DNA of 64,000 nt from Gammaproteobacteria bacterium (lineage in GTDB: Bacteria > Pseudomonadota > Gammaproteobacteria > SZUA-152): positions 186,001 through 250,000 of the forward strand of contig JAOUJW010000002.1 in the NCBI GenBank assembly GCA_029882975.1, read 5' to 3'. How positions within the stretch are numbered: position 1 is the stretch's first letter; each line of letters opens with the position of its first letter. Under the pieces are notes generated by a model. The model saw only the letters and a list, made by a program, of their open reading frames with translations. It did not search any database and was not told the origin of the DNA. Below, one piece after another: positions 1 to 64,000 of the stretch. Made by a program: the position numbers and the translations under genes.

Positions 1-1395
1 TGGAGAAGCATGCCCTACTTGAATAAGTTGATTGGGCTCACCCTTACCACAGTTGGGAGTCCCCCATATTTCCATCAAATCCTGGCTACCAACTGCCGCC
101 AGATTGCGCCAGAACTTGGCGGAAACGCCCCGATAATTTGGATTACGAACCATCCCTTTCAATTCGCCATCTTGTATTACGCGTCCTAACTCACAACCAA
201 ATTGAAATTTGTTGCGGCTGTCATCTATAGACCAAGAGCAGTTGCTGTCCATTAAAACCCCATGCTCCACATGGGCGCACAGTTGTTCAAAACTATTTAA
301 ACCAGGCTCCAGGTTCAAGTTGGCCATACGATCAATCGCCGGTCGATTCCAACCGCCGGCCCGCGCATTGGCCACACCCTGCATACCCGCTCGCATTTGT
401 GATACGGCACTTCCTAACGGTCTTTGTAACACACCGGCTTTAATGAGGTATTGACGTGTCGCCAAATCACCATCATCGTCATAAGCGTAAGTGGCCAATT
501 CAGATTCCACGGTGGGATCAAAAGTTACATGCAACAGTTCCGATCCATATTGGTAACTACCAAACATATCCGGTGTTACGAAACTGGTACCCGCATAATT
601 GCGTTCATCGCCTAAAATTCGATCCAGTTCCAAGGGATGGCCGATGCTTTCATGGATCTGTAGCATCATTTGACTGGGCATGAGTAAAGCAGACATAACC
701 CCACTGGGACACTCCGGCGCTCGCAATAATGCCTGCGCCTCTTCAGCCACGTGTTGAGCAGAAGCCGGGAAATCAAATTGTTGCAGCAACTCTAAACCGC
801 CTTGGCGCGCCGTGCCCCAACCCCCACCACTGCGAATCTGGGTCACGGCACCTTCGTTTGCCACCGCCTGATAGCCTGGATACAAATACTGGAAACTCTG
901 TTCGATTTGCACATTTTCACTACTGAGTATCAGGCTGTTTACTTCCGAGCGACAGAGTTTAGCTGTATAGTCGACTATTGAATTTCCCAGGTTTAAGCTT
1001 TCATTTATGCGCTGCAACCAGGCAATTTTTTCCGCTAACGGTACACTTTCCCAAGGCTCTACTACATCTGTTTTGTATGCTCCCGATTTCTTGGGTCGAA
1101 ACAGTTGCTGCACAGGCACCAAACCCCAACGGGCACTGCTTTGCAAGCATTTGTTTGCCTGTACCAAGCATTCTCGGAAGCCCTCTCGCGTCAATCGGCT
1201 GGTTGCCGCATAGGCAAACCCCTGGCCTTTTATTAGGGTGATGTGAGCCCCCTGGCTGACACTATGGCGCGGAGGTAGTAAAACGCCTTGCCTTACCGTC
1301 AATACCTCATGTCGCTCAGAGACTAAGCGCAAGCTCCAATGGTCCACGACGGGAACTTCATTCCTAAATGCTGAAATCACTTGATCGTGATTCAT
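1..1395 (-). CDS. TldD/PmbA-family metalloprotease (partial, runs off left edge)
   Basis: The frame on the minus strand is open from an ATG at 1395 to the window edge, giving about 465 residues without the C-terminus. It carries the TldD/PmbA (peptidase U62) zinc signature HESIGHPLELD in the sequence MLQIHESIGHPLEL, followed by the family's typical G-T-S-F-V segment. Members work as TldD/TldE pairs that degrade unfolded peptides and mature peptides such as microcin B17 or CcdA; the HExxxH-bearing subunit is the catalytic TldD type. The start at 1395 is preferred over an ATG at 1407 because GGAG lies six bases upstream of it. No partner TldE/PmbA gene is visible, so it may lie to the left. It is slightly divergent, so a TldD-like paralogue rather than TldD itself is possible. 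Confidence 0.85.
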   Translation of the reverse strand, partial: MNHDQVISAFRNEVPVVDHWSLRLVSERHEVLTVRQGVLLPPRHSVSQGAHITLIKGQGFAYAATSRLTREGFRECLVQANKCLQSSARWGLVPVQQLFRPKKSGAYKTDVVEPWESVPLAEKIAWLQRINESLNLGNSIVDYTAKLCRSEVNSLILSSENVQIEQSFQYLYPGYQAVANEGAVTQIRSGGGWGTARQGGLELLQQFDFPASAQHVAEEAQALLRAPECPSGVMSALLMPSQMMLQIHESIGHPLELDRILGDERNYAGTSFVTPDMFGSYQYGSELLHVTFDPTVESELATYAYDDDGDLATRQYLIKAGVLQRPLGSAVSQMRAGMQGVANARAGGWNRPAIDRMANLNLEPGLNSFEQLCAHVEHGVLMDSNCSWSIDDSRNKFQFGCELGRVIQDGELKGMVRNPNYRGVSAKFWRNLAAVGSQDLMEIWGTPNCGKGEPNQLIQVGHASP

Positions 1396-1527
1396 CTGCC
1401 ACTCCATATTTTCTGACTTTTTTAGTGGGTTTTATGTTGCATTCCCTTAAGAATATTGTAGACAAACCGATATAGTTGTGTATTCAAAATTTGGGTTATT
1501 TACTATTAGCCAACAGGATCTAAGATC

Positions 1528-2349
1528 ATGAAAGCCAACGCTCAATACCAATTCATTTTTATATTCCTAATCAGTGTTTTTTCCACCAACGCCTTTTCGA
1601 CACTGGTACTCACCGCCCCACCACGCGAAACCGCAGAAAAAGGCAAACAAGTTTACGAGCCTATTGCCAAAATGATGTCGGAAGCTTTGGGCGAGGAAGT
1701 GGTATACCGCCATCCCGATGGCTGGCTTGAATACTCATCACACATGCGTTCAGGAAAATACGATATCGTTTTCGACGGCCCCCATTTTGCAGCCTGGCGT
1801 ATAAAACATCTAAAACACACACCGGTGGCTCGCTTACCCGGTGGTCTGGATTTTGTCGTTGTTGCAAAATCCAACAACAAGGCCATGACCGGAAAAAACG
1901 GAATCCTTAAAGGCAGTATATGTGGTTTGGCTTCACCCAATCTGGCTACCGTCAGCATTTTGGCAAAATATCAAGACGCTATTACTGTTCCAAAGATAGT
2001 CGAAATCAAGGGTGGGTTTAAGAAAGTTTTTGAGGCTTACAAAAACGGACAGTGTGATGCGGCGCTGTTGCGCACATCCTTCTGGAAAAATCTGCCCCAA
2101 GCGGCCCGACAAGATTCCAGAATTATCCATGCCACCGAATCTCTTCCCAATCAAACCGTTACAGTAAGCCCTCGAGTTGATGTAACAAAACGTGGAAAAC
2201 TAACATCTTTGTTGCAGGCTAAAAACAATAAGAGTACCGACCCCCTGCTGGAACGGTTTAGTAAGAAAGCCAAATATTTCATACGCCCAAGTACCAGTGA
2301 ATATAACGACCTGGAAAAATTGCTGGAGGGCGTTGTTTTCGGCTGGTAA
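1528..2349 (+). CDS. PhnD-like periplasmic substrate-binding protein
   Basis: This 273-residue protein has an N-terminal signal peptide (hydrophobic residues about 9-24) and the fold signature of the phosphate/phosphite/phosphonate ABC-transporter binding family (PhnD-like). Recognisable elements are the start L-T-A-P-P-R-E, the segment YDIVFDGPHFAAWR, and the later GQCDAALLR motif where these proteins enclose the ligand. No permease or ATPase gene is next to it, so it may serve another transporter or a sensor. It is transcribed alone towards htpG and ends at a shared hairpin terminator. The ligand cannot be inferred from sequence alone; PhnD-like proteins bind very varied anions. Confidence 0.75.
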   Translation: MKANAQYQFIFIFLISVFSTNAFSTLVLTAPPRETAEKGKQVYEPIAKMMSEALGEEVVYRHPDGWLEYSSHMRSGKYDIVFDGPHFAAWRIKHLKHTPVARLPGGLDFVVVAKSNNKAMTGKNGILKGSICGLASPNLATVSILAKYQDAITVPKIVEIKGGFKKVFEAYKNGQCDAALLRTSFWKNLPQAARQDSRIIHATESLPNQTVTVSPRVDVTKRGKLTSLLQAKNNKSTDPLLERFSKKAKYFIRPSTSEYNDLEKLLEGVVFGW

Positions 2350-2369
2350 GTTGCTCCAAGTCCAACAAT

Positions 2370-2400
2370 AAAAAAGGGGTCAGTTACGACCCCTTTTTTT
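2370..2400. terminator. Bidirectional intrinsic terminator
   Basis: AAAAAAGGGGTC, a six-base loop, then GACCCCTTTTTTT forms a perfect A/T-flanked hairpin between two convergent genes. It ends the PhnD-like gene on the plus strand. On the minus strand the stop codon of htpG lies in its A/T flank. Confidence 0.85.
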
Positions 2401-4313
2401 TATTTACTCATCGCTAACAATAATTCGTTAAACCGCTTCACAAAACTGGCGGGATCATCCAACTGGCCGCCTTCACTTAACAAAGCCTGATCAAATAACA
2501 CCAGAGTCAAATCGTTAAAGCGTTCATCATCGGTTTCCGCCTTCAGTTTCGCCACCAAGGGATGATCTGGATTGAGCTCAAATATGGGCCTGGAACTTGG
2601 AACGTTTTGCCCCGCTTGTTTCAAAATCCGCTCCAAATTAGCGTTCATGTCATGCTCGTCGTTAACCAAACAAGCCGGTGAACTGGTTAGTCGGTGTGTC
2701 AGCCGCACGTCCTTCACTTTATCACCCAATGTAGTCTTAATTTGTTCAAGGACACCTTTGAGCTCCTCTCCGGCTTTTTTCTGTTCTTCCTTCTCCGCCT
2801 CATCGTCCAACTCACCCAAATCCAGCTCGCCCTTGGTAACACTCAATAGCTTCTTACCTTTATACTCCATCAGTGAGCTGACCAGCCATTCGTCCACGCG
2901 CTCGTAAAACAGTATGACCTCGATGCCTTTTTTGCGAAAAATCTCTAAGTGCGGACTATTTTTCGCCGCAGCGAAGGCATCAGCTGTAATGTAATAGATA
3001 GAATCCTGGCCTTCTTGCATCCGGCCGATATAATCATCCAACGATACAGTCTGATCTTCACTGTCTGTATGGGTTGTGCTAAACCGAAATAATCCGGCAA
3101 TTCTTTCTTTATTGGCAAAATCTTCGCCGGGTCCTTCCTTAAGCACCTTGCCAAACTCCTGCCAAAACTTGCTGTACTTCTCCGCGTCTTTCTTGGCCAT
3201 CTCTTCCAAGGTGCCCAGAATTTTCTTTATGGATCCGGCTCGAATGGTATCGATGGTTTTGTTTTGCTGCAGAATTTCCCGGGAAACATTCAGCGGCAAA
3301 TCGCTGGAATCAATAATTCCTCTAACAAAACGCAGATAAGTGGGCATCAACTGCTCGGCATCATCCATAATAAAAACACGTTTCACATAAAGTTTCACGC
3401 CGTGTCGACTTTGACGATCCCACAAATCAAAAGGCGCTCTTGACGGGATGTACAACAAGGAAATGTACTCATTGGTTCCTTCAACTCGATTGTGGCTGTG
3501 AGCCAGTGGCGCTTCAAAATCATGAGCCACATGTTTGTAAAATTCGTCATACTCCTCGTCTGTAATGTCACTCTTAGAACGGGTCCACAACGCAGAGGCC
3601 TGATTAACCGTTTCATACTCCTGCGTCTGTTCCTTGCCTTCTTCTTCTCCATAAGACTCTTTTAGCATTCTGATGGGAAGAGTAATATGATCTGAATACT
3701 TATTAATAATATTACGCAAGCGAAAACCGCTCAAAAACTCTTCTTCGTCTTTACGCAAATGTAACACCACTTCCGTACCGCGTTGCGCGCGCTCAACCGT
3801 CTCAATAGTGTAATCGCCTTCTCCTGCCGACTCCCAGCGTACACCATGCGCAGCTTCCATACCCGCCTTGCGGGTGCTCAAAGTCACTTTTTCAGCCACA
3901 ATAAATGCCGAATAAAAACCCACACCAAATTGCCCGATCAAGTGTGCATCCTTCGCCTGATCACCTGTCAAGGACTCAAAAAACTGCTTGGTTCCGGATT
4001 TAGCGATGGTTCCGATATGATCCATCACTTCCTGACGCGTCATACCGACTCCATTGTCACTGACGGTTACTGTGTGGGCATCTTTGTCATAGCTGACATG
4101 AATTTTCAGCTCTGGATCATCCTCATACATCGCGCTGTCGGTTAAAGCTTCAAATCGTAGTTTATCCGCCGCATCGGATGCGTTGGAAATCAATTCACGA
4201 AGAAAAATCTCTTTGTTACTGTATAGGGAGTGGATCATCAGTTTAAGCAAATGCTTAACTTCTGTTTGAAATCCTAAGGTTTCTTTTTGAGATTCTTGCT
4301 CAGTTTCGGCCAT
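2400..4313 (-). CDS. htpG: Molecular chaperone HtpG (Hsp90)
   Basis: The 637-residue protein matches bacterial Hsp90 throughout. The N-terminal GHKL ATPase domain includes [20 protein letters not shown] and [11 protein letters not shown] motifs (residues about 30-130). The middle domain has the catalytic-loop region with SREILQQNK, and the C-terminal dimerisation domain is present. It is a cytoplasmic ATP-driven chaperone for late folding intermediates. The start is ATG at 4313: GAGGAG stands six bases upstream, whereas a TTG two codons earlier directly abuts that Shine-Dalgarno. It is transcribed alone, flanked by a terminator at its 3' end. Confidence 0.98.
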
Positions 4314-4465
4314 GCTCAACTCCTCGAAATCGCCCTGGTTTTATTCAGAATATATTTTTATGATAAGTGGCTTAGATATGGGTACGCCTGGCGGAAATTC
4401 AAGCGCAATCAGGATCGCCCGCCGAGAATCGGGGAGATACGTTATTTTATTTAAATAACAAAAAG

Positions 4466-5839
4466 TTACAGATTTTTTCTGAGGCGTTGCAAATCCCCAC
4501 AGCTCTGTTTGATCCCCAATTGACAAGCGGTTTCGTATTCATGCACGGCTTTGCCGGACTCGCCCAAAAGCTCGAAAATGTAACCTTTATTATTATAAGC
4601 CACCCCCAGCTTGGGATTGATAATCAAGGCCGTGTTACAGTCTTTCAAAGCTTTACCGTATTTACCCAATTCAGTACGTGCTACCGCCCGGTTTATATAA
4701 GCGTCCGTATTGTTACTATCTATGGTTAATACTCGACTGGCAAACTGCTCGACATCAGACCAATCACCCTTTTGAAATGCAGCAAGAGCTTTAGCGGCAA
4801 AATCCTGAATCTTTCGCTTGTTTTCTTCACTAACACGCTTGAGTTTCCTGGCGGTAGTGCAAGCTGCTTCATATCCCAGTTTGCAGGAAAATTCGTAATC
4901 CATAACAGCCAATTCCGGTGATTTGGCCAGCTCATACGCATAAGCGCGGTTATTGTACGCAAGAGGATTTTTATCCTCGAGCTGGATAGCTTTACTGGCG
5001 TCTTCTATTGCCTCATGATAATCACCGTTTTCAGCCCGAGCCCAAGAACGATAAATAAACCCATCCGGATTCTTTGCATTAGCCACGATAGCACGGCTGG
5101 CCGCATCGATAGCATTGGGCCATTGCTGTTTATGCAAAAATCCCCGGCTTTTCTCTAACCAAGGTAAGGCAGGATCCGCACTGGTTGCCTGTGGAGTTTC
5201 CATCGGCTTCTGTGCACTGAGCTGCTGTATTGGTTGCAACACAGGTTGTAAAGGCGACCTCTCTAGAGGCTGAGTAATTTGTTGGGCTTGTGCTTGTGGT
5301 TTGGAAATAACCGATTTCGCAGCGGAGGCAGCCTGTGTGCCTGCCCCGCCAACAACGGCTTGGCTTTGGGGTGCCATAACCGGCCTGGACTCCTCCGATT
5401 TAGACACTGTAGCTCCCATGTTTTCCGGCGGCAAGGGCTTTACCCGGGACATGGAGGGTGTGGATCGAATAGCTCGAGGGTCTGGAACCAAGGTCTGTAC
5501 CTGGCGATTGTCCTTCCGTAAAGGCATTATGTATTGAGGTTTCTGGGTCGTACCGGATAAGGAACGACGCATAGTTGGCTTTACTGTCGGGTCATTGAGC
5601 AACTTGGATTTCACTAAGTCCATAATGGCTTGATTGTAGCCATCGTCAAAACCGGTTTGGTAATCCACCGAGGTACTATCGGAAGAATTTCTTTGTTTTT
5701 CCATAGCTGCGGCTTTTTGCATCAATCGCTGGGAAACAGATGAATCCACATCCAGCTCCTCCGCTACTACTGCAGTCGCAATAGCACCAACGGCGAATAA
5801 TAACAAAACAGATGTTTTTTCAATAGATTGTATAACCAT
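4466..5839 (-). CDS. Exported tetratricopeptide-repeat protein
   Basis: The 457-residue protein starts with a signal peptide ending near VVAEE. A long low-complexity linker rich in Q, P and S (about residues 60-220) follows, then two groups of tetratricopeptide repeats (about 225-335 and 345-450). Each group ends in a Sel1-like G-x-E/Q-x-x-C-motif (LGYEAACTTARK and LGIKQSCGDLQR). TPR arrays are protein-docking platforms; the paired architecture suggests two binding units in the periplasm. It stands alone between htpG and a LuxR gene, so no partner is indicated. The function is unknown beyond the fold. Confidence 0.75.
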   Translation of the reverse strand: MVIQSIEKTSVLLLFAVGAIATAVVAEELDVDSSVSQRLMQKAAAMEKQRNSSDSTSVDYQTGFDDGYNQAIMDLVKSKLLNDPTVKPTMRRSLSGTTQKPQYIMPLRKDNRQVQTLVPDPRAIRSTPSMSRVKPLPPENMGATVSKSEESRPVMAPQSQAVVGGAGTQAASAAKSVISKPQAQAQQITQPLERSPLQPVLQPIQQLSAQKPMETPQATSADPALPWLEKSRGFLHKQQWPNAIDAASRAIVANAKNPDGFIYRSWARAENGDYHEAIEDASKAIQLEDKNPLAYNNRAYAYELAKSPELAVMDYEFSCKLGYEAACTTARKLKRVSEENKRKIQDFAAKALAAFQKGDWSDVEQFASRVLTIDSNNTDAYINRAVARTELGKYGKALKDCNTALIINPKLGVAYNNKGYIFELLGESGKAVHEYETACQLGIKQSCGDLQRLRKNL

Positions 5840-6046
5840 GGCCCACCAGAAATTGCTAACGTGTTGTATTGGCTTGGCCTTATTTGCTGTTAAACCTGCA
5901 ATAATAGGTGATGCAGGGAGCTATTAAGTAGTGATGACAAAGCCAAAACCAACTTTATAATATTATCTTATCATTCAACAAGGTAGCAAGCACTTCAAGT
6001 AGTTCATCCCAACTTATTGATTAATAAGACAGGAACTGCAGAATGC

Positions 6047-6784
6047 CTATAGCAATACACCTGATTTTTCCAGCGCAATCAGTGCCTCAACACGGTTATT
6101 GACCTGCAACTTCCGATAAGCGTTGTAAATATGACTTTTTACGGTATTAATGCTCACACTCAGCTGCAAGGCAATGCTTTTGTTGTCATAGCCCTGACAT
6201 ATACGTGTGAGAATATCCAGCTCTCGATCCGTAAGACTCTCCACCCCACTGGATTCCACACGCACTACTCGGCGTATACTCTCACACACGGCAGGTAAGA
6301 TAATCCGCATCAGTTCCCGACACAAATCTGCAACAATCTTATCTGCACATACCAGGGCATATAAACAAATTTTGCCATCTTTACCGGATACGGCATCCAC
6401 TACATACAATCCATTGGTATATTTCACACTACTGAGGTTGAGCCGCGCATGGAACACATCGATTCGTTCGCAATAAAATGCTCGTTTTGAATACCAACTT
6501 CCATACAAACACCGTTGCAATTCATACCGGGGAAGATCGCTGTTGTTTTCACCAAAAATAGCTTTTGGTGCTATTTTTACCGTGTAACTTATATCACCGG
6601 TTGTTTCGTCGACCACGAACACCGAACCACATTCAACAGGTATTACACTCAGCAGATTTTCTTGTAGACATGCTACCAGTTGTTGTTCAGACCTTGTGTG
6701 TCGCAGTTGCTCAGTACAGTCCGCTAACTTCACCAATTCGAAATAGTCAAATCCGGGAGTTTGTTTGAAATCAGAGTCCGTCAT
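6047..6784 (-). CDS. LuxR-family transcriptional regulator (EpsA-like architecture)
   Basis: The 245-residue protein has an N-terminal sensory region (about 1-170) of GAF-like appearance and a C-terminal LuxR helix-turn-helix. The HTH is recognised by LTDRELDILTRICQGYDNKSIALQLSVSINTVKSHIYNAYRKL. There is no receiver domain, so it is not a response regulator. The layout and length resemble EpsA-type regulators of exopolysaccharide loci, but no such genes adjoin. A perfect 8-bp inverted repeat lies 14 bases upstream of the start codon, which suggests autoregulation. The inducing signal is unknown. Confidence 0.75.
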   Translation of the reverse strand: MTDSDFKQTPGFDYFELVKLADCTEQLRHTRSEQQLVACLQENLLSVIPVECGSVFVVDETTGDISYTVKIAPKAIFGENNSDLPRYELQRCLYGSWYSKRAFYCERIDVFHARLNLSSVKYTNGLYVVDAVSGKDGKICLYALVCADKIVADLCRELMRIILPAVCESIRRVVRVESSGVESLTDRELDILTRICQGYDNKSIALQLSVSINTVKSHIYNAYRKLQVNNRVEALIALEKSGVLL

Positions 6785-6797
6785 TAATTTTCCCTTT

Positions 6798-6820
6798 TTA
6801 GTACACTTATAATGTACTAA
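6798..6820. promoter_or_regulatory. Perfect palindromic operator upstream of LuxR-type gene
   Basis: TTAGTACA and TGTACTAA are perfect inverted copies separated by seven bases (CTTATAA). They lie 14-36 bp upstream of the LuxR-type gene's ATG. The geometry suits a dimeric LuxR regulator. TATAAT overlaps the right arm on the plus strand, so the site could also control a rightward transcript. Confidence 0.6.
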
Positions 6821-7037
6821 CGAACATCAACATTGAATCCGGCGCGGAATCCAGAAACCGGTGAATAATCCTTGAATGAGCAGACATGAGTACGCGATGG
6901 TTATGTGAACAAAACACAGAAAAAGCGTGAATAAGTCACTGTACAGTTTGAAGGGTACATCTATAATAATATACAGAGAAACCTCTCCTACTTGAACTCT
7001 CCACGTTGAATGCCTGCGTAACGCAGGCATTTTTTTT
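6821..7037 (+). ncRNA. Candidate small RNA ending at an intrinsic terminator
   Basis: The 448-bp gap between the LuxR gene and the barrel gene has no convincing reading frame. A strong plus-strand terminator at 7009-7037 has no coding gene upstream of it, while a TATAAT-containing palindrome lies about 200 bp upstream. The stretch before the terminator contains a pyrimidine-rich CCTCTCCTACTT segment that could pair with ribosome-binding sites. This is an inference; a 5' end cannot be fixed from the sequence. The remaining part of the gap (7038-7232) shows only a weak ACCGCA/TGCGGT hairpin near 7075-7093. Confidence 0.25.
7009..7037 (+). terminator. Intrinsic terminator without an upstream gene
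   Basis: AATGCCTGCG, a TAA loop and CGCAGGCATT form a perfect 10-bp stem followed by a run of T. It points right on the plus strand. Confidence 0.7.
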
Positions 7038-7232
7038 GATTTTCATTAATAATTGTTTGGAAAAACAAATTGAGACCGCAACCCCTGCGGTTTCCACCAC
7101 CCTGGATTGCGAGCAGCATCAGGAATTTAGATATTTTTTAAGGTTCCACACTGCATATATACAGATTCGTTTCTAAGCGGCATTGTCACTCAGTGGTAAT
7201 GTTAATCTGCGGTGCCGCCCAACAGCGGCGCT

Positions 7233-7817
7233 CTAGATACCTCGGGTGTAAAAATTCAATCCCATGAAGTAATCCACCGTATTGGTTTTCATGGTCGCAT
7301 TATCGTCCCTGACTTTAAAATATCTTGCTTTCGCACCCAATGTCCATGCCACCCGGTCAGCAATCTTTAATTCCAACCCGGCTTTTCCGAAATAGGAATC
7401 CCCGTCTAAAGTATCCATGGGACCACCATGAAAGGAAATCTGCGTTGAGCCCATCCCAACTCCAAAATAGGGTTTAACTACCTCATGCACTGGAATATAG
7501 TAACTAACCAACAAATTGACATGAAAAATATCGGCATATCCAGGCCTACTGGTAGCCGTACTGGAGAGCACATCCACTTGCTGATATTGAGCTTGTCCGC
7601 CCAACCTCAACCCCGTGGCGAAAATGTGAGCAAACTCGACGCCGCGCGCAACTGCGTTATCCGTATCCAAAACAATGGTTACGCCATTAATATCAAACGT
7701 ATCCTCGTTCCAGCTTGATACTCCCATGAGTGGAGCAACAACATTTTGGCTGTGCGCCGCCACAGGAATCCCAAGCAAAAGTACAACCATCCCATATCGT
7801 AGCCAGCAATTACTCAT
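7233..7817 (-). CDS. Small outer membrane beta-barrel protein
   Basis: The 194-residue protein has a signal peptide ending at A-A-H-S-Q. It continues as alternating hydrophobic strands with a PYFGVGMG turn typical of OmpA/OmpW-like barrels, and ends in an aromatic-rich last strand (YFMGLNFYTRGI). The predicted size fits an eight-stranded barrel. The ATG at 7817 is preferred to one ten codons upstream because AGGGG precedes it at usable spacing and the signal peptide then starts naturally. It has no operon partners. The function (porin, adhesion or structural) is not determined. Confidence 0.65.
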   Translation of the reverse strand: MSNCWLRYGMVVLLLGIPVAAHSQNVVAPLMGVSSWNEDTFDINGVTIVLDTDNAVARGVEFAHIFATGLRLGGQAQYQQVDVLSSTATSRPGYADIFHVNLLVSYYIPVHEVVKPYFGVGMGSTQISFHGGPMDTLDGDSYFGKAGLELKIADRVAWTLGAKARYFKVRDDNATMKTNTVDYFMGLNFYTRGI

Positions 7818-7998
7818 CGTCTTATCCCCTATCCATAAAGCTCGCATCTATCAACACCATCTACAGCGTTTAACAAACTGCTTCCAAATGGCTCCTTTGT
7901 AAACTGCCTATACTAAGAATAGCCAATCCATAGAAACAATGACATCAGACATATGCACTAGCCTGTTAGAACTATTTCCTAACGGGGTAACGAAAACG

Positions 7999-9207
7999 CT
8001 ATGTAACATCAGCCTTTACTAGAAAGGGTAAATAGACCCAAACAAAACCAATAAAAGCACACAACCAGAACCACTGAGACACACCAACCCAAACACTATA
8101 TGCGGAAAAATGCAGGACAGGAATAAAAACTCTGACGATGGCACCGATGCACAACAAAGCAAACAGAAAGTGCATTTCCTTCGGTGGTTGCAATACGTTT
8201 CTTCCCGTATGCCCTAAAACAACTCTAGCCATCATCCCTATTGTCACCATTCCAATACCACCATAGGTCAACGCATGTAGCCACAAAAAACCAAGATTTA
8301 GGTTAGGCAATATCACTCTCAATAGCAATGCCACAACAATCCAGGCGTAACCTACGTATAGGACCCACAACAAGGAATGCTTCCAAATCCCACGATGATA
8401 CCAAAGCAACAAACGCCACCCATGTAACAACAGCAAACCGATGCAACATATGATAATAGCGATATCGTTTACAGCAAAAATTTCCAACGCACCGAACAGG
8501 ACAAACCCCCACAAACACGCCAGGTCGAACCAGACCGGTTGAAACCTCTGTATCCGACCTTGCGTTTTCGCCGGACTTTTTTCAAAAACACTTTTTTCGA
8601 TAAAGAAAGGGATCACTCGCCGCCCCATGATCAGTATAAGCAACACCACGGCAAACAAGCCGAGCTTCATACCCTGGTACAATAGATATTCTTGACCGGT
8701 CCACCACGCAAACCCGAAAAGAATATTTCCCAGCCCTGCCACCGGTAATAGCAACACAAGCCCAAAATTGTGCCATTGCCTGGCCCTTACGAGCGGAGCC
8801 GCCAAACTGATAAATACCGCAAAAACAAAAACCGTATCTGCGCATATACTGGGAAGCAGGGACACCACTGCGTTTATGGAAAACAAAACTCTGGCCGCGA
8901 GCCAACAACTGAACACCCCAAGCAGAGGAATATTGGACAGGGTGGGCTTGCCGGTCCAATTTCTCACAGATGTGAGCAAAAACCCGGCAATGACTGCTAA
9001 CGCATACCCGAAAATCATTTCATGCCCATGCCAGCCGGCTAAAGGCAAAGCCTGATAGGGCATGGTCACATTAAAACCGTAGGCTAATGTCCACGAAAAA
9101 ACGGAGACGATGGAAAATAAACCGGCACCTAAAAAAAATGGACGAAATCCAACCGACAAAAAGGGGGCGCCTGGCGTTAAATGATTTGGATCAGTGATAC
9201 GCAACAT
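7999..9207 (-). CDS. nnrS: NnrS-family haem-copper membrane protein
   Basis: The 402-residue protein has about 12 hydrophobic helices. It shows the NnrS signatures SVGFRPFFLGAGLF near the N-terminus, WHGHEMIFGYALAVIAGFLLT (helix 2, histidines likely haem/copper ligands), and ALTYGGIGMVTIGMMARVVLGHTGR in the C-terminal half. NnrS proteins act in nitric-oxide stress relief in denitrifiers and are usually controlled by NO-responsive regulators. No NO-regulator box is obvious directly upstream. The nirK operon 17 kb to the right gives a functional link to NO production in this strain. Confidence 0.92.
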   Translation of the reverse strand: MLRITDPNHLTPGAPFLSVGFRPFFLGAGLFSIVSVFSWTLAYGFNVTMPYQALPLAGWHGHEMIFGYALAVIAGFLLTSVRNWTGKPTLSNIPLLGVFSCWLAARVLFSINAVVSLLPSICADTVFVFAVFISLAAPLVRARQWHNFGLVLLLPVAGLGNILFGFAWWTGQEYLLYQGMKLGLFAVVLLILIMGRRVIPFFIEKSVFEKSPAKTQGRIQRFQPVWFDLACLWGFVLFGALEIFAVNDIAIIICCIGLLLLHGWRLLLWYHRGIWKHSLLWVLYVGYAWIVVALLLRVILPNLNLGFLWLHALTYGGIGMVTIGMMARVVLGHTGRNVLQPPKEMHFLFALLCIGAIVRVFIPVLHFSAYSVWVGVSQWFWLCAFIGFVWVYLPFLVKADVT

Positions 9208-9275
9208 GTAATGCCCTTTTTAGGGAATTGCAGGGCTGACAACTGCGCAGGAGATTAACTCAAAGCTATATATCC

Positions 9276-10457
9276 TTAAGAATCAGTGCTGTTTTTACCC
9301 AACAAACCACGAAGCCTTAATGCGGCCTCAGAATTGGTGTCACCCATCTTTTTAATATAGTCCACCACAGTAAATCCGTCGTTATCGCGAATGTTTGGAT
9401 TTGCCCCTACATTAACAATTTCTAAAGCGGGCTCCACCTCGCCTTTTGACACAAAATACAGCAAAGGCGTTTTGCCCCCTGCGTTCCGGTGGTCCAAGTT
9501 GGCCCCATGTTTCTTTAAAAACCGTACAGATTGGGCACTACGAGCAAGAAATAACGCAGTCTCGCCAGAGCTGGAAATATAGTTTACATCGGCGCCCAGC
9601 TTAATCAGCGTTTGTGCCAATTCCAAAAACTCGTTTCGTACAGATAACATCAAAGGATGAGTCCCCGCCTCCACAACTAAAGCTAACTTAGGATTGGAAT
9701 TGGCCGCCGCTACCAAATCACTCTCTGAAAGCTCCTCTTCCAAATTCGCGACATAGATCAGTTGAGCAAAGGCAGTATCCCCACCGGCATTACGCGCCAT
9801 TAAATCCACACCTGCTTTAAGCAGAATCTGTAAAACACGACCGTTTTGCACTAAGAAAATGGGCTTCACTCCAAATTCGTCACAAACTTGCTCAATATCT
9901 GCACCTCGTTTTACGTAATGCTCGACAAAGCTGGACTCTCCTGAATATACGGAGTAGCAAAATAACGGGTGTAACAGGCTCTTATCATCTTCCAGAAATA
10001 AATCCAGCATTGACAGATCCTTAACATCGGACACCACGATTTTTTTACGTAATTCCTTCGAAACATGCCCCTGGTCCAGCAACATGGCGACGGATTTCTT
10101 GTTTTGTTCTGATGCCGCTTTGCTCAGTTGCTCATACGCGGCTGGAGATGGTCGACTCATGATAGCGTCAGCAACCAGGAACACCGACCCAACCACCAAT
10201 ATTAAGTGAGCCAAGGTAGCCGTGCCGGCAAAGGCCTCAATGCCATAACGCCGAAATCCGTAGCGCCAGAAAGTGACTGAGGCCACGGCACTATTCAGCA
10301 ACAATAACACCAAGAGAATCAGGGCAACTGAAAAATAGCCCGCCAGAGAATACACATTGGCACCGCTGGAACTACCTAGTGTCGGTAGAAACATAATTAC
10401 GAACAATGCAATGCCCAACAAAGACATGGCAACACTGCCAAAATAGTACGCTTTCAT
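9276..10457 (-). CDS. Membrane-anchored ankyrin-repeat protein
   Basis: The 393-residue protein begins with three hydrophobic helices (about 7-30, 36-60, 78-100). A soluble region follows with ankyrin repeats from about residue 190 to 380, for example GETALFLARSAQSVRFLKKHGANLDHRNAGGKTPLLYFV and NIRDNDGFTVVDYIKK. Ankyrin repeats bind proteins; here they would sit on one face of the inner membrane. The start has GGGAG upstream. It lies 68 bp upstream of nnrS on the same strand, so co-transcription is possible. No specific function can be assigned. Confidence 0.8.
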   Translation of the reverse strand: MKAYYFGSVAMSLLGIALFVIMFLPTLGSSSGANVYSLAGYFSVALILLVLLLLNSAVASVTFWRYGFRRYGIEAFAGTATLAHLILVVGSVFLVADAIMSRPSPAAYEQLSKAASEQNKKSVAMLLDQGHVSKELRKKIVVSDVKDLSMLDLFLEDDKSLLHPLFCYSVYSGESSFVEHYVKRGADIEQVCDEFGVKPIFLVQNGRVLQILLKAGVDLMARNAGGDTAFAQLIYVANLEEELSESDLVAAANSNPKLALVVEAGTHPLMLSVRNEFLELAQTLIKLGADVNYISSSGETALFLARSAQSVRFLKKHGANLDHRNAGGKTPLLYFVSKGEVEPALEIVNVGANPNIRDNDGFTVVDYIKKMGDTNSEAALRLRGLLGKNSTDS

Positions 10458-10741
10458 ACTGCTCCCAAGCTCATCTGCCCACGGGAAGCCTTAGGGCCTT
10501 TTATAACCGAAACCGATGGACGGTCCCCTTAATATCACAATTACATATTTAAACCGGGGCAGTCCAGATCCCGCTTCATCCTTTTAGACATCCTTTTTCA
10601 TTCTTCTACAATTTACCCGCTAAAATCAACAATTGAAATTGGAAATTTGAAAAACAAAGAATAGACACAGCTTAGAAAAACAGTGAGTCCGTGTTAAGTG
10701 ATTGAAAGTTAGAGATAATGATAAAAATGGTGCGAATCTGA

Positions 10742-12763
10742 TCAACTCACCACGCCTGGGAAGGCTCTCACATTTTTATTCAAAAATAAGGACTCAAATT
10801 CCGGGGCGCTAATGGGCTTACTAAAGAAGAAACCTTGGACCTCATGACATCCGATGGACCGTATGAAATCCAATTGGGATTGATCTTCCACACCCTCGGC
10901 GATAATGCCCAGATTTAGACTGTGAGCCAACGCAAAAATGGCTTTTATGATGGCACCGTCCTTGACATCCATGACCACGTCTTTAATGAAAGACCTATCG
11001 ATCTTCAGGTAATCTACAGGGAATTGTTTTAGATAACTTAATGAGGAATACCCGGAACCAAAATCATCGATAGATAAGGCTACGCCGAGGCCTTTTAGCT
11101 CGTGCATAATTCGAATCGCTTGCTCGGTGTTATCGACCAACATACTTTCGGTCAACTCAAGCTCGAGGTATTTCCCATCCAACCCGGCATCATTCAAGAC
11201 TTGTTGTACCGTAGACACGAGATTGCCGCTGCGAAATTGCTTTGCCGATATGTTGACAGACATTCTAACATTCTCAGCACCATTATCACGCCAAACCTTA
11301 GCCTGGCGACAAGCAGTTTGTAACACCCAGCGACCAACTTCATTGATCAAGCCCATGTCTTCCAGATAGGGTACAAATAAGCTGGGTAGCACCACACCGC
11401 GCACCGGGTGCATCCAGCGTAATAGGGCTTCCACTCCAATTAACTCATTGCTGACCGCATCCACCTTAGGCTGGTAATACAACAAAAAGTCCTGATTTTG
11501 AACTGCCAAATGCAAATCTGTCTCCAACGACAGACGCTCAAAGGCCTTGGTGTTCATTTCATTGGAATAGTACATGTAGTGGTTGTTACCCATTTCCTTG
11601 GCATTGTGCATTGCCACATCCGCTTCTTTGACAAGTGTTTCCACATCAGTAGACGCATCATGGAACACGCTGATACCAATGCTGGCCTTTACCACGATTT
11701 CATAGTTACTCAATAGAATGGGCAAAGTAATACTATCTATAATACGTTGAGCCGCAGAAGCAGCCTCCTCCGGCCTGTCCAGATTTTCTAACATCACCAA
11801 AAACTCATCACCCGCCATCCTAAAGGCAATATCCGTTTCACGCAATTTACCTTGTATCCGACTGGCGGTGATTTGTAGCAGCTTATCGCCGGCACTATGT
11901 CCCAGACTGTCATTAATGAGCTTAAAACGATTCAGATCAACCAGCAACAACGCACTCATACCCCCATTGCGCTGAGTTCGGAGCATGGTTTCTGAAACTC
12001 GCTGCATAAAACTTTCTCGATTCGGTAAGCCGGTCAGAGCGTCGTGGTAAGTCTGGTACCAGATGGTGTGTTCCTGTTGCAAGCGCTCATCTTCCTGACG
12101 CTGCAACAAAACATCCGCCCTTTTTATAATCATGTTCAAAAACAAGTACAATCCGGCAAAGGCGATAAAAAGCCCGGCGATTATTTTCCGCTGTGTCAGC
12201 TCCAGCTCCTCAACTAAATTGGTTACATCAGAATAAACCTCAAAGACAGCTTTGATCTTGTCACCCTGTTTCAAGGGAATATAACTGGTGATCAAGTTAC
12301 GGTCTTCGACCACTTGCTCAAAGTCGGAAAATTCGTTTCGGAAAGTGATTTCACTGGCGACTTCCCCCACTCGCGCCTGCCGGAATCCGGCGCTTCTGGA
12401 ATCATCCGAGCCAATTTGCGCCGGATCGGTGGAGTAGACCGTCATCCCGTCTAAATTGTAGATCTTTATTTTTACAACCCGAGTTCCTTTCATGAGCTTT
12501 ACCAACATCTGATGCAACTGAGTTAAGGAATCGGAACTGCTGGGCGTTTCAATAAAACCGGAAAAACGATACCAAGCGGAATTGGCAAAGCTGCGAGTCA
12601 AATCCACATTGGCGTTGCTTTGGTGAGACACCAACGTATCCAAAGCAAGTTGCCGAAAAAATATCGACAACCCAACCACCATGACGCAAATACCCAGTAA
12701 ACTGGCAATAGCGTAGTAGCGTTGAAGTTTGAATTTGTTATTTTTTAATATGTTAACCACCAT
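10742..12763 (-). CDS. GGDEF-EAL membrane sensor (c-di-GMP synthesis/turnover)
   Basis: About 673 residues. One transmembrane helix near the N-terminus, an extracytoplasmic sensor region and a second helix precede a GGDEF domain with the variant motif AGDEF and an RETD inhibitory site five residues before it. An EAL domain follows with the catalytic set intact: VEALLRW, NISAKQF, LELTES, IDDFGSGYSS, LKIDRSFI, IAEGVE and QGFFFSKP. It is therefore probably an active c-di-GMP phosphodiesterase; cyclase activity is uncertain because the first glycine is alanine. The ATG at 12763 was chosen; a TTG at 12814 would add 17 residues, and neither has a clear Shine-Dalgarno. Confidence 0.9.
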   Translation of the reverse strand: MVVNILKNNKFKLQRYYAIASLLGICVMVVGLSIFFRQLALDTLVSHQSNANVDLTRSFANSAWYRFSGFIETPSSSDSLTQLHQMLVKLMKGTRVVKIKIYNLDGMTVYSTDPAQIGSDDSRSAGFRQARVGEVASEITFRNEFSDFEQVVEDRNLITSYIPLKQGDKIKAVFEVYSDVTNLVEELELTQRKIIAGLFIAFAGLYLFLNMIIKRADVLLQRQEDERLQQEHTIWYQTYHDALTGLPNRESFMQRVSETMLRTQRNGGMSALLLVDLNRFKLINDSLGHSAGDKLLQITASRIQGKLRETDIAFRMAGDEFLVMLENLDRPEEAASAAQRIIDSITLPILLSNYEIVVKASIGISVFHDASTDVETLVKEADVAMHNAKEMGNNHYMYYSNEMNTKAFERLSLETDLHLAVQNQDFLLYYQPKVDAVSNELIGVEALLRWMHPVRGVVLPSLFVPYLEDMGLINEVGRWVLQTACRQAKVWRDNGAENVRMSVNISAKQFRSGNLVSTVQQVLNDAGLDGKYLELELTESMLVDNTEQAIRIMHELKGLGVALSIDDFGSGYSSLSYLKQFPVDYLKIDRSFIKDVVMDVKDGAIIKAIFALAHSLNLGIIAEGVEDQSQLDFIRSIGCHEVQGFFFSKPISAPEFESLFLNKNVRAFPGVVS

Positions 12764-12926
12764 TGAGGATATATCGGACTCAAACTCCAGAGGCTTTAGC
12801 GAATTCTCTAACAATCAATAAGTTAAGCCACTGCTCGGAAACCAGCCTCGTAATCGCGCAACACTCAATGGGCTCATTCAAAAAGTCCAGTTATCAAATA
12901 AAATTCAATCATTTAATAGCGAGTCT

Positions 12927-12955
12927 ATGACAACTATTAATATTTCTTATATACT
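12927..12955 (+). promoter_or_regulatory. Predicted sigma-70 promoter of the soxA-like gene
   Basis: ATGACA and TATACT are separated by exactly 17 bases, placing a transcription start near 12962. A GAGCCG/CGGCTC hairpin at 12973-12993 would lie in the 5' leader. Confidence 0.5.
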
Positions 12956-13049
12956 TGTTTGCTCAAATTGTCGAGCCGAAGGAACCACGGCTCTAGAATT
13001 CTAAGGACGATTGCTACGGGCCTAAATCATCTGGTTTTGGAGAACAACA

Positions 13050-13883
13050 ATGAATTATTGGGGTAAGTTCACAATTGCTGTGGGGCTTTTCTTTTCAACT
13101 TCCTTATTGGCTGGACCAGAAGAGGACCGCAAGGCATTCCAACAATACTTCATTGACACCTTCCCCAGTGTGAGCATGGATGAATTCATTAATGGAATAT
13201 ACGCAATAAATCAAGAACTTAGAGAGCAATGGGAATCCATTGAAGAATTACCCCCCTATGAAATTGCAGTGGATGAAGGCGAAGCCCTGGTGACCCAGCC
13301 CTTCAAAAACGGTAAAAACATAGCCTCCTGCTTTAAAAACAGCGGGGTGGGTGTAGCCGCCAATTACCCCTATTTTGATGTCAGTCGCAACCAGGTTGTC
13401 ACTCTTGCACTGGATATTAACGACTGCCTGACCCGAAATGACGAGCCCGAACTGGAATACAAACAGGGCCGTATGGCTTCCATCTTGGCCTACTTCGCCT
13501 CGGTGAGCCGAGGCCTGCCAATTGAATTGGAAAACCCCGCCAAGAACCCCGGCGCGTTGCAAGCGTACAAGAAAGGCAAACAGTTCTATTATGCCCGCCG
13601 CGGGCAGTTTAATATGTCCTGTGCCCATTGCCACATTGACCAAGCCGGTAAAAAATTGCGGGCAAATCTGTTAGGTCCAGGATTAGGCCAAATAACCCAC
13701 TTCCCCGTATATCGTTCCAAATGGGGCAATGTGGGCACCTTGCATCGACGCATCATCGGTTGCATGCTTCAGATGCGCGCTGAGCCCTTTGCCGCGCAAA
13801 GTGAGGAATACCGCAATCTTGAGTATTTTATGACTTACATGAGTAACGGCTTGACCTGGAACGGCCCCGGCTCTCGATTCTAA
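13050..13883 (+). CDS. soxA: SoxA-like c-type cytochrome
   Basis: The 277-residue protein has a signal peptide ending at LLAG and the SoxA C-terminal haem domain. It shows CAHCH at residues 191-195, LGPGLGQITHFPVYRSKWG, and the family's conserved cysteine (residue 238) in RRIIGCMLQMRAEPF, the unusual Cys haem ligand. The N-terminal domain keeps two cysteines (IASCFKN, NDCLT) but no CxxCH, so it is the mono-haem type. SoxAX attaches thiosulfate to SoxYZ in the periplasm. No soxX, Y, Z, B or CD lies next to it, which is unusual; the partners may be elsewhere, or the protein may serve another thiol chemistry. It is 59 bp upstream of an arsR start. Confidence 0.88.
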   Translation: MNYWGKFTIAVGLFFSTSLLAGPEEDRKAFQQYFIDTFPSVSMDEFINGIYAINQELREQWESIEELPPYEIAVDEGEALVTQPFKNGKNIASCFKNSGVGVAANYPYFDVSRNQVVTLALDINDCLTRNDEPELEYKQGRMASILAYFASVSRGLPIELENPAKNPGALQAYKKGKQFYYARRGQFNMSCAHCHIDQAGKKLRANLLGPGLGQITHFPVYRSKWGNVGTLHRRIIGCMLQMRAEPFAAQSEEYRNLEYFMTYMSNGLTWNGPGSRF

Positions 13884-13906
13884 GAAAATCACCGAACCCT
13901 TAAAAC

Positions 13907-13962
13907 TTGACACTGCCCTCAACAGTCACTATATTTCGATATATGTCGAATTATCGAAATAT
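13907..13962 (+). promoter_or_regulatory. arsR promoter with overlapping palindromic operator
   Basis: TTGACA (13907-13912), a 17-base spacer and TATATT (13930-13935) form a near-consensus promoter. The perfect inverted repeat ATATTTCGAT (13931-13940) and ATCGAAATAT (13953-13962) spans the -10 element, the predicted transcription start and the arsR start codon. A nested TTCGA-N6-TCGAA lies inside. This is the expected layout for ArsR autorepression. Confidence 0.75.
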
Positions 13963-14272
13963 AACCCAAAAACAGCTGGCCTGTATGTTCAAAGCTTTAA
14001 GTAACCCGAATAGGCTAACCTTATTCAACCGCTTGATGAACTGCTGCACACCCGGCACCAAATGCAGTCCCCAGGAACGCTTTTGTGTCAGTGATCTAGG
14101 CTCCGGCTTGGACATTGCGGCGTCCACCCTGTCACACCACGTTAAGGAACTACATCAGGCCGGCTTGATCAATATGGAACGACGTGGGAAGCATATAGAC
14201 TGCTGGATAGACCCGGATCGATTGCAGCAACTATCCGCATTTTTCGTTCCGGAACCGGATTTGGAAAATTGA
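13943..14272 (+). CDS. arsR: ArsR-family metalloregulator
   Basis: The 109-residue winged-helix protein shows the ArsR core FKALSNPNRLTLFNRL, the recognition region AASTLSHHVKELHQAGLI, and the wing NMERRGKHIDCWID. Cysteines (NCCTPGTKC and RFCVSDL) in and before the region where ArsR proteins bind arsenite suggest a thiol metal site. The start is ATG at 13943; an upstream TTG frame cannot be used because it begins in the promoter's -35 element. The predicted transcription start is within one or two bases of this ATG, so the mRNA may be leaderless. The arsM gene follows after 22 bp and is probably its target. Confidence 0.88.
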   Translation: MSNYRNITQKQLACMFKALSNPNRLTLFNRLMNCCTPGTKCSPQERFCVSDLGSGLDIAASTLSHHVKELHQAGLINMERRGKHIDCWIDPDRLQQLSAFFVPEPDLEN

Positions 14273-14294
14273 CTATACCTCAGGAGAAAAGCAA

Positions 14295-15164
14295 ATGAGC
14301 GAACCTTGTTGCTCTCAAGAAAGCCCAGCCGAGAGTGCTGATTCACACCGACAAACCGTACGAGATGCTTATGCACAAGTAGCGAAAGCCAGTGATGCAG
14401 GGCAAAGCTGCGGGATAGAATCCAGTTGCTGTGGCGTGTCCGACGACTCTGCCATTAACACCATCATTTCCACCCGCCTGGGTTATAGCGAACAAGATCT
14501 GGAAAATGTTCCCAGCGGCGCTGACATGGGCCTGGGCTGCGGGAATCCACGCGCCATCGCCTCGCTCAAACCCGGCGAAGTGGTGGTAGACCTTGGCTCG
14601 GGAGGTGGCTTTGACTGTTTTTTAGCGGCACACGAGGTTGGCCAATCCGGCCGCGTTATTGGCGTGGATATGACCCCGGATATGATCAGCAAAGCCCGCA
14701 GCAATGCAGCAAAAGGCAAATTCTCCAATGTGGAATTTCGTCTTGGAGAAATCGAAAACTTACCGGTCGCCAACGATAGCGTGGATGTTATTATTTCTAA
14801 CTGCGTAATTAATTTGTCCCCTGACAAGAAACGTGTATTCAGCGAGGCCTTTCGCATATTAAAACCTGGAGGCCGTCTTGCCATATCGGATGTGGTAGCT
14901 ACGGTAGAACTGCCTGAAAAAATGCGCAACGACCCCGCCTTGATCGCCGGCTGTATGGGGAATGCCTGTTTAATTGACGACTTACACCAAATGATCAAGA
15001 GTGCCGGTTTTGACGCCATTCAAATCCAACCCAAAGATGAATCCAAGGCATTTATTCAAGACTGGGCTCCTGAACACAATATTACCGATTATGTTGTTTC
15101 TGCAACCATTGAAGCCGTAAAGTCCGACCCCACATCTTGCTGCGCCCCGGGTTGTTGCTCTTAG
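14295..15164 (+). CDS. arsM: Arsenite S-adenosylmethionine methyltransferase ArsM
   Basis: The 289-residue protein has the SAM-binding motif VVDLGSGGGFD and the ArsM cysteine pattern: one before it in DMGLGCGNP, SNCVINLSPDKK, and IAGCMGNACL. Cysteine pairs at the N-terminus and C-terminus (CCAPGCC) are typical too. It methylates trivalent arsenic in steps to volatile or exported forms in the cytosol. CAGGAGA is the ribosome-binding site. It is in an operon with arsR; no arsB/acr3 efflux or arsC gene is adjacent. Confidence 0.95.
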   Translation: MSEPCCSQESPAESADSHRQTVRDAYAQVAKASDAGQSCGIESSCCGVSDDSAINTIISTRLGYSEQDLENVPSGADMGLGCGNPRAIASLKPGEVVVDLGSGGGFDCFLAAHEVGQSGRVIGVDMTPDMISKARSNAAKGKFSNVEFRLGEIENLPVANDSVDVIISNCVINLSPDKKRVFSEAFRILKPGGRLAISDVVATVELPEKMRNDPALIAGCMGNACLIDDLHQMIKSAGFDAIQIQPKDESKAFIQDWAPEHNITDYVVSATIEAVKSDPTSCCAPGCCS

Positions 15165-15186
15165 AGGCAGCCTCGTGCAAACCGGT

Positions 15187-15217
15187 GATCTCCTCCCATG
15201 CGATCTGGGAGGAGATC
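15187..15217 (+). terminator. Strong stem-loop after arsM
   Basis: GATCTCCTCCCA and TGGGAGGAGATC form a perfect 12-bp stem around a seven-base loop, 22 bp after the arsM stop. No T-run follows, so it may stabilise the mRNA 3' end rather than terminate on its own. Confidence 0.4.
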
Positions 15218-15285
15218 AGCAGCTAGTCTCCCAATAAGCGGGATGGTATTATGTTACCGACTTAATTATTGACAGTTCGCGAAGT

Positions 15286-16020
15286 ATGAAAACCATCCGT
15301 ACCCGCATGCAAATACGACTGGGGGGGAAGCAAGAAGACATTTCACTGGACGTACCCAATAAACCCAGCAAATCCACGGTCACGCTGCCCCTGCTCCGCC
15401 ATATTGTTCAAAAGGCGGAAATCACTGCAATCGAATCTGCCAGCCGTGACGGTAAAGAAATTACCTGTAGCAAAGGGTGCGCCGCCTGTTGTCGGCAACT
15501 TATTGCCATCCCACCTACCGAAGCTATGTACATTCAAAAACTGATTGGCCGTTTAAGTAAACCCCGGCAAAAAATCATCAGACAACGCTTTAAAGACACC
15601 AAAGAGAAAATTCACAGCAGTGGTTTATTGGAACACGTAATGCAATTGAGCGGCGACACCGATTTGGTCACCGTGGCATTAGACTATTTTCGATTACAGA
15701 TTCCGTGCCCCTTTCTGGAACAAGAGTGTTGCAGTATATATGCAGAGCGTCCTCTTGCGTGCCGGGAATATTTGGTGGTTAACCCACCTGAGAGGTGTGC
15801 CAATCCTACCCGGGAAACTATCGACATGCTGTCGTTTCCAGTAAAAACATCACGACTGCTCACCGAATTGGACCGCTTATGGTACCAAGACAATAAACAC
15901 AATGCCGTGCCATTGTCACTGCTACTATATTGGCTGGAATGTCATCCGGTTAAACCAGCCATCAAACACAGCAAGGACTGGTTTGGAGACGTACTTCATG
16001 CACTATCAAACAAAGACTGA
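15286..16020 (+). CDS. YkgJ-family cysteine-cluster protein
   Basis: The 244-residue protein has the YkgJ/Fe-Zn-chelating signature: GCAACCRQL near residue 65, then CPFLEQECCSIYAERPLACREYLVVNPPERC near residues 140-180. The cysteines probably hold a metal or iron-sulfur centre. Biochemical roles of this family are largely unknown. It has its own start 121 bp downstream of arsM and a different context, so an arsenic role is only possible. It converges on a small lipoprotein gene. Confidence 0.8.
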   Translation: MKTIRTRMQIRLGGKQEDISLDVPNKPSKSTVTLPLLRHIVQKAEITAIESASRDGKEITCSKGCAACCRQLIAIPPTEAMYIQKLIGRLSKPRQKIIRQRFKDTKEKIHSSGLLEHVMQLSGDTDLVTVALDYFRLQIPCPFLEQECCSIYAERPLACREYLVVNPPERCANPTRETIDMLSFPVKTSRLLTELDRLWYQDNKHNAVPLSLLLYWLECHPVKPAIKHSKDWFGDVLHALSNKD

Positions 16021-16028
16021 GTTGTTCT

Positions 16029-16202
16029 CTATTTATCTTTGTGTACTCGGGCGGCCTCTTCCTGCACCTGAAAGTGCTCGGAGTTTTTACCCTCTTTAGC
16101 TTCCTGTTCGCTCAACATTTGCTGTCCTAAAGCTACCGCATCGTTTTCGGAACAAGCGACCAGCGCAAGAACGATTAAAGATAGAAATAATATATTTTTC
16201 AC
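16029..16202 (-). CDS. Small lipoprotein (57 residues)
   Basis: A GTG-started frame on the minus strand encodes 57 residues. A lysine and hydrophobic stretch leads to a clear lipobox LVAC (Cys at 17), then a charged tail rich in E, K and Q that includes SEQEAKEGKNSEHF. AGG lies eight bases before the start. The frame ends 8 bp from the stop of the convergent YkgJ gene and precedes a histidine kinase gene's 3' end by about 90 bp. It is short enough to be missed by length filters. Its role is unknown; it resembles small entericidin-like or accessory envelope lipoproteins only in format. Confidence 0.65.
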   Translation of the reverse strand: MKNILFLSLIVLALVACSENDAVALGQQMLSEQEAKEGKNSEHFQVQEEAARVHKDK

Positions 16203-16294
16203 GACAATACCTGACTGACCATACTAAACTTGTTTAAATTTTAGGCTACAAACCGCAGTAATCAAGTCTTCATTCACAGACAATTAATGAGGAA

Positions 16295-18118
16295 TTACCC
16301 ATTTGCTGTTTTCCCTGACTCCACATAGCCTATCGGTTCGAAGTTAACCGGCAACCGTAAGCCAAAACAAGACCCTTCATCCACCTTGCTTTGCACCTGC
16401 ATCTCTCCACCCAAGGCCTTGCAAAAACGCTGAGTTATGGTTAACCCCAAGCCGGTCCCTTCGTACTCTTTGGTACGGGTCATATCTACCTGCATAAACG
16501 GTTCAAATAGCGCATGAATATACTTTTCCGGAATACCAATACCGGTGTCTGTCACATCGATTTGGACCCACTCTTTATCGTTCGCGTTAAATCGTGACGC
16601 CGTAATCATAATCTCGCCTTTTTTTGTAAATTTGTTGGCGTTACTGAGTAAATTGAATAAAGCCTGCCTAACCTTGCGTTTGTCTGAATATAAATACCCC
16701 AGATTGTTATCAATGGATTTAACAATGGTATTTCCATTTTCTCTGGCCAGTATTTCTACGGACGCGACTACATCCCCTATCAACTCGCTCAAAGAAAAAG
16801 ATTCCAAACTCAGCTGCAACCTACCCGCCTCAATCACGGACAAATCCAATATGTCGCTGATGATTTCCAATAAATGCTTTCCGGCTTTATATATTTTCTC
16901 GACGTCATTGACATAATTCGTCACCCCGTCAGCACTCATATCTTCTTTGAGTATCTCGCTATACCCGATGATAATATTCAACGGTGTACGCAACTCATGA
17001 CTCATGTTGGCAATAAACCGACTTTTAGCCTGATTAGCTTCCAATGCGTTATCTCTGGCTAATTCCAAGGCCATCGTCCGCTCCTGCACCAGGTCCTCCA
17101 AATGATTGCTGTGCATTTGCAACATATGCTCTTTGTCTCTTAACGCCGCGATCATGTCGGAAAACTGGTTTTTCAATATTTCCACTTCGGTGCGTGCCGC
17201 CTTTTTGCGTATTTCCGGACGCATACCTTGGGCAATTTCTTTGGTCAGACTGGTCAGCTCGGCCAAGGGCCTGTCGAAGTTGTGGGAAATAAACCATCCA
17301 ATCACCAATATCAGGAGAGCGCCTACACAGATGATTAACCACAAATTATCAACATGAGTTTTAAATTTATTCATTACCTCCGAAACATCCATTCCATACC
17401 AAATTCCGGCACTGGACAGGCTCTCCTGAGGCAGATCTATTTTAAAAAACTTATAGGAATGCCCTCCGATTTCCACCTCTCCTGTTTCTTTTTGAAACCG
17501 TTTATCTTCCAGGCCATTCAGAGAGCTGAAAACTATTTCTCCGTTGCTTTCAACAATCACCTCGCCCGACACACCAAACTTTTTCCGTAACTGCCATTGT
17601 TTTTTAAATATGCGAGTCAATACAATAGCGCCCTGCACTTCATCTTGGTAAAGGATAGGACTTACTGCCGCCAATTCTAGTCCTGCACTTCCTTCAAAAG
17701 CCGTAAAATAGGGCCCTTTCCGCCCCGAGTGCACAGCCTTAACCAAGTCTCTATGCTGCTCTCCTAAAATAATCTGACCATCTCTGCCCACAATCATTGC
17801 CCGATCCACAGGCAGCCAACCAAACAGGCTATCGTACAAATCACCAATATGCTCTCGACCGGAGTCAAAATTCATGATGACAAAAATATATTCCTGGATA
17901 CGTTGTTCTTCGCTAACAATGGTAGAAGAGCGCTGTAGTTCGTTCCACTCAGAAACCAACACTTGATTGAATAGCTGCAGACTGCGCTCCAGGTGCTTTG
18001 ACGATTCCGCTAAAATTACCTGCTCAGCACTTTTATAAGAATAAAACAATGTGGCCGCAAGTAGCACAGGCAGCGCACTAAGCAAGATTAACAGACGTGA
18101 ACGGTAGGTTCTAAACAT
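16295..18118 (-). CDS. Membrane sensor histidine kinase
   Basis: The 607-residue kinase has a transmembrane helix at about 8-28, a large extracytoplasmic sensor (CACHE-like in size), and a second helix at about 258-280. A HAMP segment, a coiled coil, HisKA with FIANMSHELRTPLN (phospho-accepting His) and HATPase with NLLSNANKF, DTGIGI and GTGLGLTI follow. There is no receiver domain, and no response regulator adjoins. The gene lies 37 bp downstream of a PstS-like binding protein gene on the same strand, so the binding protein may present its ligand to the sensor domain. Confidence 0.93.
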   Translation of the reverse strand: MFRTYRSRLLILLSALPVLLAATLFYSYKSAEQVILAESSKHLERSLQLFNQVLVSEWNELQRSSTIVSEEQRIQEYIFVIMNFDSGREHIGDLYDSLFGWLPVDRAMIVGRDGQIILGEQHRDLVKAVHSGRKGPYFTAFEGSAGLELAAVSPILYQDEVQGAIVLTRIFKKQWQLRKKFGVSGEVIVESNGEIVFSSLNGLEDKRFQKETGEVEIGGHSYKFFKIDLPQESLSSAGIWYGMDVSEVMNKFKTHVDNLWLIICVGALLILVIGWFISHNFDRPLAELTSLTKEIAQGMRPEIRKKAARTEVEILKNQFSDMIAALRDKEHMLQMHSNHLEDLVQERTMALELARDNALEANQAKSRFIANMSHELRTPLNIIIGYSEILKEDMSADGVTNYVNDVEKIYKAGKHLLEIISDILDLSVIEAGRLQLSLESFSLSELIGDVVASVEILARENGNTIVKSIDNNLGYLYSDKRKVRQALFNLLSNANKFTKKGEIMITASRFNANDKEWVQIDVTDTGIGIPEKYIHALFEPFMQVDMTRTKEYEGTGLGLTITQRFCKALGGEMQVQSKVDEGSCFGLRLPVNFEPIGYVESGKTANG

Positions 18119-18155
18119 ACAATCCCACTAAATGCCTAAATAGTTCCTGGTTCCG

Positions 18156-19007
18156 CTATTGTTCAGCCAAGGGTACCAGACTGTAACGCTTAGCGATGTC
18201 CTGTAAGGTGGGGCTGGTCTGCGTATATCTAATCATCCGCAGCACATCGTCTGATGGAGCCGAATTGGTTACCGCCGACAGTTGTCGGAAAAACGGGTAT
18301 TGACGACTCTTCACATTGGCCGCGCTGGGCTCGTAACCGTTAATGCTCAAAGGTTTAACGCTATCCGAAGGTTTAAAACGCCACGCCGAACCAATATGGC
18401 CTATGGCACCGGAGAATCGATCCACTTTTTCCACCATGGCTGCTGCACTTTTAACGTTCAGGCGTTTTTGAACAAAATCGTCTTCGCCTGGAAGGATGAG
18501 CCGCCAGTGCCCCGGGCGGTTTTTACAATGCAAGCGAGTAACCACAATGATAGGCTTGTCTTCCCCACCCACCTGCTTCCAATTGGATATTTTTCCGTTG
18601 AATATATTCCGCAACTGTTCTTCAGACAGATTTTGAACCGGGTTATCTTTGTTTACGATGGCAAGAATAGGCTCAAGCGCGATGGGGTACACCTGTATAC
18701 TTTTCTTTTTCATTTCTACATCGCTAAGAGGACAACAGGTAAAACCGAACGCTTCTTGCTCAGGAGTACTTTTTAGAGCCGTTTTAATTCCCGCATTACA
18801 GCCTACCCCCATCATCGAACCTTGACCGTATAGATTGAGTTTCCTCCCGGTCAGTTGCTCCAACTCACTTTCTAATTCATCAAACACAATCCAAGAAAAG
18901 TGTGCTCCGGCACCTGTGATAGCGTTCTTTGCTGACGATCCTTGTGCGGGAAAACAAATCAAGATAAACACAATAACTAAGAGGGTTTTTTTACCGAATA
19001 GCTTCAT
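18156..19007 (-). CDS. PstS-like periplasmic binding protein
   Basis: The 283-residue protein has a signal peptide (to about QGSSA) and PBP-like-2/PstS features: ITGAGAHFSW, the loop GQGSMMGVGCNAG, and LSEEQLRNIFNGKISNWKQVGG. GGAG six bases before ATG 19007 fixes the start; a longer in-frame start 12 codons upstream lacks one. No PstCAB genes follow. Instead a histidine kinase is next in the same operon, so signalling is more likely than transport. The ligand is probably an oxyanion, but this is inference. Confidence 0.8.
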   Translation of the reverse strand: MKLFGKKTLLVIVFILICFPAQGSSAKNAITGAGAHFSWIVFDELESELEQLTGRKLNLYGQGSMMGVGCNAGIKTALKSTPEQEAFGFTCCPLSDVEMKKKSIQVYPIALEPILAIVNKDNPVQNLSEEQLRNIFNGKISNWKQVGGEDKPIIVVTRLHCKNRPGHWRLILPGEDDFVQKRLNVKSAAAMVEKVDRFSGAIGHIGSAWRFKPSDSVKPLSINGYEPSAANVKSRQYPFFRQLSAVTNSAPSDDVLRMIRYTQTSPTLQDIAKRYSLVPLAEQ

Positions 19008-19257
19008 GACCGTCTCCGATTCTATCGTCGCCCATAAGGCCAACTTATTTTCATTATTTCAACAAGTTACAAGCCATCTTTGCTCGCCACCCAGAGCATG
19101 TTACATAATCGACACAATCCAATAAGAGCTTTAGACGATCTTCAGCTATTTAACATTTCGCTTTGAAAAGCGCGCGTCACTGAATTTTGACAGTTGCTAT
19201 CCCGCCGTCTCTCGCATAAATACTACCACTACACCGTCACAACTTCGCCGGCCGCGC

Positions 19258-21273
19258 CTACAAAGGAAAATTCAATTGAAACTCCACACCGGGAGTCTGA
19301 TTAACAGCATCTATTCTTGCCCCAATTGCCTGGGCCAATTCGGCTACCAAAGCCAAGCCAATGCCGGTTCCAAGGGTTTCACGTGTTAACTCGTTTTCCG
19401 ATCGGTAGAATAGTTGAAATATTTTCCGCAGATGATTTTTCGCAATACCGGGGCCGTAATCCCGTACACACCAAAGCAAACGTTGATTCGATACGCGACA
19501 GGAGATATGGATTTTCTTGGTTGTCGATTTACGAGAAAACTTCAAAGCGTTATCCACCAGATTGATAATTATCTGAATAAAATAATCCGCATCCACCTCC
19601 AACGCTACTGGCGGCCCTGTCTCAATCTTGTCTTTGGATGGAAGCTCTGTTATGAGTTCAAACCCGGCTCGTTCCACCTGACTGGTAACTTTAGAACGAA
19701 CCGTGTCCATTAACTGCTCCACCGTATAGCGTTGCATGTCCAGGTGAAATTCATTTCGAGTCAGTCGAGCCATCTGCAACACATTGTTAATCAACCGGGT
19801 TAAGCGCTCGCTTTCATCAAAGATATACGCGTAATACTGCTTGCTTTTCTCTGCATCCGCCCAACCGTTAATCAACATCTCTCCGTACATGCGTATGGAG
19901 GTAAGCGGGGTTTTTAACTCGTGACTGACCGCAGAAATGAAATCCTGCTGCTGCCGGGCCAGGTTAATCTGGCGCAAACCCAAACGATACATAGCGGTAA
20001 ACCCAACACTCAATACTAAAAATAAAATCAAAGCCAGCCAATTCACAACAGTCGCACCGGCCCCTGCCGGAATATGTTTAGCGCTGAATACCAGATGGAT
20101 ACCGGAAAATGGCTCTGACAGCCTTCCTTCCAATAATAAAAAACCCTCAAGTTCCGCAGGAGCGTTCCAGGAATCGTCCGCGACTTGAGCACCCAAGACC
20201 GACAAGATATTTCCTGCAAATGCCACTGTGAGATCATTACCTCGACTTACGCCGGCTTCATAAAAAGCCGGTTTTATCACCGCATCAATCAAGGCATCCG
20301 GCTCAAACAACACTCCCTGGATCAATCTCTGACCGTTCTTCCAGACCTTTCTAAACAGTACAAAGTGACCACTGCTTAATACGCTAAAGTCCATTGCGTC
20401 TATTTCGCTTTCAAACATATTGATCGCCACCGATCCTGAACCTGAGCCATTGTCCAACAATCCCTGTTGAGTTTGCGGTAAAATGTTTTTTTCCTTGCGA
20501 AGACGTTTCGACACCGTTTCCAGCTTGGTGTTTTTCCTGTGCGCCTTTTTTGCCTTATCTTTTGGCTCATACTCTTTACTGAGTTTTAGTTCTTCCAGAC
20601 GCCCCAGACTTTTTGTTAAGCGCTGTTGTCCGGTACTGGAACTGGCTTCGTTGAGTTGCTCAAAAGCCTGCTGTGATTTTTCCTGCAACATCACCACCTT
20701 CTGATCCACGGATGAGGTTTGCTCTGTGTCTGATGTAGTGTTAAGCGTGACCTCATCCATGCTTATTGTATTCTTCCTGGTCGACACCACTTGCCGTGTT
20801 GCAATCAGCTGATTCTGAGTTAAAACTTGGAGCAATTTGTCGCGCAAGTCGTTGCGAGCGCTAATCTCCGACACTTGCCCCAACGCCCTCCTGTCCGGAG
20901 GCAGCAACGGCGTGCTGAAACTACCGTTCTGATCTATCTGAAAATAACCTAAGGCAACTGAACCGTCGAGCGGATAAACCGACAATGGCGAACGCCGTAA
21001 CACATTGGATTCGGCGGTTCCGGTAACATTCAAAAAACTATAGTCCGTAAATGGTCTCGCATTTTCCGCAGCAATGATTTCTTTAAAACGTGCATCAATT
21101 CGTTTGACTAAGCCTTCAGCCAGACCCCGTTCACGATGTACCGCTTCCCATTTTAACTGGCTGTAAGCATAAGCAATAAGCACCGCTGTCGGTACCGCCA
21201 AAGTAAGGAAAAAAAATGCCAGCGCCATGCGTAACCGCTTACGGTTCCAGCCGGTAAGTGGGTGTCGCTTCAC
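19258..21273 (-). CDS. Sensor histidine kinase of an OmpR-type two-component pair
   Basis: The 671-residue protein has helices at about 18-38 and 415-435 bounding a long periplasmic region with a lysine-rich coiled-coil section (about 195-265). HisKA follows with FISAVSHELKTPLTSIRMYGEML and then HATPase with NLVDNALKFS, DYGPGI and GTGIGLALV. GTG at 21273 is preferred as start because AAAGGA lies six bases upstream; a TTG two codons earlier touches that site directly. It overlaps or abuts the response regulator gene and lies divergent to a PspA/VWA operon, its probable target. Confidence 0.92.
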   Translation of the reverse strand: MKRHPLTGWNRKRLRMALAFFFLTLAVPTAVLIAYAYSQLKWEAVHRERGLAEGLVKRIDARFKEIIAAENARPFTDYSFLNVTGTAESNVLRRSPLSVYPLDGSVALGYFQIDQNGSFSTPLLPPDRRALGQVSEISARNDLRDKLLQVLTQNQLIATRQVVSTRKNTISMDEVTLNTTSDTEQTSSVDQKVVMLQEKSQQAFEQLNEASSSTGQQRLTKSLGRLEELKLSKEYEPKDKAKKAHRKNTKLETVSKRLRKEKNILPQTQQGLLDNGSGSGSVAINMFESEIDAMDFSVLSSGHFVLFRKVWKNGQRLIQGVLFEPDALIDAVIKPAFYEAGVSRGNDLTVAFAGNILSVLGAQVADDSWNAPAELEGFLLLEGRLSEPFSGIHLVFSAKHIPAGAGATVVNWLALILFLVLSVGFTAMYRLGLRQINLARQQQDFISAVSHELKTPLTSIRMYGEMLINGWADAEKSKQYYAYIFDESERLTRLINNVLQMARLTRNEFHLDMQRYTVEQLMDTVRSKVTSQVERAGFELITELPSKDKIETGPPVALEVDADYFIQIIINLVDNALKFSRKSTTKKIHISCRVSNQRLLWCVRDYGPGIAKNHLRKIFQLFYRSENELTRETLGTGIGLALVAELAQAIGARIDAVNQTPGVEFQLNFPL

Positions 21274-21275
21274 TT

Positions 21276-21974
21276 TCAATCCTTTAATAAACGATATCCG
21301 GCCATACGCACGGTGACCAGATAACGCGGTTCAGCTGGTACAGACTCTATTTTTCGACGCAACTTAGCAATGTGGATATCAACAGTACGAGTCTCCAGGT
21401 TCAAATCTTTCGCATACCCCCATACCTTAGCCAATAACTCTTCTCTGGGAACGGGCCGCTCATCGTGGCGGGACAAGTATTCCAGAATATCCATTTCTCT
21501 ACGAGTGAATGCAATCGTGTCCCGCCCTCTGTGGCCACTCAGGTTTCGCGTATCAATTTTAAGATCCCCTAATGTAAAGCCAGTCTCCGACTCCAAACCA
21601 ACACGAGCCCTGCGCAGTACGGCTTGGATTCTTAGCACCAGTTGCGAAACACTAAACGGCTTGGCAACATAGTCATCTGCACCCAGTTGCAAACCCCGAA
21701 TGATATCCTCATCATCCGCTTTCGCTGTCAGCATAATGATAGGCTGCTCCCGATCGCGCTCCCGTACCCGGTTACAAATTTCATAACCGTCCATGCCCGG
21801 CAACATAATATCCAACAATATGAGGTCATATAGACCTGAAATGGATTTGGATAAGCCCGTATTGCCATCCTCCGCGGTATCCACATCAAAGCCGTGATAA
21901 ACCAGCAAGTCCACCAAACCCGTGCGTATGGCGGCCTCATCCTCCACAACTAAAATAGAAGGTTTTCTACTCAT
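21276..21974 (-). CDS. OmpR-family response regulator
   Basis: The 232-residue protein has a receiver domain (VVEDEAAIR, LLDIMLPGMDG with the phospho-Asp, MLTAKA, KPF) and a C-terminal winged helix (FTRREMDILEYLSRH, RTVDIHIAKLRRKIE, VRMAGYRLLKD). It is the first gene of a two-gene operon with the histidine kinase and has no other fused domain. The divergent promoter region holds a tandem GTAAA pair of the kind bound by CpxR-like regulators. Closest in layout to CpxR/RstA-type systems. Confidence 0.93.
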   Translation of the reverse strand: MSRKPSILVVEDEAAIRTGLVDLLVYHGFDVDTAEDGNTGLSKSISGLYDLILLDIMLPGMDGYEICNRVRERDREQPIIMLTAKADDEDIIRGLQLGADDYVAKPFSVSQLVLRIQAVLRRARVGLESETGFTLGDLKIDTRNLSGHRGRDTIAFTRREMDILEYLSRHDERPVPREELLAKVWGYAKDLNLETRTVDIHIAKLRRKIESVPAEPRYLVTVRMAGYRLLKD

Positions 21975-22011
21975 AATATTTGGAATCCTAGCAGTTTTTA
22001 CTCACAGCGCC

Positions 22012-22029
22012 ATGTAAAGTTTATGTAAA
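22012..22029. promoter_or_regulatory. CpxR-like direct repeat between two-component and PspA operons
   Basis: ATGTAAA occurs at 22012-22018 and again at 22023-22029, an 11-bp repeat that gives GTAAA-N6-GTAAA. OmpR-family regulators bind such head-to-tail sites as dimers, and the CpxR consensus is GTAAA-N5-GTAAA. It lies in the 152-bp intergenic region serving both divergent operons. Confidence 0.5.
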
Positions 22030-22126
22030 CCTCAGAGGTATCTTTTTACAAAACAGCGCCTACCCCGCCCCACCTTCGGACTCTACACTCAAAACATGAC
22101 TTTCGCTAATCACACAGGAAACTATC

Positions 22127-22663
22127 ATGGCTCTTATACAACGTCTCACGCGTCTGTTTAAAGCGGACTTTCATGCGGTCCTGGACAACGTTGAGGAACC
22201 CCTCTCCTTGCTCAAACAATCCATACGAGAAATGGAAGATGACCTGCACCGTAATCAGTTTAGCTTAAAACAACAGCAGCAAGCGCTACAGCATAATCAC
22301 TCCAGGCAAGAAGACACCAAAACCATTTTACAAGGCATTGAAACCGACCTTAACACCTGTTTTGAGTCCGGCAATGAAGCACTGGCCCGCAGTACCGTTA
22401 AGCGAAAACTCGCCACGCAACGCCTGGAGCAATCTCTGAAGCGTCAACAACAATCCTTGCAAGAAGAGATCGATCACTTGTCACATCGAACCCGCGAAAA
22501 TCAGGCACGTTTGGAATCGATGCGGCAAAAACTGGAAGTCTTTTCCGATCAAGAAATTCACCCCTATCAAGATCAACCCAAACACTTCAACAGTGCAAGC
22601 ATAAGTGAGGACGAAGTGGAAATCGCCTTACTGCAGGAAAAGCAAAAGAGGTCTCACTCATGA
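22127..22663 (+). CDS. PspA/IM30-family protein
   Basis: The 178-residue protein is almost entirely coiled coil. It starts with the amphipathic helix typical of PspA (ALIQRLTRLFKADFHAVLDNVEEPLSLLKQSIREMEDDL). It is shorter than E. coli PspA (about 220 residues). PspA proteins form membrane-binding scaffolds that protect the inner membrane under stress. The gene is first in an operon with a membrane protein (ATGA overlap) and a VWA protein, all divergent from a two-component system. Confidence 0.85.
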   Translation: MALIQRLTRLFKADFHAVLDNVEEPLSLLKQSIREMEDDLHRNQFSLKQQQQALQHNHSRQEDTKTILQGIETDLNTCFESGNEALARSTVKRKLATQRLEQSLKRQQQSLQEEIDHLSHRTRENQARLESMRQKLEVFSDQEIHPYQDQPKHFNSASISEDEVEIALLQEKQKRSHS

Positions 22664-23250
22664 ATAAACCGAGTTTTTTTGAAGGTGTGACCGTAGCCTT
22701 TCTGGGCGCCATAGGGAGCAGTGCGGCAATGTTGGTTTTCGTACAATTAGGGACAAGCCCAACCCTGTTTATACTACTGCTCAGCACTGCAGCCTTCGCT
22801 TACATAGCCTATCTACTAGTACGCAGCGGGGAAAAAACCGGGCGTGTCACCGTTGCCGCCATCTTTATCGGTCTTTGTTGCCTCAGCTGGCTATGGACGC
22901 CCTCAGTGCCTGTGTACGCCATGATCGTGTTAACCCTTATCTGGCTAATTCGCTCGCTGTATTACTACAGTAGTGTGCTGGCCGCGTTAGCAGACATGGG
23001 GCTCACCGGCATGAGTCTGGTGGTCGGCTTATGGGCCTGGTTCAACACTGAAAGTGTATTTTTAGCCAGCTGGAGCTTTCTATTAACCCAGGCCTTGTTC
23101 GTATTCATACCCAGCAGAATCCCCAACAGAGCTTACAAGAACCGGGCACATGCAGCCTCACCAAGCTCAGAGCACACAACAGTGCCTGATCCTTTTGAAC
23201 ACGCCTATCGCTGTGCGGAGACCGCTCTGCGCAAATTGGCAAATCACTAA
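22660..23250 (+). CDS. Multi-helix membrane protein of the PspA operon
   Basis: The 196-residue protein has about six hydrophobic segments between residues 8 and 150, then a soluble tail (about 155-196). Its ATG overlaps the stop of the pspA-like gene (ATGA), so translation is coupled. It has no family that I recognise. By context it could be the membrane receptor or anchor for the PspA-like protein and the VWA protein. Confidence 0.75.
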   Translation: MNKPSFFEGVTVAFLGAIGSSAAMLVFVQLGTSPTLFILLLSTAAFAYIAYLLVRSGEKTGRVTVAAIFIGLCCLSWLWTPSVPVYAMIVLTLIWLIRSLYYYSSVLAALADMGLTGMSLVVGLWAWFNTESVFLASWSFLLTQALFVFIPSRIPNRAYKNRAHAASPSSEHTTVPDPFEHAYRCAETALRKLANH

Positions 23251-23270
23251 CAACTTGAAACGAGGACACT

Positions 23271-24476
23271 ATGATGAAAAAACTTTTTATTGGAATCGGG
23301 CTATTTGCGGCCACGGTCGGGGTGATAATCGCCTACCCAATGTTACACAAGCCTGCTCAAGCGAAATCGGTGACAAACGTTGCTGCACCACAACCCGTTC
23401 TGACTGCCAAACCGAAAACCGACAAACAATCTCTGATCCAATTGGCGATTCTTTTGGATACCAGCAGCAGCATGGATGGGCTGATTAATCAGACGCGCGA
23501 GCAAATCTGGCAAGTAGTCAACCAGTTCGCCAAATCCAAAAAAGATGGGATAACCCCCGTACTGCAAGTCGCCGTCTATGAGTACGGTAATAATGCCTTG
23601 GATCCAAAAACCGGTTACATTCGTCAGGTTACCGGCTTGACCACCGAACTGGATGCAGTTTCCGCGGCCCTATTTTCGCTCACCACCAACGGCGGCGAAG
23701 AATACTGCGGCTATGTCATCCGTGAAGCAGGTCGTGATTTGGAATGGAGCACCTCCGAAGACGCGATAAAACTTATATTCATTGCCGGAAACGAACCCTT
23801 TAATCAGGGTCCGGTCGCCTTTGAAGCAGCCATACAAGAGGCAAAACAAAAGGGTATAACCGTAAACACAATTCACGCGGGTGAACTCAGCGTAGGCAAT
23901 AATAGCGGTTGGCGTAACGGCGCGCTGTTGGCCGGCGGCGAGTTTATGAACATAAACCACAACCACGTCGTTGCTCACATCGACGCACCGCAAGATCAAC
24001 AATTGCTCACGCTCAACCAAAAGCTGAATCAAACCTATATACCCTACGGCACTGTCGGTGCGGAAAAAGCAAAACGCCAAACTCTCATGGACGAAAAAAA
24101 TCGGAAGGTATCTCAAGGCTTGATGTCAAAACGAGTGATATCCAAGGCTTCGAAACTGTACCGAAACGAATCTTGGGATTTAGTCGATGCCGCAGAACAG
24201 GGCGCTGTTGACTTGGACAAACTGAGTAACAAACAGCTGCCCAAAACAATGGAAAAAATGAGCAAGGCAGAGCAAAAAGCCTATATTGCCAAAAAATCCA
24301 AGGAACGCAAACAAATCCAAGAGGAAATTGGTCGATTAAGTTTACAACGGGAAGTCTACGTAAAAGAGCAACAACGCAAAGCCGAGAAAAAAGATACTAA
24401 AACCATGGATCAGGCCTTGACCTCTGCCGTATTAAAACAAGGAAAAGCCAAAGGTTACGTTTTTGAATCCAACTAG
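23271..24476 (+). CDS. Exported von Willebrand factor A-domain protein
   Basis: The 401-residue protein has an N-terminal membrane anchor or signal (about 4-23), then a VWA domain from about 60. The complete MIDAS motif DTSSSM and later G-E-E-Y-C and FIAGNEPF segments indicate metal-dependent protein binding. The C-terminal third is a highly charged helical region rich in K, E and Q (about 290-400). It lies 20 bp downstream of the membrane protein gene and completes the PspA operon. Likely an envelope-stress adhesion or assembly factor; the partner is unknown. Confidence 0.85.
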   Translation: MMKKLFIGIGLFAATVGVIIAYPMLHKPAQAKSVTNVAAPQPVLTAKPKTDKQSLIQLAILLDTSSSMDGLINQTREQIWQVVNQFAKSKKDGITPVLQVAVYEYGNNALDPKTGYIRQVTGLTTELDAVSAALFSLTTNGGEEYCGYVIREAGRDLEWSTSEDAIKLIFIAGNEPFNQGPVAFEAAIQEAKQKGITVNTIHAGELSVGNNSGWRNGALLAGGEFMNINHNHVVAHIDAPQDQQLLTLNQKLNQTYIPYGTVGAEKAKRQTLMDEKNRKVSQGLMSKRVISKASKLYRNESWDLVDAAEQGAVDLDKLSNKQLPKTMEKMSKAEQKAYIAKKSKERKQIQEEIGRLSLQREVYVKEQQRKAEKKDTKTMDQALTSAVLKQGKAKGYVFESN

Positions 24477-24493
24477 CAAAAGGTATAAACCCC

Positions 24494-24523
24494 ATCAAAG
24501 GGGCCGTCGGCCCCTTTGATTTT
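24494..24523. terminator. Bidirectional intrinsic terminator
   Basis: ATCAAAGGGGCC, a GTC loop and GGCCCCTTTGAT form a perfect 12-bp hairpin followed by TTTT. It separates the convergent VWA and IMPase genes. Confidence 0.85.
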
Positions 24524-24533
24524 CAGTTCTGCA

Positions 24534-25331
24534 CTATATGTCAGACAAAAAAGAAAACCACTGGTTGTAAATGAAGGGATTGATCCCTATCACAGCAGAT
24601 CGCGGCTGCAAAGTCGCATCAAACACCGGCTCACCGCCGAGAGTGGAACTTACCCCTCCTGCTTCTTCGAGGATCAAATGGCCTGCGGCATAATCCCAAA
24701 GTTTTTGTTTCCCATGCAAATATACATCGCCTCTGCCTGCAGCCAGCCAGCACCAATCCAAGGCAACAGACCCAAAACTGCGTTGAGACTTATAAGGAGG
24801 ATTCGCCACGAGTTTCATTGCTAAGGCTTCCGGTAATCGTTTGAAATCCACAAGTGCTACCGTGAGTTTCTGCACTTGTTGGGCATCATTGAGATCCAGT
24901 CTTTGCTGATTGAGCCAGGCGCCTTGTCCCGAAACGGCAGAAAAACATTCATCGCGAGCAGGATCATAAACCAAGCCTAAACGAATAGTCCGCTCCTGTA
25001 TTAACGCGACTGAGACACTATAAAACGGAATTCCCAGACTAAAATTACTGGTTCCATCCAATGGATCCACCACCCATAATCCGGAAGCGGCTTCATTGAG
25101 TAAAGCCTGCTGTTGCTTTGGCTCCATCTCTTCACCCAGAAAAGAAAATCCCGGCCAGCGTTGTTGCAAGTGCTGTTGCAAAGCAGACTGCATAGCCAAA
25201 TCCGCTTCGGTGACAATACTGCCATCCGCCTTCGTGTGCTGCGTCATTCGTTCGAACCGTGGCACTAATTCCCGTTGTGCAACAGTACGAACCAGTGCAA
25301 TGAGTTCGAGAATATCCGGTAAATTTGTCAT
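24534..25331 (-). CDS. Inositol-monophosphatase-family phosphatase
   Basis: The 265-residue protein has the IMPase/CysQ metal and phosphate signatures: SFLGEEM, WVVDPLDGTSNFSLGIPFYSVS, and LWDYAAGHLILEEAGG. The family hydrolyses phosphomonoesters such as inositol-1-phosphate, fructose-1,6-bisphosphate or 3'-phosphoadenosine phosphates, using Mg2+. ATG at 25331 with GGGGA upstream is preferred to a GTG at 25346. A second, diverged IMPase homologue occurs at 34332-35231. This copy has no functional neighbours, so its substrate is open. Confidence 0.88.
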   Translation of the reverse strand: MTNLPDILELIALVRTVAQRELVPRFERMTQHTKADGSIVTEADLAMQSALQQHLQQRWPGFSFLGEEMEPKQQQALLNEAASGLWVVDPLDGTSNFSLGIPFYSVSVALIQERTIRLGLVYDPARDECFSAVSGQGAWLNQQRLDLNDAQQVQKLTVALVDFKRLPEALAMKLVANPPYKSQRSFGSVALDWCWLAAGRGDVYLHGKQKLWDYAAGHLILEEAGGVSSTLGGEPVFDATLQPRSAVIGINPFIYNQWFSFLSDI

Positions 25332-25416
25332 GGTAAATTTCCCCACAATAATTGCTTGCTGGCATAAATCAGCTTAAATTACAGGATTTAGTCATCACTG
25401 AAAAGGAAAAATGAAT

Positions 25417-25764
25417 ATGCCACACATCATTGTGGAATATGCGGAAAATGCGCTAGATCCATCACAAGAAAAATCCGTCTTGAAAACTATCCATACCTGC
25501 GTGGCCCAAAGCGGTTTGTTCGAAACCAGCCACATAAAAACACGAGCTTATTGTTTCAGAGCATTCACCCACGCCGGAGGCACAAAACCCTATATTCACG
25601 TTCAGGCACGGATAAAATCGGGACGTAATTCGGAAAACAAAAAGCGCCTTAGCAATGCTATTATAGCCGCCCTACAACCCATGGGCTTGCCCGTAGCAGT
25701 CATCACGGTTGAAATCGTCGACATGGACCGGGAATCCTACGGCAAATTCCTCAATCCAGCATAA
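25417..25764 (+). CDS. 5-carboxymethyl-2-hydroxymuconate isomerase-like tautomerase
   Basis: The 115-residue protein matches the CHMI group of the tautomerase superfamily: PHIIVEYAENA at the N-terminus, RAYCFRAF, and GRNSENKKRLSNAI. The enzyme uses the N-terminal proline exposed after methionine removal. The start at 25417 is therefore chosen so that Pro follows Met, rather than the ATG two codons earlier. In aromatic catabolism CHMI isomerises a homoprotocatechuate ring-cleavage product, but no other hpa genes are here, so the physiological substrate is unclear. Confidence 0.85.
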   Translation: MPHIIVEYAENALDPSQEKSVLKTIHTCVAQSGLFETSHIKTRAYCFRAFTHAGGTKPYIHVQARIKSGRNSENKKRLSNAIIAALQPMGLPVAVITVEIVDMDRESYGKFLNPA

Positions 25765-25820
25765 CGCAGCTGGCAAAGAAAATTGTACCGGTGGAGCGTG
25801 AACCCCACCGGCGGTTCTCA

Positions 25821-26780
25821 CTACCGAATAATTAGATTGTCGCCTTTCCCTGCTTTAGGGTCAGCATCAGGCTTATTCATCAACACCGTTATGGCTCCGC
25901 GCAATGCGGCTTTCATGGCGTGATCTACGATGGCGTTATTCGTGGCTTTATCTTTAGGGGATACAATATCAAAGATACCGGCTTCGGACACTGCAACATT
26001 ATAAGTCGCCATATCTTTTAACACGTTATCGGGATTCCCGTTAATATACACACGATCCCATATTCCGGCGATAGGGTGCAAGGCAACTGGTTCATTGATG
26101 TTGGCATTTACGAAATATATTCGTACGCGCTCACCGGGCTTAGCCTGCAGTACTTTGGAGGCATCCGGGTCATGTACGGGATCGTAGTGAAACATCTTTC
26201 CATTTATCAATGATCCCGCCGAACCTTCATTATTTATCATTGCTTTATAATTTTCGGCATCCGGAAAATATTGCCCTTGAACCAACACATACTCTCTATC
26301 CGGCTTAGGGAATTTCTTTGTGTAGCCTTTTTTAGGGTCGACAATAATCAAACCGTACATACCGCGCGCAATATGTTGTGCCATTACACTTGCTCCGCAA
26401 TGGTACATCCAGACCCCGGCACGATTAGCCTTGAATTTGAACACTTTAGTCTCACCGGGCTTTACCGGCGCAAACTCATCCAGCACATCCACTTCTGCCG
26501 CGTGAAAATCCATGGAATGGGACTCCTTATTGGTCTTGGGATTGACCAATTCAAATTCCACGATATCACCCTGGCGCACACGAACGAGCTTTCCAGGAAT
26601 TGCGCCATCAAAAGTCCACGCCGGATACTTGGTTCCCTTGTTGTCGATCTCCACAGTGGTCTCTTTTGCGATCATTTTCACTTTTACAGTTTTTGCCATT
26701 AAAGCAGGAGCCCCTAAAATACATACCAACAGGGTAAAAATTATTCCTCCCGATTTTATTTTCCTCAATAGGATATTCAT
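25821..26780 (-). CDS. nirK: Copper-containing nitrite reductase
   Basis: The 319-residue exported protein (signal to ALMA) has two cupredoxin domains. Type-1 copper ligands are visible in ESHSMDFH, WMYHCG and MAQHIARGM. Type-2 ligands are the His in DFH, the His in YHC, and NAIVDHAMKAALRGA, with ALHPIAGIWDRVY holding the catalytic His of the second domain. It reduces nitrite to NO in the periplasm. GGAG precedes ATG 26780. It is the last gene of an operon with two cytochromes and a multicopper oxidase, matching the ncgABC-nirK order described for Nitrosomonas europaea. Confidence 0.93.
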   Translation of the reverse strand: MNILLRKIKSGGIIFTLLVCILGAPALMAKTVKVKMIAKETTVEIDNKGTKYPAWTFDGAIPGKLVRVRQGDIVEFELVNPKTNKESHSMDFHAAEVDVLDEFAPVKPGETKVFKFKANRAGVWMYHCGASVMAQHIARGMYGLIIVDPKKGYTKKFPKPDREYVLVQGQYFPDAENYKAMINNEGSAGSLINGKMFHYDPVHDPDASKVLQAKPGERVRIYFVNANINEPVALHPIAGIWDRVYINGNPDNVLKDMATYNVAVSEAGIFDIVSPKDKATNNAIVDHAMKAALRGAITVLMNKPDADPKAGKGDNLIIR

Positions 26781-26872
26781 AGCTATCACTCCAGTTAATT
26801 ACCATACCATTCCCTTTTCCAGGGACCCAAAGACCTACCCACTTTTATTCAAAAAAACCTGCACCACAGGCG

Positions 26873-27229
26873 CTACTTGCACTTGCAAAGCATTCTTAGA
26901 TACACCACCAACTCCTGTATCTCCTCGTCAGTCAAAACACCTTCCCATGGAGGCATCAAAACGGATTTCCCAACAGATTGACCACCTTCCTTTATAACCT
27001 TAAACAATTCTTCATCTGACCTGGCTGACATTTGCTTGGCGTCTGTGTGGTCCCTGGGTTGTACGGACATATCCGCTATATTGACCCCCATCCCGTTACC
27101 CTGCATACCGTGACATTGCCAGCAGTAGGTTTTGTAAAGCGCTTGTGGCGACTCGGTATTTTCCCTCGCATGCAATGGCCCCAAAAACAAAATCAGCATC
27201 CAGAAAACAATACACATTATCCTTTTCAT
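26873..27229 (-). CDS. Mono-haem cytochrome c, NcgC-like
   Basis: The 118-residue exported protein has CWQCH at about residues 36-40 and a methionine in VLMPPW as the likely sixth haem ligand, typical of class I cytochrome c. A signal peptide ends at LHA. Its ATG overlaps the stop of the di-haem gene by one base (TAATG). By position it corresponds to NcgC and probably carries electrons to or from NirK. Confidence 0.85.
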   Translation of the reverse strand: MKRIMCIVFWMLILFLGPLHARENTESPQALYKTYCWQCHGMQGNGMGVNIADMSVQPRDHTDAKQMSARSDEELFKVIKEGGQSVGKSVLMPPWEGVLTDEEIQELVVYLRMLCKCK

Positions 27230-27903
27230 TATTTTTGCTCCTTTGACAAGGCGCTAAAGTAGTGCACAAACTTTTGGATATCCCGGTCTTTTAATTTAAG
27301 AGCCGGCATAAAATTCAACGGTGACCATGCTTGTGGATTTAGCAAGAAACTCACTATGTAATCTTCCTGCAAACGCTGTGCTGCGGTATACATTTCCGGC
27401 CCACTGACCCCACCGTAACCAGGTTCTATCTGGTGACAAGCGGAACAACCTCTGATTTTCACAAACAGCAAATCACCCATACTCGCAGAGATCGAACCCT
27501 GTTTGTAGGCGCCGGATTTGAACAGTTTTTGTTGCCTTTTGTATTTCATCAATGACTCCGTAACCGCTTTGGCCTCCCCAGCGGATAGTGCCATATGCTT
27601 TAGTAATCTACTCGCATCGACTTCGTCTTTCTCAGCACCAGGGGCAATGTTGTTGCCATAGAACATTCCAGATGGACGAATACGCGTAGGATTTGTCAAC
27701 CACTGCCTCATCCAGGCACTCTTGTATTTAAGTCCTGCCGAGGATAAGTTGGGCCCTTTTAACTTCCAGAGTTCCTGCAAGCTTCTCGGCCCGTCACTAT
27801 GCGTTGCATGACACTCAATACATTTTTCTTTAAGAATCGCGTCCCCATCGGCGACAACCGGAAGTGAAAGGATCAAACCACATACAAATAGCAGTTTATT
27901 CAT
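27229..27903 (-). CDS. Di-haem cytochrome c, NcgB-like
   Basis: The 224-residue exported protein has two haem motifs, CIECH (residues about 29-33) and CSACH (about 153-157), with methionines after each that could be axial ligands. A signal peptide ends near VVADG. AGGAGG lies upstream of ATG 27903; longer in-frame starts overlap the preceding gene. It lies 4 bp after the multicopper oxidase stop. By order it matches NcgB, an electron carrier of the nirK operon. Confidence 0.85.
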   Translation of the reverse strand: MNKLLFVCGLILSLPVVADGDAILKEKCIECHATHSDGPRSLQELWKLKGPNLSSAGLKYKSAWMRQWLTNPTRIRPSGMFYGNNIAPGAEKDEVDASRLLKHMALSAGEAKAVTESLMKYKRQQKLFKSGAYKQGSISASMGDLLFVKIRGCSACHQIEPGYGGVSGPEMYTAAQRLQEDYIVSFLLNPQAWSPLNFMPALKLKDRDIQKFVHYFSALSKEQK

Positions 27904-27907
27904 ATAC

Positions 27908-28978
27908 CTAATTCCTCCTACGTCGCAGACTTTCGGTTTTACCTTTAAACTCATCATGATCAAACATCCCATAACCCTTTTTTAGGGACTGGCTGTAGAA
28001 AAAGTTGGGATCATAGACTTTGTCCTTCCAGACATACCAATCTTCCATTTCTATGCCTTCATACTCCATAACGGTAATGGGTCCTCCGGGGAACTTCCCA
28101 CCTGCGGTGACGTGGGTGTCCACGTGATCGTGAAATATAAAACGACCGGGGTTGTTCGCTTTTATAATCACGTCATAGCGTTCTCCCGGCCCCACCAAAA
28201 TTGTGTCGGCATAATAGGGATTGTCCAACGGCAAGCCATCCTTGTGAGTGACCAGCATATCGTGACCATGACTATGCATGGCATGTATCGCTCCACCGGC
28301 ACCATAAAAGCGGACTCTGACCACATCTCCTTTTTTTACCCGTAATGGCTGGCTCAACGGAAAAGATTTACCGTTGACGGAGAAAAAATCCGCTAAGTCT
28401 TTGGGGGTTCCACCAATTCCGTACTTATCCGCCGATGCAGATTCCCAGGTACTCAACATCATGATGGCATCAACAGTTACTTTCTTTTCCAGACTACCGG
28501 GTTTCTTCGGGTCAACAATGAGTGGCCCCCACATACCGCGTATCCCCACATGCTCATTAACATTTACATGACAGTGATACCACAGGCTACCCACACGATC
28601 CGCCTTAAACTTGTAGGTATAACTTTCTCCAGCTTCTATTTGTTTCTGGGTAACATCCGGCACACCATCGCTGCGCCAACTGTTTTTCTGATGAATTCCG
28701 TGCCAATGAATCGTATGGGGTAGTGATGAATTATTGGTCACATTTACGGTGACTTGATCGCCTTGACGCACATGGATCAGCGGTCCCGGAACTTGACCAT
28801 TGAATCCAAATACCTTGTAGTCCAAATTGGGGGCCACTTTAATGGTGACCTCATCAATAGTCATGTCAAACACATGACTCGCGGCATAGACCCCATTCGC
28901 CGCCCATAACACCATCACCAAAATTATCCAGCCGATCATTTTCCCTGTAGTGATTTGCAAACCAACATTAGCGGTCAT
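27908..28978 (-). CDS. Multicopper oxidase, NcgA-like
   Basis: The 356-residue exported protein is a small multicopper oxidase with all trinuclear-site histidine pairs: HTIHWHG, WYHCHVN, AMHSHGHD and FHDHVDTH. The two cupredoxin domains run at about 40-165 and 175-320. The product is shorter than three-domain laccases, so it is of the two-domain type. A signal peptide ends at VYAAS. CAGGAG lies six bases before the start. It opens the ncgABC-nirK-like operon. NcgA-type proteins are linked to nitrite and NO tolerance; the direct substrate is unproven. Confidence 0.88.
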   Translation of the reverse strand: MTANVGLQITTGKMIGWIILVMVLWAANGVYAASHVFDMTIDEVTIKVAPNLDYKVFGFNGQVPGPLIHVRQGDQVTVNVTNNSSLPHTIHWHGIHQKNSWRSDGVPDVTQKQIEAGESYTYKFKADRVGSLWYHCHVNVNEHVGIRGMWGPLIVDPKKPGSLEKKVTVDAIMMLSTWESASADKYGIGGTPKDLADFFSVNGKSFPLSQPLRVKKGDVVRVRFYGAGGAIHAMHSHGHDMLVTHKDGLPLDNPYYADTILVGPGERYDVIIKANNPGRFIFHDHVDTHVTAGGKFPGGPITVMEYEGIEMEDWYVWKDKVYDPNFFYSQSLKKGYGMFDHDEFKGKTESLRRRRN

Positions 28979-29000
28979 GCCATTCTCCTGAAAATTCCAT

Positions 29001-29023
29001 AAGGTGTATTTTATTTACATGTT
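29001..29023 (-). promoter_or_regulatory. NsrR-like operator of the ncgABC-nirK operon
   Basis: The halves AAGGTGTATTT and ATTTACATGTT flank a single central base, which is the 11-1-11 geometry of NsrR sites (consensus half AAGATGYATTT). The left half matches at 10 of 11 positions and the right at 8 of 11. It lies 23-45 bp upstream of the multicopper oxidase ATG. Confidence 0.65.
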
Positions 29024-29221
29024 ATAAATGCTAGTATCTCCTACAAATTTGTTCAAACAATATTTTGTGCAGTTACCTATCGATAATTTCGATGGCTATT
29101 GAAATTGAAAGCATTCAGAAAACATAAGTAAAAGAAGCCTAGATCAAATTCTTGATAAATAGGGACTTGCCGTAAAAAGCTACAAAACTTTTACAATTGA
29201 CCGAAAACCGATAAACAGAAC

Positions 29222-30079
29222 ATGGATATAAATCAAGCAAAGACCTTTCTGGCTATCACAGCCACCGGTAGCTTCGCCGAGGCAGCCAAACAACTGTGCT
29301 TAACTCAATCCACCATCAGTGCACGTATCAAACGCCTGGAAGAGGAATTGGGAGTGTATTTGTTTTTTCGTAACCGAAGTGGCGCCATTCTTACTCCTGC
29401 CGGGAATCAGTTCGTGCCTTACGCGAAACGCCTGGCATTGACCGCAGATCAGGCTCGAGACATGATAGGACTGCACGACCGCTACCATGCAATAGTTCGC
29501 ATTGGTGCTCGTATCGCCCTCTGGGAAGGCATTCTTCCTATGTGGGTGGGTTGGTTACGGCAAAAAACCGATAAAATCGTCATACACAGCGTAATCGGAT
29601 TTGAAGAAGACCTCATGCAACACTTGATCGAAGGCACATTGGATATCGGTCTTATGTACACACCGCGACACAGCCCCGGAGTTATCGTTGAACACGTATT
29701 TGATGAAAAGCTTGTGTTTGTCACCACACATGAAGGTGAAGAAAAACCGGGAGATGACTATGTATACGTCCAATGGGGACATGAATTTCATACCCAACAT
29801 GCACAAACCTTCCCGGACCTGGAACAACCGGGGCAAATTGTAAATATTGGCTGGCTTGCCATTCAGTTAGTACTGAACAACGGAGGCAGCTGTTACCTGC
29901 CTTCCCGTTTGGCCGAACCTTATATCCAATCTGGAAAACTGTACGCGCCCCCCAGTACGCCGGAATATTTACAACCCGCCTATTTGGTCTATTCCCGTGA
30001 AAGCGAGTCCCCTGTTTTGGAGCAATGCCTTACTGGCTTGAGACATCAATTACAACACTATACCGGCAAAACGTCATAG
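29222..30079 (+). CDS. LysR-family transcriptional regulator
   Basis: The 285-residue protein has the LysR winged helix-turn-helix (ATGSFAEAAKQLCLTQSTISARIKRLEEELGVYLFFR) and a substrate-binding domain from about 90 to 285. It is divergent from the ncgABC-nirK operon across a 243-bp spacer, the classical LysR arrangement, so it may regulate that operon together with NsrR. Its stop overlaps the convergent lipoprotein gene by 6 bp. The inducer is unknown. Confidence 0.88.
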   Translation: MDINQAKTFLAITATGSFAEAAKQLCLTQSTISARIKRLEEELGVYLFFRNRSGAILTPAGNQFVPYAKRLALTADQARDMIGLHDRYHAIVRIGARIALWEGILPMWVGWLRQKTDKIVIHSVIGFEEDLMQHLIEGTLDIGLMYTPRHSPGVIVEHVFDEKLVFVTTHEGEEKPGDDYVYVQWGHEFHTQHAQTFPDLEQPGQIVNIGWLAIQLVLNNGGSCYLPSRLAEPYIQSGKLYAPPSTPEYLQPAYLVYSRESESPVLEQCLTGLRHQLQHYTGKTS

Positions 30080-30934
30080 TTCCTGAGCACCGGAAGACAA
30101 CTGCCCCAGCAAACTTTTCATATCCGCTTCCAGACTTTGCGCCATATCCTGCCATTGCTCGCGTACCCTATCGGATACCCGAGTTTCCAAATCCAACAAT
30201 CGCTGCATAGCAGTAGCAACATTACGATTAACTTGGGATATGGATCTTATATTGGGCTGAATATTCTCAAGATCCTGTTTCAACTGACTGACCACTTGTT
30301 GCAGAACCCGGCGATCTTGCTCCGACATCCCATCTTGTTCCAATGCTTTCTGAATGGACCTGAGTAATTCCTGTAGATTATTGCGCAACTCTTCAGCGAA
30401 TCTTTCTAAATCATTATCAGCCTGCGGATCCCACTGCTCAGCACGTTGCTCCAACTCCTCTGCCATTCGTTCGATCTCTGCACCGAATTCTTTTGCCGCT
30501 GATTCCAGTTGCTTGGATAACTCCTTACCTACTTCACCCAGTTTACCGAACAACCCGGCAATCGCACCGCCCTGCACTTCGTCGGCAGTGCGACTGTAAT
30601 CGACGATCCATTGCTTGTTGCGTCGCACCAAATGCGTAGTAAAGTGCCGTTCCTCGGATTGTGCGCCCGGTTTACGCAATGTGGTTTCTACGCTGGCATT
30701 ATCACCTTCCATAACTACCCGCCCCCAGCTGGGCTCGAACCCGACCCAATCTTTAGAAAAGCGGTCGTACTGCTTGGTTTCTATCAGCGTTGAATACTCG
30801 ACAACATCCTCAGCGTCATTCTGTAGCACGGACTCCCAAAACGCCCGGGTAACCTCTTGGGGAGTTTTGGGACCAAAACAAGCGGAAAAAAATAGAACCG
30901 CAAAATACATTAGAATTCGATTTTTTCTAAACAT
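30074..30934 (-). CDS. Coiled-coil lipoprotein (DUF4878-like N-terminus)
   Basis: The 286-residue protein has a lipobox FFSAC (Cys at about 19). A domain at about 25-120 follows with TPQEVTRAFWESVLQND, reminiscent of the DUF4878/NTF2-like family. A long acidic coiled coil at about 125-280 completes it. The coiled coil suggests binding to another envelope component or to itself. Nothing in the context gives a specific role. Confidence 0.65.
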   Translation of the reverse strand: MFRKNRILMYFAVLFFSACFGPKTPQEVTRAFWESVLQNDAEDVVEYSTLIETKQYDRFSKDWVGFEPSWGRVVMEGDNASVETTLRKPGAQSEERHFTTHLVRRNKQWIVDYSRTADEVQGGAIAGLFGKLGEVGKELSKQLESAAKEFGAEIERMAEELEQRAEQWDPQADNDLERFAEELRNNLQELLRSIQKALEQDGMSEQDRRVLQQVVSQLKQDLENIQPNIRSISQVNRNVATAMQRLLDLETRVSDRVREQWQDMAQSLEADMKSLLGQLSSGAQEL

Positions 30935-31031
30935 AGCCTAACTTCTTCCCGGTATTGTCAACCATATTATAGACACTGTGCATCAAGTTTATCGGCGTCA
31001 TTATTGTAAAACCCATATTGGATTTATACCA

Positions 31032-31064
31032 CAAAAAAGCCGCGTGCACTTTACTGTCGCGGCT
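31032..31064 (-). terminator. Intrinsic terminator of the methyltransferase gene
   Basis: On the minus strand AGCCGCG, a 13-base loop and CGCGGCT are followed by TTTTTTG. It lies 46 bp after the methyltransferase stop. Confidence 0.75.
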
Positions 31065-31109
31065 TCTCACAAAACTCAGAATCTCTTTGAACAGACTATA
31101 ACTCGAGGA

Positions 31110-32231
31110 CTATTTGTTATCCCTCTCCACAGCGGTGGCATAATAGATAAGACAGCTCCCCTGACCTACAACCCCGGACAATACGTATTCCACTGCCGCG
31201 ACAGGTAACAAACCACCTGCCAACAACAACTGCGGTAACAAAAGGCCGCCACCACTACCGTCCGGTTTAAGATTGCCATACAAAGAATTAGCTTGTGCAG
31301 GAAACATCCGGTTCAAAGCACTTTGCAGGAAACCAAAAAAACTCTGATCAATGGTGAAGGTATCCTTCTTTCTTATTTGAAAACCTTCTTTAGACAACAA
31401 CGTTCCCAATGACTGGGCAGTAAAATGGTAAAGATGGCGTGGCAAATCCAAATGCCACCAATGCTGTTTAAACAGGCGGGCCTGAAATCCTCCAAAATTG
31501 GGCACCCCGATCAATAACAAACCATTAGGTTTGAGTAGTCTTCGAGCCATTCGCACCGTTTCATGAGGCGAACCTAGGTGCTCCAACACATGCCAAATCA
31601 CAATGGCATCAAAAGAATCTGCAACCAGCTCCTTATGACTTATATCTCCATAAAGAATTTTAACGTTGTCTTTGTCTTTATGTTCGGGAAAGTCCTCACG
31701 CTCCAATCCAGTGCAGTCACAACCCAATTGAGCCAAGGCGCTAAGTAAACTGGCCCGACCACAACCGATATCCAACACTTTCGGCGGTCTGCTTGCGTCA
31801 CCACCCCGAGGATTTCGCCTTAAAAAACTCAGGATTCGTTTGGCCAAACGTTCATGGGTAAACCGAGTCCACCGCTCCACCGGGCCGGTAAATTTTTGAT
31901 CCGCGCTACCGTAGTATTGAACACTGTAATAAGGACCCAGCTCTTGCTCACTCAGCAAGGGATGAACGGAAACCAAAGCACATTGATCACAGCGCACCAG
32001 TGTGAACTTTTCCTTGATATCGTCAAATCCCGGAGCGTCAAACAGCTTGGTAAATTGTTTACCCTGACAGCTGTCACAACACCATTGGCCATTATCCGTA
32101 CTTGCCGGCGAAGATTTAACAACGGAAACATTATCAGAATTGGAATGTGTTGCGGCACGGTCTGGTTGCAATGTTTTCAGTCTCCACAGTGGATAGATTT
32201 TCAGTGTTTTCCCAATCTTGCACTCTTGCAA
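31110..32231 (-). CDS. SAM-dependent methyltransferase with N-terminal zinc-finger-like region
   Basis: The 373-residue protein starts with a four-cysteine region (WCCDSCQGK and LVRCDQCALV, about 48-85), probably a zinc ribbon. A class I methyltransferase core follows with VLDIGCGRASLLSALAQLGC (SAM motif I) and FDAIVIWHVLEHLGSP. Such proteins often modify lipids, sugars or secondary metabolites. A hydrophobic C-terminal stretch may dock at the membrane. The start is uncertain: the frame opens with TTG at 32231, and a start further in is possible because the first 45 residues look unstructured. Confidence 0.75.
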   Translation of the reverse strand: MQECKIGKTLKIYPLWRLKTLQPDRAATHSNSDNVSVVKSSPASTDNGQWCCDSCQGKQFTKLFDAPGFDDIKEKFTLVRCDQCALVSVHPLLSEQELGPYYSVQYYGSADQKFTGPVERWTRFTHERLAKRILSFLRRNPRGGDASRPPKVLDIGCGRASLLSALAQLGCDCTGLEREDFPEHKDKDNVKILYGDISHKELVADSFDAIVIWHVLEHLGSPHETVRMARRLLKPNGLLLIGVPNFGGFQARLFKQHWWHLDLPRHLYHFTAQSLGTLLSKEGFQIRKKDTFTIDQSFFGFLQSALNRMFPAQANSLYGNLKPDGSGGGLLLPQLLLAGGLLPVAAVEYVLSGVVGQGSCLIYYATAVERDNK

Positions 32232-32450
32232 TTACCATACCCCAAAAACACTGGCGATCTTAGGAAACAGCCGGAATATTCGTATAACTATCAAGCAGAT
32301 ATAGAAACCAATAGTGCGGAGGAAGTCTAAAAATAGTAGCACATCGTAACAATATAACTACGGCGGATGGTGGGGACTGCAAACATCAGCAACCGGCGCC
32401 AGGCCCAGGCTTGTAAGGGATGCAACCGGGAATAGCGTTAAAAAACACTA

Positions 32451-33203
32451 TCAAAAGTTATAATCGCCGCAATCGCCCACGCGCGGACCCGCTACAACCG
32501 GCATTTCCCAAGGAAAAGTCATGGTTATGGATTTAGCCTTGAGATCAAGAAAATAAAACCAGGCCTGGCCCATTTGAAAATAATATTTATTGGCTTGGAT
32601 CTTCAAGGTCGCATTTTTGCCTTCATATTTGACCTGGATGGCCCCCTCTTCGGCCTGCCATTCGCCCACTTTGTTGTCGCCGTCCAGACTATTAAGAACT
32701 ATATGACCATTCTCCTGGAACTCTACGCTAGTAGGGGGGAAACTATTAACGGTTGGCCACCATTGGCGATCACGCATCACCGCCGTTACCGCTTCTTTGG
32801 TCCAAGCTTGAGTTACAGCCAGCCTCCATTTACCGTAGTAATCACTTTGTTTAAACCCAAATTCTTTGGAGTTATCCAGCCTGGCCAAAGTAGCCTTTGG
32901 ATCCAACTCAACCGCCTGTGAAATCAAATGCAGCAATCGAAAATTCCAATTCCCTTCCAGCGCGCAATCATCCACCTCAACATCCTTGCTCTTCGCATAC
33001 AAGGCCATGGCTTTGTCCAGCAACGCATTTGCGGCCTTAGCATCGTCTGCTTTTACGTCACTTGCTTTGGATGCATCGGCTAAAAGAGTCGGCCCCGATT
33101 GGGCGACACAACCAAATAACAACAGAGTAAAACCCAAAATCAGTTGACTTACCCGACTAAAGGGACCGTCTGTCAACCGAGCCGACCGACGCGATGAGCG
33201 CAT
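32451..33203 (-). CDS. Putative lipoprotein next to an M15 peptidase
   Basis: The 250-residue protein has a lipobox LLLFGC (Cys about 32) after a basic N-terminus. A helical segment rich in A, D and K (45-75) and a beta-rich C-terminal half follow. AAGGA seven bases before ATG 33203 fixes the start. It follows the M15 peptidase gene by 14 bp on the same strand. No family is recognised. A lipoprotein directly downstream of a leaderless cell-wall peptidase fits an immunity protein, but this is inference. Confidence 0.65.
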   Translation of the reverse strand: MRSSRRSARLTDGPFSRVSQLILGFTLLLFGCVAQSGPTLLADASKASDVKADDAKAANALLDKAMALYAKSKDVEVDDCALEGNWNFRLLHLISQAVELDPKATLARLDNSKEFGFKQSDYYGKWRLAVTQAWTKEAVTAVMRDRQWWPTVNSFPPTSVEFQENGHIVLNSLDGDNKVGEWQAEEGAIQVKYEGKNATLKIQANKYYFQMGQAWFYFLDLKAKSITMTFPWEMPVVAGPRVGDCGDYNF

Positions 33204-33217
33204 TGTATATTCCTTGT

Positions 33218-34081
33218 TCAGGGATTCCAGGATTCTAACTTGTCGTTGAACAAGTCTTGAATAATACACGCATGCGGTACTTCTTCGGAAAACAAACCTG
33301 TTGTGGAAGCATTGCATATATCAAGCTTCAATTCGGCCAGTTCTACCGGTGACAATACGCAGGCATCATCAGTATAGTGCGAATCGAGGTCAAAAACAGA
33401 AGGTAGTTTAATATTCTGCTGTGCAGTAAAGGTTTTACCTGCGACGCCTTTGGCAAATTCTACATGAACATGGGATCCTTCCGGAAACACCACTGTGGCA
33501 CCGAGTGCTTTACTGATACTGACGATCTTATTGTTATCACCCGCGATATCCACCGCATAACCGGTAGAGTGCTTGCTGGTACCCGGCTTGGCTACGGGAG
33601 CCACGGCCAGCAACCAAATTTTTTGTTTCTTTTTATCCATGCCCTTCAAAATACCGGCTTTATCAATTATTTTTTTAAAGTCCTTTTTAGCCTGTTTTAC
33701 AATTTTCCAGCGCTTAATGATAGCGGATTTGTCCGATTGATCTTTCGGCTGCCCCATGACCCGACTACTGATATACCCCTCAGCTGGATTGGGCTTGTTA
33801 CCTAAAAGCGAGGATCGAATGGAATCAATGTTCTTTTTGTATTTCGCATCAATATCCAATTCTTTCGCTTTATCCAAATGGCGTAAAAGATATTCCCAAT
33901 GGAAATTAGCTTTCCAGTATTGCTTGCTATCGTCAACCCATCCACCGATAACCAGACTTTCTTTTGGAAAGTAAGGCATTATGCTATCAATTACTGTCTT
34001 TGTAATATCATTCTCTTCGACAGATTTTCTGACAAAACCAGCTCTACTATGGACATTGAGTTTAGTTGCACTTGTGCTCAT
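33218..34081 (-). CDS. Leaderless M15-family (VanY-type) peptidase
   Basis: The 287-residue protein has the M15 zinc motif in two parts: SKHSTGYAVDIAG (residues about 188-200, H and D ligands) and SHVHVEF (about 217-223, HxH). These enzymes cut D-Ala or D-Ala cross-links in peptidoglycan as carboxypeptidases or endopeptidases. No signal peptide or membrane segment is visible, which is unexpected for a cell-wall enzyme. The C-terminal 60 residues extend past the catalytic core. A lipoprotein gene follows within 14 bp. It could be a secreted effector, a phage-type endolysin or a cytoplasmic recycling enzyme. Confidence 0.78.
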   Translation of the reverse strand: MSTSATKLNVHSRAGFVRKSVEENDITKTVIDSIMPYFPKESLVIGGWVDDSKQYWKANFHWEYLLRHLDKAKELDIDAKYKKNIDSIRSSLLGNKPNPAEGYISSRVMGQPKDQSDKSAIIKRWKIVKQAKKDFKKIIDKAGILKGMDKKKQKIWLLAVAPVAKPGTSKHSTGYAVDIAGDNNKIVSISKALGATVVFPEGSHVHVEFAKGVAGKTFTAQQNIKLPSVFDLDSHYTDDACVLSPVELAELKLDICNASTTGLFSEEVPHACIIQDLFNDKLESWNP

Positions 34082-34331
34082 TATTATTCACTCTTGGTGA
34101 TCGCGATCTAACCTGTAATTTGAAACAATAAGCAAACCGCAATTGCAAGAATACCCGACCCGCGCACCACTGGCGCAAGGTCACTTAAATTCCCAGACAA
34201 TTCACGAAGTCCTTAAAGCATCCACACAAAAATATACCACAAGGCCAACCGAGCAAAAATGTGAATATTCACGCCCCAGCAAAATCGCATAACACATTAA
34301 TTATTAAACGTTTTTAGAGCGTGCAATTTGG

Positions 34332-35231
34332 CTATGATTGCGTATACAACTCACCAACTTCAGCGGCCAGTGAAACATCCGTGGCAAACAATACCCCACG
34401 GTGGCTCAGAAAAGTCGAGTCCGCACGATTCAACGCCAACGGCTGCCCAAAAAAATCACTGGCTACATGCCCTGCTTCAGAAAACAACGCTGCTACGGCT
34501 GCAAAATCCCATAGGCTGCCACCGGCTTCTACACCGGGCTTCGGAAACATAAAATAAACAGCCGGGGGATTCTCCAATACACGACAGGCATTCAACACGG
34601 CACCATGCTCTTCCATAACCCGGATTCCAGCACAGCCGTATCGGTTCGCAACAGACACCAAGGCCTCGTATATGCGCGGATAGTCAGGCCGTTTAACAAA
34701 GCCACGATTACACACCAGTGCCAAGGGCTTTGCTGTCAACGATTGTGGCTCTGGCGTGGCGAAAGGCTCACCATTGCGAAAAACACCCTGCCCTTGCACT
34801 GCCGAATACAAGGTACGCGTCACCGGATCATAAACCACACCAATCAGTGGCGCACCGGACCTGGAAACCAACGCAATAGACACGGAATAGCCGGGGATGG
34901 ACTCAATAAAAGACAACGTACCGTCCAAGGGATCTGCACACCAGAAATACTCTTTCTCTAAACGCGCCTTATCGTCCTCAGTTTCTTCGGTTAATAAGGC
35001 TAAGTCATATTGCTCACACGTAGGTTGGAGCATTTCAACAATGGCCTTTTCACTGCGCAAATCCACCTCGGTCACCACCTGCGAGGCCAAGGTGTCGCCA
35101 CTTTCCTTATGCTGTACCGAAACAGCCTTATCGGCAAAGCTTGCAATGATTGCTCCGGCTTCCTTGGCCGCAGCTATCGCTTTGTCAGAAAGATAGTCAA
35201 GATCATCAGGGGTAAGCTGCATAGTTTTCAT
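34332..35231 (-). CDS. IMPase-family phosphatase, CysQ-like by context
   Basis: The 299-residue protein has IMPase-family motifs in modified form: LLTEETEDDK, ADPLDGTLSFIESIPGYSVS and SLWDFAAVAALFSEAGH. It is longer than the homologue at 24534. The gene lies 22 bp downstream of a sulfotransferase gene. PAPS-dependent sulfotransferases release 3'-phosphoadenosine-5'-phosphate, and IMPase-family CysQ enzymes hydrolyse that product, so removal of PAP is the likely job. A related sugar phosphatase role remains possible. It ends the 13-kb minus-strand cluster. Confidence 0.8.
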   Translation of the reverse strand: MKTMQLTPDDLDYLSDKAIAAAKEAGAIIASFADKAVSVQHKESGDTLASQVVTEVDLRSEKAIVEMLQPTCEQYDLALLTEETEDDKARLEKEYFWCADPLDGTLSFIESIPGYSVSIALVSRSGAPLIGVVYDPVTRTLYSAVQGQGVFRNGEPFATPEPQSLTAKPLALVCNRGFVKRPDYPRIYEALVSVANRYGCAGIRVMEEHGAVLNACRVLENPPAVYFMFPKPGVEAGGSLWDFAAVAALFSEAGHVASDFFGQPLALNRADSTFLSHRGVLFATDVSLAAEVGELYTQS

Positions 35232-35253
35232 CTACCAACGATTGAATCAATTC

Positions 35254-35790
35254 CTATAATTCTGAGCGATTGTGCGGTATATCCCATTCCTTTACCGCAG
35301 CCTCATAATCACCTTCGGCTCCAATAAAATCCCAAAAGGTTTTAAAATCCTGTTTGGCACTCTCCAAACTGAACTTTAGTGTGCGGCTTTTGTTATACAA
35401 GAACAGCTTTATATTGGCTTCCACCGTCTCGATATAGTCCAGTGCGACTTCCATAGTGGATTGCGATGGCACACCGCCCAATAAAATACCTTCTCGATAG
35501 GCCTTCATGATACCGAAACCCGTTCGGCGCGCGTAACTCTCGGCCACTTTTTGCTTGTCACGGCTCAAATGCACATAAACGGCATTGTCGCCATAGACCT
35601 CATCCAGTCGACCAAGAATCCAGCACAGCCGGTTATCCGATTCGATGTGGTTTTGCGGATAGCACAGCCGATCCTCTCCAATCAGCGGCAAGCGGGTTTC
35701 ATGGCCGCTGCTGTAGTTAGCAATGTGCTCACAAGCCTTACTAAATGTCATAGACCCACAGCGGCCGGTACTGAGAATAAAAACGTTCAT
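35254..35790 (-). CDS. Small sulfotransferase-like protein
   Basis: The 178-residue protein starts with the PAPS 5'-phosphosulfate loop-like sequence STGRCGSMTFSKA (residues about 7-19). It has a 3'-phosphate-binding-like segment VHLSRDKQKVAESYARR near residue 73-90. The short length is at the lower end for the family. It sits between the glycosyltransferase gene (17-bp gap) and the IMPase-like gene (22-bp gap), so it probably sulfates a glycan or lipid made by the cluster. The acceptor is unknown. Confidence 0.72.
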   Translation of the reverse strand: MNVFILSTGRCGSMTFSKACEHIANYSSGHETRLPLIGEDRLCYPQNHIESDNRLCWILGRLDEVYGDNAVYVHLSRDKQKVAESYARRTGFGIMKAYREGILLGGVPSQSTMEVALDYIETVEANIKLFLYNKSRTLKFSLESAKQDFKTFWDFIGAEGDYEAAVKEWDIPHNRSEL

Positions 35791-35807
35791 ATGTATAAAG
35801 TTTGTTG

Positions 35808-37670
35808 TTAGTCGTTACTCGAAACCAGTTCGCGCCACACTGTTTTCACCCTGGGATAGCTCAGAATCGCATCTAGTATCAATGTTCGATATTCCTCTCT
35901 AATAGCGCTGTCCTGAATGCGTCGATACGTAATGGCACTTTCACCAAAATTTAATTGCATATTGTCAACAAAGCTGTTGAACGACCTTCTTGCCGCGTCA
36001 AGCTCTGGCAAAGTTTCCTGCAAAACCGGGACATTCCACCAATGCTCCGGTTTGTTAAGTTCTAGAAATAATTGCTCCAGCGATTTTGTGATATGTTCAT
36101 GTTGGTCCGCATACTGTTGCAGCAACCTGTCTTCGACGCTCAAAATCGTTGTCTCGATTTCCTGTTGCTTGGGCAACACCGACGGATAACCCTTGCGGGT
36201 TAAGTCATCGATGCTAAACAACATAACGTCACCGAAGAACTGGCGTTCAAATTCCCCGGAAAGATCAATGTTCTCGTCCGTCCGAGCAATACCCGGACGA
36301 TACTCAGACCGGCCTTTTTCTTCAACCGTGCGTTTATGCAGCATGGGCAAATTGGCCGTAACGAACTGATCCCCCACGTCACTGCGCAGCAACCTGCCCA
36401 ACACAGGCCCTGCCATGCGTAACTTCAAATTGGCAAACGGTATGAACCAATCTAACATTTCCGGTTGTATTACATAATTACCGGTATAAACCGTCCGCGC
36501 AGGCTTCAGGCTGGCATCAATATTTTCGTAATGGAAAAACATATGCCGGGTAGGATGTTCACCATCAAAAAACCGTTGTAACTGATTTGCGAAACGGGCA
36601 AAGCAGGAACCATTATTGTGCTCCCCCGTTTGCGTACAGGCATAACGATAGCTCGTTCGCTCAGACGCATAACCAAACAATGCCGCCATATCGTGATAGG
36701 CAGCATCGTCATTGCCTATTACGTCCCGATGATGAAATAAACAAGCAGTTTCAGGATCAACCGATGCTATTTGTTCAAGAAAATCCAGGATATCATTCAG
36801 CAACTTCCCCGCCATAACAGAAGGCGACACCGGCGGATCGCCCACCACTTTACCGGTCAAAACCTTGATATCATTTTTGCTAAACAGTCTATCCAAATGA
36901 TAGAAGGTATTCAAACCCATAACATCTTGCTCTTGAGCACCCTGTTTTTGGACCGTACAGTTGAGCCTGAATTCCTGATCGCTATCAATAAAGTATATCA
37001 GCGTGTTATCGGACCTGCCCACAACCCGCCTTAGATACAGATAAGCAATGTTCCGCGTGATGGAAGCCCCTTTGTGATAAAAACGGTTTTGTTGGAACTT
37101 GCCAAGCACCTCTCCTAGACCGCCGCTTTTGAGTACCTGACTAGCCAGATCGTATTGCTCATCCGCGCCAAGATATTTTGTAGTCAAACCTTTTTTCGTA
37201 AACGCCTCAGCCAGCTTATGATGCGCGCGAATATTTTCACCCGATTGGCTATCATCGGCGATAACCACCGATACTTTGTTATAGGCTTGCTGGCTTCTAC
37301 CGCCATAGTTAAAGCTGCCACATAATTCCAGGAGGCTATTCAGGCAAATTTCCAGGTGCCGGGGACGATCCGCAACCGGAATCACAATAATAAAGTTGTG
37401 ACGAGTATCGCTTGCAAGCCCTGCGATATGGTTTTCCATTTCCCGACAGATCGACGAATACTGCTCTTGTAACTGTTTGTCACATTCGCCACACCACAAT
37501 TCCTTTTCAACCATGGGAATTACTTGCTCGTACAAGGCAAGCGACTTATCCGTGTCCGGCTCTGATTCCTGAACCAGGTCATCGAGATCAGCAGCGATGC
37601 TGCGGCAATGAATATGATACAAGCGCGATTGCAGGAAATTATTGAGCGCCTGAAACGGATCACTTTTCAT
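35808..37670 (-). CDS. Glycosyltransferase-like protein with a DxD motif
   Basis: The 620-residue protein has a nucleotide-sugar transferase region from about 90 to 260, with NFIIVIPVADRPRHLEICLNSLLEL, VVIADDSQSG and LIYFIDSDQEFRLN (DxD-type metal site), like GT-A fold enzymes of family 2. The remaining 350 residues are not recognised and may bind the acceptor. No membrane helices are obvious. It follows the TPP enzyme gene by 15 bp. Family assignment beyond a GT-A fold is uncertain. Confidence 0.65.
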   Translation of the reverse strand: MKSDPFQALNNFLQSRLYHIHCRSIAADLDDLVQESEPDTDKSLALYEQVIPMVEKELWCGECDKQLQEQYSSICREMENHIAGLASDTRHNFIIVIPVADRPRHLEICLNSLLELCGSFNYGGRSQQAYNKVSVVIADDSQSGENIRAHHKLAEAFTKKGLTTKYLGADEQYDLASQVLKSGGLGEVLGKFQQNRFYHKGASITRNIAYLYLRRVVGRSDNTLIYFIDSDQEFRLNCTVQKQGAQEQDVMGLNTFYHLDRLFSKNDIKVLTGKVVGDPPVSPSVMAGKLLNDILDFLEQIASVDPETACLFHHRDVIGNDDAAYHDMAALFGYASERTSYRYACTQTGEHNNGSCFARFANQLQRFFDGEHPTRHMFFHYENIDASLKPARTVYTGNYVIQPEMLDWFIPFANLKLRMAGPVLGRLLRSDVGDQFVTANLPMLHKRTVEEKGRSEYRPGIARTDENIDLSGEFERQFFGDVMLFSIDDLTRKGYPSVLPKQQEIETTILSVEDRLLQQYADQHEHITKSLEQLFLELNKPEHWWNVPVLQETLPELDAARRSFNSFVDNMQLNFGESAITYRRIQDSAIREEYRTLILDAILSYPRVKTVWRELVSSND

Positions 37671-37685
37671 TTTGTTGACGTGGTT

Positions 37686-39365
37686 TTAACGTTTGGAAAA
37701 ATAATTTGGAAAAGCATCTTTATCAATCATGATTTCAACAAGATTAATATCTTTACTAAAGTCCAGCTCGTCGAACAAACCATCAAGGTCATCAGCGTTT
37801 TCTATACGCTTGTGCTTGATGCCGAAAGAGCGGGCCAGAAACGCATAATCAGGATTTTCAAAATCACAATTCAAATAACGCTCATTGTATTGTTGGTGCT
37901 GATTTTTGCGAATCAAACCCATAGTGGAGTTGTTGAACATGATGATATTGAGCGGAATACGATAATTCACCGCCGTCATTATTTCCATGCAGCACATTTG
38001 AAAACCGCCGTCGCCTATAACGGAAAAAGTCGGCTTTTGCTCCGCAAATTGAGCGCCAATGGCGGCCGGTATAGAATAACCCAATGAGGAAATACCCGTA
38101 TTGGGATAATAGCTATTTTCCGTAGAGACATTAAAAAAATTTTGCGCAAAAATGATATTATCATCAAACAAACGAATACCGCGCGGGAAGGCTCTCTCAA
38201 GGTCATTAAAGAATCGTTTCACCAAATCAAAACGCTGATTAAACGTCTCCGCATCCTGGCCAATGTCCGTCTTCAGATTGTCCACCGCCTGCAAAATATT
38301 ATCTTTATCCTTTGCAGAAAGCTTGTTGCGTTTGATGTTATTGAGAACGCCGGAAATCACCTGTTTGATATCACCCTGAATGGCAACATCCGCCTTAAAA
38401 ACTTTTTCCAGCTGGGATTCATCAATATCGACCTGGGCGATTTTCTTGTCTTTTAATAATTCCTTTTGCCACAGATAGCTGGTACGTTCATTGAACCCGG
38501 CCCCCAGAACCAGCAACAAATCCGCTTCGTCACAAATGTATTGGCGGGCATTGCCGTATGAGGTTACCCCCATACTGCCCAGGGCATAAGCGGATGTTTC
38601 ATTGACCGCCCCCTTACCCTTAAGGCTGGTAGTCACGGGGATGCTCATCAACTCACTGAGTTCGGTAAGCTCTTGCTGACATCCAGCTCTGACACAGCCG
38701 TAGCCGGCGATAATAATGGGATGTTCAGCCTTAACAATGAGATCCGTCAACGATTCGATGGCCTGCGAAAACTGACTGCTCTCAGGCTGCCCGGCATGGG
38801 GATTACGCTCAGTCTTGATGTCATCCAGAATACTCGCGTCCACTTGCTCTTTTTGCACGTTAAAAGGCAGACTGAGCAATACCGGCCCGGGATTGGAAGA
38901 CAGTAGAATATTGGATGCGCGATTTAAAACGTTACCCAAATAGTCGGTACGCTCTATCATGCGGCTATAGCGGGTAATCCCTTTAAACAGAATATTCTGG
39001 TCAATGCTTCCGCCCTCTCCGGAGCTTTCCTGCAAACCACCGCGGCCGAATATGTGGGTGGAGGTTTCGCCGGTAATCGCCAAAACCGGCTGCTTGTCGA
39101 CATAGGCATTGGCAATGCCGGTTATCAGGTTCGTTGCACCGGGCCCTGCGGTGGCAATACAAGCACCGATTTTTCCGGAATCCCGCGCATAGCCACTGGC
39201 CATAAAGGCCGCGCCCTGTTCATGCTTGGCAAGAACACTTTTAATTTGCGAGTCATAAAGACCATCATAAACCGGCAGGATATGTGCGCCAGGCATACCA
39301 AAGATGGTGTCTATGCCTAGACGCTCCATGTAATTGACAATGAGTTTACTAACGCTGATGTTCAT
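37686..39365 (-). CDS. Acetolactate-synthase-like TPP enzyme
   Basis: The 559-residue protein is a full-length ThDP-dependent enzyme of the acetolactate synthase fold. The activating glutamate is in LAKHEQGAAFMASGYAR (about residue 48), and the diphosphate/Mg motif is GDGGFQMCCMEIMTAVNYRIPLNIIMFNN. It decarboxylates a 2-oxo acid and transfers the two-carbon (or larger) unit. No regulatory small subunit or ilvC gene is near. The neighbours are an oxoamine-synthase-like gene, a glycosyltransferase and a sulfotransferase, so a specialised product is likelier than branched-chain amino acids. Confidence 0.85.
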   Translation of the reverse strand: MNISVSKLIVNYMERLGIDTIFGMPGAHILPVYDGLYDSQIKSVLAKHEQGAAFMASGYARDSGKIGACIATAGPGATNLITGIANAYVDKQPVLAITGETSTHIFGRGGLQESSGEGGSIDQNILFKGITRYSRMIERTDYLGNVLNRASNILLSSNPGPVLLSLPFNVQKEQVDASILDDIKTERNPHAGQPESSQFSQAIESLTDLIVKAEHPIIIAGYGCVRAGCQQELTELSELMSIPVTTSLKGKGAVNETSAYALGSMGVTSYGNARQYICDEADLLLVLGAGFNERTSYLWQKELLKDKKIAQVDIDESQLEKVFKADVAIQGDIKQVISGVLNNIKRNKLSAKDKDNILQAVDNLKTDIGQDAETFNQRFDLVKRFFNDLERAFPRGIRLFDDNIIFAQNFFNVSTENSYYPNTGISSLGYSIPAAIGAQFAEQKPTFSVIGDGGFQMCCMEIMTAVNYRIPLNIIMFNNSTMGLIRKNQHQQYNERYLNCDFENPDYAFLARSFGIKHKRIENADDLDGLFDELDFSKDINLVEIMIDKDAFPNYFSKR

Positions 39366-39535
39366 GGCTGCAGAATTTATATTAGTAAAACAAGCCGTTT
39401 TATTTGGCTTGCCGAGTGAGTATATCCTATTTACGGAGTTTTGTTTAAATGAGAACCCGAATCCGAGAGAATCTGGATAATATATAATAAAAATAGCAAG
39501 TTAGCGCTATTTTTCCCAAGAATTCCCTGGAAATG

Positions 39536-39620
39536 AAAACCGGGCAAGCAGGGAGCCGAGCGCAATCAATGCTAATAATAGAAAATGCTATGTTCTAAAC
39601 CCTTCTGTTAGCCCGGTTTT
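39536..39620. repeat. Long inverted repeat in the 315-bp gap
   Basis: AAAACCGGGC (39536-39545) and GCCCGGTTTT (39611-39620) are perfect inverted copies around a 65-base loop. Runs of T or A flank the stem, so it could act as a terminator for either strand. The rest of the gap (39366-39535) shows no gene and may hold the promoter of the downstream TPP gene. Confidence 0.4.
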
Positions 39621-39680
39621 TTAGCCCTGGTTTTTTTAACCTTGGTTTTATTAACCTTGGTTTTATTAACCCTGGCTTTT
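39612..39680. repeat. Tandem 15-bp repeats after the oxoamine-synthase-like gene
   Basis: Five C-C-(C/T)-(T/G)-G-G cores end at 39616, 39630, 39645, 39660 and 39675, spaced 14, 15, 15 and 15 bp. The full unit is close to CCTTGGTTTTATTAA. The array begins immediately after the stop codon at 39681 on the minus strand. The period is a multiple of three. Confidence 0.75.
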
Positions 39681-40865
39681 CTATTTTTCCAGGCTGGCAA
39701 AGGCCTGCTCCAAAGCATCTACCAGTTGGTCTATTTGAGCCTCACTGTGGCGCGCGGATATATTAAACTTCAGCAAGGATGCCCCTTCCGGGGTATTGGG
39801 ATAACACAAGCCGCTCACCAGGATTTTGTTCTGATACATGTGTTCAACCATTTTTTGTGCATTAAGGGTACTGCCGACATTGATTTTTACAATGGGATGT
39901 TTGGTACGCAGCAGCTTCCAGCGTTTTTTGGTGATTTGACTTCTGGCATATTTGCAAATGGCATTGAGTTTTTCGAGGATGGATTGATCCTGCTGCAGCG
40001 ACTCCAACGCATACAAAACGGTGGCAGCATTGACGGGTGACAGCGGCTCAGAGATTAAATAAGGCCTTGAAGTGAGCCTCAGCCAGTTGATCAGTTCCTG
40101 TTCGCCGGCAATAAACCCACCGGCCACATTACCCAGCGCATACGCAAAGGAACCGGCCATCAACCCTGGCCGGTCTTCCAATAGCAAATGACCGAATGAC
40201 CCGCTGCCGTTGCTGCCCAATAAACCCAAACCAAGACTGTCATCCACAACAGCAATGGCATCATAGTCCTTGGTGAGCTTTAAAATACTACTTAAATCTG
40301 CGCATTCGCCACTACTTGCGAAAACACCATCAGTCACTACCAGTCGGTAGCGGGCACCTTGAGAACATTTGAGGTGGTACTCCAGATGCTCATAGTCTTT
40401 GTGGCGGTACAGCACCACATTGGCAGAGGACATGCGCGCCCCATCGTACAAACCCGGGTTACACATCTCATCGAGAAACAAAGTATCGCGCTCATTGGTC
40501 AAGGTTTCAAACAAACCCAGCTTAGCCAAATAGGCGGAGCCCAGCACCATGGCGTCATCAACACCCAGAAACCGAGCCAGAGCCTGTTCCAGTTGCCGGT
40601 GTATACCCATTGTACCAACAGAACTTCGAAGAGCCGTACTGCCTGTACCATATTGCTTCAAGGCATCCTGCGCGACCTTTTTAAGTTTTTTATTGGCTTT
40701 CCAACCCAGCAAATCAGTACCGACAAAATCCAGGAAACAATCCGCCTCGCTCAAACACACTTCCATGTTTTCGGTTTGTGTAACCATGGCTTCGGTTCTG
40801 AGCAAACCGGCCGCGTCCAGGTTTTGCATTTCCTTGATTAAGGCTTTATTTATTTTTGTAGACAT
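39681..40865 (-). CDS. Alpha-oxoamine synthase homologue lacking the PLP lysine
   Basis: The 394-residue protein aligns by eye with KBL/AONS/serine palmitoyltransferase enzymes along its length (YGTGSTALRSSVG, TDGVF, GGFIAG, SRPYL). Key residues are changed. The PLP lysine of the GTLGKALG motif is Tyr (GSFAYALG), the histidine of V-D-D-x-H is Leu (VVDDSLGLG), and the D-E-L-N-H histidine is Asn (DEMCN). It is therefore probably a pseudoenzyme or a partner subunit, like the non-catalytic LCB1 subunit of eukaryotic SPT. The ATG at 40865 follows the preceding stop by one base, so it belongs to the stator operon. Confidence 0.8.
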   Translation of the reverse strand: MSTKINKALIKEMQNLDAAGLLRTEAMVTQTENMEVCLSEADCFLDFVGTDLLGWKANKKLKKVAQDALKQYGTGSTALRSSVGTMGIHRQLEQALARFLGVDDAMVLGSAYLAKLGLFETLTNERDTLFLDEMCNPGLYDGARMSSANVVLYRHKDYEHLEYHLKCSQGARYRLVVTDGVFASSGECADLSSILKLTKDYDAIAVVDDSLGLGLLGSNGSGSFGHLLLEDRPGLMAGSFAYALGNVAGGFIAGEQELINWLRLTSRPYLISEPLSPVNAATVLYALESLQQDQSILEKLNAICKYARSQITKKRWKLLRTKHPIVKINVGSTLNAQKMVEHMYQNKILVSGLCYPNTPEGASLLKFNISARHSEAQIDQLVDALEQAFASLEK

Positions 40866-40866
40866 A

Positions 40867-41505
40867 TTATTCCAGTTTGCTTGTACCAATAAACCACAAA
40901 GTAGCGCTCATACAGTATTGCCAGGACAAGCTTTGTGAATTGGTATAGTCCAGGCAGAAGTGGTCCAACGCTGCGGCCATGCAAGCATAATCCGATACTT
41001 TGCACTTGGCCGCAGGACTTAGTGAGAATTGAGTCACCAGTCCGGCATATTTTTGTTGCAGCCGGTTGTCCATCACAATGCGGTAATCTTCATTGGCGTT
41101 TTTCAATAAGCGATACCGCTCTGAACGACTGATAAAGGTTTTTTCACTGAGTTTATTCACAATAATAATGTCGGAATACAGCTCACAATCCACTCGTGAC
41201 TCATCAACCCCCAATTCACGGCAGTTGTTTTTGGCAAACCTCAGCAAACACTCAACTTTCAGCTCGGTAACATCGGAGCGGCAGTTATTTCTTTCCACCG
41301 CATGGATATAGGCCTGGGCGTTTCTGAGGCTTTGCAATTTGGCCTTATCAAAAGCCCGTAGCACGCTTTCTATGTATGCCAGACGGTTTTGTTCCAAATA
41401 GGGTTTATCAGCGTAGGCTGTGCTGTGCCATAAGCACAGTAGCAACGACATAGTAAAGCACTGAATTAACGGCTTGTTCAAAATCCTGCTCACAATTCTT
41501 CTCAC
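40867..41505 (-). CDS. Cysteine-rich periplasmic protein of the stator operon
   Basis: The 212-residue protein has a signal peptide (to AYADK) and eight cysteines in its mature part, among them NNCRSD, VECLLRF, NNCREL, RVDCEL, KCKVSDYACM and FCLDY. They probably form disulfide bonds. The rest looks mostly helical. Its start overlaps the stop of the 597-residue gene by four bases (ATGA). It has no recognised family. By context it is an envelope component working with the MotA/MotB-like pair. Confidence 0.7.
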   Translation of the reverse strand: MRRIVSRILNKPLIQCFTMSLLLCLWHSTAYADKPYLEQNRLAYIESVLRAFDKAKLQSLRNAQAYIHAVERNNCRSDVTELKVECLLRFAKNNCRELGVDESRVDCELYSDIIIVNKLSEKTFISRSERYRLLKNANEDYRIVMDNRLQQKYAGLVTQFSLSPAAKCKVSDYACMAAALDHFCLDYTNSQSLSWQYCMSATLWFIGTSKLE

Positions 41506-43295
41506 AACCGCCCGTGCCCCTGTTGGTATTGTTCACGAAAACTCTTTACATAGTTTTGCAAGTGAACATGATAAGGATAGACATCCAACAAATCTTCACG
41601 ATCAAGAACCCAACTGTTGCCTAAAAAAATGTCGGCATTTTTTAATATTTCCAGTCGGGCCAACAAGTACAAGGGTTGGTTCAGCTGATCGGCATCGCGC
41701 ACACCGCTCCCCGCAATATCGATATCCGAGCGGCTGATCAGTTGAGAATAGTGGAACCGGTTTTCCAAAACTTTTGTCAGCTCATTGTACATGGCAATTT
41801 GCGAATCGCCTTTTGTCTTTGGCAATGAAAAACTTCGGGTACGCACCTCAAATTCTGAACCGTGCATTTTAAATCTCTCTGTAGCGGTAGTCGCCGGGAA
41901 TTCGCTGTTCTGCATAAAGCACTGAAAACTGACGATCTCATTTTTGGAACGAATTTGCTGTTTACCCCTGGCAATTTTATTTTTTATGATTTTACCCTTG
42001 GTTCTTTGCCCGGATTGCGCATCAGCACTATTTTGGGAACGATCATTACCCGGTTGCTCTTGCTCCGAAGAGCGGCTTAGTTTTTGCAGTTGCTCCTCCA
42101 GGTTGAGTATAGCGTTAGTGACGTCATGCCTTTTCAAAACCAGCCCCAGCTGCTCCATTACGTTTTCCTGTTCCAGTGTTGCCACGGGATTAGCCACCAG
42201 TTTCTGACAAGTGTCCGGAGCGGAATTCCAATGGATTTGGTATTCTTTGCAAAAACCCACGGTAATATCGCTTTTGGGATTGAACAATAACTGGCCGTAC
42301 ACATGCTCAAACAAACGGCTGCTATTTCTCTCATCGTCTGGTGCCAGGGCAATGGTGTTGGTTTGATTTTGAAAGCGCTTAACACAGTAGTTGGGCCTGA
42401 GAAGTTCACGAAACTTTTGCACAAACGCATTTCCCGGATAGGGCAGATTGGTCCAGATATGATGTGATGCCCTTGGAGATGCTTTTATGGCGTAGGATTG
42501 ATAGTCTTTCAACTCCTCCAGTTTATCCAATTGTAATTTGAATTTTGTCTCAACTTCCCGAACCTTGTCCTCAGTAAAGTTCTCAATTTTGCTCTGCACC
42601 GAAGTGCTTAACAATCGTGTCATGTAGTGCAAATAGGGCTCGTCTTCACGTCTCTTTTCACACGCGCGCATTTTGGCCGGATCCGGTTTTTTGGGTTCAC
42701 ACTGCCCCAGGCTTTTCGCATAACCCAGTTTATAGGCCCTAAGGATTAACTCACAACCTTCCTTTGGCTGAACAGCTTCCAGTTTTTGCACTGTGCTGGA
42801 GCAATACTCAACCTCCGACAGACTTATTTTTGAAGGTAGCTTTTTTAGCTTTTCGAAACCCACATTATCCAGCGTTAATAGAGAAATATTGAACACGACA
42901 AGAACACAAAACAAGCGGCGCAAAACAATCGGCAATTCTGTGGCCGTGATCTCCAAACGTCGGCTTATACCAAAAGCCAGGCGCTTGTATTCATAGAGCA
43001 CGTTAACCCCAAAGGCCAGTTGGTTTTTTGGCTCTAAATGAAACACGTACACGCTTTTCTCACCCAAGCGCCAGAAATTAAAAAAACCAACTCCGAAGAT
43101 TATGGAAAACAAGCCGAGAAAGAACGACAAACTATCACTCAATCCTCTCAAGTAACTCCAATTTAGCACGTTCGCCTGCACCGCGAGCGCGGAACAAACC
43201 AACACAGCAAGCGTAAGGACCAAGCTGTTGGTGCCCAGCTTGAAGCAAAAAGATTTCCGCTCTGACTGAGCAGGGTTAGCGGCGCGACTTCTCAT
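41502..43295 (-). CDS. Large membrane-anchored protein of the stator operon
   Basis: The 597-residue protein has three hydrophobic helices near the N-terminus (about 22-42, 54-74, 128-148). A large hydrophilic domain with several cysteines follows (CSS, CEL, CEPKKPDPAKMRACEKR, YCVKR, FCKEY, TCQKL). The cysteines suggest that the domain is periplasmic and disulfide-bonded. It overlaps both neighbours by ATGA. No family is recognised. It may be the fixed scaffold or the driven component for the stator. Confidence 0.7.
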   Translation of the reverse strand: MRSRAANPAQSERKSFCFKLGTNSLVLTLAVLVCSALAVQANVLNWSYLRGLSDSLSFFLGLFSIIFGVGFFNFWRLGEKSVYVFHLEPKNQLAFGVNVLYEYKRLAFGISRRLEITATELPIVLRRLFCVLVVFNISLLTLDNVGFEKLKKLPSKISLSEVEYCSSTVQKLEAVQPKEGCELILRAYKLGYAKSLGQCEPKKPDPAKMRACEKRREDEPYLHYMTRLLSTSVQSKIENFTEDKVREVETKFKLQLDKLEELKDYQSYAIKASPRASHHIWTNLPYPGNAFVQKFRELLRPNYCVKRFQNQTNTIALAPDDERNSSRLFEHVYGQLLFNPKSDITVGFCKEYQIHWNSAPDTCQKLVANPVATLEQENVMEQLGLVLKRHDVTNAILNLEEQLQKLSRSSEQEQPGNDRSQNSADAQSGQRTKGKIIKNKIARGKQQIRSKNEIVSFQCFMQNSEFPATTATERFKMHGSEFEVRTRSFSLPKTKGDSQIAMYNELTKVLENRFHYSQLISRSDIDIAGSGVRDADQLNQPLYLLARLEILKNADIFLGNSWVLDREDLLDVYPYHVHLQNYVKSFREQYQQGHGRL

Positions 43296-43891
43296 TGTGT
43301 ATCGAAATCGCTGATAATTTTGTCTTCGATAGTGATGCGACGGTTTTGAGATTTGGAGGCTCTCAACATATCCCTTTGCGCCTTGGACATAGCACCTTCG
43401 AACCTGGGCACCGCCACTTGCGGCGAATTATCCGCGTGAGTACAAATCACCACATGATCCGGCAACTCCCCGCTGTATTTACTCACCTCCCGGTAAGCGG
43501 AATAGGCTCTTTGAAAACCTAACTCCAGGTTTTTCTCTTTCTCCCCATCTCCGTCGGTATGACCGTTAATCACCAGTAGACGCTTGGTCAAACCACCGGT
43601 CTGGAAATTGAGCACTTGACCGGTTTCGTCAAAGAAAATGTTTTTGAACACCTCCCGACCTTCATCAGAAAGATCATGCTTACCTGGCGGAAACAAAACA
43701 TCACCCGGCAGACTGAGCATTCGGGCTGTCACATCGCCGACGGTTTCACTGATACCAATGTCCTTACCCTGATTAAGCGACCATAGTATGACGAAAAACA
43801 CCATGATAATGGTCATGAGGTCCGTATAGATGATCATCCAGGGCTCTCCCCGCGTTCTTCTTCCCTTGGGGGGATCCGCATAACGTCTCAT
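43292..43891 (-). CDS. MotB-like stator with OmpA domain
   Basis: The 199-residue protein has a short cytoplasmic N-terminus and one transmembrane helix with an aspartate (D24) in WMIIYTDLMTIIMVFFVILW, equivalent to the proton-carrying Asp of MotB. An OmpA-like peptidoglycan-binding domain with VINGHTDGDGEKEKNLELGFQRAYSAY and a final NRRITIE follows. This is the layout of MotB, PomB and ZorB. It overlaps the MotA-like gene by ATGA and should form an ion-driven stator with it, anchored to the cell wall. No flagellar genes occur nearby. Confidence 0.85.
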   Translation of the reverse strand: MRRYADPPKGRRTRGEPWMIIYTDLMTIIMVFFVILWSLNQGKDIGISETVGDVTARMLSLPGDVLFPPGKHDLSDEGREVFKNIFFDETGQVLNFQTGGLTKRLLVINGHTDGDGEKEKNLELGFQRAYSAYREVSKYSGELPDHVVICTHADNSPQVAVPRFEGAMSKAQRDMLRASKSQNRRITIEDKIISDFDTQ

Positions 43892-44736
43892 CGCACTACC
43901 TCTATTGAGTTTTTATTCTCTATGATGACTTGCAAGGCACGACACAAAGAATCGTAGTCGTAATCCAGATCAACCATTCTGCGCTCAAAGCGAGTACCAA
44001 TAATTTTGTATATGGATGAAAATATGGCACCGTAGAGCGTGGTTTTCAGAGCCAGTGCCAACTGGGGTGAAAGAGATTCCACCGTCACATCAGACCCCAG
44101 GCTATCGAACATGGCAATGAGACCGATAATAGTGCCGATCAAACCGAACAAGGGCATCGTCGCTGAGACAAAATCGAAATTCGAACTGGAAGATTCGTAC
44201 AGTTCGTGACATTCCACATAATAGGAATGAGCCACAAATTCAGCATATTCAAAACTTTTTCCGGCGGAGACGATCTCCTGAATATCCCGGCTTAACGAGT
44301 TGTCCGGTAACTGTATGGGGACATTGCTGTTAATAGGCCCCACGGCGATACTGCCATCCCTACCTCGTTTGATGTTCAGAAGATTTTTCAAAGCGACAAT
44401 CGTTTCCTGCATCGAGGTGGCACGCGTATTCAGATGCTTGGATGAAAAAAATATAATGAAAGTGGAAAATGTCAGTATGATCAGATCCAAACCGGTCACA
44501 TAGATCAACAGGCCCACGGATATGGTAAACATGGATATAAAGTAGTTTTCGGTTATAAAAAACACCGAAGCCACGAGCAACATAAACGCAAACCCTACCA
44601 GCCCCACCAAACCGGCCCCGGCGCTGGATTGCCTGACCGCTTGAGTACCTTTATTAAAAAATGGAAAATACCCTTTACTCGGCTTTTCCACCGCCACTTC
44701 GTTACTTAAATTATTGTTTAATTCGTTGTCACTCAT
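43888..44736 (-). CDS. MotA/TolQ/ExbB-like proton channel
   Basis: The 282-residue protein has hydrophobic segments at about 40-100 and two more in the MotA/ExbB core: SATMPLFGLIGTIIGLIAMFDSLG and LALALKTTLYGAIFSSIYKIIG. These are the signature helices of the proton channel family. It lacks the long cytoplasmic tail of ZorA. It is partnered by the MotB-like gene (ATGA overlap). Its ATG was probably overlapped by the stop of the 772-residue gene before a small element inserted upstream. Confidence 0.87.
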   Translation of the reverse strand: MSDNELNNNLSNEVAVEKPSKGYFPFFNKGTQAVRQSSAGAGLVGLVGFAFMLLVASVFFITENYFISMFTISVGLLIYVTGLDLIILTFSTFIIFFSSKHLNTRATSMQETIVALKNLLNIKRGRDGSIAVGPINSNVPIQLPDNSLSRDIQEIVSAGKSFEYAEFVAHSYYVECHELYESSSSNFDFVSATMPLFGLIGTIIGLIAMFDSLGSDVTVESLSPQLALALKTTLYGAIFSSIYKIIGTRFERRMVDLDYDYDSLCRALQVIIENKNSIEVVR

Positions 44737-44769
44737 GGTAGTTTCCGTTGTTTCTCTTGTTTATCTTTA

Positions 44770-45024
44770 GGAACCTCTGATTCATTCCTGGATGAGCAGA
44801 GATGGGGACAAAATTGTTAAGTGCGAGGCGAAAAGCTTCCGATCCATTCTCACGCGCCTTCACCACATCCCTGTGGGGAAAATGCAGGGAATATCGGGAA
44901 TATTTCCAAATTTTTCAAAGCTCCCGCTCCATGCTCTCGCCCCTTGCCTACATCCATGTAGGCAACGAAGCAATTGACGATTTCGTACCCATATATGCCA
45001 TTCGTGGAGTTAATCAGAGGTTCC
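44770..45024. mobile_element. Miniature inverted-repeat element (255 bp, non-autonomous)
   Basis: GGAACCTCTGATT at 44770 and its exact inverted copy AATCAGAGGTTCC at 45012-45024 bound the element. It is flanked by a duplicated TTTA (44766-44769 and 45025-45028). It contains no transposase frame but has internal hairpins such as TTGCCTAC/GTAGGCAA. A four-base duplication fits mobilisation by an IS5-type transposase, which is inference. It interrupts the stator operon. Confidence 0.85.
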
Positions 45025-47328
45025 TTTAATAGCTTTCGCTATTTCCTGTCGTTCCTGTTCAATTATTTGTTGGTAAATGGGGTGGTAGTTATAGGCATTG
45101 AGCAACACCACGGATACCACATAAAGCACACCCAGAGAAACAGCCCAACGCACCAATCTCTGCGCCCGTGTGTTTTCTTCCCGACTCTCTATGGCATCTT
45201 GGCAAAACCGGGACAACCAAACCAGTCTTTCCAATTCATCTGTTTGAATCACTTTCGCCTTACGTTCAGCCACTAATTTCTTTGTCTGGGTTAATATTTC
45301 ATCCTGGCTTTTGAGTATGTCCGAGTCAGCCCCTTTCTTTGTCAAGGGTGCATCATTTTTTGTGACCTGGTAATACAAATGTTGCATTAAGTGATTGAGA
45401 CCGAAATTCAGTACCACAAAGGCATCGGCCACTATGGCGAAATATTTGGACAAAAGAAAATTGTAGGGTTTTCGTTGTACGCCTTTTTTGTAACGAAAAT
45501 AAAAATAGAGCGTTGAGAAAACATCATCGCGGCGCAACAAGCCGCCGAATTTATGCAGCAGGGTACCAAACAAGAAATCACGGTCATGCTCACTGGAATC
45601 ATCCACTTCCGCTTCGATATCATAGCGGTCGTGCTTGAAAGAATTGTCAATCAACAACTGCGCGACAATTTCCATTTCATCGCGATTATCCGACATTAAA
45701 GAGGGAAATTGGTCCTTACCTGCCAACTGGGGTAACACCACCCCTTCCAACACGTTTGCGGAATTTCGTAAACCTTGTGTACGCGCCCCGGCGCCTCGCT
45801 CAAGCCTCCCCTCTATCTCCCGCTCAACCGTCCTTTCAAAGAAGTACCGCACAGACTGAAAAGCCTTTTCCCGTTTTCTATCGGCGCGCGGCGTTTGCCG
45901 TTTTCGGGTTTGTGTCTGTGGGGCCAGATTGGCAACTAACTGTAGTAAGCTTTCCTGGCGCACAATGGTACCGAAGGATTTTTTAACATAGACGGAGGTT
46001 TCCTGAGGATTAAAATCATCAATATCCCCCAGAGCAAATTTAATCAAATCCTTTTCAATGGCGATTCTCGGACGACTGAATCCACCGCCATAAAAGATCA
46101 CACCCCTGTGTTGTCCTGCCAGGAAAACCACATCATCGACCAGTTTTCGACTCAGACTGACACCATTTCTTTTCAGGTGTGCGATAAAGTACTTGCGTAC
46201 TTTCTCGTTCCACACATTGCTATAGTCCGGCTTCCCCTCTGCCAGCCTCACATCCAGACTCATGGAAAACACATCCAATATCAGCCCGGCCCAATAGAGA
46301 ACGTATAATCCGGACAAGGGAATCAACAACAAAAGAATCACTTCCTGGTTTAAAGAAAACAGCGTACCTACCTGATAAACCCCGTAAAAAAAGCCCGCAT
46401 AGAATAAAAGCAAAAAAGCGGACTTGACAAGCAGCGTGTAGAGACAAGACTGCAACACAGGCAATATGTTCTTAGGCTTAATACGCTCCAAGCCTTGCAA
46501 ATGCGGCACAACAATTTTGTAATTGATAATGAAAAAATAGCCCCAAACCGCACCACCCAGCCCCGTAATAATCCAATGGTAGCCATCAGACACCTTCAAT
46601 ATCACATCGAAAACGGTACCGGCCGCGCTGGTCTCTAACTGGTATTGATAAGCGATCAGCGACAGACAACCAATTACAAACGGATAAAACCAACGCAACA
46701 CGATGCGCGATCTTTCCGGATGTCGCAAAGGTTTGCCGACAAACGAAAGAAAATAAGGAAAAACGGAAAGTATCGCGAGGAAAATCAACAAGCGTATTCT
46801 GGTGTCATTGAATTGATGTTGTTGCTGACCAAACTCAACGGAAACCGAATCGGTTTTGTATTGGCGGTTTTCCAGAATACCGCCTTTTTCCAAAAAAGGC
46901 TTGAATGCTTCAAAAGCCCCCATTCTCAACTTAAGTAAACTGGAACCTTGACCAATAGGAATGGAACCGGTCTTCACCAGAGACTCGTTTTGAACATCGT
47001 ATACTTCATAATCGATGCCGCTAACATCAACGACCGCCAGCATCAATGCATCGACCTGTTGTTTTTTGTAAAGCGCAAGAATGCAGGGCATACGGGGTTT
47101 AAAGCAGTCTTGTTCCTGCGCCAGCTTCTTAAATGGAATCACCCGCTCGTAACCGGACAAGTCTTTATAGACATTGTTTTCCAGGGCATTAACCACCCAG
47201 TCTTTTTGCCCCGCAGCCGTAAAACTGACCACAAACTTTCCAGTGACAATATCGTCCTCAGCTACCACCCTCCCGTTCAACAGGATAATTATGCAAGCAA
47301 AAGCAAGTAAGAGAAATGAACGACTCAA
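45010..47328 (-). CDS. Large membrane protein heading the stator operon (C-terminus altered by insertion)
   Basis: The 772-residue protein has a signal peptide (to VVAED) and a periplasmic domain (about 25-175). At least five transmembrane helices follow between 178 and 345. A long soluble region (about 350-730, with basic and acidic coiled parts) and a last helix near 735-755 complete it. No family is recognised. It starts at TTG, the only usable start in frame. The last four residues and the stop come from the end of the inserted element; without it the frame would run on ten more codons into an ATGA overlap with the MotA-like gene. It is first in the operon. Confidence 0.72.
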   Translation of the reverse strand: MSRSFLLLAFACIIILLNGRVVAEDDIVTGKFVVSFTAAGQKDWVVNALENNVYKDLSGYERVIPFKKLAQEQDCFKPRMPCILALYKKQQVDALMLAVVDVSGIDYEVYDVQNESLVKTGSIPIGQGSSLLKLRMGAFEAFKPFLEKGGILENRQYKTDSVSVEFGQQQHQFNDTRIRLLIFLAILSVFPYFLSFVGKPLRHPERSRIVLRWFYPFVIGCLSLIAYQYQLETSAAGTVFDVILKVSDGYHWIITGLGGAVWGYFFIINYKIVVPHLQGLERIKPKNILPVLQSCLYTLLVKSAFLLLFYAGFFYGVYQVGTLFSLNQEVILLLLIPLSGLYVLYWAGLILDVFSMSLDVRLAEGKPDYSNVWNEKVRKYFIAHLKRNGVSLSRKLVDDVVFLAGQHRGVIFYGGGFSRPRIAIEKDLIKFALGDIDDFNPQETSVYVKKSFGTIVRQESLLQLVANLAPQTQTRKRQTPRADRKREKAFQSVRYFFERTVEREIEGRLERGAGARTQGLRNSANVLEGVVLPQLAGKDQFPSLMSDNRDEMEIVAQLLIDNSFKHDRYDIEAEVDDSSEHDRDFLFGTLLHKFGGLLRRDDVFSTLYFYFRYKKGVQRKPYNFLLSKYFAIVADAFVVLNFGLNHLMQHLYYQVTKNDAPLTKKGADSDILKSQDEILTQTKKLVAERKAKVIQTDELERLVWLSRFCQDAIESREENTRAQRLVRWAVSLGVLYVVSVVLLNAYNYHPIYQQIIEQERQEIAKAIKGTSD

Positions 47329-47363
47329 TATAAAAACGCTTCAATCAATGTTAAGCAGAAAGA

Positions 47364-47388
47364 CCTGGATTAACTTTGGTTAACCAGG
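47364..47388. promoter_or_regulatory. Imperfect dyad upstream of the stator operon
   Basis: CCTGGATTAAC and GTTAACCAGG form an inverted repeat with one bulged base, 36-60 bp before the first gene's start. It could be an operator. Its words TTAAC and TTGG recur in the 15-bp repeats at the operon's end. Confidence 0.4.
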
Positions 47389-47612
47389 ACAAAGCGGAGA
47401 AGACTTGCAAAAGCCTTCGGCAACGGGAAAACGTTTTTAATTTATAGTATTGGATTGAAACATGTCAAATCTGAGACCATCGACCGACTTAGATACTGTA
47501 TCATGTTGTTTTTATTGGTTATTAATAAGGGCGCAATAAACTTTCCACTTGGCTGGCAACGGTTCCAAACGCGTTTTCCCACCAGGAAATATTGGATTCT
47601 AATTCCTTTGCA

Positions 47613-47641
47613 CAAAAAGGCGGGTGCTCCACGAGCCCGCC
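47613..47641 (-). terminator. Intrinsic terminator on the minus strand
   Basis: On the minus strand GGCGGGCTC, a short loop and GAGCACCCGCC-like arms are followed by TTTTTG. It ends a leftward transcript from the gap to its right. The rest of the 47,329-48,000 gap shows nothing else that I can support. Confidence 0.5.
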
Positions 47642-47706
47642 CTATCAAATCGCCGACCTTGATCGAACTTAGCACGTCATAGGCACGGCTCGCTTTTACG
47701 ATTCAA

Positions 47707-47865
47707 TTAGAAAGGAACCGGAGTGGAATCCCGTTGTAGCCGAAATTTCATCTGACGAGCATAGCGTGCATTAACGGATACCCTCACACAGAGCTTAACA
47801 GCACGCTCAATTTTCGGGCAGTAAGCAGAGAAAATCGCACCCCATACCGCTTGGGACAACAACAT
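47707..47865 (-). CDS. Possible 52-residue protein
   Basis: A frame on the minus strand from ATG 47865 codes for 52 residues, basic in its second half (VNARYARQMKFRLQRD) with a hydrophobic start. A weak AGG lies upstream, and a terminator follows 66 bp after its stop. It could equally be a remnant of a longer gene. There is no family evidence. Confidence 0.2.
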   Translation of the reverse strand: MLLSQAVWGAIFSAYCPKIERAVKLCVRVSVNARYARQMKFRLQRDSTPVPF

Positions 47866-48000
47866 AGCTGAAACCTAAGCTGAGAAGGTATCCTCCGAGC
47901 CCGGTTGTCTGATCCTTCAATTTTTCCTGGCTAGCAAAGGGGCATAGTTTCTGCATACGTAAATAAATTTCCCCCAACCAAATTGCTACCGGATTTCTCA

Positions 48001-50970
48001 ATGGACTCAAAATTTAGGATAGCTTTACTTTTGCTGTTCACTATCTCTGGCTTCAGCGGTTTAATATATGAATCTATTTGGGCACACTATTTAAAATTGC
48101 TTCTCGGGCATGCTGCCTACGCGCAAACTCTTGTTTTACTCATTTTTATGGGGGGCATGACCATTGGCGCATTTGTTGTTGCCCGGTTTACTACCAAAAT
48201 ACAAAATCCACTATTAATTTATGCATTAGCCGAAGGAATAATTGGGATTCTTGCCATTACCTTCCACCAGTACTTCACTGGAACTATGTCGGTTATTTTT
48301 GAAACCATTGTGCCGGTACTGGATAGCAGCGCTTCCATTACGTTAACAAAATGGACGTTGGCGGGATTATTGATCTTACCCCAATCCATCCTGCTAGGCA
48401 CGACATTCCCCCTTATGAGTGCATCCATAATCAGAATATCACCTGAACAATCAGGAAAAACCTTAGGAGCCCTCTACTTCACTAACAGTATTGGGGCCGC
48501 AATGGGGGTGCTCGCAGGAGTTTTCATATTCATTCCAAGCTTGGGGCTACCGGGCGCAATATTGATCGCCGGAATCCTTAACGTACTACTGGCTTTGATC
48601 ACATGGAAAATTTCAACTGTCATAGGAAATCATGGTACCGCAGCAACAATAGAAGACAAAAAGCAACATGTCGGAGAACCTTCAAACAAAATTCAAATTT
48701 TGCTCGCAGTAGCTTTATTAACGGGCACAGCTTCATTTTTCTATGAAATAGCATGGATCAGAATGTTAAGCATGGTTCTAAGCTCGACAATGCAGGCATT
48801 CGAGCTAATGCTAAGCGCTTTTATCACCGGCTTGGCATTTGGAGGCCTGTGGATCAACCGTAGAATAAAACAGATTTCTTCACCAATAAAATATGTAGCT
48901 AATGTGCAAATACTAATGGGTATTTGTGCCCTATTGACTATCCCGGCATACCACTACACCTTTGACTTTATGAGCTTCATCATGGGCGGGTTAAACAAGT
49001 CAGAAAATGGATATTTATTTTTCACCCTTGTTAGCCATAGTATAGCGCTTGCAATTATGATCCCAACCACATTCCTTGCAGGAATGACTTTACCATTAAT
49101 CACATACAGTTTAATTAATACAACTGCAGGTGAGAAAAACATCGGCAAAGTTTATGCCTTCAACACATTAGGCGCAATCATAGGTATCACACTTGCGGTA
49201 CATTTAGTTATGCCATATTCCGGTGTGAAATGGTTAATTGAAATGGGAGCCTTAATAGACATTTCAATTGGCACTGCAATTTTGTTTATATTTTTTGCGC
49301 AAAAGCAAAAACTGGAGAGACATCATAAAACTGCAATTGCTACTGCTTTTGGAGTTAGCATTATAGTCGCTATTTTCGCAACACCAGATTTCAAGAAAAT
49401 CAACTCTGGCGTATATCGAACGGGAAAATCAAGCCAGGATGATGAGATAATTTTTCATAGAGATGGAAAAACCGCTTCAATTTCGGTTAGCAAGTCCGCG
49501 GCAGGAGATGTAATAATAAAAACAAACGGAAAAGTTGATGCAAAAATAGCCGCCTCACACACTGAGGCGTCTATGGATGAAACAACCATGGTAATAACCG
49601 CTGCAGTTCCACTGGCTCTAAATAAAGATATCAAAACGGTAGCCAATATAGGTATGGGCTCAGGCCTAACAAGTCATGTTTTATTGGGCGCAGCACAAAT
49701 ACAGCAAGTGGACACAATAGAAATTGAACCGGCTATCGTCGAGGGTGCACAACTATTTGGCGACACCGTTTCTAAGGTATACCATGATCCACGCAGCCAT
49801 ATACATTACGAAGATGCCAAAACTTTCTTTTCAAGCCGAAAGTCCAAATATGACTTAATCGTCTCAGAACCCTCTAATCCCTGGGTAAGTGGCGTCGCCA
49901 GCTTATTTACCGACGAGTTCTACACACAGATCAAAACGCATCTTTCAGATGACGGCCTATTTACTCAATGGTTACAATTATATGAAACGAACTTCAAAAT
50001 ATTATCATCTATCTTTGTCGCCCTTGATAATAATTTTGAAGACTACGCCGTTTTTAATACCGATGACGCAAACATCATCATTGTGGCGAGCAAAAAACCC
50101 CGCTCATGGAAAATAGATAGATGGATTTTTAAAGAACCAGGATTAGCAAACAACTTAAAACGAGTAAACATTAGCAACGAATATGATCTCGAATATCGCC
50201 GTATTGGTGATAAAAAAACACTACGAGCATTTTTTAGTTCATTTGGCGCTCCAGTGAATTCAGACTATTTTCCCTACGTCGGATTAAATGCTCCAAAAAG
50301 CCGTTACTTAACAGAGAGCACCGTAGAATTAACCTGGTTACATTTAAACCCGATTCCACTTCTTGAAATAACGCAAAAACGACCCGCAGCAAACTGGGAT
50401 AAATCTACCCCAACAAACGCATTCACACGATCAGAAAAAGAATATTTTGCTCGAAATACAGCAACTGCCATTTTGGAAAAAACAGATTCGCCCCTAATGC
50501 TGCCCCCTGGAATCGAAGAAGCTATAAGAGTATTACAATTGGAATCCTCTAATTGCTCTGACTATTCCAATCGTGAATTTCTTTTGACAAACAGCGCCTA
50601 CAAACTAGCAGTGACAATCAATCCTTTTACCAGCCCCAAAATTGCAGATCAGGTCTGGAAAACATTACTTAACAGCAAATGCTATAATAGATTCCCTAAA
50701 AACACGAAAAATTGGTTCAACATGTTCCATGCCGTCGGGACACGCGATTACAATTCCATTATTAACTTTTCCCAGTCAATATTGGAGACACAGAATCATT
50801 TACCGCAACAAGGTTTAGACTATGCGCTGTTAGCAGGCTTAACCGCCAGCATTGCTTTAAACGACAGAAAACAAGCGTCTAAGTTTATTGAGTTTTCGCT
50901 AAAACTTTCAAACTGGAAATCAAATCCCTCCCTGGCAGCTCGATTTCTTCTTAGCCAACTAAAGCAATAA
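48001..50970 (+). CDS. Fused multi-helix membrane/spermidine-synthase-like protein
   Basis: The 989-residue protein has about 12-14 transmembrane helices in the first 470 residues (start FSGLIYESIWAHYLKLLLGHAAYAQTLVL, repeated as TASFFYEIAWIRMLSMVLSSTMQAFELML). A spermidine-synthase-like Rossmann domain follows (VANIGMGSGLTSHVLLG, VDTIEIEPAIVEGA, YDLIVSEPSNPWVSGVASLFT) and then an unassigned C-terminal 250 residues. Such fusions are widespread, but the substrate is unproven. The gene is visibly more AT-rich than its neighbours and sits beside an integrated element, so recent acquisition is possible. ATG 48001 is preferred to a TTG six codons upstream. Confidence 0.85.
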   Translation: MDSKFRIALLLLFTISGFSGLIYESIWAHYLKLLLGHAAYAQTLVLLIFMGGMTIGAFVVARFTTKIQNPLLIYALAEGIIGILAITFHQYFTGTMSVIFETIVPVLDSSASITLTKWTLAGLLILPQSILLGTTFPLMSASIIRISPEQSGKTLGALYFTNSIGAAMGVLAGVFIFIPSLGLPGAILIAGILNVLLALITWKISTVIGNHGTAATIEDKKQHVGEPSNKIQILLAVALLTGTASFFYEIAWIRMLSMVLSSTMQAFELMLSAFITGLAFGGLWINRRIKQISSPIKYVANVQILMGICALLTIPAYHYTFDFMSFIMGGLNKSENGYLFFTLVSHSIALAIMIPTTFLAGMTLPLITYSLINTTAGEKNIGKVYAFNTLGAIIGITLAVHLVMPYSGVKWLIEMGALIDISIGTAILFIFFAQKQKLERHHKTAIATAFGVSIIVAIFATPDFKKINSGVYRTGKSSQDDEIIFHRDGKTASISVSKSAAGDVIIKTNGKVDAKIAASHTEASMDETTMVITAAVPLALNKDIKTVANIGMGSGLTSHVLLGAAQIQQVDTIEIEPAIVEGAQLFGDTVSKVYHDPRSHIHYEDAKTFFSSRKSKYDLIVSEPSNPWVSGVASLFTDEFYTQIKTHLSDDGLFTQWLQLYETNFKILSSIFVALDNNFEDYAVFNTDDANIIIVASKKPRSWKIDRWIFKEPGLANNLKRVNISNEYDLEYRRIGDKKTLRAFFSSFGAPVNSDYFPYVGLNAPKSRYLTESTVELTWLHLNPIPLLEITQKRPAANWDKSTPTNAFTRSEKEYFARNTATAILEKTDSPLMLPPGIEEAIRVLQLESSNCSDYSNREFLLTNSAYKLAVTINPFTSPKIADQVWKTLLNSKCYNRFPKNTKNWFNMFHAVGTRDYNSIINFSQSILETQNHLPQQGLDYALLAGLTASIALNDRKQASKFIEFSLKLSNWKSNPSLAARFLLSQLKQ

Positions 50971-51034
50971 GCAACTGCCACAACCCCTATCCCCCCCCTA
51001 GAGGAAACCGCACTTTCGGTAATTACGCGTTGTA

Positions 51035-51084
51035 CGCGAAGCATGCTTCGCGCGAGGCGAACGCCCGGACAAGGATGTCCGGGC
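51035..51084. repeat. Two strong hairpins in the intergenic region
   Basis: CGCGAAGCATGCTTCGCG (51035-51052) is a perfect 18-bp palindrome. GCCCGGACA-AGGA-TGTCCGGGC (51063-51084) is a perfect 9-bp hairpin. They lie 65 bp after the fused gene's stop and could be a terminator region or a dispersed REP-like repeat. The rest of 50,971-51,233 shows no gene. Confidence 0.6.
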
Positions 51085-51233
51085 TGGGGCTTATTTAGTG
51101 AACTGGAGTCGCGCCATGGATGGCAGGTCGGATTTCTCTATTCGCACGGGGATAGAAAATAACTACGACCGGTGCATAAAAAGCAATCAGCCGGATTATG
51201 GACTTGCACGGATCACAATTGTTTTTCAGAAAA

Positions 51234-51282
51234 TGGAGCTGGCGATAGGATTCGAACCTACGACCGGCTGATTACAAATCAG
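51234..51282 (-). other. Left attachment site: 3' fragment of tRNA-Thr(UGU)
   Basis: Read on the minus strand this is the 3' part of a tRNA: anticodon loop with TGT (CTGA-TTTGTAA-TCAG), variable loop, T arm containing GGTTCGAATCC, acceptor strand CGCCAGC, and an encoded CCA. The D arm and 5' acceptor strand are absent, and the sequence diverges just before the anticodon stem. This is the typical footprint of a tRNA-targeting integrase. The intact tRNA gene should lie at the other end, right of this window. Confidence 0.85.
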
Positions 51283-51422
51283 AGTTTTGGTAATTTCATA
51301 CGATTTCAATAAGTTGCACTCTCAAGAAAATATCTTGGTAGATTATTGGTTTTCTTAATATTTTACCTTGCGAAACCTTTCATTTCCTACCATACTTCTT
51401 TCATCGCATTAAGCACACAAAT

Positions 51423-51477
51423 GTTACCAAAAGTTACCAAATCCGGGAATCAGCCGTTTTATGGAAAATGTTACCAA
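51423..51477. repeat. GTTACCAA repeats next to the integrase start
   Basis: GTTACCAA occurs at 51423-51430, 51433-51440 and 51470-51477, the last inside the start of the integrase gene. An inverted near-copy TTGGTAAT is at 51287-51294. Short direct repeats near att are typical arm-type binding sites of tyrosine integrases. Confidence 0.45.
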
Positions 51478-52768
51478 CAAGAGGGAACCCTACTTCCCAG
51501 AGGAATTTAAGGACGATTACAAGGAATTTGAATTCCGCGACCTAACCCTCCAAAGCAAGAAATTCAAAAGCTTCATTACCGTTTTGGAGAAGGATGTCAC
51601 CTGTAAAGATACCACCGTATCCTACCTCAAGCTGAGGGTGAACCCCGGTGGTGCCATGAGCTTCAGAACCTCCTACCGGGTAAAGGTAGGCCAGTACCAG
51701 GGAACCCTGCGCCATGTCTCCCTTGGCCGCTACCCTTTGGTCTCTATTGTGGATGCCCGGGCAAAAGCCAAAGAAATCCGCGAAGCCGTAGATGCCGGCG
51801 GCGATCCGGTACGGGAGAAGAAAAAGAGCCAGGAAGCCATCGCTTTGAAGTTAGACAATCTGGACAATTCTTATGAAACCATGGTTGAGCAATTTATCAC
51901 CAAGTGGTGTATCCAGAAAAAGAAAAACCGCACCTGGAAGGAAACCAAACGAATCCTACTAAGAGCCGGGAAACAGTGGCTCAAATGGCCCTTACCCGAT
52001 GTGTCAGAAAACCATGTACAGGACGCCCTGGACTCTCTGATAGACGAAAATAAGCCCTACATGGCCAACCGCACATGGCAAGCCTTCAATGTGTTCTTTA
52101 AGTGGGCCAAGCGACGCAAAAAGATCACGAGCAATCCAATGGCCGACATCGAGAAGCCGTTCGACAACGAAGAGCCAACCAAGCGCCCCTGGAACAATGG
52201 CGAGATAAAGAAAATCTGGAGCTCCGCGGAATCCATTGGCGGCATGTATGGCGATTTCATCAAGCTGCTAATGATTATGGGCCAGAGAGTCATGGAAGTT
52301 GCCGCGATGGATGGTGATGAGGTGAACTTCGAAAATGCCACCTGGATACTGCCCAGGGAACGATCCAAGAACAAAAGAGACCACACCTTCCCCCTGCCCC
52401 AGTTAGCCATAGACATCCTAGCGAATCGAGAATTGGAGGAAGACAACCAACATTTTTTCCCAGGCCCAGGCAAGCTTGGCCACTTCATACCGGGGAGTAA
52501 ATTGAAAAACTTGGTAGCAACAAAGTCCGGAGTTACGGACTTTACTTTCAAGCAAGCGAGGGACACGCTACGGACCGAACTGGATAAGTTGAAAATTCCA
52601 GACCATATCAAAATAGCCTGCCTGAACCACACCCCGCAAGACGTAGGATCAAAGAGCTATTCGAGCTATGACTATCTGGCAGAACAGCGGGAGGCTTTTG
52701 ATGCTTGGGCGAAAGTCATTAACGATATCGTGAGCCGCCCTTCCAACGTTGTGGCGATGGAAGCTTGA
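51461..52768 (+). CDS. int: P4-type tyrosine integrase
   Basis: The 435-residue protein has the arm-binding and core-binding domains of P4-like integrases (HVSLGRYPLVSIVDARAKAKEIREAVDAGGDP). Its catalytic domain contains the arginine in MGQRVMEVAAMDGDEV, KQARDTLRTEL, and NHTPQDVGSKSYSSYDY with the nucleophile Tyr. The box-II histidine position appears as Lys (FKQAR), a variation seen in some relatives. It catalyses site-specific integration into the tRNA-Thr gene. It is the first gene inside the element, transcribed away from the attachment site. Confidence 0.92.
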   Translation: MENVTNKREPYFPEEFKDDYKEFEFRDLTLQSKKFKSFITVLEKDVTCKDTTVSYLKLRVNPGGAMSFRTSYRVKVGQYQGTLRHVSLGRYPLVSIVDARAKAKEIREAVDAGGDPVREKKKSQEAIALKLDNLDNSYETMVEQFITKWCIQKKKNRTWKETKRILLRAGKQWLKWPLPDVSENHVQDALDSLIDENKPYMANRTWQAFNVFFKWAKRRKKITSNPMADIEKPFDNEEPTKRPWNNGEIKKIWSSAESIGGMYGDFIKLLMIMGQRVMEVAAMDGDEVNFENATWILPRERSKNKRDHTFPLPQLAIDILANRELEEDNQHFFPGPGKLGHFIPGSKLKNLVATKSGVTDFTFKQARDTLRTELDKLKIPDHIKIACLNHTPQDVGSKSYSSYDYLAEQREAFDAWAKVINDIVSRPSNVVAMEA

Positions 52769-52770
52769 CC

Positions 52771-53514
52771 ATGGAACCAATGGACCCCGAATTTAGTGCA
52801 GACACAAGAAAACGAATCACCGATAGATATTGTAAAGAACGAAGCAAAAAAAGGGACTGGGACTGGAAGGATGAGGCCGCAGTGTTTACAAAAACACTTG
52901 AAGGCTATGCCAATGCAATTCCCGAGCTTCAGCGCGTAGCCCTACCCGAACAGCAGAAGCGCAAAGAAAATTTAACCTCAATACGTGGAACGCTTACCAA
53001 ATTGGCTGATAGTTTAAACCAATTGGATTCTAACGCATTGGGATGGATGACCTACTACGCATTGCAGAACCTCGAAAAGGAAATTGATGTAGAAAAGCTA
53101 ATGCGTCCCTACATTAAACCATTGGACGAAATTCTTGCACACGACCGAGGGGAAGAACCCAAAGGGAAGCTAAACCATCAAACGGCCATGGAATATGCTT
53201 ACTATGAGGGGCGTCCAGCATTAGTTCAATTGTTGTCCACACTAGCCACAGGAGCAGCTAAAACCGAGAAAAATTTACCGGTGGGCAATTATAATATCAA
53301 CCTCAAAACCGCGCTCGCGTTGGAACGCACTTTTTGGGAACATAGACTGAATTTCACAACTTCAAATACAGGGTTTGCAGGAATCTGTCTTCAAGCCATT
53401 TTTTCACTAGGCGGCGTCGAAGTGAAAAGCGTTTCATACTGGCTGGGTCTTGCCAAAAATAACAAAGAATCAATGTTTTACTGGGCTGCCGAACAAACCG
53501 AAAAAACTTCATAA
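52771..53514 (+). CDS. Hypothetical protein, element cargo
   Basis: The 247-residue protein is mostly helical and charged (WDWKDEAAVFTKTLEGYANAIPELQRVALPEQQKRKENL, LATGAAKTEKNLPVGNYNINLKTALALERTFWEHR). There are no signal peptide or membrane helices. It begins 2 bp after the integrase stop. No recognised domain. Genes in this position between int and alpA-like genes are often accessory cargo, including anti-phage genes, but nothing here proves it. Confidence 0.55.
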   Translation: MEPMDPEFSADTRKRITDRYCKERSKKRDWDWKDEAAVFTKTLEGYANAIPELQRVALPEQQKRKENLTSIRGTLTKLADSLNQLDSNALGWMTYYALQNLEKEIDVEKLMRPYIKPLDEILAHDRGEEPKGKLNHQTAMEYAYYEGRPALVQLLSTLATGAAKTEKNLPVGNYNINLKTALALERTFWEHRLNFTTSNTGFAGICLQAIFSLGGVEVKSVSYWLGLAKNNKESMFYWAAEQTEKTS

Positions 53515-53623
53515 AATCTCACGAAAAATTTCGTCCCGGTTTTGCTATCCACACCACACCCTCTTTTCTAATATTTCCTCAGCTTGAATTTAATTTAACT
53601 TACTTACTTGATGAGGTGCACAT

Positions 53624-53833
53624 ATGAATTTTGGTCGCAATGTATGGCCCGGAGAAGTTGTACTGGCTTGGGAGCGGAAACAAGGTCTAGAGACTGCCGA
53701 CGAACTACCTCCATTTGTTAATCAACAATTCCTAGAAAAGCGCTATAACCGGAGTTCCGTGACCATGTGGCGATGGGTGCAAAGCGGTTACTTTCCCGCA
53801 CCTAAAAAGCTTGGTGTATGTAACCATGCCTAA
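53624..53833 (+). CDS. AlpA-like DNA-binding protein
   Basis: The 69-residue protein contains an AlpA/MerR-type helix-turn-helix: FLEKRYNRSSVTMWRWVQSGYFPAPKKLG. AlpA proteins regulate integrase and excision in P4-like and CP4 elements. It lies 110 bp downstream of the cargo gene and has its own Shine-Dalgarno (GATGAGGT). The C-terminus is shorter than usual AlpA. It probably acts as excisionase or activator. Confidence 0.7.
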   Translation: MNFGRNVWPGEVVLAWERKQGLETADELPPFVNQQFLEKRYNRSSVTMWRWVQSGYFPAPKKLGVCNHA

Positions 53834-54203
53834 CACTGCTGCCCGGATCCACCAAGCGTGGAAAAATACCAATCGGTTGCCGCCTTATGGCAAGCACCTC
53901 GATCCGAAACGCCGCGAGATCTGGGTGTACGCCGGGACCAATGCTTGGCAAGCGGCACGAGATAACTCCACGCGCTCGCCCCTTGTACTGCCGGCCGAGG
54001 AAAATCCGAATTCTTTTTCCTGGCCTGTCCGCGGTAAGGAAGTGACGGTCGTGGTGGCCGGGGATACCGTGGAGTTGGACCTGCTCCGTCTGGCCCGCCA
54101 GTTATTGATAGACGGCGCGACGGTGGTTCGCGTCTTGGAGCCACCGCCAATCGATGACGATCACCCGACAATGAACATGGCAGTATTCCAGGATAGGCCG
54201 TAA
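53826..54203 (+). CDS. Hypothetical element protein
   Basis: The 125-residue protein overlaps the AlpA-like gene by 8 bp and ends in a TAATG overlap with the ATPase gene, so it is translationally coupled. It has a basic N-terminal half and a hydrophobic stretch VTVVVAGDTVELDLLRLARQLL, vaguely Toprim-like, too weak to name. No function is claimed. Confidence 0.55.
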   Translation: MPNTAARIHQAWKNTNRLPPYGKHLDPKRREIWVYAGTNAWQAARDNSTRSPLVLPAEENPNSFSWPVRGKEVTVVVAGDTVELDLLRLARQLLIDGATVVRVLEPPPIDDDHPTMNMAVFQDRP

Positions 54204-55357
54204 TGCTGAAATTGCGCGACTCCGATTCCCTGGAAGACATTAGCGCATCAGTTGGGGAGACTGCCCCTGAAAGAATCGCTGAACCGGCTCACATGGATTT
54301 CTTGAAACTGGCGACCACCGACCCAAAACCGCCGGCGTTTGTCCTGAAACCTTGGATACCTAAAAACGCTACAACATTGTTTCCAGGACACGGGGGCGCC
54401 GGAAAATCGATGCTGGCCTTAACCATGGCCGTTTGCATTGCTCTTAATAGGCCTTTTTTTGATATACAGGTCGAGCGAAGATTCAAGGTGGCATTTTACT
54501 CTTGCGAGGACGACGTTGAAATCATTCACTGGCGATTGGTAAAAATCTGCAAGGATCTAGGGGCGGATATACAGGATCTAGCCAACTGGCTCTTTGTGTA
54601 TGACATGACATCCGTTGAAAATACCCTTTTCGTTGAAAGTTACAATCACGATGAATGCTTTACACCAAGATACGGATGGCTGGCCGAAAAAATCGAAGAA
54701 AACAGAATCGAAGTACTATTTGTAGATAATGCATCCGATGTCTTTGATGCCAATGAAATCCAGCGCAGCAAAGTCAGACGGTTTATACAATCACTAAACA
54801 ACCTAATCAGGCCGAACGATGGGGCAGTAATTTTGCTCGCTCACATCGATAAAGCTGCAGCGAAATCCAAAGACAATGTAGAGAGTTATTCCGGCTCCAC
54901 CGCCTGGCACAATAGTGTCCGATCCAGGCTATCGTTAACCGTTGAGAATGATTCGCTCACACTCGCTCACGCCAAATCAAATCACAGCAAAAAAGCCGAT
55001 CCGATTACATTGCGGTGGACGGAACACGGCACGCTCGAACTAGCGGAACCGGTTCCGCTTCGAGACAGAATCGGCAGTAACGAACAGCAAGCTGTAGTCC
55101 GGCTAATCGCGGAATTCGAATCCAGGGGTGAATGGATAGCACCGGCTCCAAATTCGCCTATTAACGCTTACAAGATGATCCAAGCGGAACCAAACTATCC
55201 AGGACTGAAGCGTAACGAACTCTACACCCTATTACGAGAGTTAGAGCGGCGTGAACTAATTACCAGAACAGAGTTTAAGGACTCGTATCGAAACAAGAAA
55301 CAAAGGTGGTCAGTTACTGAAAAGGGCCACGAATTCATAGGCGCGTTAAGTGCGTAG
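54203..55357 (+). CDS. RepA-like AAA ATPase with C-terminal winged helix
   Basis: The 384-residue protein has a RecA-type ATPase core: Walker A FPGHGGAGKSMLALTMA (about 70-80), Walker B EVLFVDNASD, and ILLAHIDKAAAK, typical of RepA/AAA_25 proteins of plasmids and phage islands. The last about 80 residues form a winged-helix region (NELYTLLRELERRELITRTEF). RepA-type proteins are hexameric helicases for element replication. Iteron-like repeats follow directly, supporting a replication module. Confidence 0.82.
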   Translation: MLKLRDSDSLEDISASVGETAPERIAEPAHMDFLKLATTDPKPPAFVLKPWIPKNATTLFPGHGGAGKSMLALTMAVCIALNRPFFDIQVERRFKVAFYSCEDDVEIIHWRLVKICKDLGADIQDLANWLFVYDMTSVENTLFVESYNHDECFTPRYGWLAEKIEENRIEVLFVDNASDVFDANEIQRSKVRRFIQSLNNLIRPNDGAVILLAHIDKAAAKSKDNVESYSGSTAWHNSVRSRLSLTVENDSLTLAHAKSNHSKKADPITLRWTEHGTLELAEPVPLRDRIGSNEQQAVVRLIAEFESRGEWIAPAPNSPINAYKMIQAEPNYPGLKRNELYTLLRELERRELITRTEFKDSYRNKKQRWSVTEKGHEFIGALSA

Positions 55358-55362
55358 AGTGA

Positions 55363-55519
55363 TTACTTTACGCATGCCAGTTTACTTTACGCAGGAGCAA
55401 CCCTGCGTTGCGTTATGTAAACGGGGGGGTATGGGGGGACACTCCGCGCGCACGTACTACCCAGAATTGACTAAATCCTGGACAAAACTATTGAACCGAC
55501 TAAGCCTTCACATAACGCA
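55363..55519. repeat. Iteron-like repeats, candidate replication origin
   Basis: The motif T-(T/C)-A-C-(T/A)-T-(T/A)-ACGCA occurs four times: TTACTTTACGCA at 55363-55374 and 55382-55393, inverted as TGCGTTATGTAA at 55409-55420, and TCACATAACGCA at 55508-55519. Copies two and three form a hairpin. G-runs lie just after (55423-55437). The position directly after the RepA-like gene supports an origin. Confidence 0.5.
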
Positions 55520-55528
55520 GGTAGCCAA

Positions 55529-55780
55529 GTGAAACACCCAGACCGCAAAGTCAAACGACTACTGAGCCAAGCCGCAGACCTGGACACTCAAGCCCGTGAA
55601 CTGCGAATCCAGGCAGGACAGATCCTGCATAAGCACGGACCACGACGCTGGAACCAAGTGGATCAGAGAGCCTATGGCATAAGCTCGGAGCATTACGCTA
55701 ATTTGTTGGTAGAGATGTATTTACGAACCCTGGCAGACAAAGCACGGCCAGCCATACCACCAAGGAAGCCGGCAGCATGA
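55529..55780 (+). CDS. Small hypothetical element protein
   Basis: The 83-residue protein is charged and helical (KVKRLLSQAADLDTQARELRIQAGQIL), starting with GTG after AGG. It overlaps the next gene by ATGA. No recognised family. Confidence 0.5.
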   Translation: MKHPDRKVKRLLSQAADLDTQARELRIQAGQILHKHGPRRWNQVDQRAYGISSEHYANLLVEMYLRTLADKARPAIPPRKPAA

Positions 55781-55962
55781 TGGTCCGGCACTGCAAACAA
55801 TTGGAGTCAATGCTTAAGCGGCAGCGTAAGGAGCTGGCTGAATTCCTAGATTATTCACTGAGCCTGGAACAACGCGCATTGCTACACCGTGCGATCATGT
55901 TTAACGTAAAACTAATGCGAGCAACGGAAGATGAGGCGAGAAAAGCGAAGCGTACCCCCTAG
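55777..55962 (+). CDS. Small hypothetical element protein
   Basis: The 61-residue helical, basic protein (QLESMLKRQRKELAEFLDYSLSLEQRALLHRAIMF) is translationally coupled to the preceding gene through ATGA. A CCCCCTAGGGGG palindrome follows its end. No function is recognised. Confidence 0.5.
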   Translation: MMVRHCKQLESMLKRQRKELAEFLDYSLSLEQRALLHRAIMFNVKLMRATEDEARKAKRTP

Positions 55963-56057
55963 GGGGGGTTAATCCCTGGAGACTGGAGGCTACTACCGTT
56001 AGTCCCCACTTGCTTTTACTCGACCTGCCCCGGATGAAATAAAAATTTGGAGTTACT

Positions 56058-56381
56058 ATGAGACCACCCAAACACCTACGCCCAAACACTAAAAAATGGT
56101 TCAGAAGTGTGCTCGAAGATTACATATTACAGGAGCATCACTACAAACTCTTAACATTGGCGGCAGAAGCATGGGATCGTTGCCAGGAAGCCAGAGAAGC
56201 CTTAGAAAAGCACGGATTAACGTACGAGGATCGCTTTGGCGCTCCCAAATCACGCCCTGAAGTTGCCATTGAGCGCGACTCACGTATTGCGTTTGCTCGC
56301 TTGGTCCGCGAATTGGATCTCGATTGCGGAACGCCGGCAGAGCTTGACCGGCCGCCGGCATTGCGATCAAACCGGAGGTAA
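56058..56381 (+). CDS. P27-type phage terminase small subunit-like protein
   Basis: The 107-residue protein matches the P27/TerS-like pattern: HLRPNTKKWFRSVLEDYILQEHHYKLLTLAAEAWDRCQEAREALEKHGLTYEDRFGAPKSRPEVAIERDSRIAFARLVRELDL. Such proteins recognise DNA for packaging. No large terminase follows within the window, so packaging may depend on a helper phage or on genes further right. The 56382-56904 gene follows by one base. Confidence 0.78.
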   Translation: MRPPKHLRPNTKKWFRSVLEDYILQEHHYKLLTLAAEAWDRCQEAREALEKHGLTYEDRFGAPKSRPEVAIERDSRIAFARLVRELDLDCGTPAELDRPPALRSNRR

Positions 56382-56382
56382 T

Positions 56383-56904
56383 ATGCCAGTAAAACGACGC
56401 ATTTCGAAACAAAAAAAGGGGGTTTCAGAGCTCGCCTGGGCGTTTATTAACGATGCCCCGCTCCCAAAGACCTACAACACTTTTGAATTGAGCGATTACG
56501 AACATGGCGGTACCCCCGAATTGGAAGCGCTGTGGCGCCAGCATAGCGAGACCAGTGTTAAGAACTGGGTTAAGCATTCCCCGGGAACTCGTCCCCGCTG
56601 TTGGTGGCGGTACGAGTCACCAGAACCAAGAAAACGCTTAGGTGGTATTGGGCGCCCGATGTTTTGGTGCGAGCGAAAATATCCACAAGGGTACTCGTTT
56701 GGGATACCTTGGCCGTGTTGGAGTTTCGAGCAGTTCAAACGCCTACCAGGCTATATCCCAATTGATCCGGAAAATCCGCCGGTATTCGAAAGCCAAGCGG
56801 CCTACCTTGAGCGGTTGGGTTTTCTTCTCCCTGGTGAAAAACGGCGCATCACTCAATCCATGCTCAAGCCCGTAGTTTTAAACGAAGCGTATTTCAAAGG
56901 CTAA
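56383..56904 (+). CDS. Hypothetical protein next to terminase small subunit
   Basis: The 173-residue protein starts at ATG 56383 with GGAGGTAAT before it. It is rich in aromatic residues and proline (WWRYESPEPRKRLGG, YSFGIPWPCWSFEQFKRLPGYIPIDPENPPVF). No domain is recognised. The strict position between TerS-like and further element genes suggests a packaging-related or phage-interference role, unproven. Confidence 0.55.
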   Translation: MPVKRRISKQKKGVSELAWAFINDAPLPKTYNTFELSDYEHGGTPELEALWRQHSETSVKNWVKHSPGTRPRCWWRYESPEPRKRLGGIGRPMFWCERKYPQGYSFGIPWPCWSFEQFKRLPGYIPIDPENPPVFESQAAYLERLGFLLPGEKRRITQSMLKPVVLNEAYFKG

Positions 56905-56906
56905 TT

Positions 56907-57563
56907 GTGTCCAGTTTGGTCAATATCAAAGCCGCCATAACTCGACTGGAACATGGCCAGGCGCTTACCGTAGATCAAACCGCAGCCGTGTTACCCTTAC
57001 TACAAAACGCTATCGCGGCCAACGACTGCCCCGTGTATCACCTACGCTCAATCGGTAATGGTTGGCTGATTGGCATTAATGGCCAACTGAAAACACTACA
57101 CACCCGCAAGAGCGGTTTTGATTACATTCACCACTTGATCAAACACGAATCAGTAACCGTGCAAGCCATAGAGCTGGTTACCAATGAAACCGGTCACTGT
57201 GAAGACTATTTGGACCAAGGTTTGTTTGATCGGGAGACTGCGCAACAAATCCAAGCTCGGTTGGAAACCATTGACGAGCAATTGAACCGTTACATGGCCG
57301 AGAGCCTACGCTACAAGCTGGAAGACGAGCGAGAACAGCTACTGTCCTACGTTAACAAAGCCACGTCAAAAAACGGAATACGACGGTTTTCACATTCCCG
57401 TGACAAAGCCCGACAAACAGTTCAGAAAAAAATAAAAGCCGCCATCGATGATATTCACTCACTAGCTCCCATAATGGCAGAGCACCTGAAGACTTGTATA
57501 TCCACCGGTTACGCCATTTGCTACACCCAAAACCCCGACAGTCCAGTTCGTTGGAAAATTTAA
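56907..57563 (+). CDS. Hypothetical element protein
   Basis: The 218-residue protein begins with GTG 2 bp after the previous stop. It is helical in its second half (IQARLETIDEQLNRYMAESLRYKLEDEREQLLSYV). No recognised domain or signal peptide. Downstream, a TCACC-CATT-GGTGA inverted repeat at 57651-57664 precedes the capsid gene and may be an operator. Confidence 0.5.
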   Translation: MSSLVNIKAAITRLEHGQALTVDQTAAVLPLLQNAIAANDCPVYHLRSIGNGWLIGINGQLKTLHTRKSGFDYIHHLIKHESVTVQAIELVTNETGHCEDYLDQGLFDRETAQQIQARLETIDEQLNRYMAESLRYKLEDEREQLLSYVNKATSKNGIRRFSHSRDKARQTVQKKIKAAIDDIHSLAPIMAEHLKTCISTGYAICYTQNPDSPVRWKI

Positions 57564-57697
57564 ACCCAGCCTCCTAAAACTTCACACAATCTTCACGCAT
57601 GTCATAGTAGATGCAATAAGCGGCCATCTGCGCTGATCGAATGACAGCGCTCACCCATTGGTGAACAGCTTAAATCGAAACCAAAGGAGCAAATGTA

Positions 57698-58906
57698 GTG
57701 AAAACCAAGATACGCAAGCTGAAGGTAAAGCGCCAAGCGTTGGAAAAGCAGGCTAAGACGATCATAGACCGGGCGGAAAAGTCAGGCCGAGACATTACCG
57801 ACACGGAAAACGAACAAATTAACAGCCTGGCGGACCAAATCGAAAGTCTTGGTGGTGAAATCAGTGTTTTGGAGCAGTACCTCAGCGTACAACCCGGCTT
57901 CAAGAACTACGGTCAATACCTTCAGGCTGTGTATCAAGCGTCGGGGCCCGGCGGAAACATCGACCACCGACTGATCAGCGCCGGGCCGGTAACCTACGGC
58001 AATGAAAGCACCGGCGCCGATTCGGCCTATGTGGTCCCGCCGGACTTCTCAAAAGAAATATTTCAGATTTCTCTCGGAGGTACAGCTTTACTCCCCTTGA
58101 CGGACAATACGGAAATCAAGGGTAACAGCATGGCATTTCCTGGGGATGAAACAACCCCTTGGGGTAGTGAGGGGGTTGTTGCGTATTGGGAGGACGAAGC
58201 CGACGAAGCCGTTCAAACCAAGCCATCACTCACACCATCTGTCCTGCGCATGAAAAAATTGATTGCATTGGTACCGGTTACCGATGAGCTACTGGCAGAC
58301 GCCGTTGCGCTAAGCCAATACCTGACACGGAGAACAGCAAGAGCCATACGCTGGAAAGTTAATGACGGAATTGTTAACGGCAATGGCGTAGGACGCATGA
58401 AGGGCGTCTCCACGCACCCCGCTTTAATCGTACAGGCCGCGGAAGGCGGACAGTCGGCGGACACTATACAAGCGGCCAACGTAGCCAAAATGTACGCCAG
58501 GATGCCAGAGGACAGCATAGAAAGCGCCGTTTGGTTGTTCAACAATACCGCCTTTCCCCAGCTGATGACCATGAGTGTGGGCAATTCCCCGATTTGGACA
58601 CCACCACAAAGCCGACAGGATCCGCCAGCCGGCCGCCTGATAGGACGCCCCTTGTACTTGTCTCAATCTTGCCAGCAATTGGGAGACCAGGGAGACAGCT
58701 ATTTTCTAGACCTTCAAAGTTATCGGACCATCACAAAGGCCGGCGGAATCGAGACCGCCACCAGCATGCACATGTGGTTTGATCGGGACATGAGCGCATT
58801 TCGCGCAGTATTTAGGATTGATGGCCAGCCATCCGTAAGCCAGACCATCACCGGTAACCAAGGCGACACCCTGAGCCCTTTTATCACATTAGCCGCACGC
58901 GCATAA
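57698..58906 (+). CDS. HK97-family major capsid protein
   Basis: The 402-residue protein has an N-terminal coiled-coil delta-like region (residues 1-55), then the HK97 fold with DSAYVVPPDFSKEIFQISLGGTALLPLTDNTEIKG, a region rich in A-R-A-I-R-W-K-V-N-D-G, and RIDGQPS...TLSPFITLAARA at the end. It builds the icosahedral shell. It starts with GTG after AAAGGAG. No prohead protease or portal gene lies upstream, so processing may be absent or come from a helper. Confidence 0.87.
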   Translation: MKTKIRKLKVKRQALEKQAKTIIDRAEKSGRDITDTENEQINSLADQIESLGGEISVLEQYLSVQPGFKNYGQYLQAVYQASGPGGNIDHRLISAGPVTYGNESTGADSAYVVPPDFSKEIFQISLGGTALLPLTDNTEIKGNSMAFPGDETTPWGSEGVVAYWEDEADEAVQTKPSLTPSVLRMKKLIALVPVTDELLADAVALSQYLTRRTARAIRWKVNDGIVNGNGVGRMKGVSTHPALIVQAAEGGQSADTIQAANVAKMYARMPEDSIESAVWLFNNTAFPQLMTMSVGNSPIWTPPQSRQDPPAGRLIGRPLYLSQSCQQLGDQGDSYFLDLQSYRTITKAGGIETATSMHMWFDRDMSAFRAVFRIDGQPSVSQTITGNQGDTLSPFITLAARA

Positions 58907-58915
58907 GGAACTGAC

Positions 58916-59503
58916 ATGGAAATAGCAAACACAGTATTGGACCAACTCAAAGAAAGCGACCTGGGAAAACAACTACAGTCGGATTACGAATCCAAGCGGA
59001 TAGAAAAACGCCGCCAGATTCAGATTGAAATAGACAAACAACAAAAGGAACACGTGGCCGATGGTGTACGTCTGAATGAAAAACGACGCCAAATTCAAAA
59101 ACGCATTGATGATGCTAAGCAGAAATTGCTTCAAATAGAACGAGAACGCCTACAAGTGGATTCCGAGTTGATGCAGCTAACCCGCTACGAACTAAAAGTA
59201 TCCCGCTTAAAAGCCGAACTGGCCAACTCTATCCCTCAAAGTGATAAGGAAAAACTGACTGCATTTATTTCCGACATGCGGGAACTGTCCGACAAAAACC
59301 GCCGGAGCTTTGCCACGGGCAGCCACACTGTAAAGACACTGGGCGGCCACAAGAAAAAGATTTACTCCAACGCTGAAGAGTGCGACGCAAGGGACGAAGC
59401 TATCAGGCATGCCATACGCCAAGCTGAGGAAGTTCGGTACAGCGTGGATACCGATATATCGGCATTCTTGGACAACCTCAGAGAATCGGTTCCAAAGCTT
59501 TAA
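58916..59503 (+). CDS. Coiled-coil element protein
   Basis: The 195-residue protein is nearly all charged coiled coil (residues 20-120) and has AAGGA before its ATG, 9 bp after the capsid stop. The location between capsid and tape-measure genes suggests a scaffold or structural role, but there is no sequence family to confirm it. Confidence 0.55.
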   Translation: MEIANTVLDQLKESDLGKQLQSDYESKRIEKRRQIQIEIDKQQKEHVADGVRLNEKRRQIQKRIDDAKQKLLQIERERLQVDSELMQLTRYELKVSRLKAELANSIPQSDKEKLTAFISDMRELSDKNRRSFATGSHTVKTLGGHKKKIYSNAEECDARDEAIRHAIRQAEEVRYSVDTDISAFLDNLRESVPKL

Positions 59504-59513
59504 GGAATAAGTC

Positions 59514-61523
59514 ATGTCGACCAAGGAAATCGGCTCCCTTGCAATCAACCTCCTGGCGAACACCGCAAAGTTCACCAAGGAAATGGAGCGGGCCAACAAA
59601 AAGTTGGACTCGTTCGGCGCGCAAGCTAAGAGCGCAGCGAAAATAGCAGCGGGAGCCTTTGCCGGTATCAGTGTGGCGAGAATGGCTGGCGACGTTATCA
59701 AAGCCGCCGACACCATGTCATTGCTCGAAAGCAAAATCCGCCTGGTCTCCAAATCCAACGAAGAAGCCGCAATAAGACAATCCGCCGTATTTGAAAGTGC
59801 TCAGCGTACCCGGTCAGAATACGAGGCTACTGTTACCCTGTATAGCCGTATGGCGCGCGCTACGGATACCCTGAACCTTTCCCAAGCCAAACAACTGCAG
59901 CTAACCGAAACGATCAATAAGGCCATTAAGGTTTCCGGCGCGACGAATACGGAAGCAGAGGCCGCAGTGACCCAGCTCTCACAAGGATTGGCAGCAGGCG
60001 CACTCAGGGGCGAGGAACTCAATAGCGTCATGGAGCAGACGCCCAGGTTAGCCCAAGCCATTGCTCAGGGTATGGGGCTCACTATCGGTCAACTGAGGGA
60101 GTATGGGAAGCAGGGCAAGTTAACGGCCGAAGCGGTTGTGAAAGCCCTAAGCTCTCAATCAGACGCAATTCAGCGCGAGTTTGAGAAAGTACCCGTTACG
60201 GTAGGCCAAGCTACCACTCAGCTTGAAAACAGTCTCCTGCGCTTATCCGGTAGCCTTAAACCCGTCAATGACTTGATAGCCTCATCCATTGCCGGTTGGG
60301 CTCGACTGATTGATAAAATCTCAGGGGCTCAGCCGGGTGAGGAAAGGTTTAACGAGCTATTTAAGAAGCGTCTGGAGTACACGGAGGCATTAACCAATGG
60401 CACCGGGCGATATTACACCCTGAACAAACGAACGCTGAAAGAGCGAATCGAGGCGATAGATGTTGAACTGAGGAAGCTGCAAGATACTCGAATTGAAACG
60501 GAAAAGCTTGCAGCAGTAGAAGCCCAGCGCGAATCGGCTCGCCCCCAGAAACCCAAAGAATTCTCCCGCAACGATGCAGAAAAGCAGCGCATAAAAGACT
60601 TGAGCGGCATTGAATCCCTAATCCTGAAAAACCAATCAGCCCAGGAAGCCGCGAACGATTCTCTGCTGCGATACAACGGACTATGGCAAGGCGGGCTAAT
60701 GTCCGTTGAGGCGTACACAGAGAAAGTTAGAGATGCGGCCCAGGCGTTTGATACATCAGGCGGTCAAAACAATCGACTGGCCGAGATAGAAAGCGAGATG
60801 GCTGGAGCGGAAGAAAGAATCCACCAAAGTTACGCAAACCGCGCCCAAATTATTGAGACCGCCTTACAGAATAAAGTAATTACTCAAGAGCGGTACAACA
60901 CCTTAATTGCTCAAAACGCAGCAAGGCACGAAGAAGAAATTACAGCAAAAGCAAACGCGGAAGCGGATAAGCGCGCAAAGTACGAGAACCGTATAGCTCG
61001 ATTAAAACTGCAGGTTGCCCAAAGTTACGCAGACGCCATCTACACAATCGGCCAAGAAGCAGGAGGCAAAACATTTAAATACGCTCAGCGAGTCAGTGCC
61101 GGTATCACCTTGATGAGCGCATGGCAAATGGCCGCAGGTGCCGCCGCCAATACACAGCTTGATTTCTGGGGTAGGGCTGCTGTTTATGCTTCCGCTTTGT
61201 CTATGGGTTTGAGGGCTGTTTCTCAGATCCGGTCTACTACTATTGGCGGAGGTGGCGGCGGCAGTGTCGGATCAGGCCCTACCTTTCCATCGGTTAATGA
61301 AAGAGTGACCAATCGCCATATTGAGAAACTAGAAGAACAACGAGCAATGCAGGGCTCGCAAGGCTCAGGAAAACAACTTACAGTGAATCTAAACATGAAC
61401 GGCAATTGGATTGCTAATCAAGACATGAAGGAATATTTTAAGGAAGTTTTCACGGATCTCGTGGACTCGGATCACATAAACATTACCGTATTAGGTGAAA
61501 AAGCACGGGTAACAACTGCGTGA
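59514..61523 (+). CDS. Phage tape-measure-like protein
   Basis: The 669-residue protein has a tape-measure N-terminal domain: AINLLANTAKFTKEMERANKKLDSFGAQAKSAAKIAAGAFAGISVARM and GALRGEELNSVMEQTPRLAQAIAQGMGLTIGQLREYGKQGKLTAEAVVKALSS. Long helices and hydrophobic patches follow, with a glycine run near residue 580. It sets tail length in siphophages and is threaded through the tail tube. No tail tube, chaperone or baseplate gene adjoins, which is odd for an intact prophage. Confidence 0.85.
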   Translation: MSTKEIGSLAINLLANTAKFTKEMERANKKLDSFGAQAKSAAKIAAGAFAGISVARMAGDVIKAADTMSLLESKIRLVSKSNEEAAIRQSAVFESAQRTRSEYEATVTLYSRMARATDTLNLSQAKQLQLTETINKAIKVSGATNTEAEAAVTQLSQGLAAGALRGEELNSVMEQTPRLAQAIAQGMGLTIGQLREYGKQGKLTAEAVVKALSSQSDAIQREFEKVPVTVGQATTQLENSLLRLSGSLKPVNDLIASSIAGWARLIDKISGAQPGEERFNELFKKRLEYTEALTNGTGRYYTLNKRTLKERIEAIDVELRKLQDTRIETEKLAAVEAQRESARPQKPKEFSRNDAEKQRIKDLSGIESLILKNQSAQEAANDSLLRYNGLWQGGLMSVEAYTEKVRDAAQAFDTSGGQNNRLAEIESEMAGAEERIHQSYANRAQIIETALQNKVITQERYNTLIAQNAARHEEEITAKANAEADKRAKYENRIARLKLQVAQSYADAIYTIGQEAGGKTFKYAQRVSAGITLMSAWQMAAGAAANTQLDFWGRAAVYASALSMGLRAVSQIRSTTIGGGGGGSVGSGPTFPSVNERVTNRHIEKLEEQRAMQGSQGSGKQLTVNLNMNGNWIANQDMKEYFKEVFTDLVDSDHINITVLGEKARVTTA

Positions 61524-61531
61524 GGTGACTA

Positions 61532-61873
61532 ATGACAATCGTACAATTCAAGACAGAATACGAGCAAATGAAAGACGGCATCAGGCAAACACTGCAGGAC
61601 ATGCTCAGCCCGTTGAGTCCGGATGTTTCAGGGAAAATACTTGATGACGCAATGATAACATTCGACAAGTTTTGCCCGTATATGACTCGATACAATCTTA
61701 ATGGTCCCGAAGGGTTGACTCAAGAACAATCGGACTCAGTGCAAAGCATGCTTCAAGGGTTCGCGGATGAAGTGCATCGATACTATTCAACGGAAATGAC
61801 AAAACTGCTCGCGCAAAACGTAAAACTAAAACTCCAAATTGAGCTGGATCGGCAAGTCGAGCCGGTCAAATAA
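61532..61873 (+). CDS. Hypothetical element protein downstream of tape measure
   Basis: The 113-residue acidic helical protein starts 8 bp after the tape-measure stop with AGGTGAC before its ATG. It has no recognised domain and ends before a long structured non-coding region. Confidence 0.55.
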   Translation: MTIVQFKTEYEQMKDGIRQTLQDMLSPLSPDVSGKILDDAMITFDKFCPYMTRYNLNGPEGLTQEQSDSVQSMLQGFADEVHRYYSTEMTKLLAQNVKLKLQIELDRQVEPVK

Positions 61874-61894
61874 CACACTCCCCCCGGTAATATT

Positions 61895-62087
61895 GCGCTT
61901 GACTCGTGGTGTGGGAGTGCTAGGATTGGTTTAGCTGGCTATATCCAGCCGGGATTAGACCTCCGCAATCAAAAAGGCGTAAGCGCCTAAAGTGACCTTT
62001 ACTGAAACAGTACGTCACCAGCGCTTTTTTTATGCCTGTTGTTTTTGGCGAGCTGTACAGGCCCCGAAAGGGGGCCGTTTCCTTTTT
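61895..62087 (+). ncRNA. Candidate C4-like antisense RNA
   Basis: This non-coding stretch ends at an intrinsic terminator and has several hairpins (GCTGG/CCAGC, AGGCG/CGCCT, ACTG/CAGT). TTAGACCT at 61955-61962 is complementary to AGGTCTAA at 62094-62101 in the leader of the next gene. C4 RNAs of P1/P4-like elements are processed from the same transcript and act by such pairing. Boundaries are approximate. The identification rests on layout, not on a covariance model. Confidence 0.35.
62060..62087 (+). terminator. Intrinsic terminator in the C4-like region
   Basis: GGCCCC-GAAA-GGGGGCC is followed by TTTCCTTTTT. It separates the structured RNA from the leader of the next gene. Confidence 0.75.
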
Positions 62088-62090
62088 GGC

Positions 62091-62172
62091 GGTAGGTCTA
62101 ACCTGTACGGCTTGCCACCTATTCGATTAGACCCGGATCGGTGGCTGTAACAATTCAAAAAGGAGACCTACC
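62091..62172 (+). promoter_or_regulatory. Leader that can hide the next gene's ribosome-binding site
   Basis: GGTAGGTCT (62091-62099) pairs perfectly with AGACCTACC (62164-62172), which lies directly in the initiation region before ATG 62175. A GCCACC/GGTGGC hairpin (62114-62145) lies between. Pairing of the upstream RNA to AGGTCTAA would free or alter this stem. Confidence 0.5.
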
Positions 62173-62174
62173 AC

Positions 62175-62678
62175 ATGAAAACCCAACCCAAACTATCCGA
62201 CTAAGCAAGTAAAGAAGACATCCTGAAACACAATTTAAGCGAGATTGAAGGCGCTTTCTGGGATGCTCACGCACAAACCGCCATGCTTAGAAAAGCCGTG
62301 GAAAACGAATCAGACGGCGCCTACGACGATGTTTTCCGCTGCCTTCGTGTCATCCAAACCGCTATACAAGAGAACACCGCGGCGCTTACTGAGGCTGTTG
62401 AAGACTACTTGCATGAGCGCAATCAAGAAATCGAGGAACAGGAGAAAAGCCGGCCGCCCTTTTGGGAACAAATGGAAGAATCCTTCGCCCCTGGCCGGTT
62501 AATGGTTAACTATACGCTGATGGCACTGCAAGGAAACCGCTTCGACCTGGATCGCCCTGAGGAACAATACCACGACATTGTGAATGAGGTTTACACAGAA
62601 GTATTGAAGCTTAGAGCAATGAACAAGGAGCAGTTGAGAAAGTACCGTGAAAGCCAATGGGTAGGAGGTGCAGCATGA
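62175..62678 (+). pseudogene. Element gene with an in-frame stop at codon 10
   Basis: An ATG at 62175 with a strong AAAGGAG site reads nine codons, then TAA at 62202-62204. The same frame stays open for 157 more residues to 62678. The segment between the stop and the next in-frame ATG (62283) is protein-like, with GAFWDAHAQTAMLRKAV resembling SLWDIWAHVSTLHKAA of the following gene. This suggests a nonsense mutation in one gene rather than an unrelated leader peptide. A 131-residue product from ATG 62283 remains possible. Confidence 0.65.
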
Positions 62679-62920
62679 GCGATACACCCTTTCAAATGAA
62701 TAGCGTTGACCAGTTAAAGCAAAAAGAACAGGCCATCCAGAGAGTATCCGATTCACTCTGGGATATCTGGGCCCATGTCTCCACGTTACACAAGGCCGCT
62801 TCTTACTGTGACGATACCGGGGAGCATTTTGAAACGACCGAGGTTGAACGGATATTGAAACGGCTCGAAAAAGAGCTGAGCGACAATGCCACGACATTGG
62901 CGGGTATCCGGTTTATATAA
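62675..62920 (+). CDS. Small element protein, paralogue of the preceding gene
   Basis: The 81-residue protein (SDSLWDIWAHVSTLHKAASYCDDTGEHFETTEVERILKRLEKELSDN) has its ATG overlapping the upstream stop (ATGA) with GGAGG before it. It resembles the preceding gene's product in the SLWD/HAxxxTLxKA region. It ends at an intrinsic terminator. No family is named. Confidence 0.65.
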   Translation: MSDTPFQMNSVDQLKQKEQAIQRVSDSLWDIWAHVSTLHKAASYCDDTGEHFETTEVERILKRLEKELSDNATTLAGIRFI

Positions 62921-62940
62921 ACCTGAGCAATCTGCTATCA

Positions 62941-62966
62941 GCCCCGGCTATGTGCCGGGGTTTTTG
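62941..62966 (+). terminator. Intrinsic terminator
   Basis: CCCCGGC-TATGT-GCCGGGG followed by TTTTT ends the small-gene pair. Confidence 0.85.
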
Positions 62967-63035
62967 TTAGCAATGGTTGATTAAAACACATTTCCCAAGT
63001 TATCCTCCGGGTTATCTAAACCGGAATCTTGACCT

Positions 63036-63539
63036 ATGTATATGACAGATCGAAAAATCAAATTTGAACAAGCCCAGCTAAACCTCCGGGAGATGTACAA
63101 GGAAAATGGTCGTACTGCTCGAGCTATTCTTGATTGGCGCTATAAGGTTATGACAAGATATTTTGTTTCAATGGGTTTATGTGGAGCAGCATTTAAGTGG
63201 GTATATGAAACGGAAGGCATTCGAGAATATTCTTTTGTCCCGTTACTGCTAGCAGCTCTGGTTTCGATTAGCTCCTATTTCATGGATCGAGCAAATAATG
63301 CGATGCTAAGCGACCAACTCAAAACAGGGGCAAAAATTGAAGAAAAAATGGGGTGCGGCATCAAAGGGTGGTACACAATATCGTACGACCGAGTCAAGCC
63401 GTACTATAGTGGTTCTGATGGATATTCCTACTCAGTGATTTTGAAGTGGCTTTACTTGCTCAGCTTTTTCGTTTTATTCCTGCTAGCGTTAGTTTCGATG
63501 GAAATTAACTTTGAATCCTGTTATATGTCTACTCTCTAA
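63036..63539 (+). CDS. Membrane protein with a pair of N-terminal and a C-terminal helix (SLATT-like layout)
   Basis: The 167-residue protein has an amphipathic N-terminus (1-45), hydrophobic helices at about 46-60 and 66-85, a soluble central part, and a hydrophobic helix near 135-155. The two-helix-plus-soluble layout recalls SLATT-type proteins found near defence systems, but the similarity is only in format. It stands alone after a terminator. 63,540-63,754 shows no supported gene. Confidence 0.5.
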   Translation: MYMTDRKIKFEQAQLNLREMYKENGRTARAILDWRYKVMTRYFVSMGLCGAAFKWVYETEGIREYSFVPLLLAALVSISSYFMDRANNAMLSDQLKTGAKIEEKMGCGIKGWYTISYDRVKPYYSGSDGYSYSVILKWLYLLSFFVLFLLALVSMEINFESCYMSTL

Positions 63540-63754
63540 ATAGTTCTTCGCTTATTTTACATGCAGCTAGCCGCCCAACGTAGGTTACCAGCTCTTTTCC
63601 CTGATACACAACACCAGCACCATTTCCCCGATCTTTCACACTTAACTGAGCCAGATCATTACCCAGGATTTAGGGTGGTGCATTCGGCTTCTGATTGCGT
63701 TACAAACTATTCCCAGCAGTACACAAACCATAAATCAGAAATTGGAGGGGAGTT

Positions 63755-64000
63755 ATGAGCGCAAAACCAGAAGATGTTCAATTTCGAATCGTGAGGGACC
63801 AGGAAGAATCCGGGCGCAGTGAACTTGATATTAATACGCTGCTTTGCCAACTGCTCCAAAGTGCGCAGGTTTTGGAGGCAACAATTCTCTATATCACCAA
63901 GCACGGAATCAATGTTGGGCAAGATGGCATTACCTCAGAAGTGCTTTTGGCAACAAGCAAAAAAGCAGTGAGTCAGCTGTTTGGGAACGTGTACGATCTT
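63755..64000 (+). CDS. Hypothetical protein (partial, runs off right edge)
   Basis: A frame from ATG 63755 (GGAGGGG before it) is open for 82 codons to the window edge. The visible part is helical with a long alternation of leucine and charged residues. No family is recognised from the fragment. Confidence 0.6.
   Translation, partial: MSAKPEDVQFRIVRDQEESGRSELDINTLLCQLLQSAQVLEATILYITKHGINVGQDGITSEVLLATSKKAVSQLFGNVYDL

Follow-up and report, generated by a model that had tools for sequence, protein, structure and literature searches.

We find that a 255 bp segment within an operon of a gammaproteobacterial genome is, at roughly nine chances in ten, a MITE with IS5-type ends that has jumped into a TTTA site, trimming the upstream gene and separating the ATGA junction that joined it to the next. 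Sequence comparison places the element as a derived member of a widespread family of ~160 nt hairpins. We consider that the family outweighs the locus, as its interior is conserved across many families and covaries at almost every pair, strand-specifically. Coordinates are those of the window, i.e. the whole 64,000 nt stretch of DNA that was analysed.

The inserted element and its ends

Direct reading agrees with the preliminary description in recognizing a 255 bp element with perfect 13 bp inverted repeats and flanking copies of TTTA (Table 1); the ends enclose an interior of 229 bp and are nested in 56 nt arms that are 75% complementary. The boundary had been placed exactly between two codons of the 772-residue gene, and it does fall between AAA and GGA, with the ORF as present ending ...EIAKAIK and then taking GTSD and a TAA stop from the inverted end, as had also been described. 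Joining the flanks with one TTTA kept restores the frame as anticipated, giving a 778 aa ORF that ends ...AIKDKQEKQRKLP followed by a stop codon, and whose TGA overlaps the motA ATG exactly; the restored tail prolongs the charged, K/Q/E-rich C-terminus of the 772 aa ORF. The resemblance claimed to the operon's other junctions is borne out by the next three, all of which are 4 nt overlaps (ATGA at 43891, ATGA at 43295, and GTGA at 41505). The proposed truncation of the protein and breaking of the overlap can both be read from the sequence, ten codons being replaced by four and the stop and the motA start now lying ~270 bp apart.

Table 1. Features of the inserted element and the surrounding operon
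Feature	Coordinates	Strand	Basis or remark
MITE, 255 bp	44770..45024	+ (strand of the ~160 nt hairpin model R1)	Sequence and R1 match
TTTA target-site duplication, copy 1	44766..44769		Read directly; 4 bp is the usual length in the family
TTTA target-site duplication, copy 2	45025..45028		Read directly
Terminal inverted repeat GGAACCTCTGATT	44770..44782	+	13/13 bp perfect
Terminal inverted repeat AATCAGAGGTTCC	45012..45024	-	Reads GGA ACC TCT GAT TAA from the 772 aa gene
Module X1, ~48 bp insert, absent from plain 160 bp copies	44835..44883	+	Alignment
Module Y, the homologue of the stem region at the centre of the ~160 bp family	44884..44919	+	Alignment
Module X2, ~46 bp insert	44920..44963	+	Alignment
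ORF, 772 aa, TTG start, C-terminus cut by the element	45010..47328	-	No family match
Stranded former 3' end, ten codons (DKQEKQRKLP), now untranslated motA leader	44736..44765	-	
MotA/TolQ/ExbB-like gene, once overlapping the upstream stop as ATGA	43888..44736	-	PF01618, 8e-16
MotB-like gene, ATGA overlap with motA intact	43292..43891	-	Weak ZorB-like matches
Operon ORF, 597 aa, ATGA overlap	41502..43295	-	No family match
Operon ORF, 212 aa, GTGA overlap	40867..41505	-	

That the segment is a mobile element (a MITE) and not native sequence is supported, on sequence grounds, because there are many copies, a 4 bp duplication typical of the family, an empty site for a related copy, and an IS5-family transposase with identical ends. 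Searching by way of the end repeat, as the preliminary description had proposed, does recover other copies: a 15-base end pattern (at most one mismatch) occurs at 24+23 sites in the genome of the window (5.18 Mb, 59 contigs) compared with 2+1 for the reversed control, and there are 57 partial BLAST matches to the element elsewhere in that genome. Copies bounded by terminal inverted repeats (TIRs) are 58–255 bp in length. Of 91 non-redundant elements with TIRs at both ends, taken from this genome and others, 51 have an exact 4 bp match between their flanks, with 0–2 at any other length. YTAR is the target rule of the IS5 group, and the commonest duplications (TTAA, CTAG, TTAG and CTAA) are YTAR-like. 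The TTTA of the window copy departs from this commonest target, which we count against the insertion account; TTTA/TAAA duplications are rarer, yet present (L178, L244 and L245).

The perfect TIRs, constant-length duplication, multiple copies and 255 bp size (below ~400 bp) are those of a MITE, as are ends in common with an autonomous transposon (L165, in another gammaproteobacterial MAG) and past mobility, which is seen for a related copy at rpsO. The element is non-autonomous, with no ORF of its own of at least 80 aa. It differs from REP/REPIN elements, which have RAYT single-stranded mobility and no target duplication, in that 4 bp duplications are present. A 197 bp element in the same genome (L046, 1319–1515) has the same type of ends and an unrelated interior; no transposase fragment is detectable in it, and it is possibly a deletion derivative of another IS.

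The related copy, 161 bp in length, is located in three genomes of the same family at the stop codon of rpsO. The filled site in G009 reads CGTCG-CTAA-(element)-TTGA-GCCCGTTATTCG, and the empty sites read CGTCG-CTAA-GCCCGTTATTCG in G017 and CGTCG-CTGA-AGCCGTTATTCG in G003, a comparison that is direct evidence of insertion with a 4 bp duplication for this related copy. In L062 (1501–1661), L209 and L210, family copies have the stop codon of rpsO as their precise insertion point. Because TAA is often part of the target, as in TTAA, many copies abut gene ends.

Scanning GTDB contigs with the end sequence gave a 1149 bp element (L165, 160–1308) with two perfect copies of the same 13 bp end. Its 315 aa transposase scores 340 bits with the IS5 model of NCBIfam, for which the cut-off is 140, and matches both PF01609 and PF05598. 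To judge from the identical ends and the 4 bp duplication, the window copy was probably moved by an IS5-type transposase. No transposase of the L165 type was found in the window's genome assembly, so the element is without a partner there; one relative has a broken copy. Two candidates for an autonomous partner were set aside: PF01609 finds only a fragmentary transposase without these ends in the same genome, and the variant ends GGYRCCTCTATTAATT are present, among the sites listed, in MITE-sized pairs only.

A widespread family of ~160 nt hairpins

The alignments, made with MAFFT, include hand-picked copies. Length and ends, but not folding, were the criteria for choosing 22 copies of 154–162 bp, which can be aligned over their entire length across genera. 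Their consensus fold has 53 pairs with 94% of cells paired, and the covariation score is 0.457, compared with 0.168 when shuffled and at most 0.103 with partners slid, statistics that are inflated by the relatedness of the copies. From these seed copies we built a covariance model, R1, after which we name the family here. Of 274 genomes sampled from the class, 100 contain sequence that R1 recognizes at E ≤ 0.001, often over its full length and in multiple copies, although the E-values are rough and weak matches may be other hairpin MITEs; about 43 genomes pass E ≤ 1e-12, by our own count from the match table. The window element scores 76.4 bits (E 2.3e-17 on the plus strand and 2.5e-9 on the minus strand), with R1 aligning over it at positions 1–160 and a ~95 nt insertion inside. 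Since the R1 strand is plus and the operon strand is minus, the element is antisense to the operon.

In a further 24 copies, 54 of the 61 pairs have compensatory changes and the score is 0.596, compared with 0.219 when shuffled, although these copies lean towards R1 because they were found with it. Some of these have quite different terminal repeats (GGTGCC/GGCACC, GATACC, GAGACC) that still pair, and the core motifs AGGC, AATAGC..GCTATT and CAACG are recognizable despite this; the interior helices covary as strongly as those at the ends. Neither the window element nor two family copies tested have an Rfam match, and blastn with one 159 bp copy as query found no family copies in plasmids and phages. 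Searches of the open-access literature by topic and by end and core sequence found no description of the family, which is apparently unnamed in the literature on bacterial elements.

By alignment, the window copy is a rearranged family member, with two ~47 bp X modules inserted around the central stem Y. Other copies in the genome have Y only, X only, X-Y, or X with 17 bp repeats, and module X is alone at C1:322683–322727; X-only copies could have arisen from X-Y-X by recombination between X modules. Pseudoalteromonas plasmids carry a repeat that is 87% identical to module X2 across 55 bp. X is also seen as an independent dispersed repeat of ~46 bp with a TACATCCATGTA palindrome (L084, 1501–1555, and L085, 1501–1559), on Pseudoalteromonas and Saccharobesus plasmids and in tandem in Saccharobesus. 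In one copy (L010:1344–1580) the X module has turned into five 17 bp repeats (ACCTACATCCATGAATT), a minisatellite within a MITE.

Strand asymmetry of the family

Read on the model strand, the 22 seed copies contain 98 GU pairs and 17 AC mismatches (each of which is GU on the opposite strand), and the 24 further copies 145 and 25, an excess of GU of about six-fold. The RNA fold of this strand is the more stable in 22 of 22 and 24 of 24 copies, by ~19 kcal/mol on average, with consensus energies of -58.6 and -74.5 compared with -21.7 and -35.0 for the other strand. Measured free of orientation, the strands of family members differ by 18.9 kcal per 160 nt, and those of 44 control elements with the same ends and other interiors by 4.8 (p 1e-12). 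Because of the excess of GU over AC and the better folding of one strand, unlike in the controls, these comparisons suggest selection on the single-stranded form of one strand, most simply as RNA. Bacterial MITEs are usually treated as palindromes with unimportant interiors, and conserved RNA-like folding of one strand is unusual for transposase-less mobile hairpins. We tentatively propose, at somewhat short of even odds, that the family is a mobile structured RNA, i.e. a one-strand hairpin under selection that is borne by MITEs whose end repeats vary from genome to genome (GGAACCTCTGATT, GGCACCTCTATTAATT, GATACCTTTGCAT and others) around a still recognizable RNA core.

Conservation of the hairpin solely as a palindrome of double-stranded DNA (a transposase substrate or cruciform), with RNA-like conservation as a by-product of the inverted ends, would account for the outermost helix, which is the TIR and is kept symmetrical by any IS5-type MITE. 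It would also suit the absence of a preferred orientation of the copies with respect to the genes beside them (27 v 39 upstream and 28 v 34 downstream), which itself speaks against a simple 5' or 3' UTR function. We nonetheless regard it as unlikely, as such a palindrome should decay equally on both strands, contrary to the GU and AC counts, the consistently greater stability of one strand, the excess of the strand difference over that in the controls, and the covariation of interior helices. Also improbable is that the conserved strand acts not as RNA but as single-stranded DNA, in replication or in a strand-specific step of transposition. DNA hairpins too tolerate G-T pairs, no promoter or transcript is known, and the lack of orientation bias is again compatible; however, the YTAR 4 bp duplications and the IS5-family DDE transposase with identical ends point to double-strand transposition, and established HUH/REP-type single-stranded DNA elements are not known to have such target duplications.

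Should the family be a mobile structured RNA, it would constitute a transposase-dependent satellite in which RNA is the selected part, across much of the Gammaproteobacteria. Were a transcript to exist, the family would be a widespread and unlisted structured RNA travelling as a transposon; were there none, the strand-specific conservation of a mobile hairpin would require another explanation. The window copy does not have the marked asymmetry of the family: its two strands differ by just 5.2 kcal/mol, and the values for the other copies with X lie between -10.6 and +14.4. It therefore seems that insertion of X relaxed the strand constraint, and the low asymmetry together with the two extra modules leads us to file the window copy as a derived, relaxed relative of the R1 family.

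Effect on the operon and its surroundings

In the sequence of events that we envisage, the MITE entered a TTTA site within the last ten codons of the upstream gene, 30 bp before the start of the MotA-like gene. Because the inverted end supplies Gly-Thr-Ser-Asp-stop, the protein lost its terminal DKQEKQRKLP and passed from 778 to 772 aa, and the stop and the next start, once overlapping as ATGA, moved apart. Translation of MotA would then start independently, from sequence between the element and the ATG, and the operon mRNA would bear a long hairpin; RNA predicted from the region is, for both strands, much more stably folded than shuffled controls (z -6.0 and -8.2). We infer a loss of translational coupling to motA and, by analogy with Correia and ERIC elements (PMC10969869), a possible hairpin-dependent change in mRNA processing. 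An ORF inside the element was considered as a means of re-coupling, and its 27 open codons are without an ATG, GTG or TTG start. The ORFs downstream of the element are still open. Of the copies in its genome, the window copy alone terminates an ORF longer than 100 codons. The locus shows cleanly how a MITE can edit a protein C-terminus and undo a translational overlap.

No homologue of the 772 aa protein was found in 96 relatives, GTDB contigs, plasmids, or 369 sampled genomes of the class, and none of the MotA-like protein among the same 369 genomes. The ZorB matches of the MotB-like gene are weak (best E 3.7e-12), and no Zorya C/D-like match was found among the proteins scanned; the operon (40867–47328, minus strand), in which the 772, 597 and 212 aa proteins are orphans, is possibly a MotAB-powered system. 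Adjoining it on the same strand are genes (35808–40889) for a BioF/Kbl-type PLP acyltransferase, an acetolactate-synthase-like TPP enzyme, and a 620 aa protein without family match, which perhaps form a small-molecule pathway. On the plus strand there is a prophage-like segment (51461–61523) with a tyrosine integrase (Arm-DNA-bind_3, Phage_integrase) and with capsid-like (57698–58906) and tape-measure-like (59514–61523) ORFs, both named from reading the sequence alone. An Rfam C4 antisense RNA (62041–62122, plus strand; 46.5 bits, gathering 45) is near this segment.

The preliminary description had further allowed that the element might add a terminator or promoter, and this part is not supported. 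No terminator-like site was found within the element, and its one promoter-like site, a weak 9/12 match on the operon strand (44918–44890), is at chance level, as shuffled sequence gives a mean of 0.8. Several bacterial MITEs are known to carry promoters (PMC10969869), yet we think it quite improbable that the insertion acts in the operon mainly as a regulatory switch, through a new promoter or terminator, and not through truncation. Scarcely credible is that there was no insertion and that GTSD and the 270 bp spacer are a native gene end and intergenic region: an orthologous empty site of the window locus was not found, but the inverted ends, the duplication, the multicopy family, the exactly restored ATGA junction, and the empty site demonstrated for a family member all speak against it.

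Relationship to known elements

The closest likeness in the ends is to the IS5 family (NCBIfam NF033581; PF01609 and PF05598), the 13 bp ends of the 1149 bp L165 element being identical to those of the window element, with a 4 bp YTAR-like duplication in common and an L165 transposase that scores 200 bits above the IS5 model cut-off. The window element differs in having no transposase, and none of the L165 type was found in its genome. Correia/NEMIS and ERIC elements are likewise short, hairpin-forming MITEs in intergenic DNA; they are described with TA duplications, in contrast to the 4 bp of the window family. In the open-access literature we found no description of strand-specific interior covariation for Correia/NEMIS or ERIC. 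RNase III cleaves the hairpins that Correia elements form in transcripts, and an ERIC at the 3' end of a gene can alter mRNA decay (PMC10969869).

As far as its summary in PMC10969869 goes, the Chunjie MITE of Geobacter uraniireducens is similar in size, with one copy inside an operon and others intergenic. It is from another organism and is likened here by description and not by sequence; unlike Chunjie as there summarized, the window element replaces C-terminal codons and separates an ATGA junction, and the interior of its family is conserved. In Coxiella burnetii, an in-frame insertion of QMITE2 at the 3' end of enhC supplies the C-terminus of the protein, as the window element does (PMC5896051). 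QMITE2, also likened by description, differs in that it extends the protein by 33 aa, with the stop codon just beyond the insertion, and in having duplications of 7–9 bp compared with 4 bp in the window family (PMC5896051). The insertion has good precedents in Chunjie and QMITE2, and it is the family with an RNA-like interior that raises its interest.
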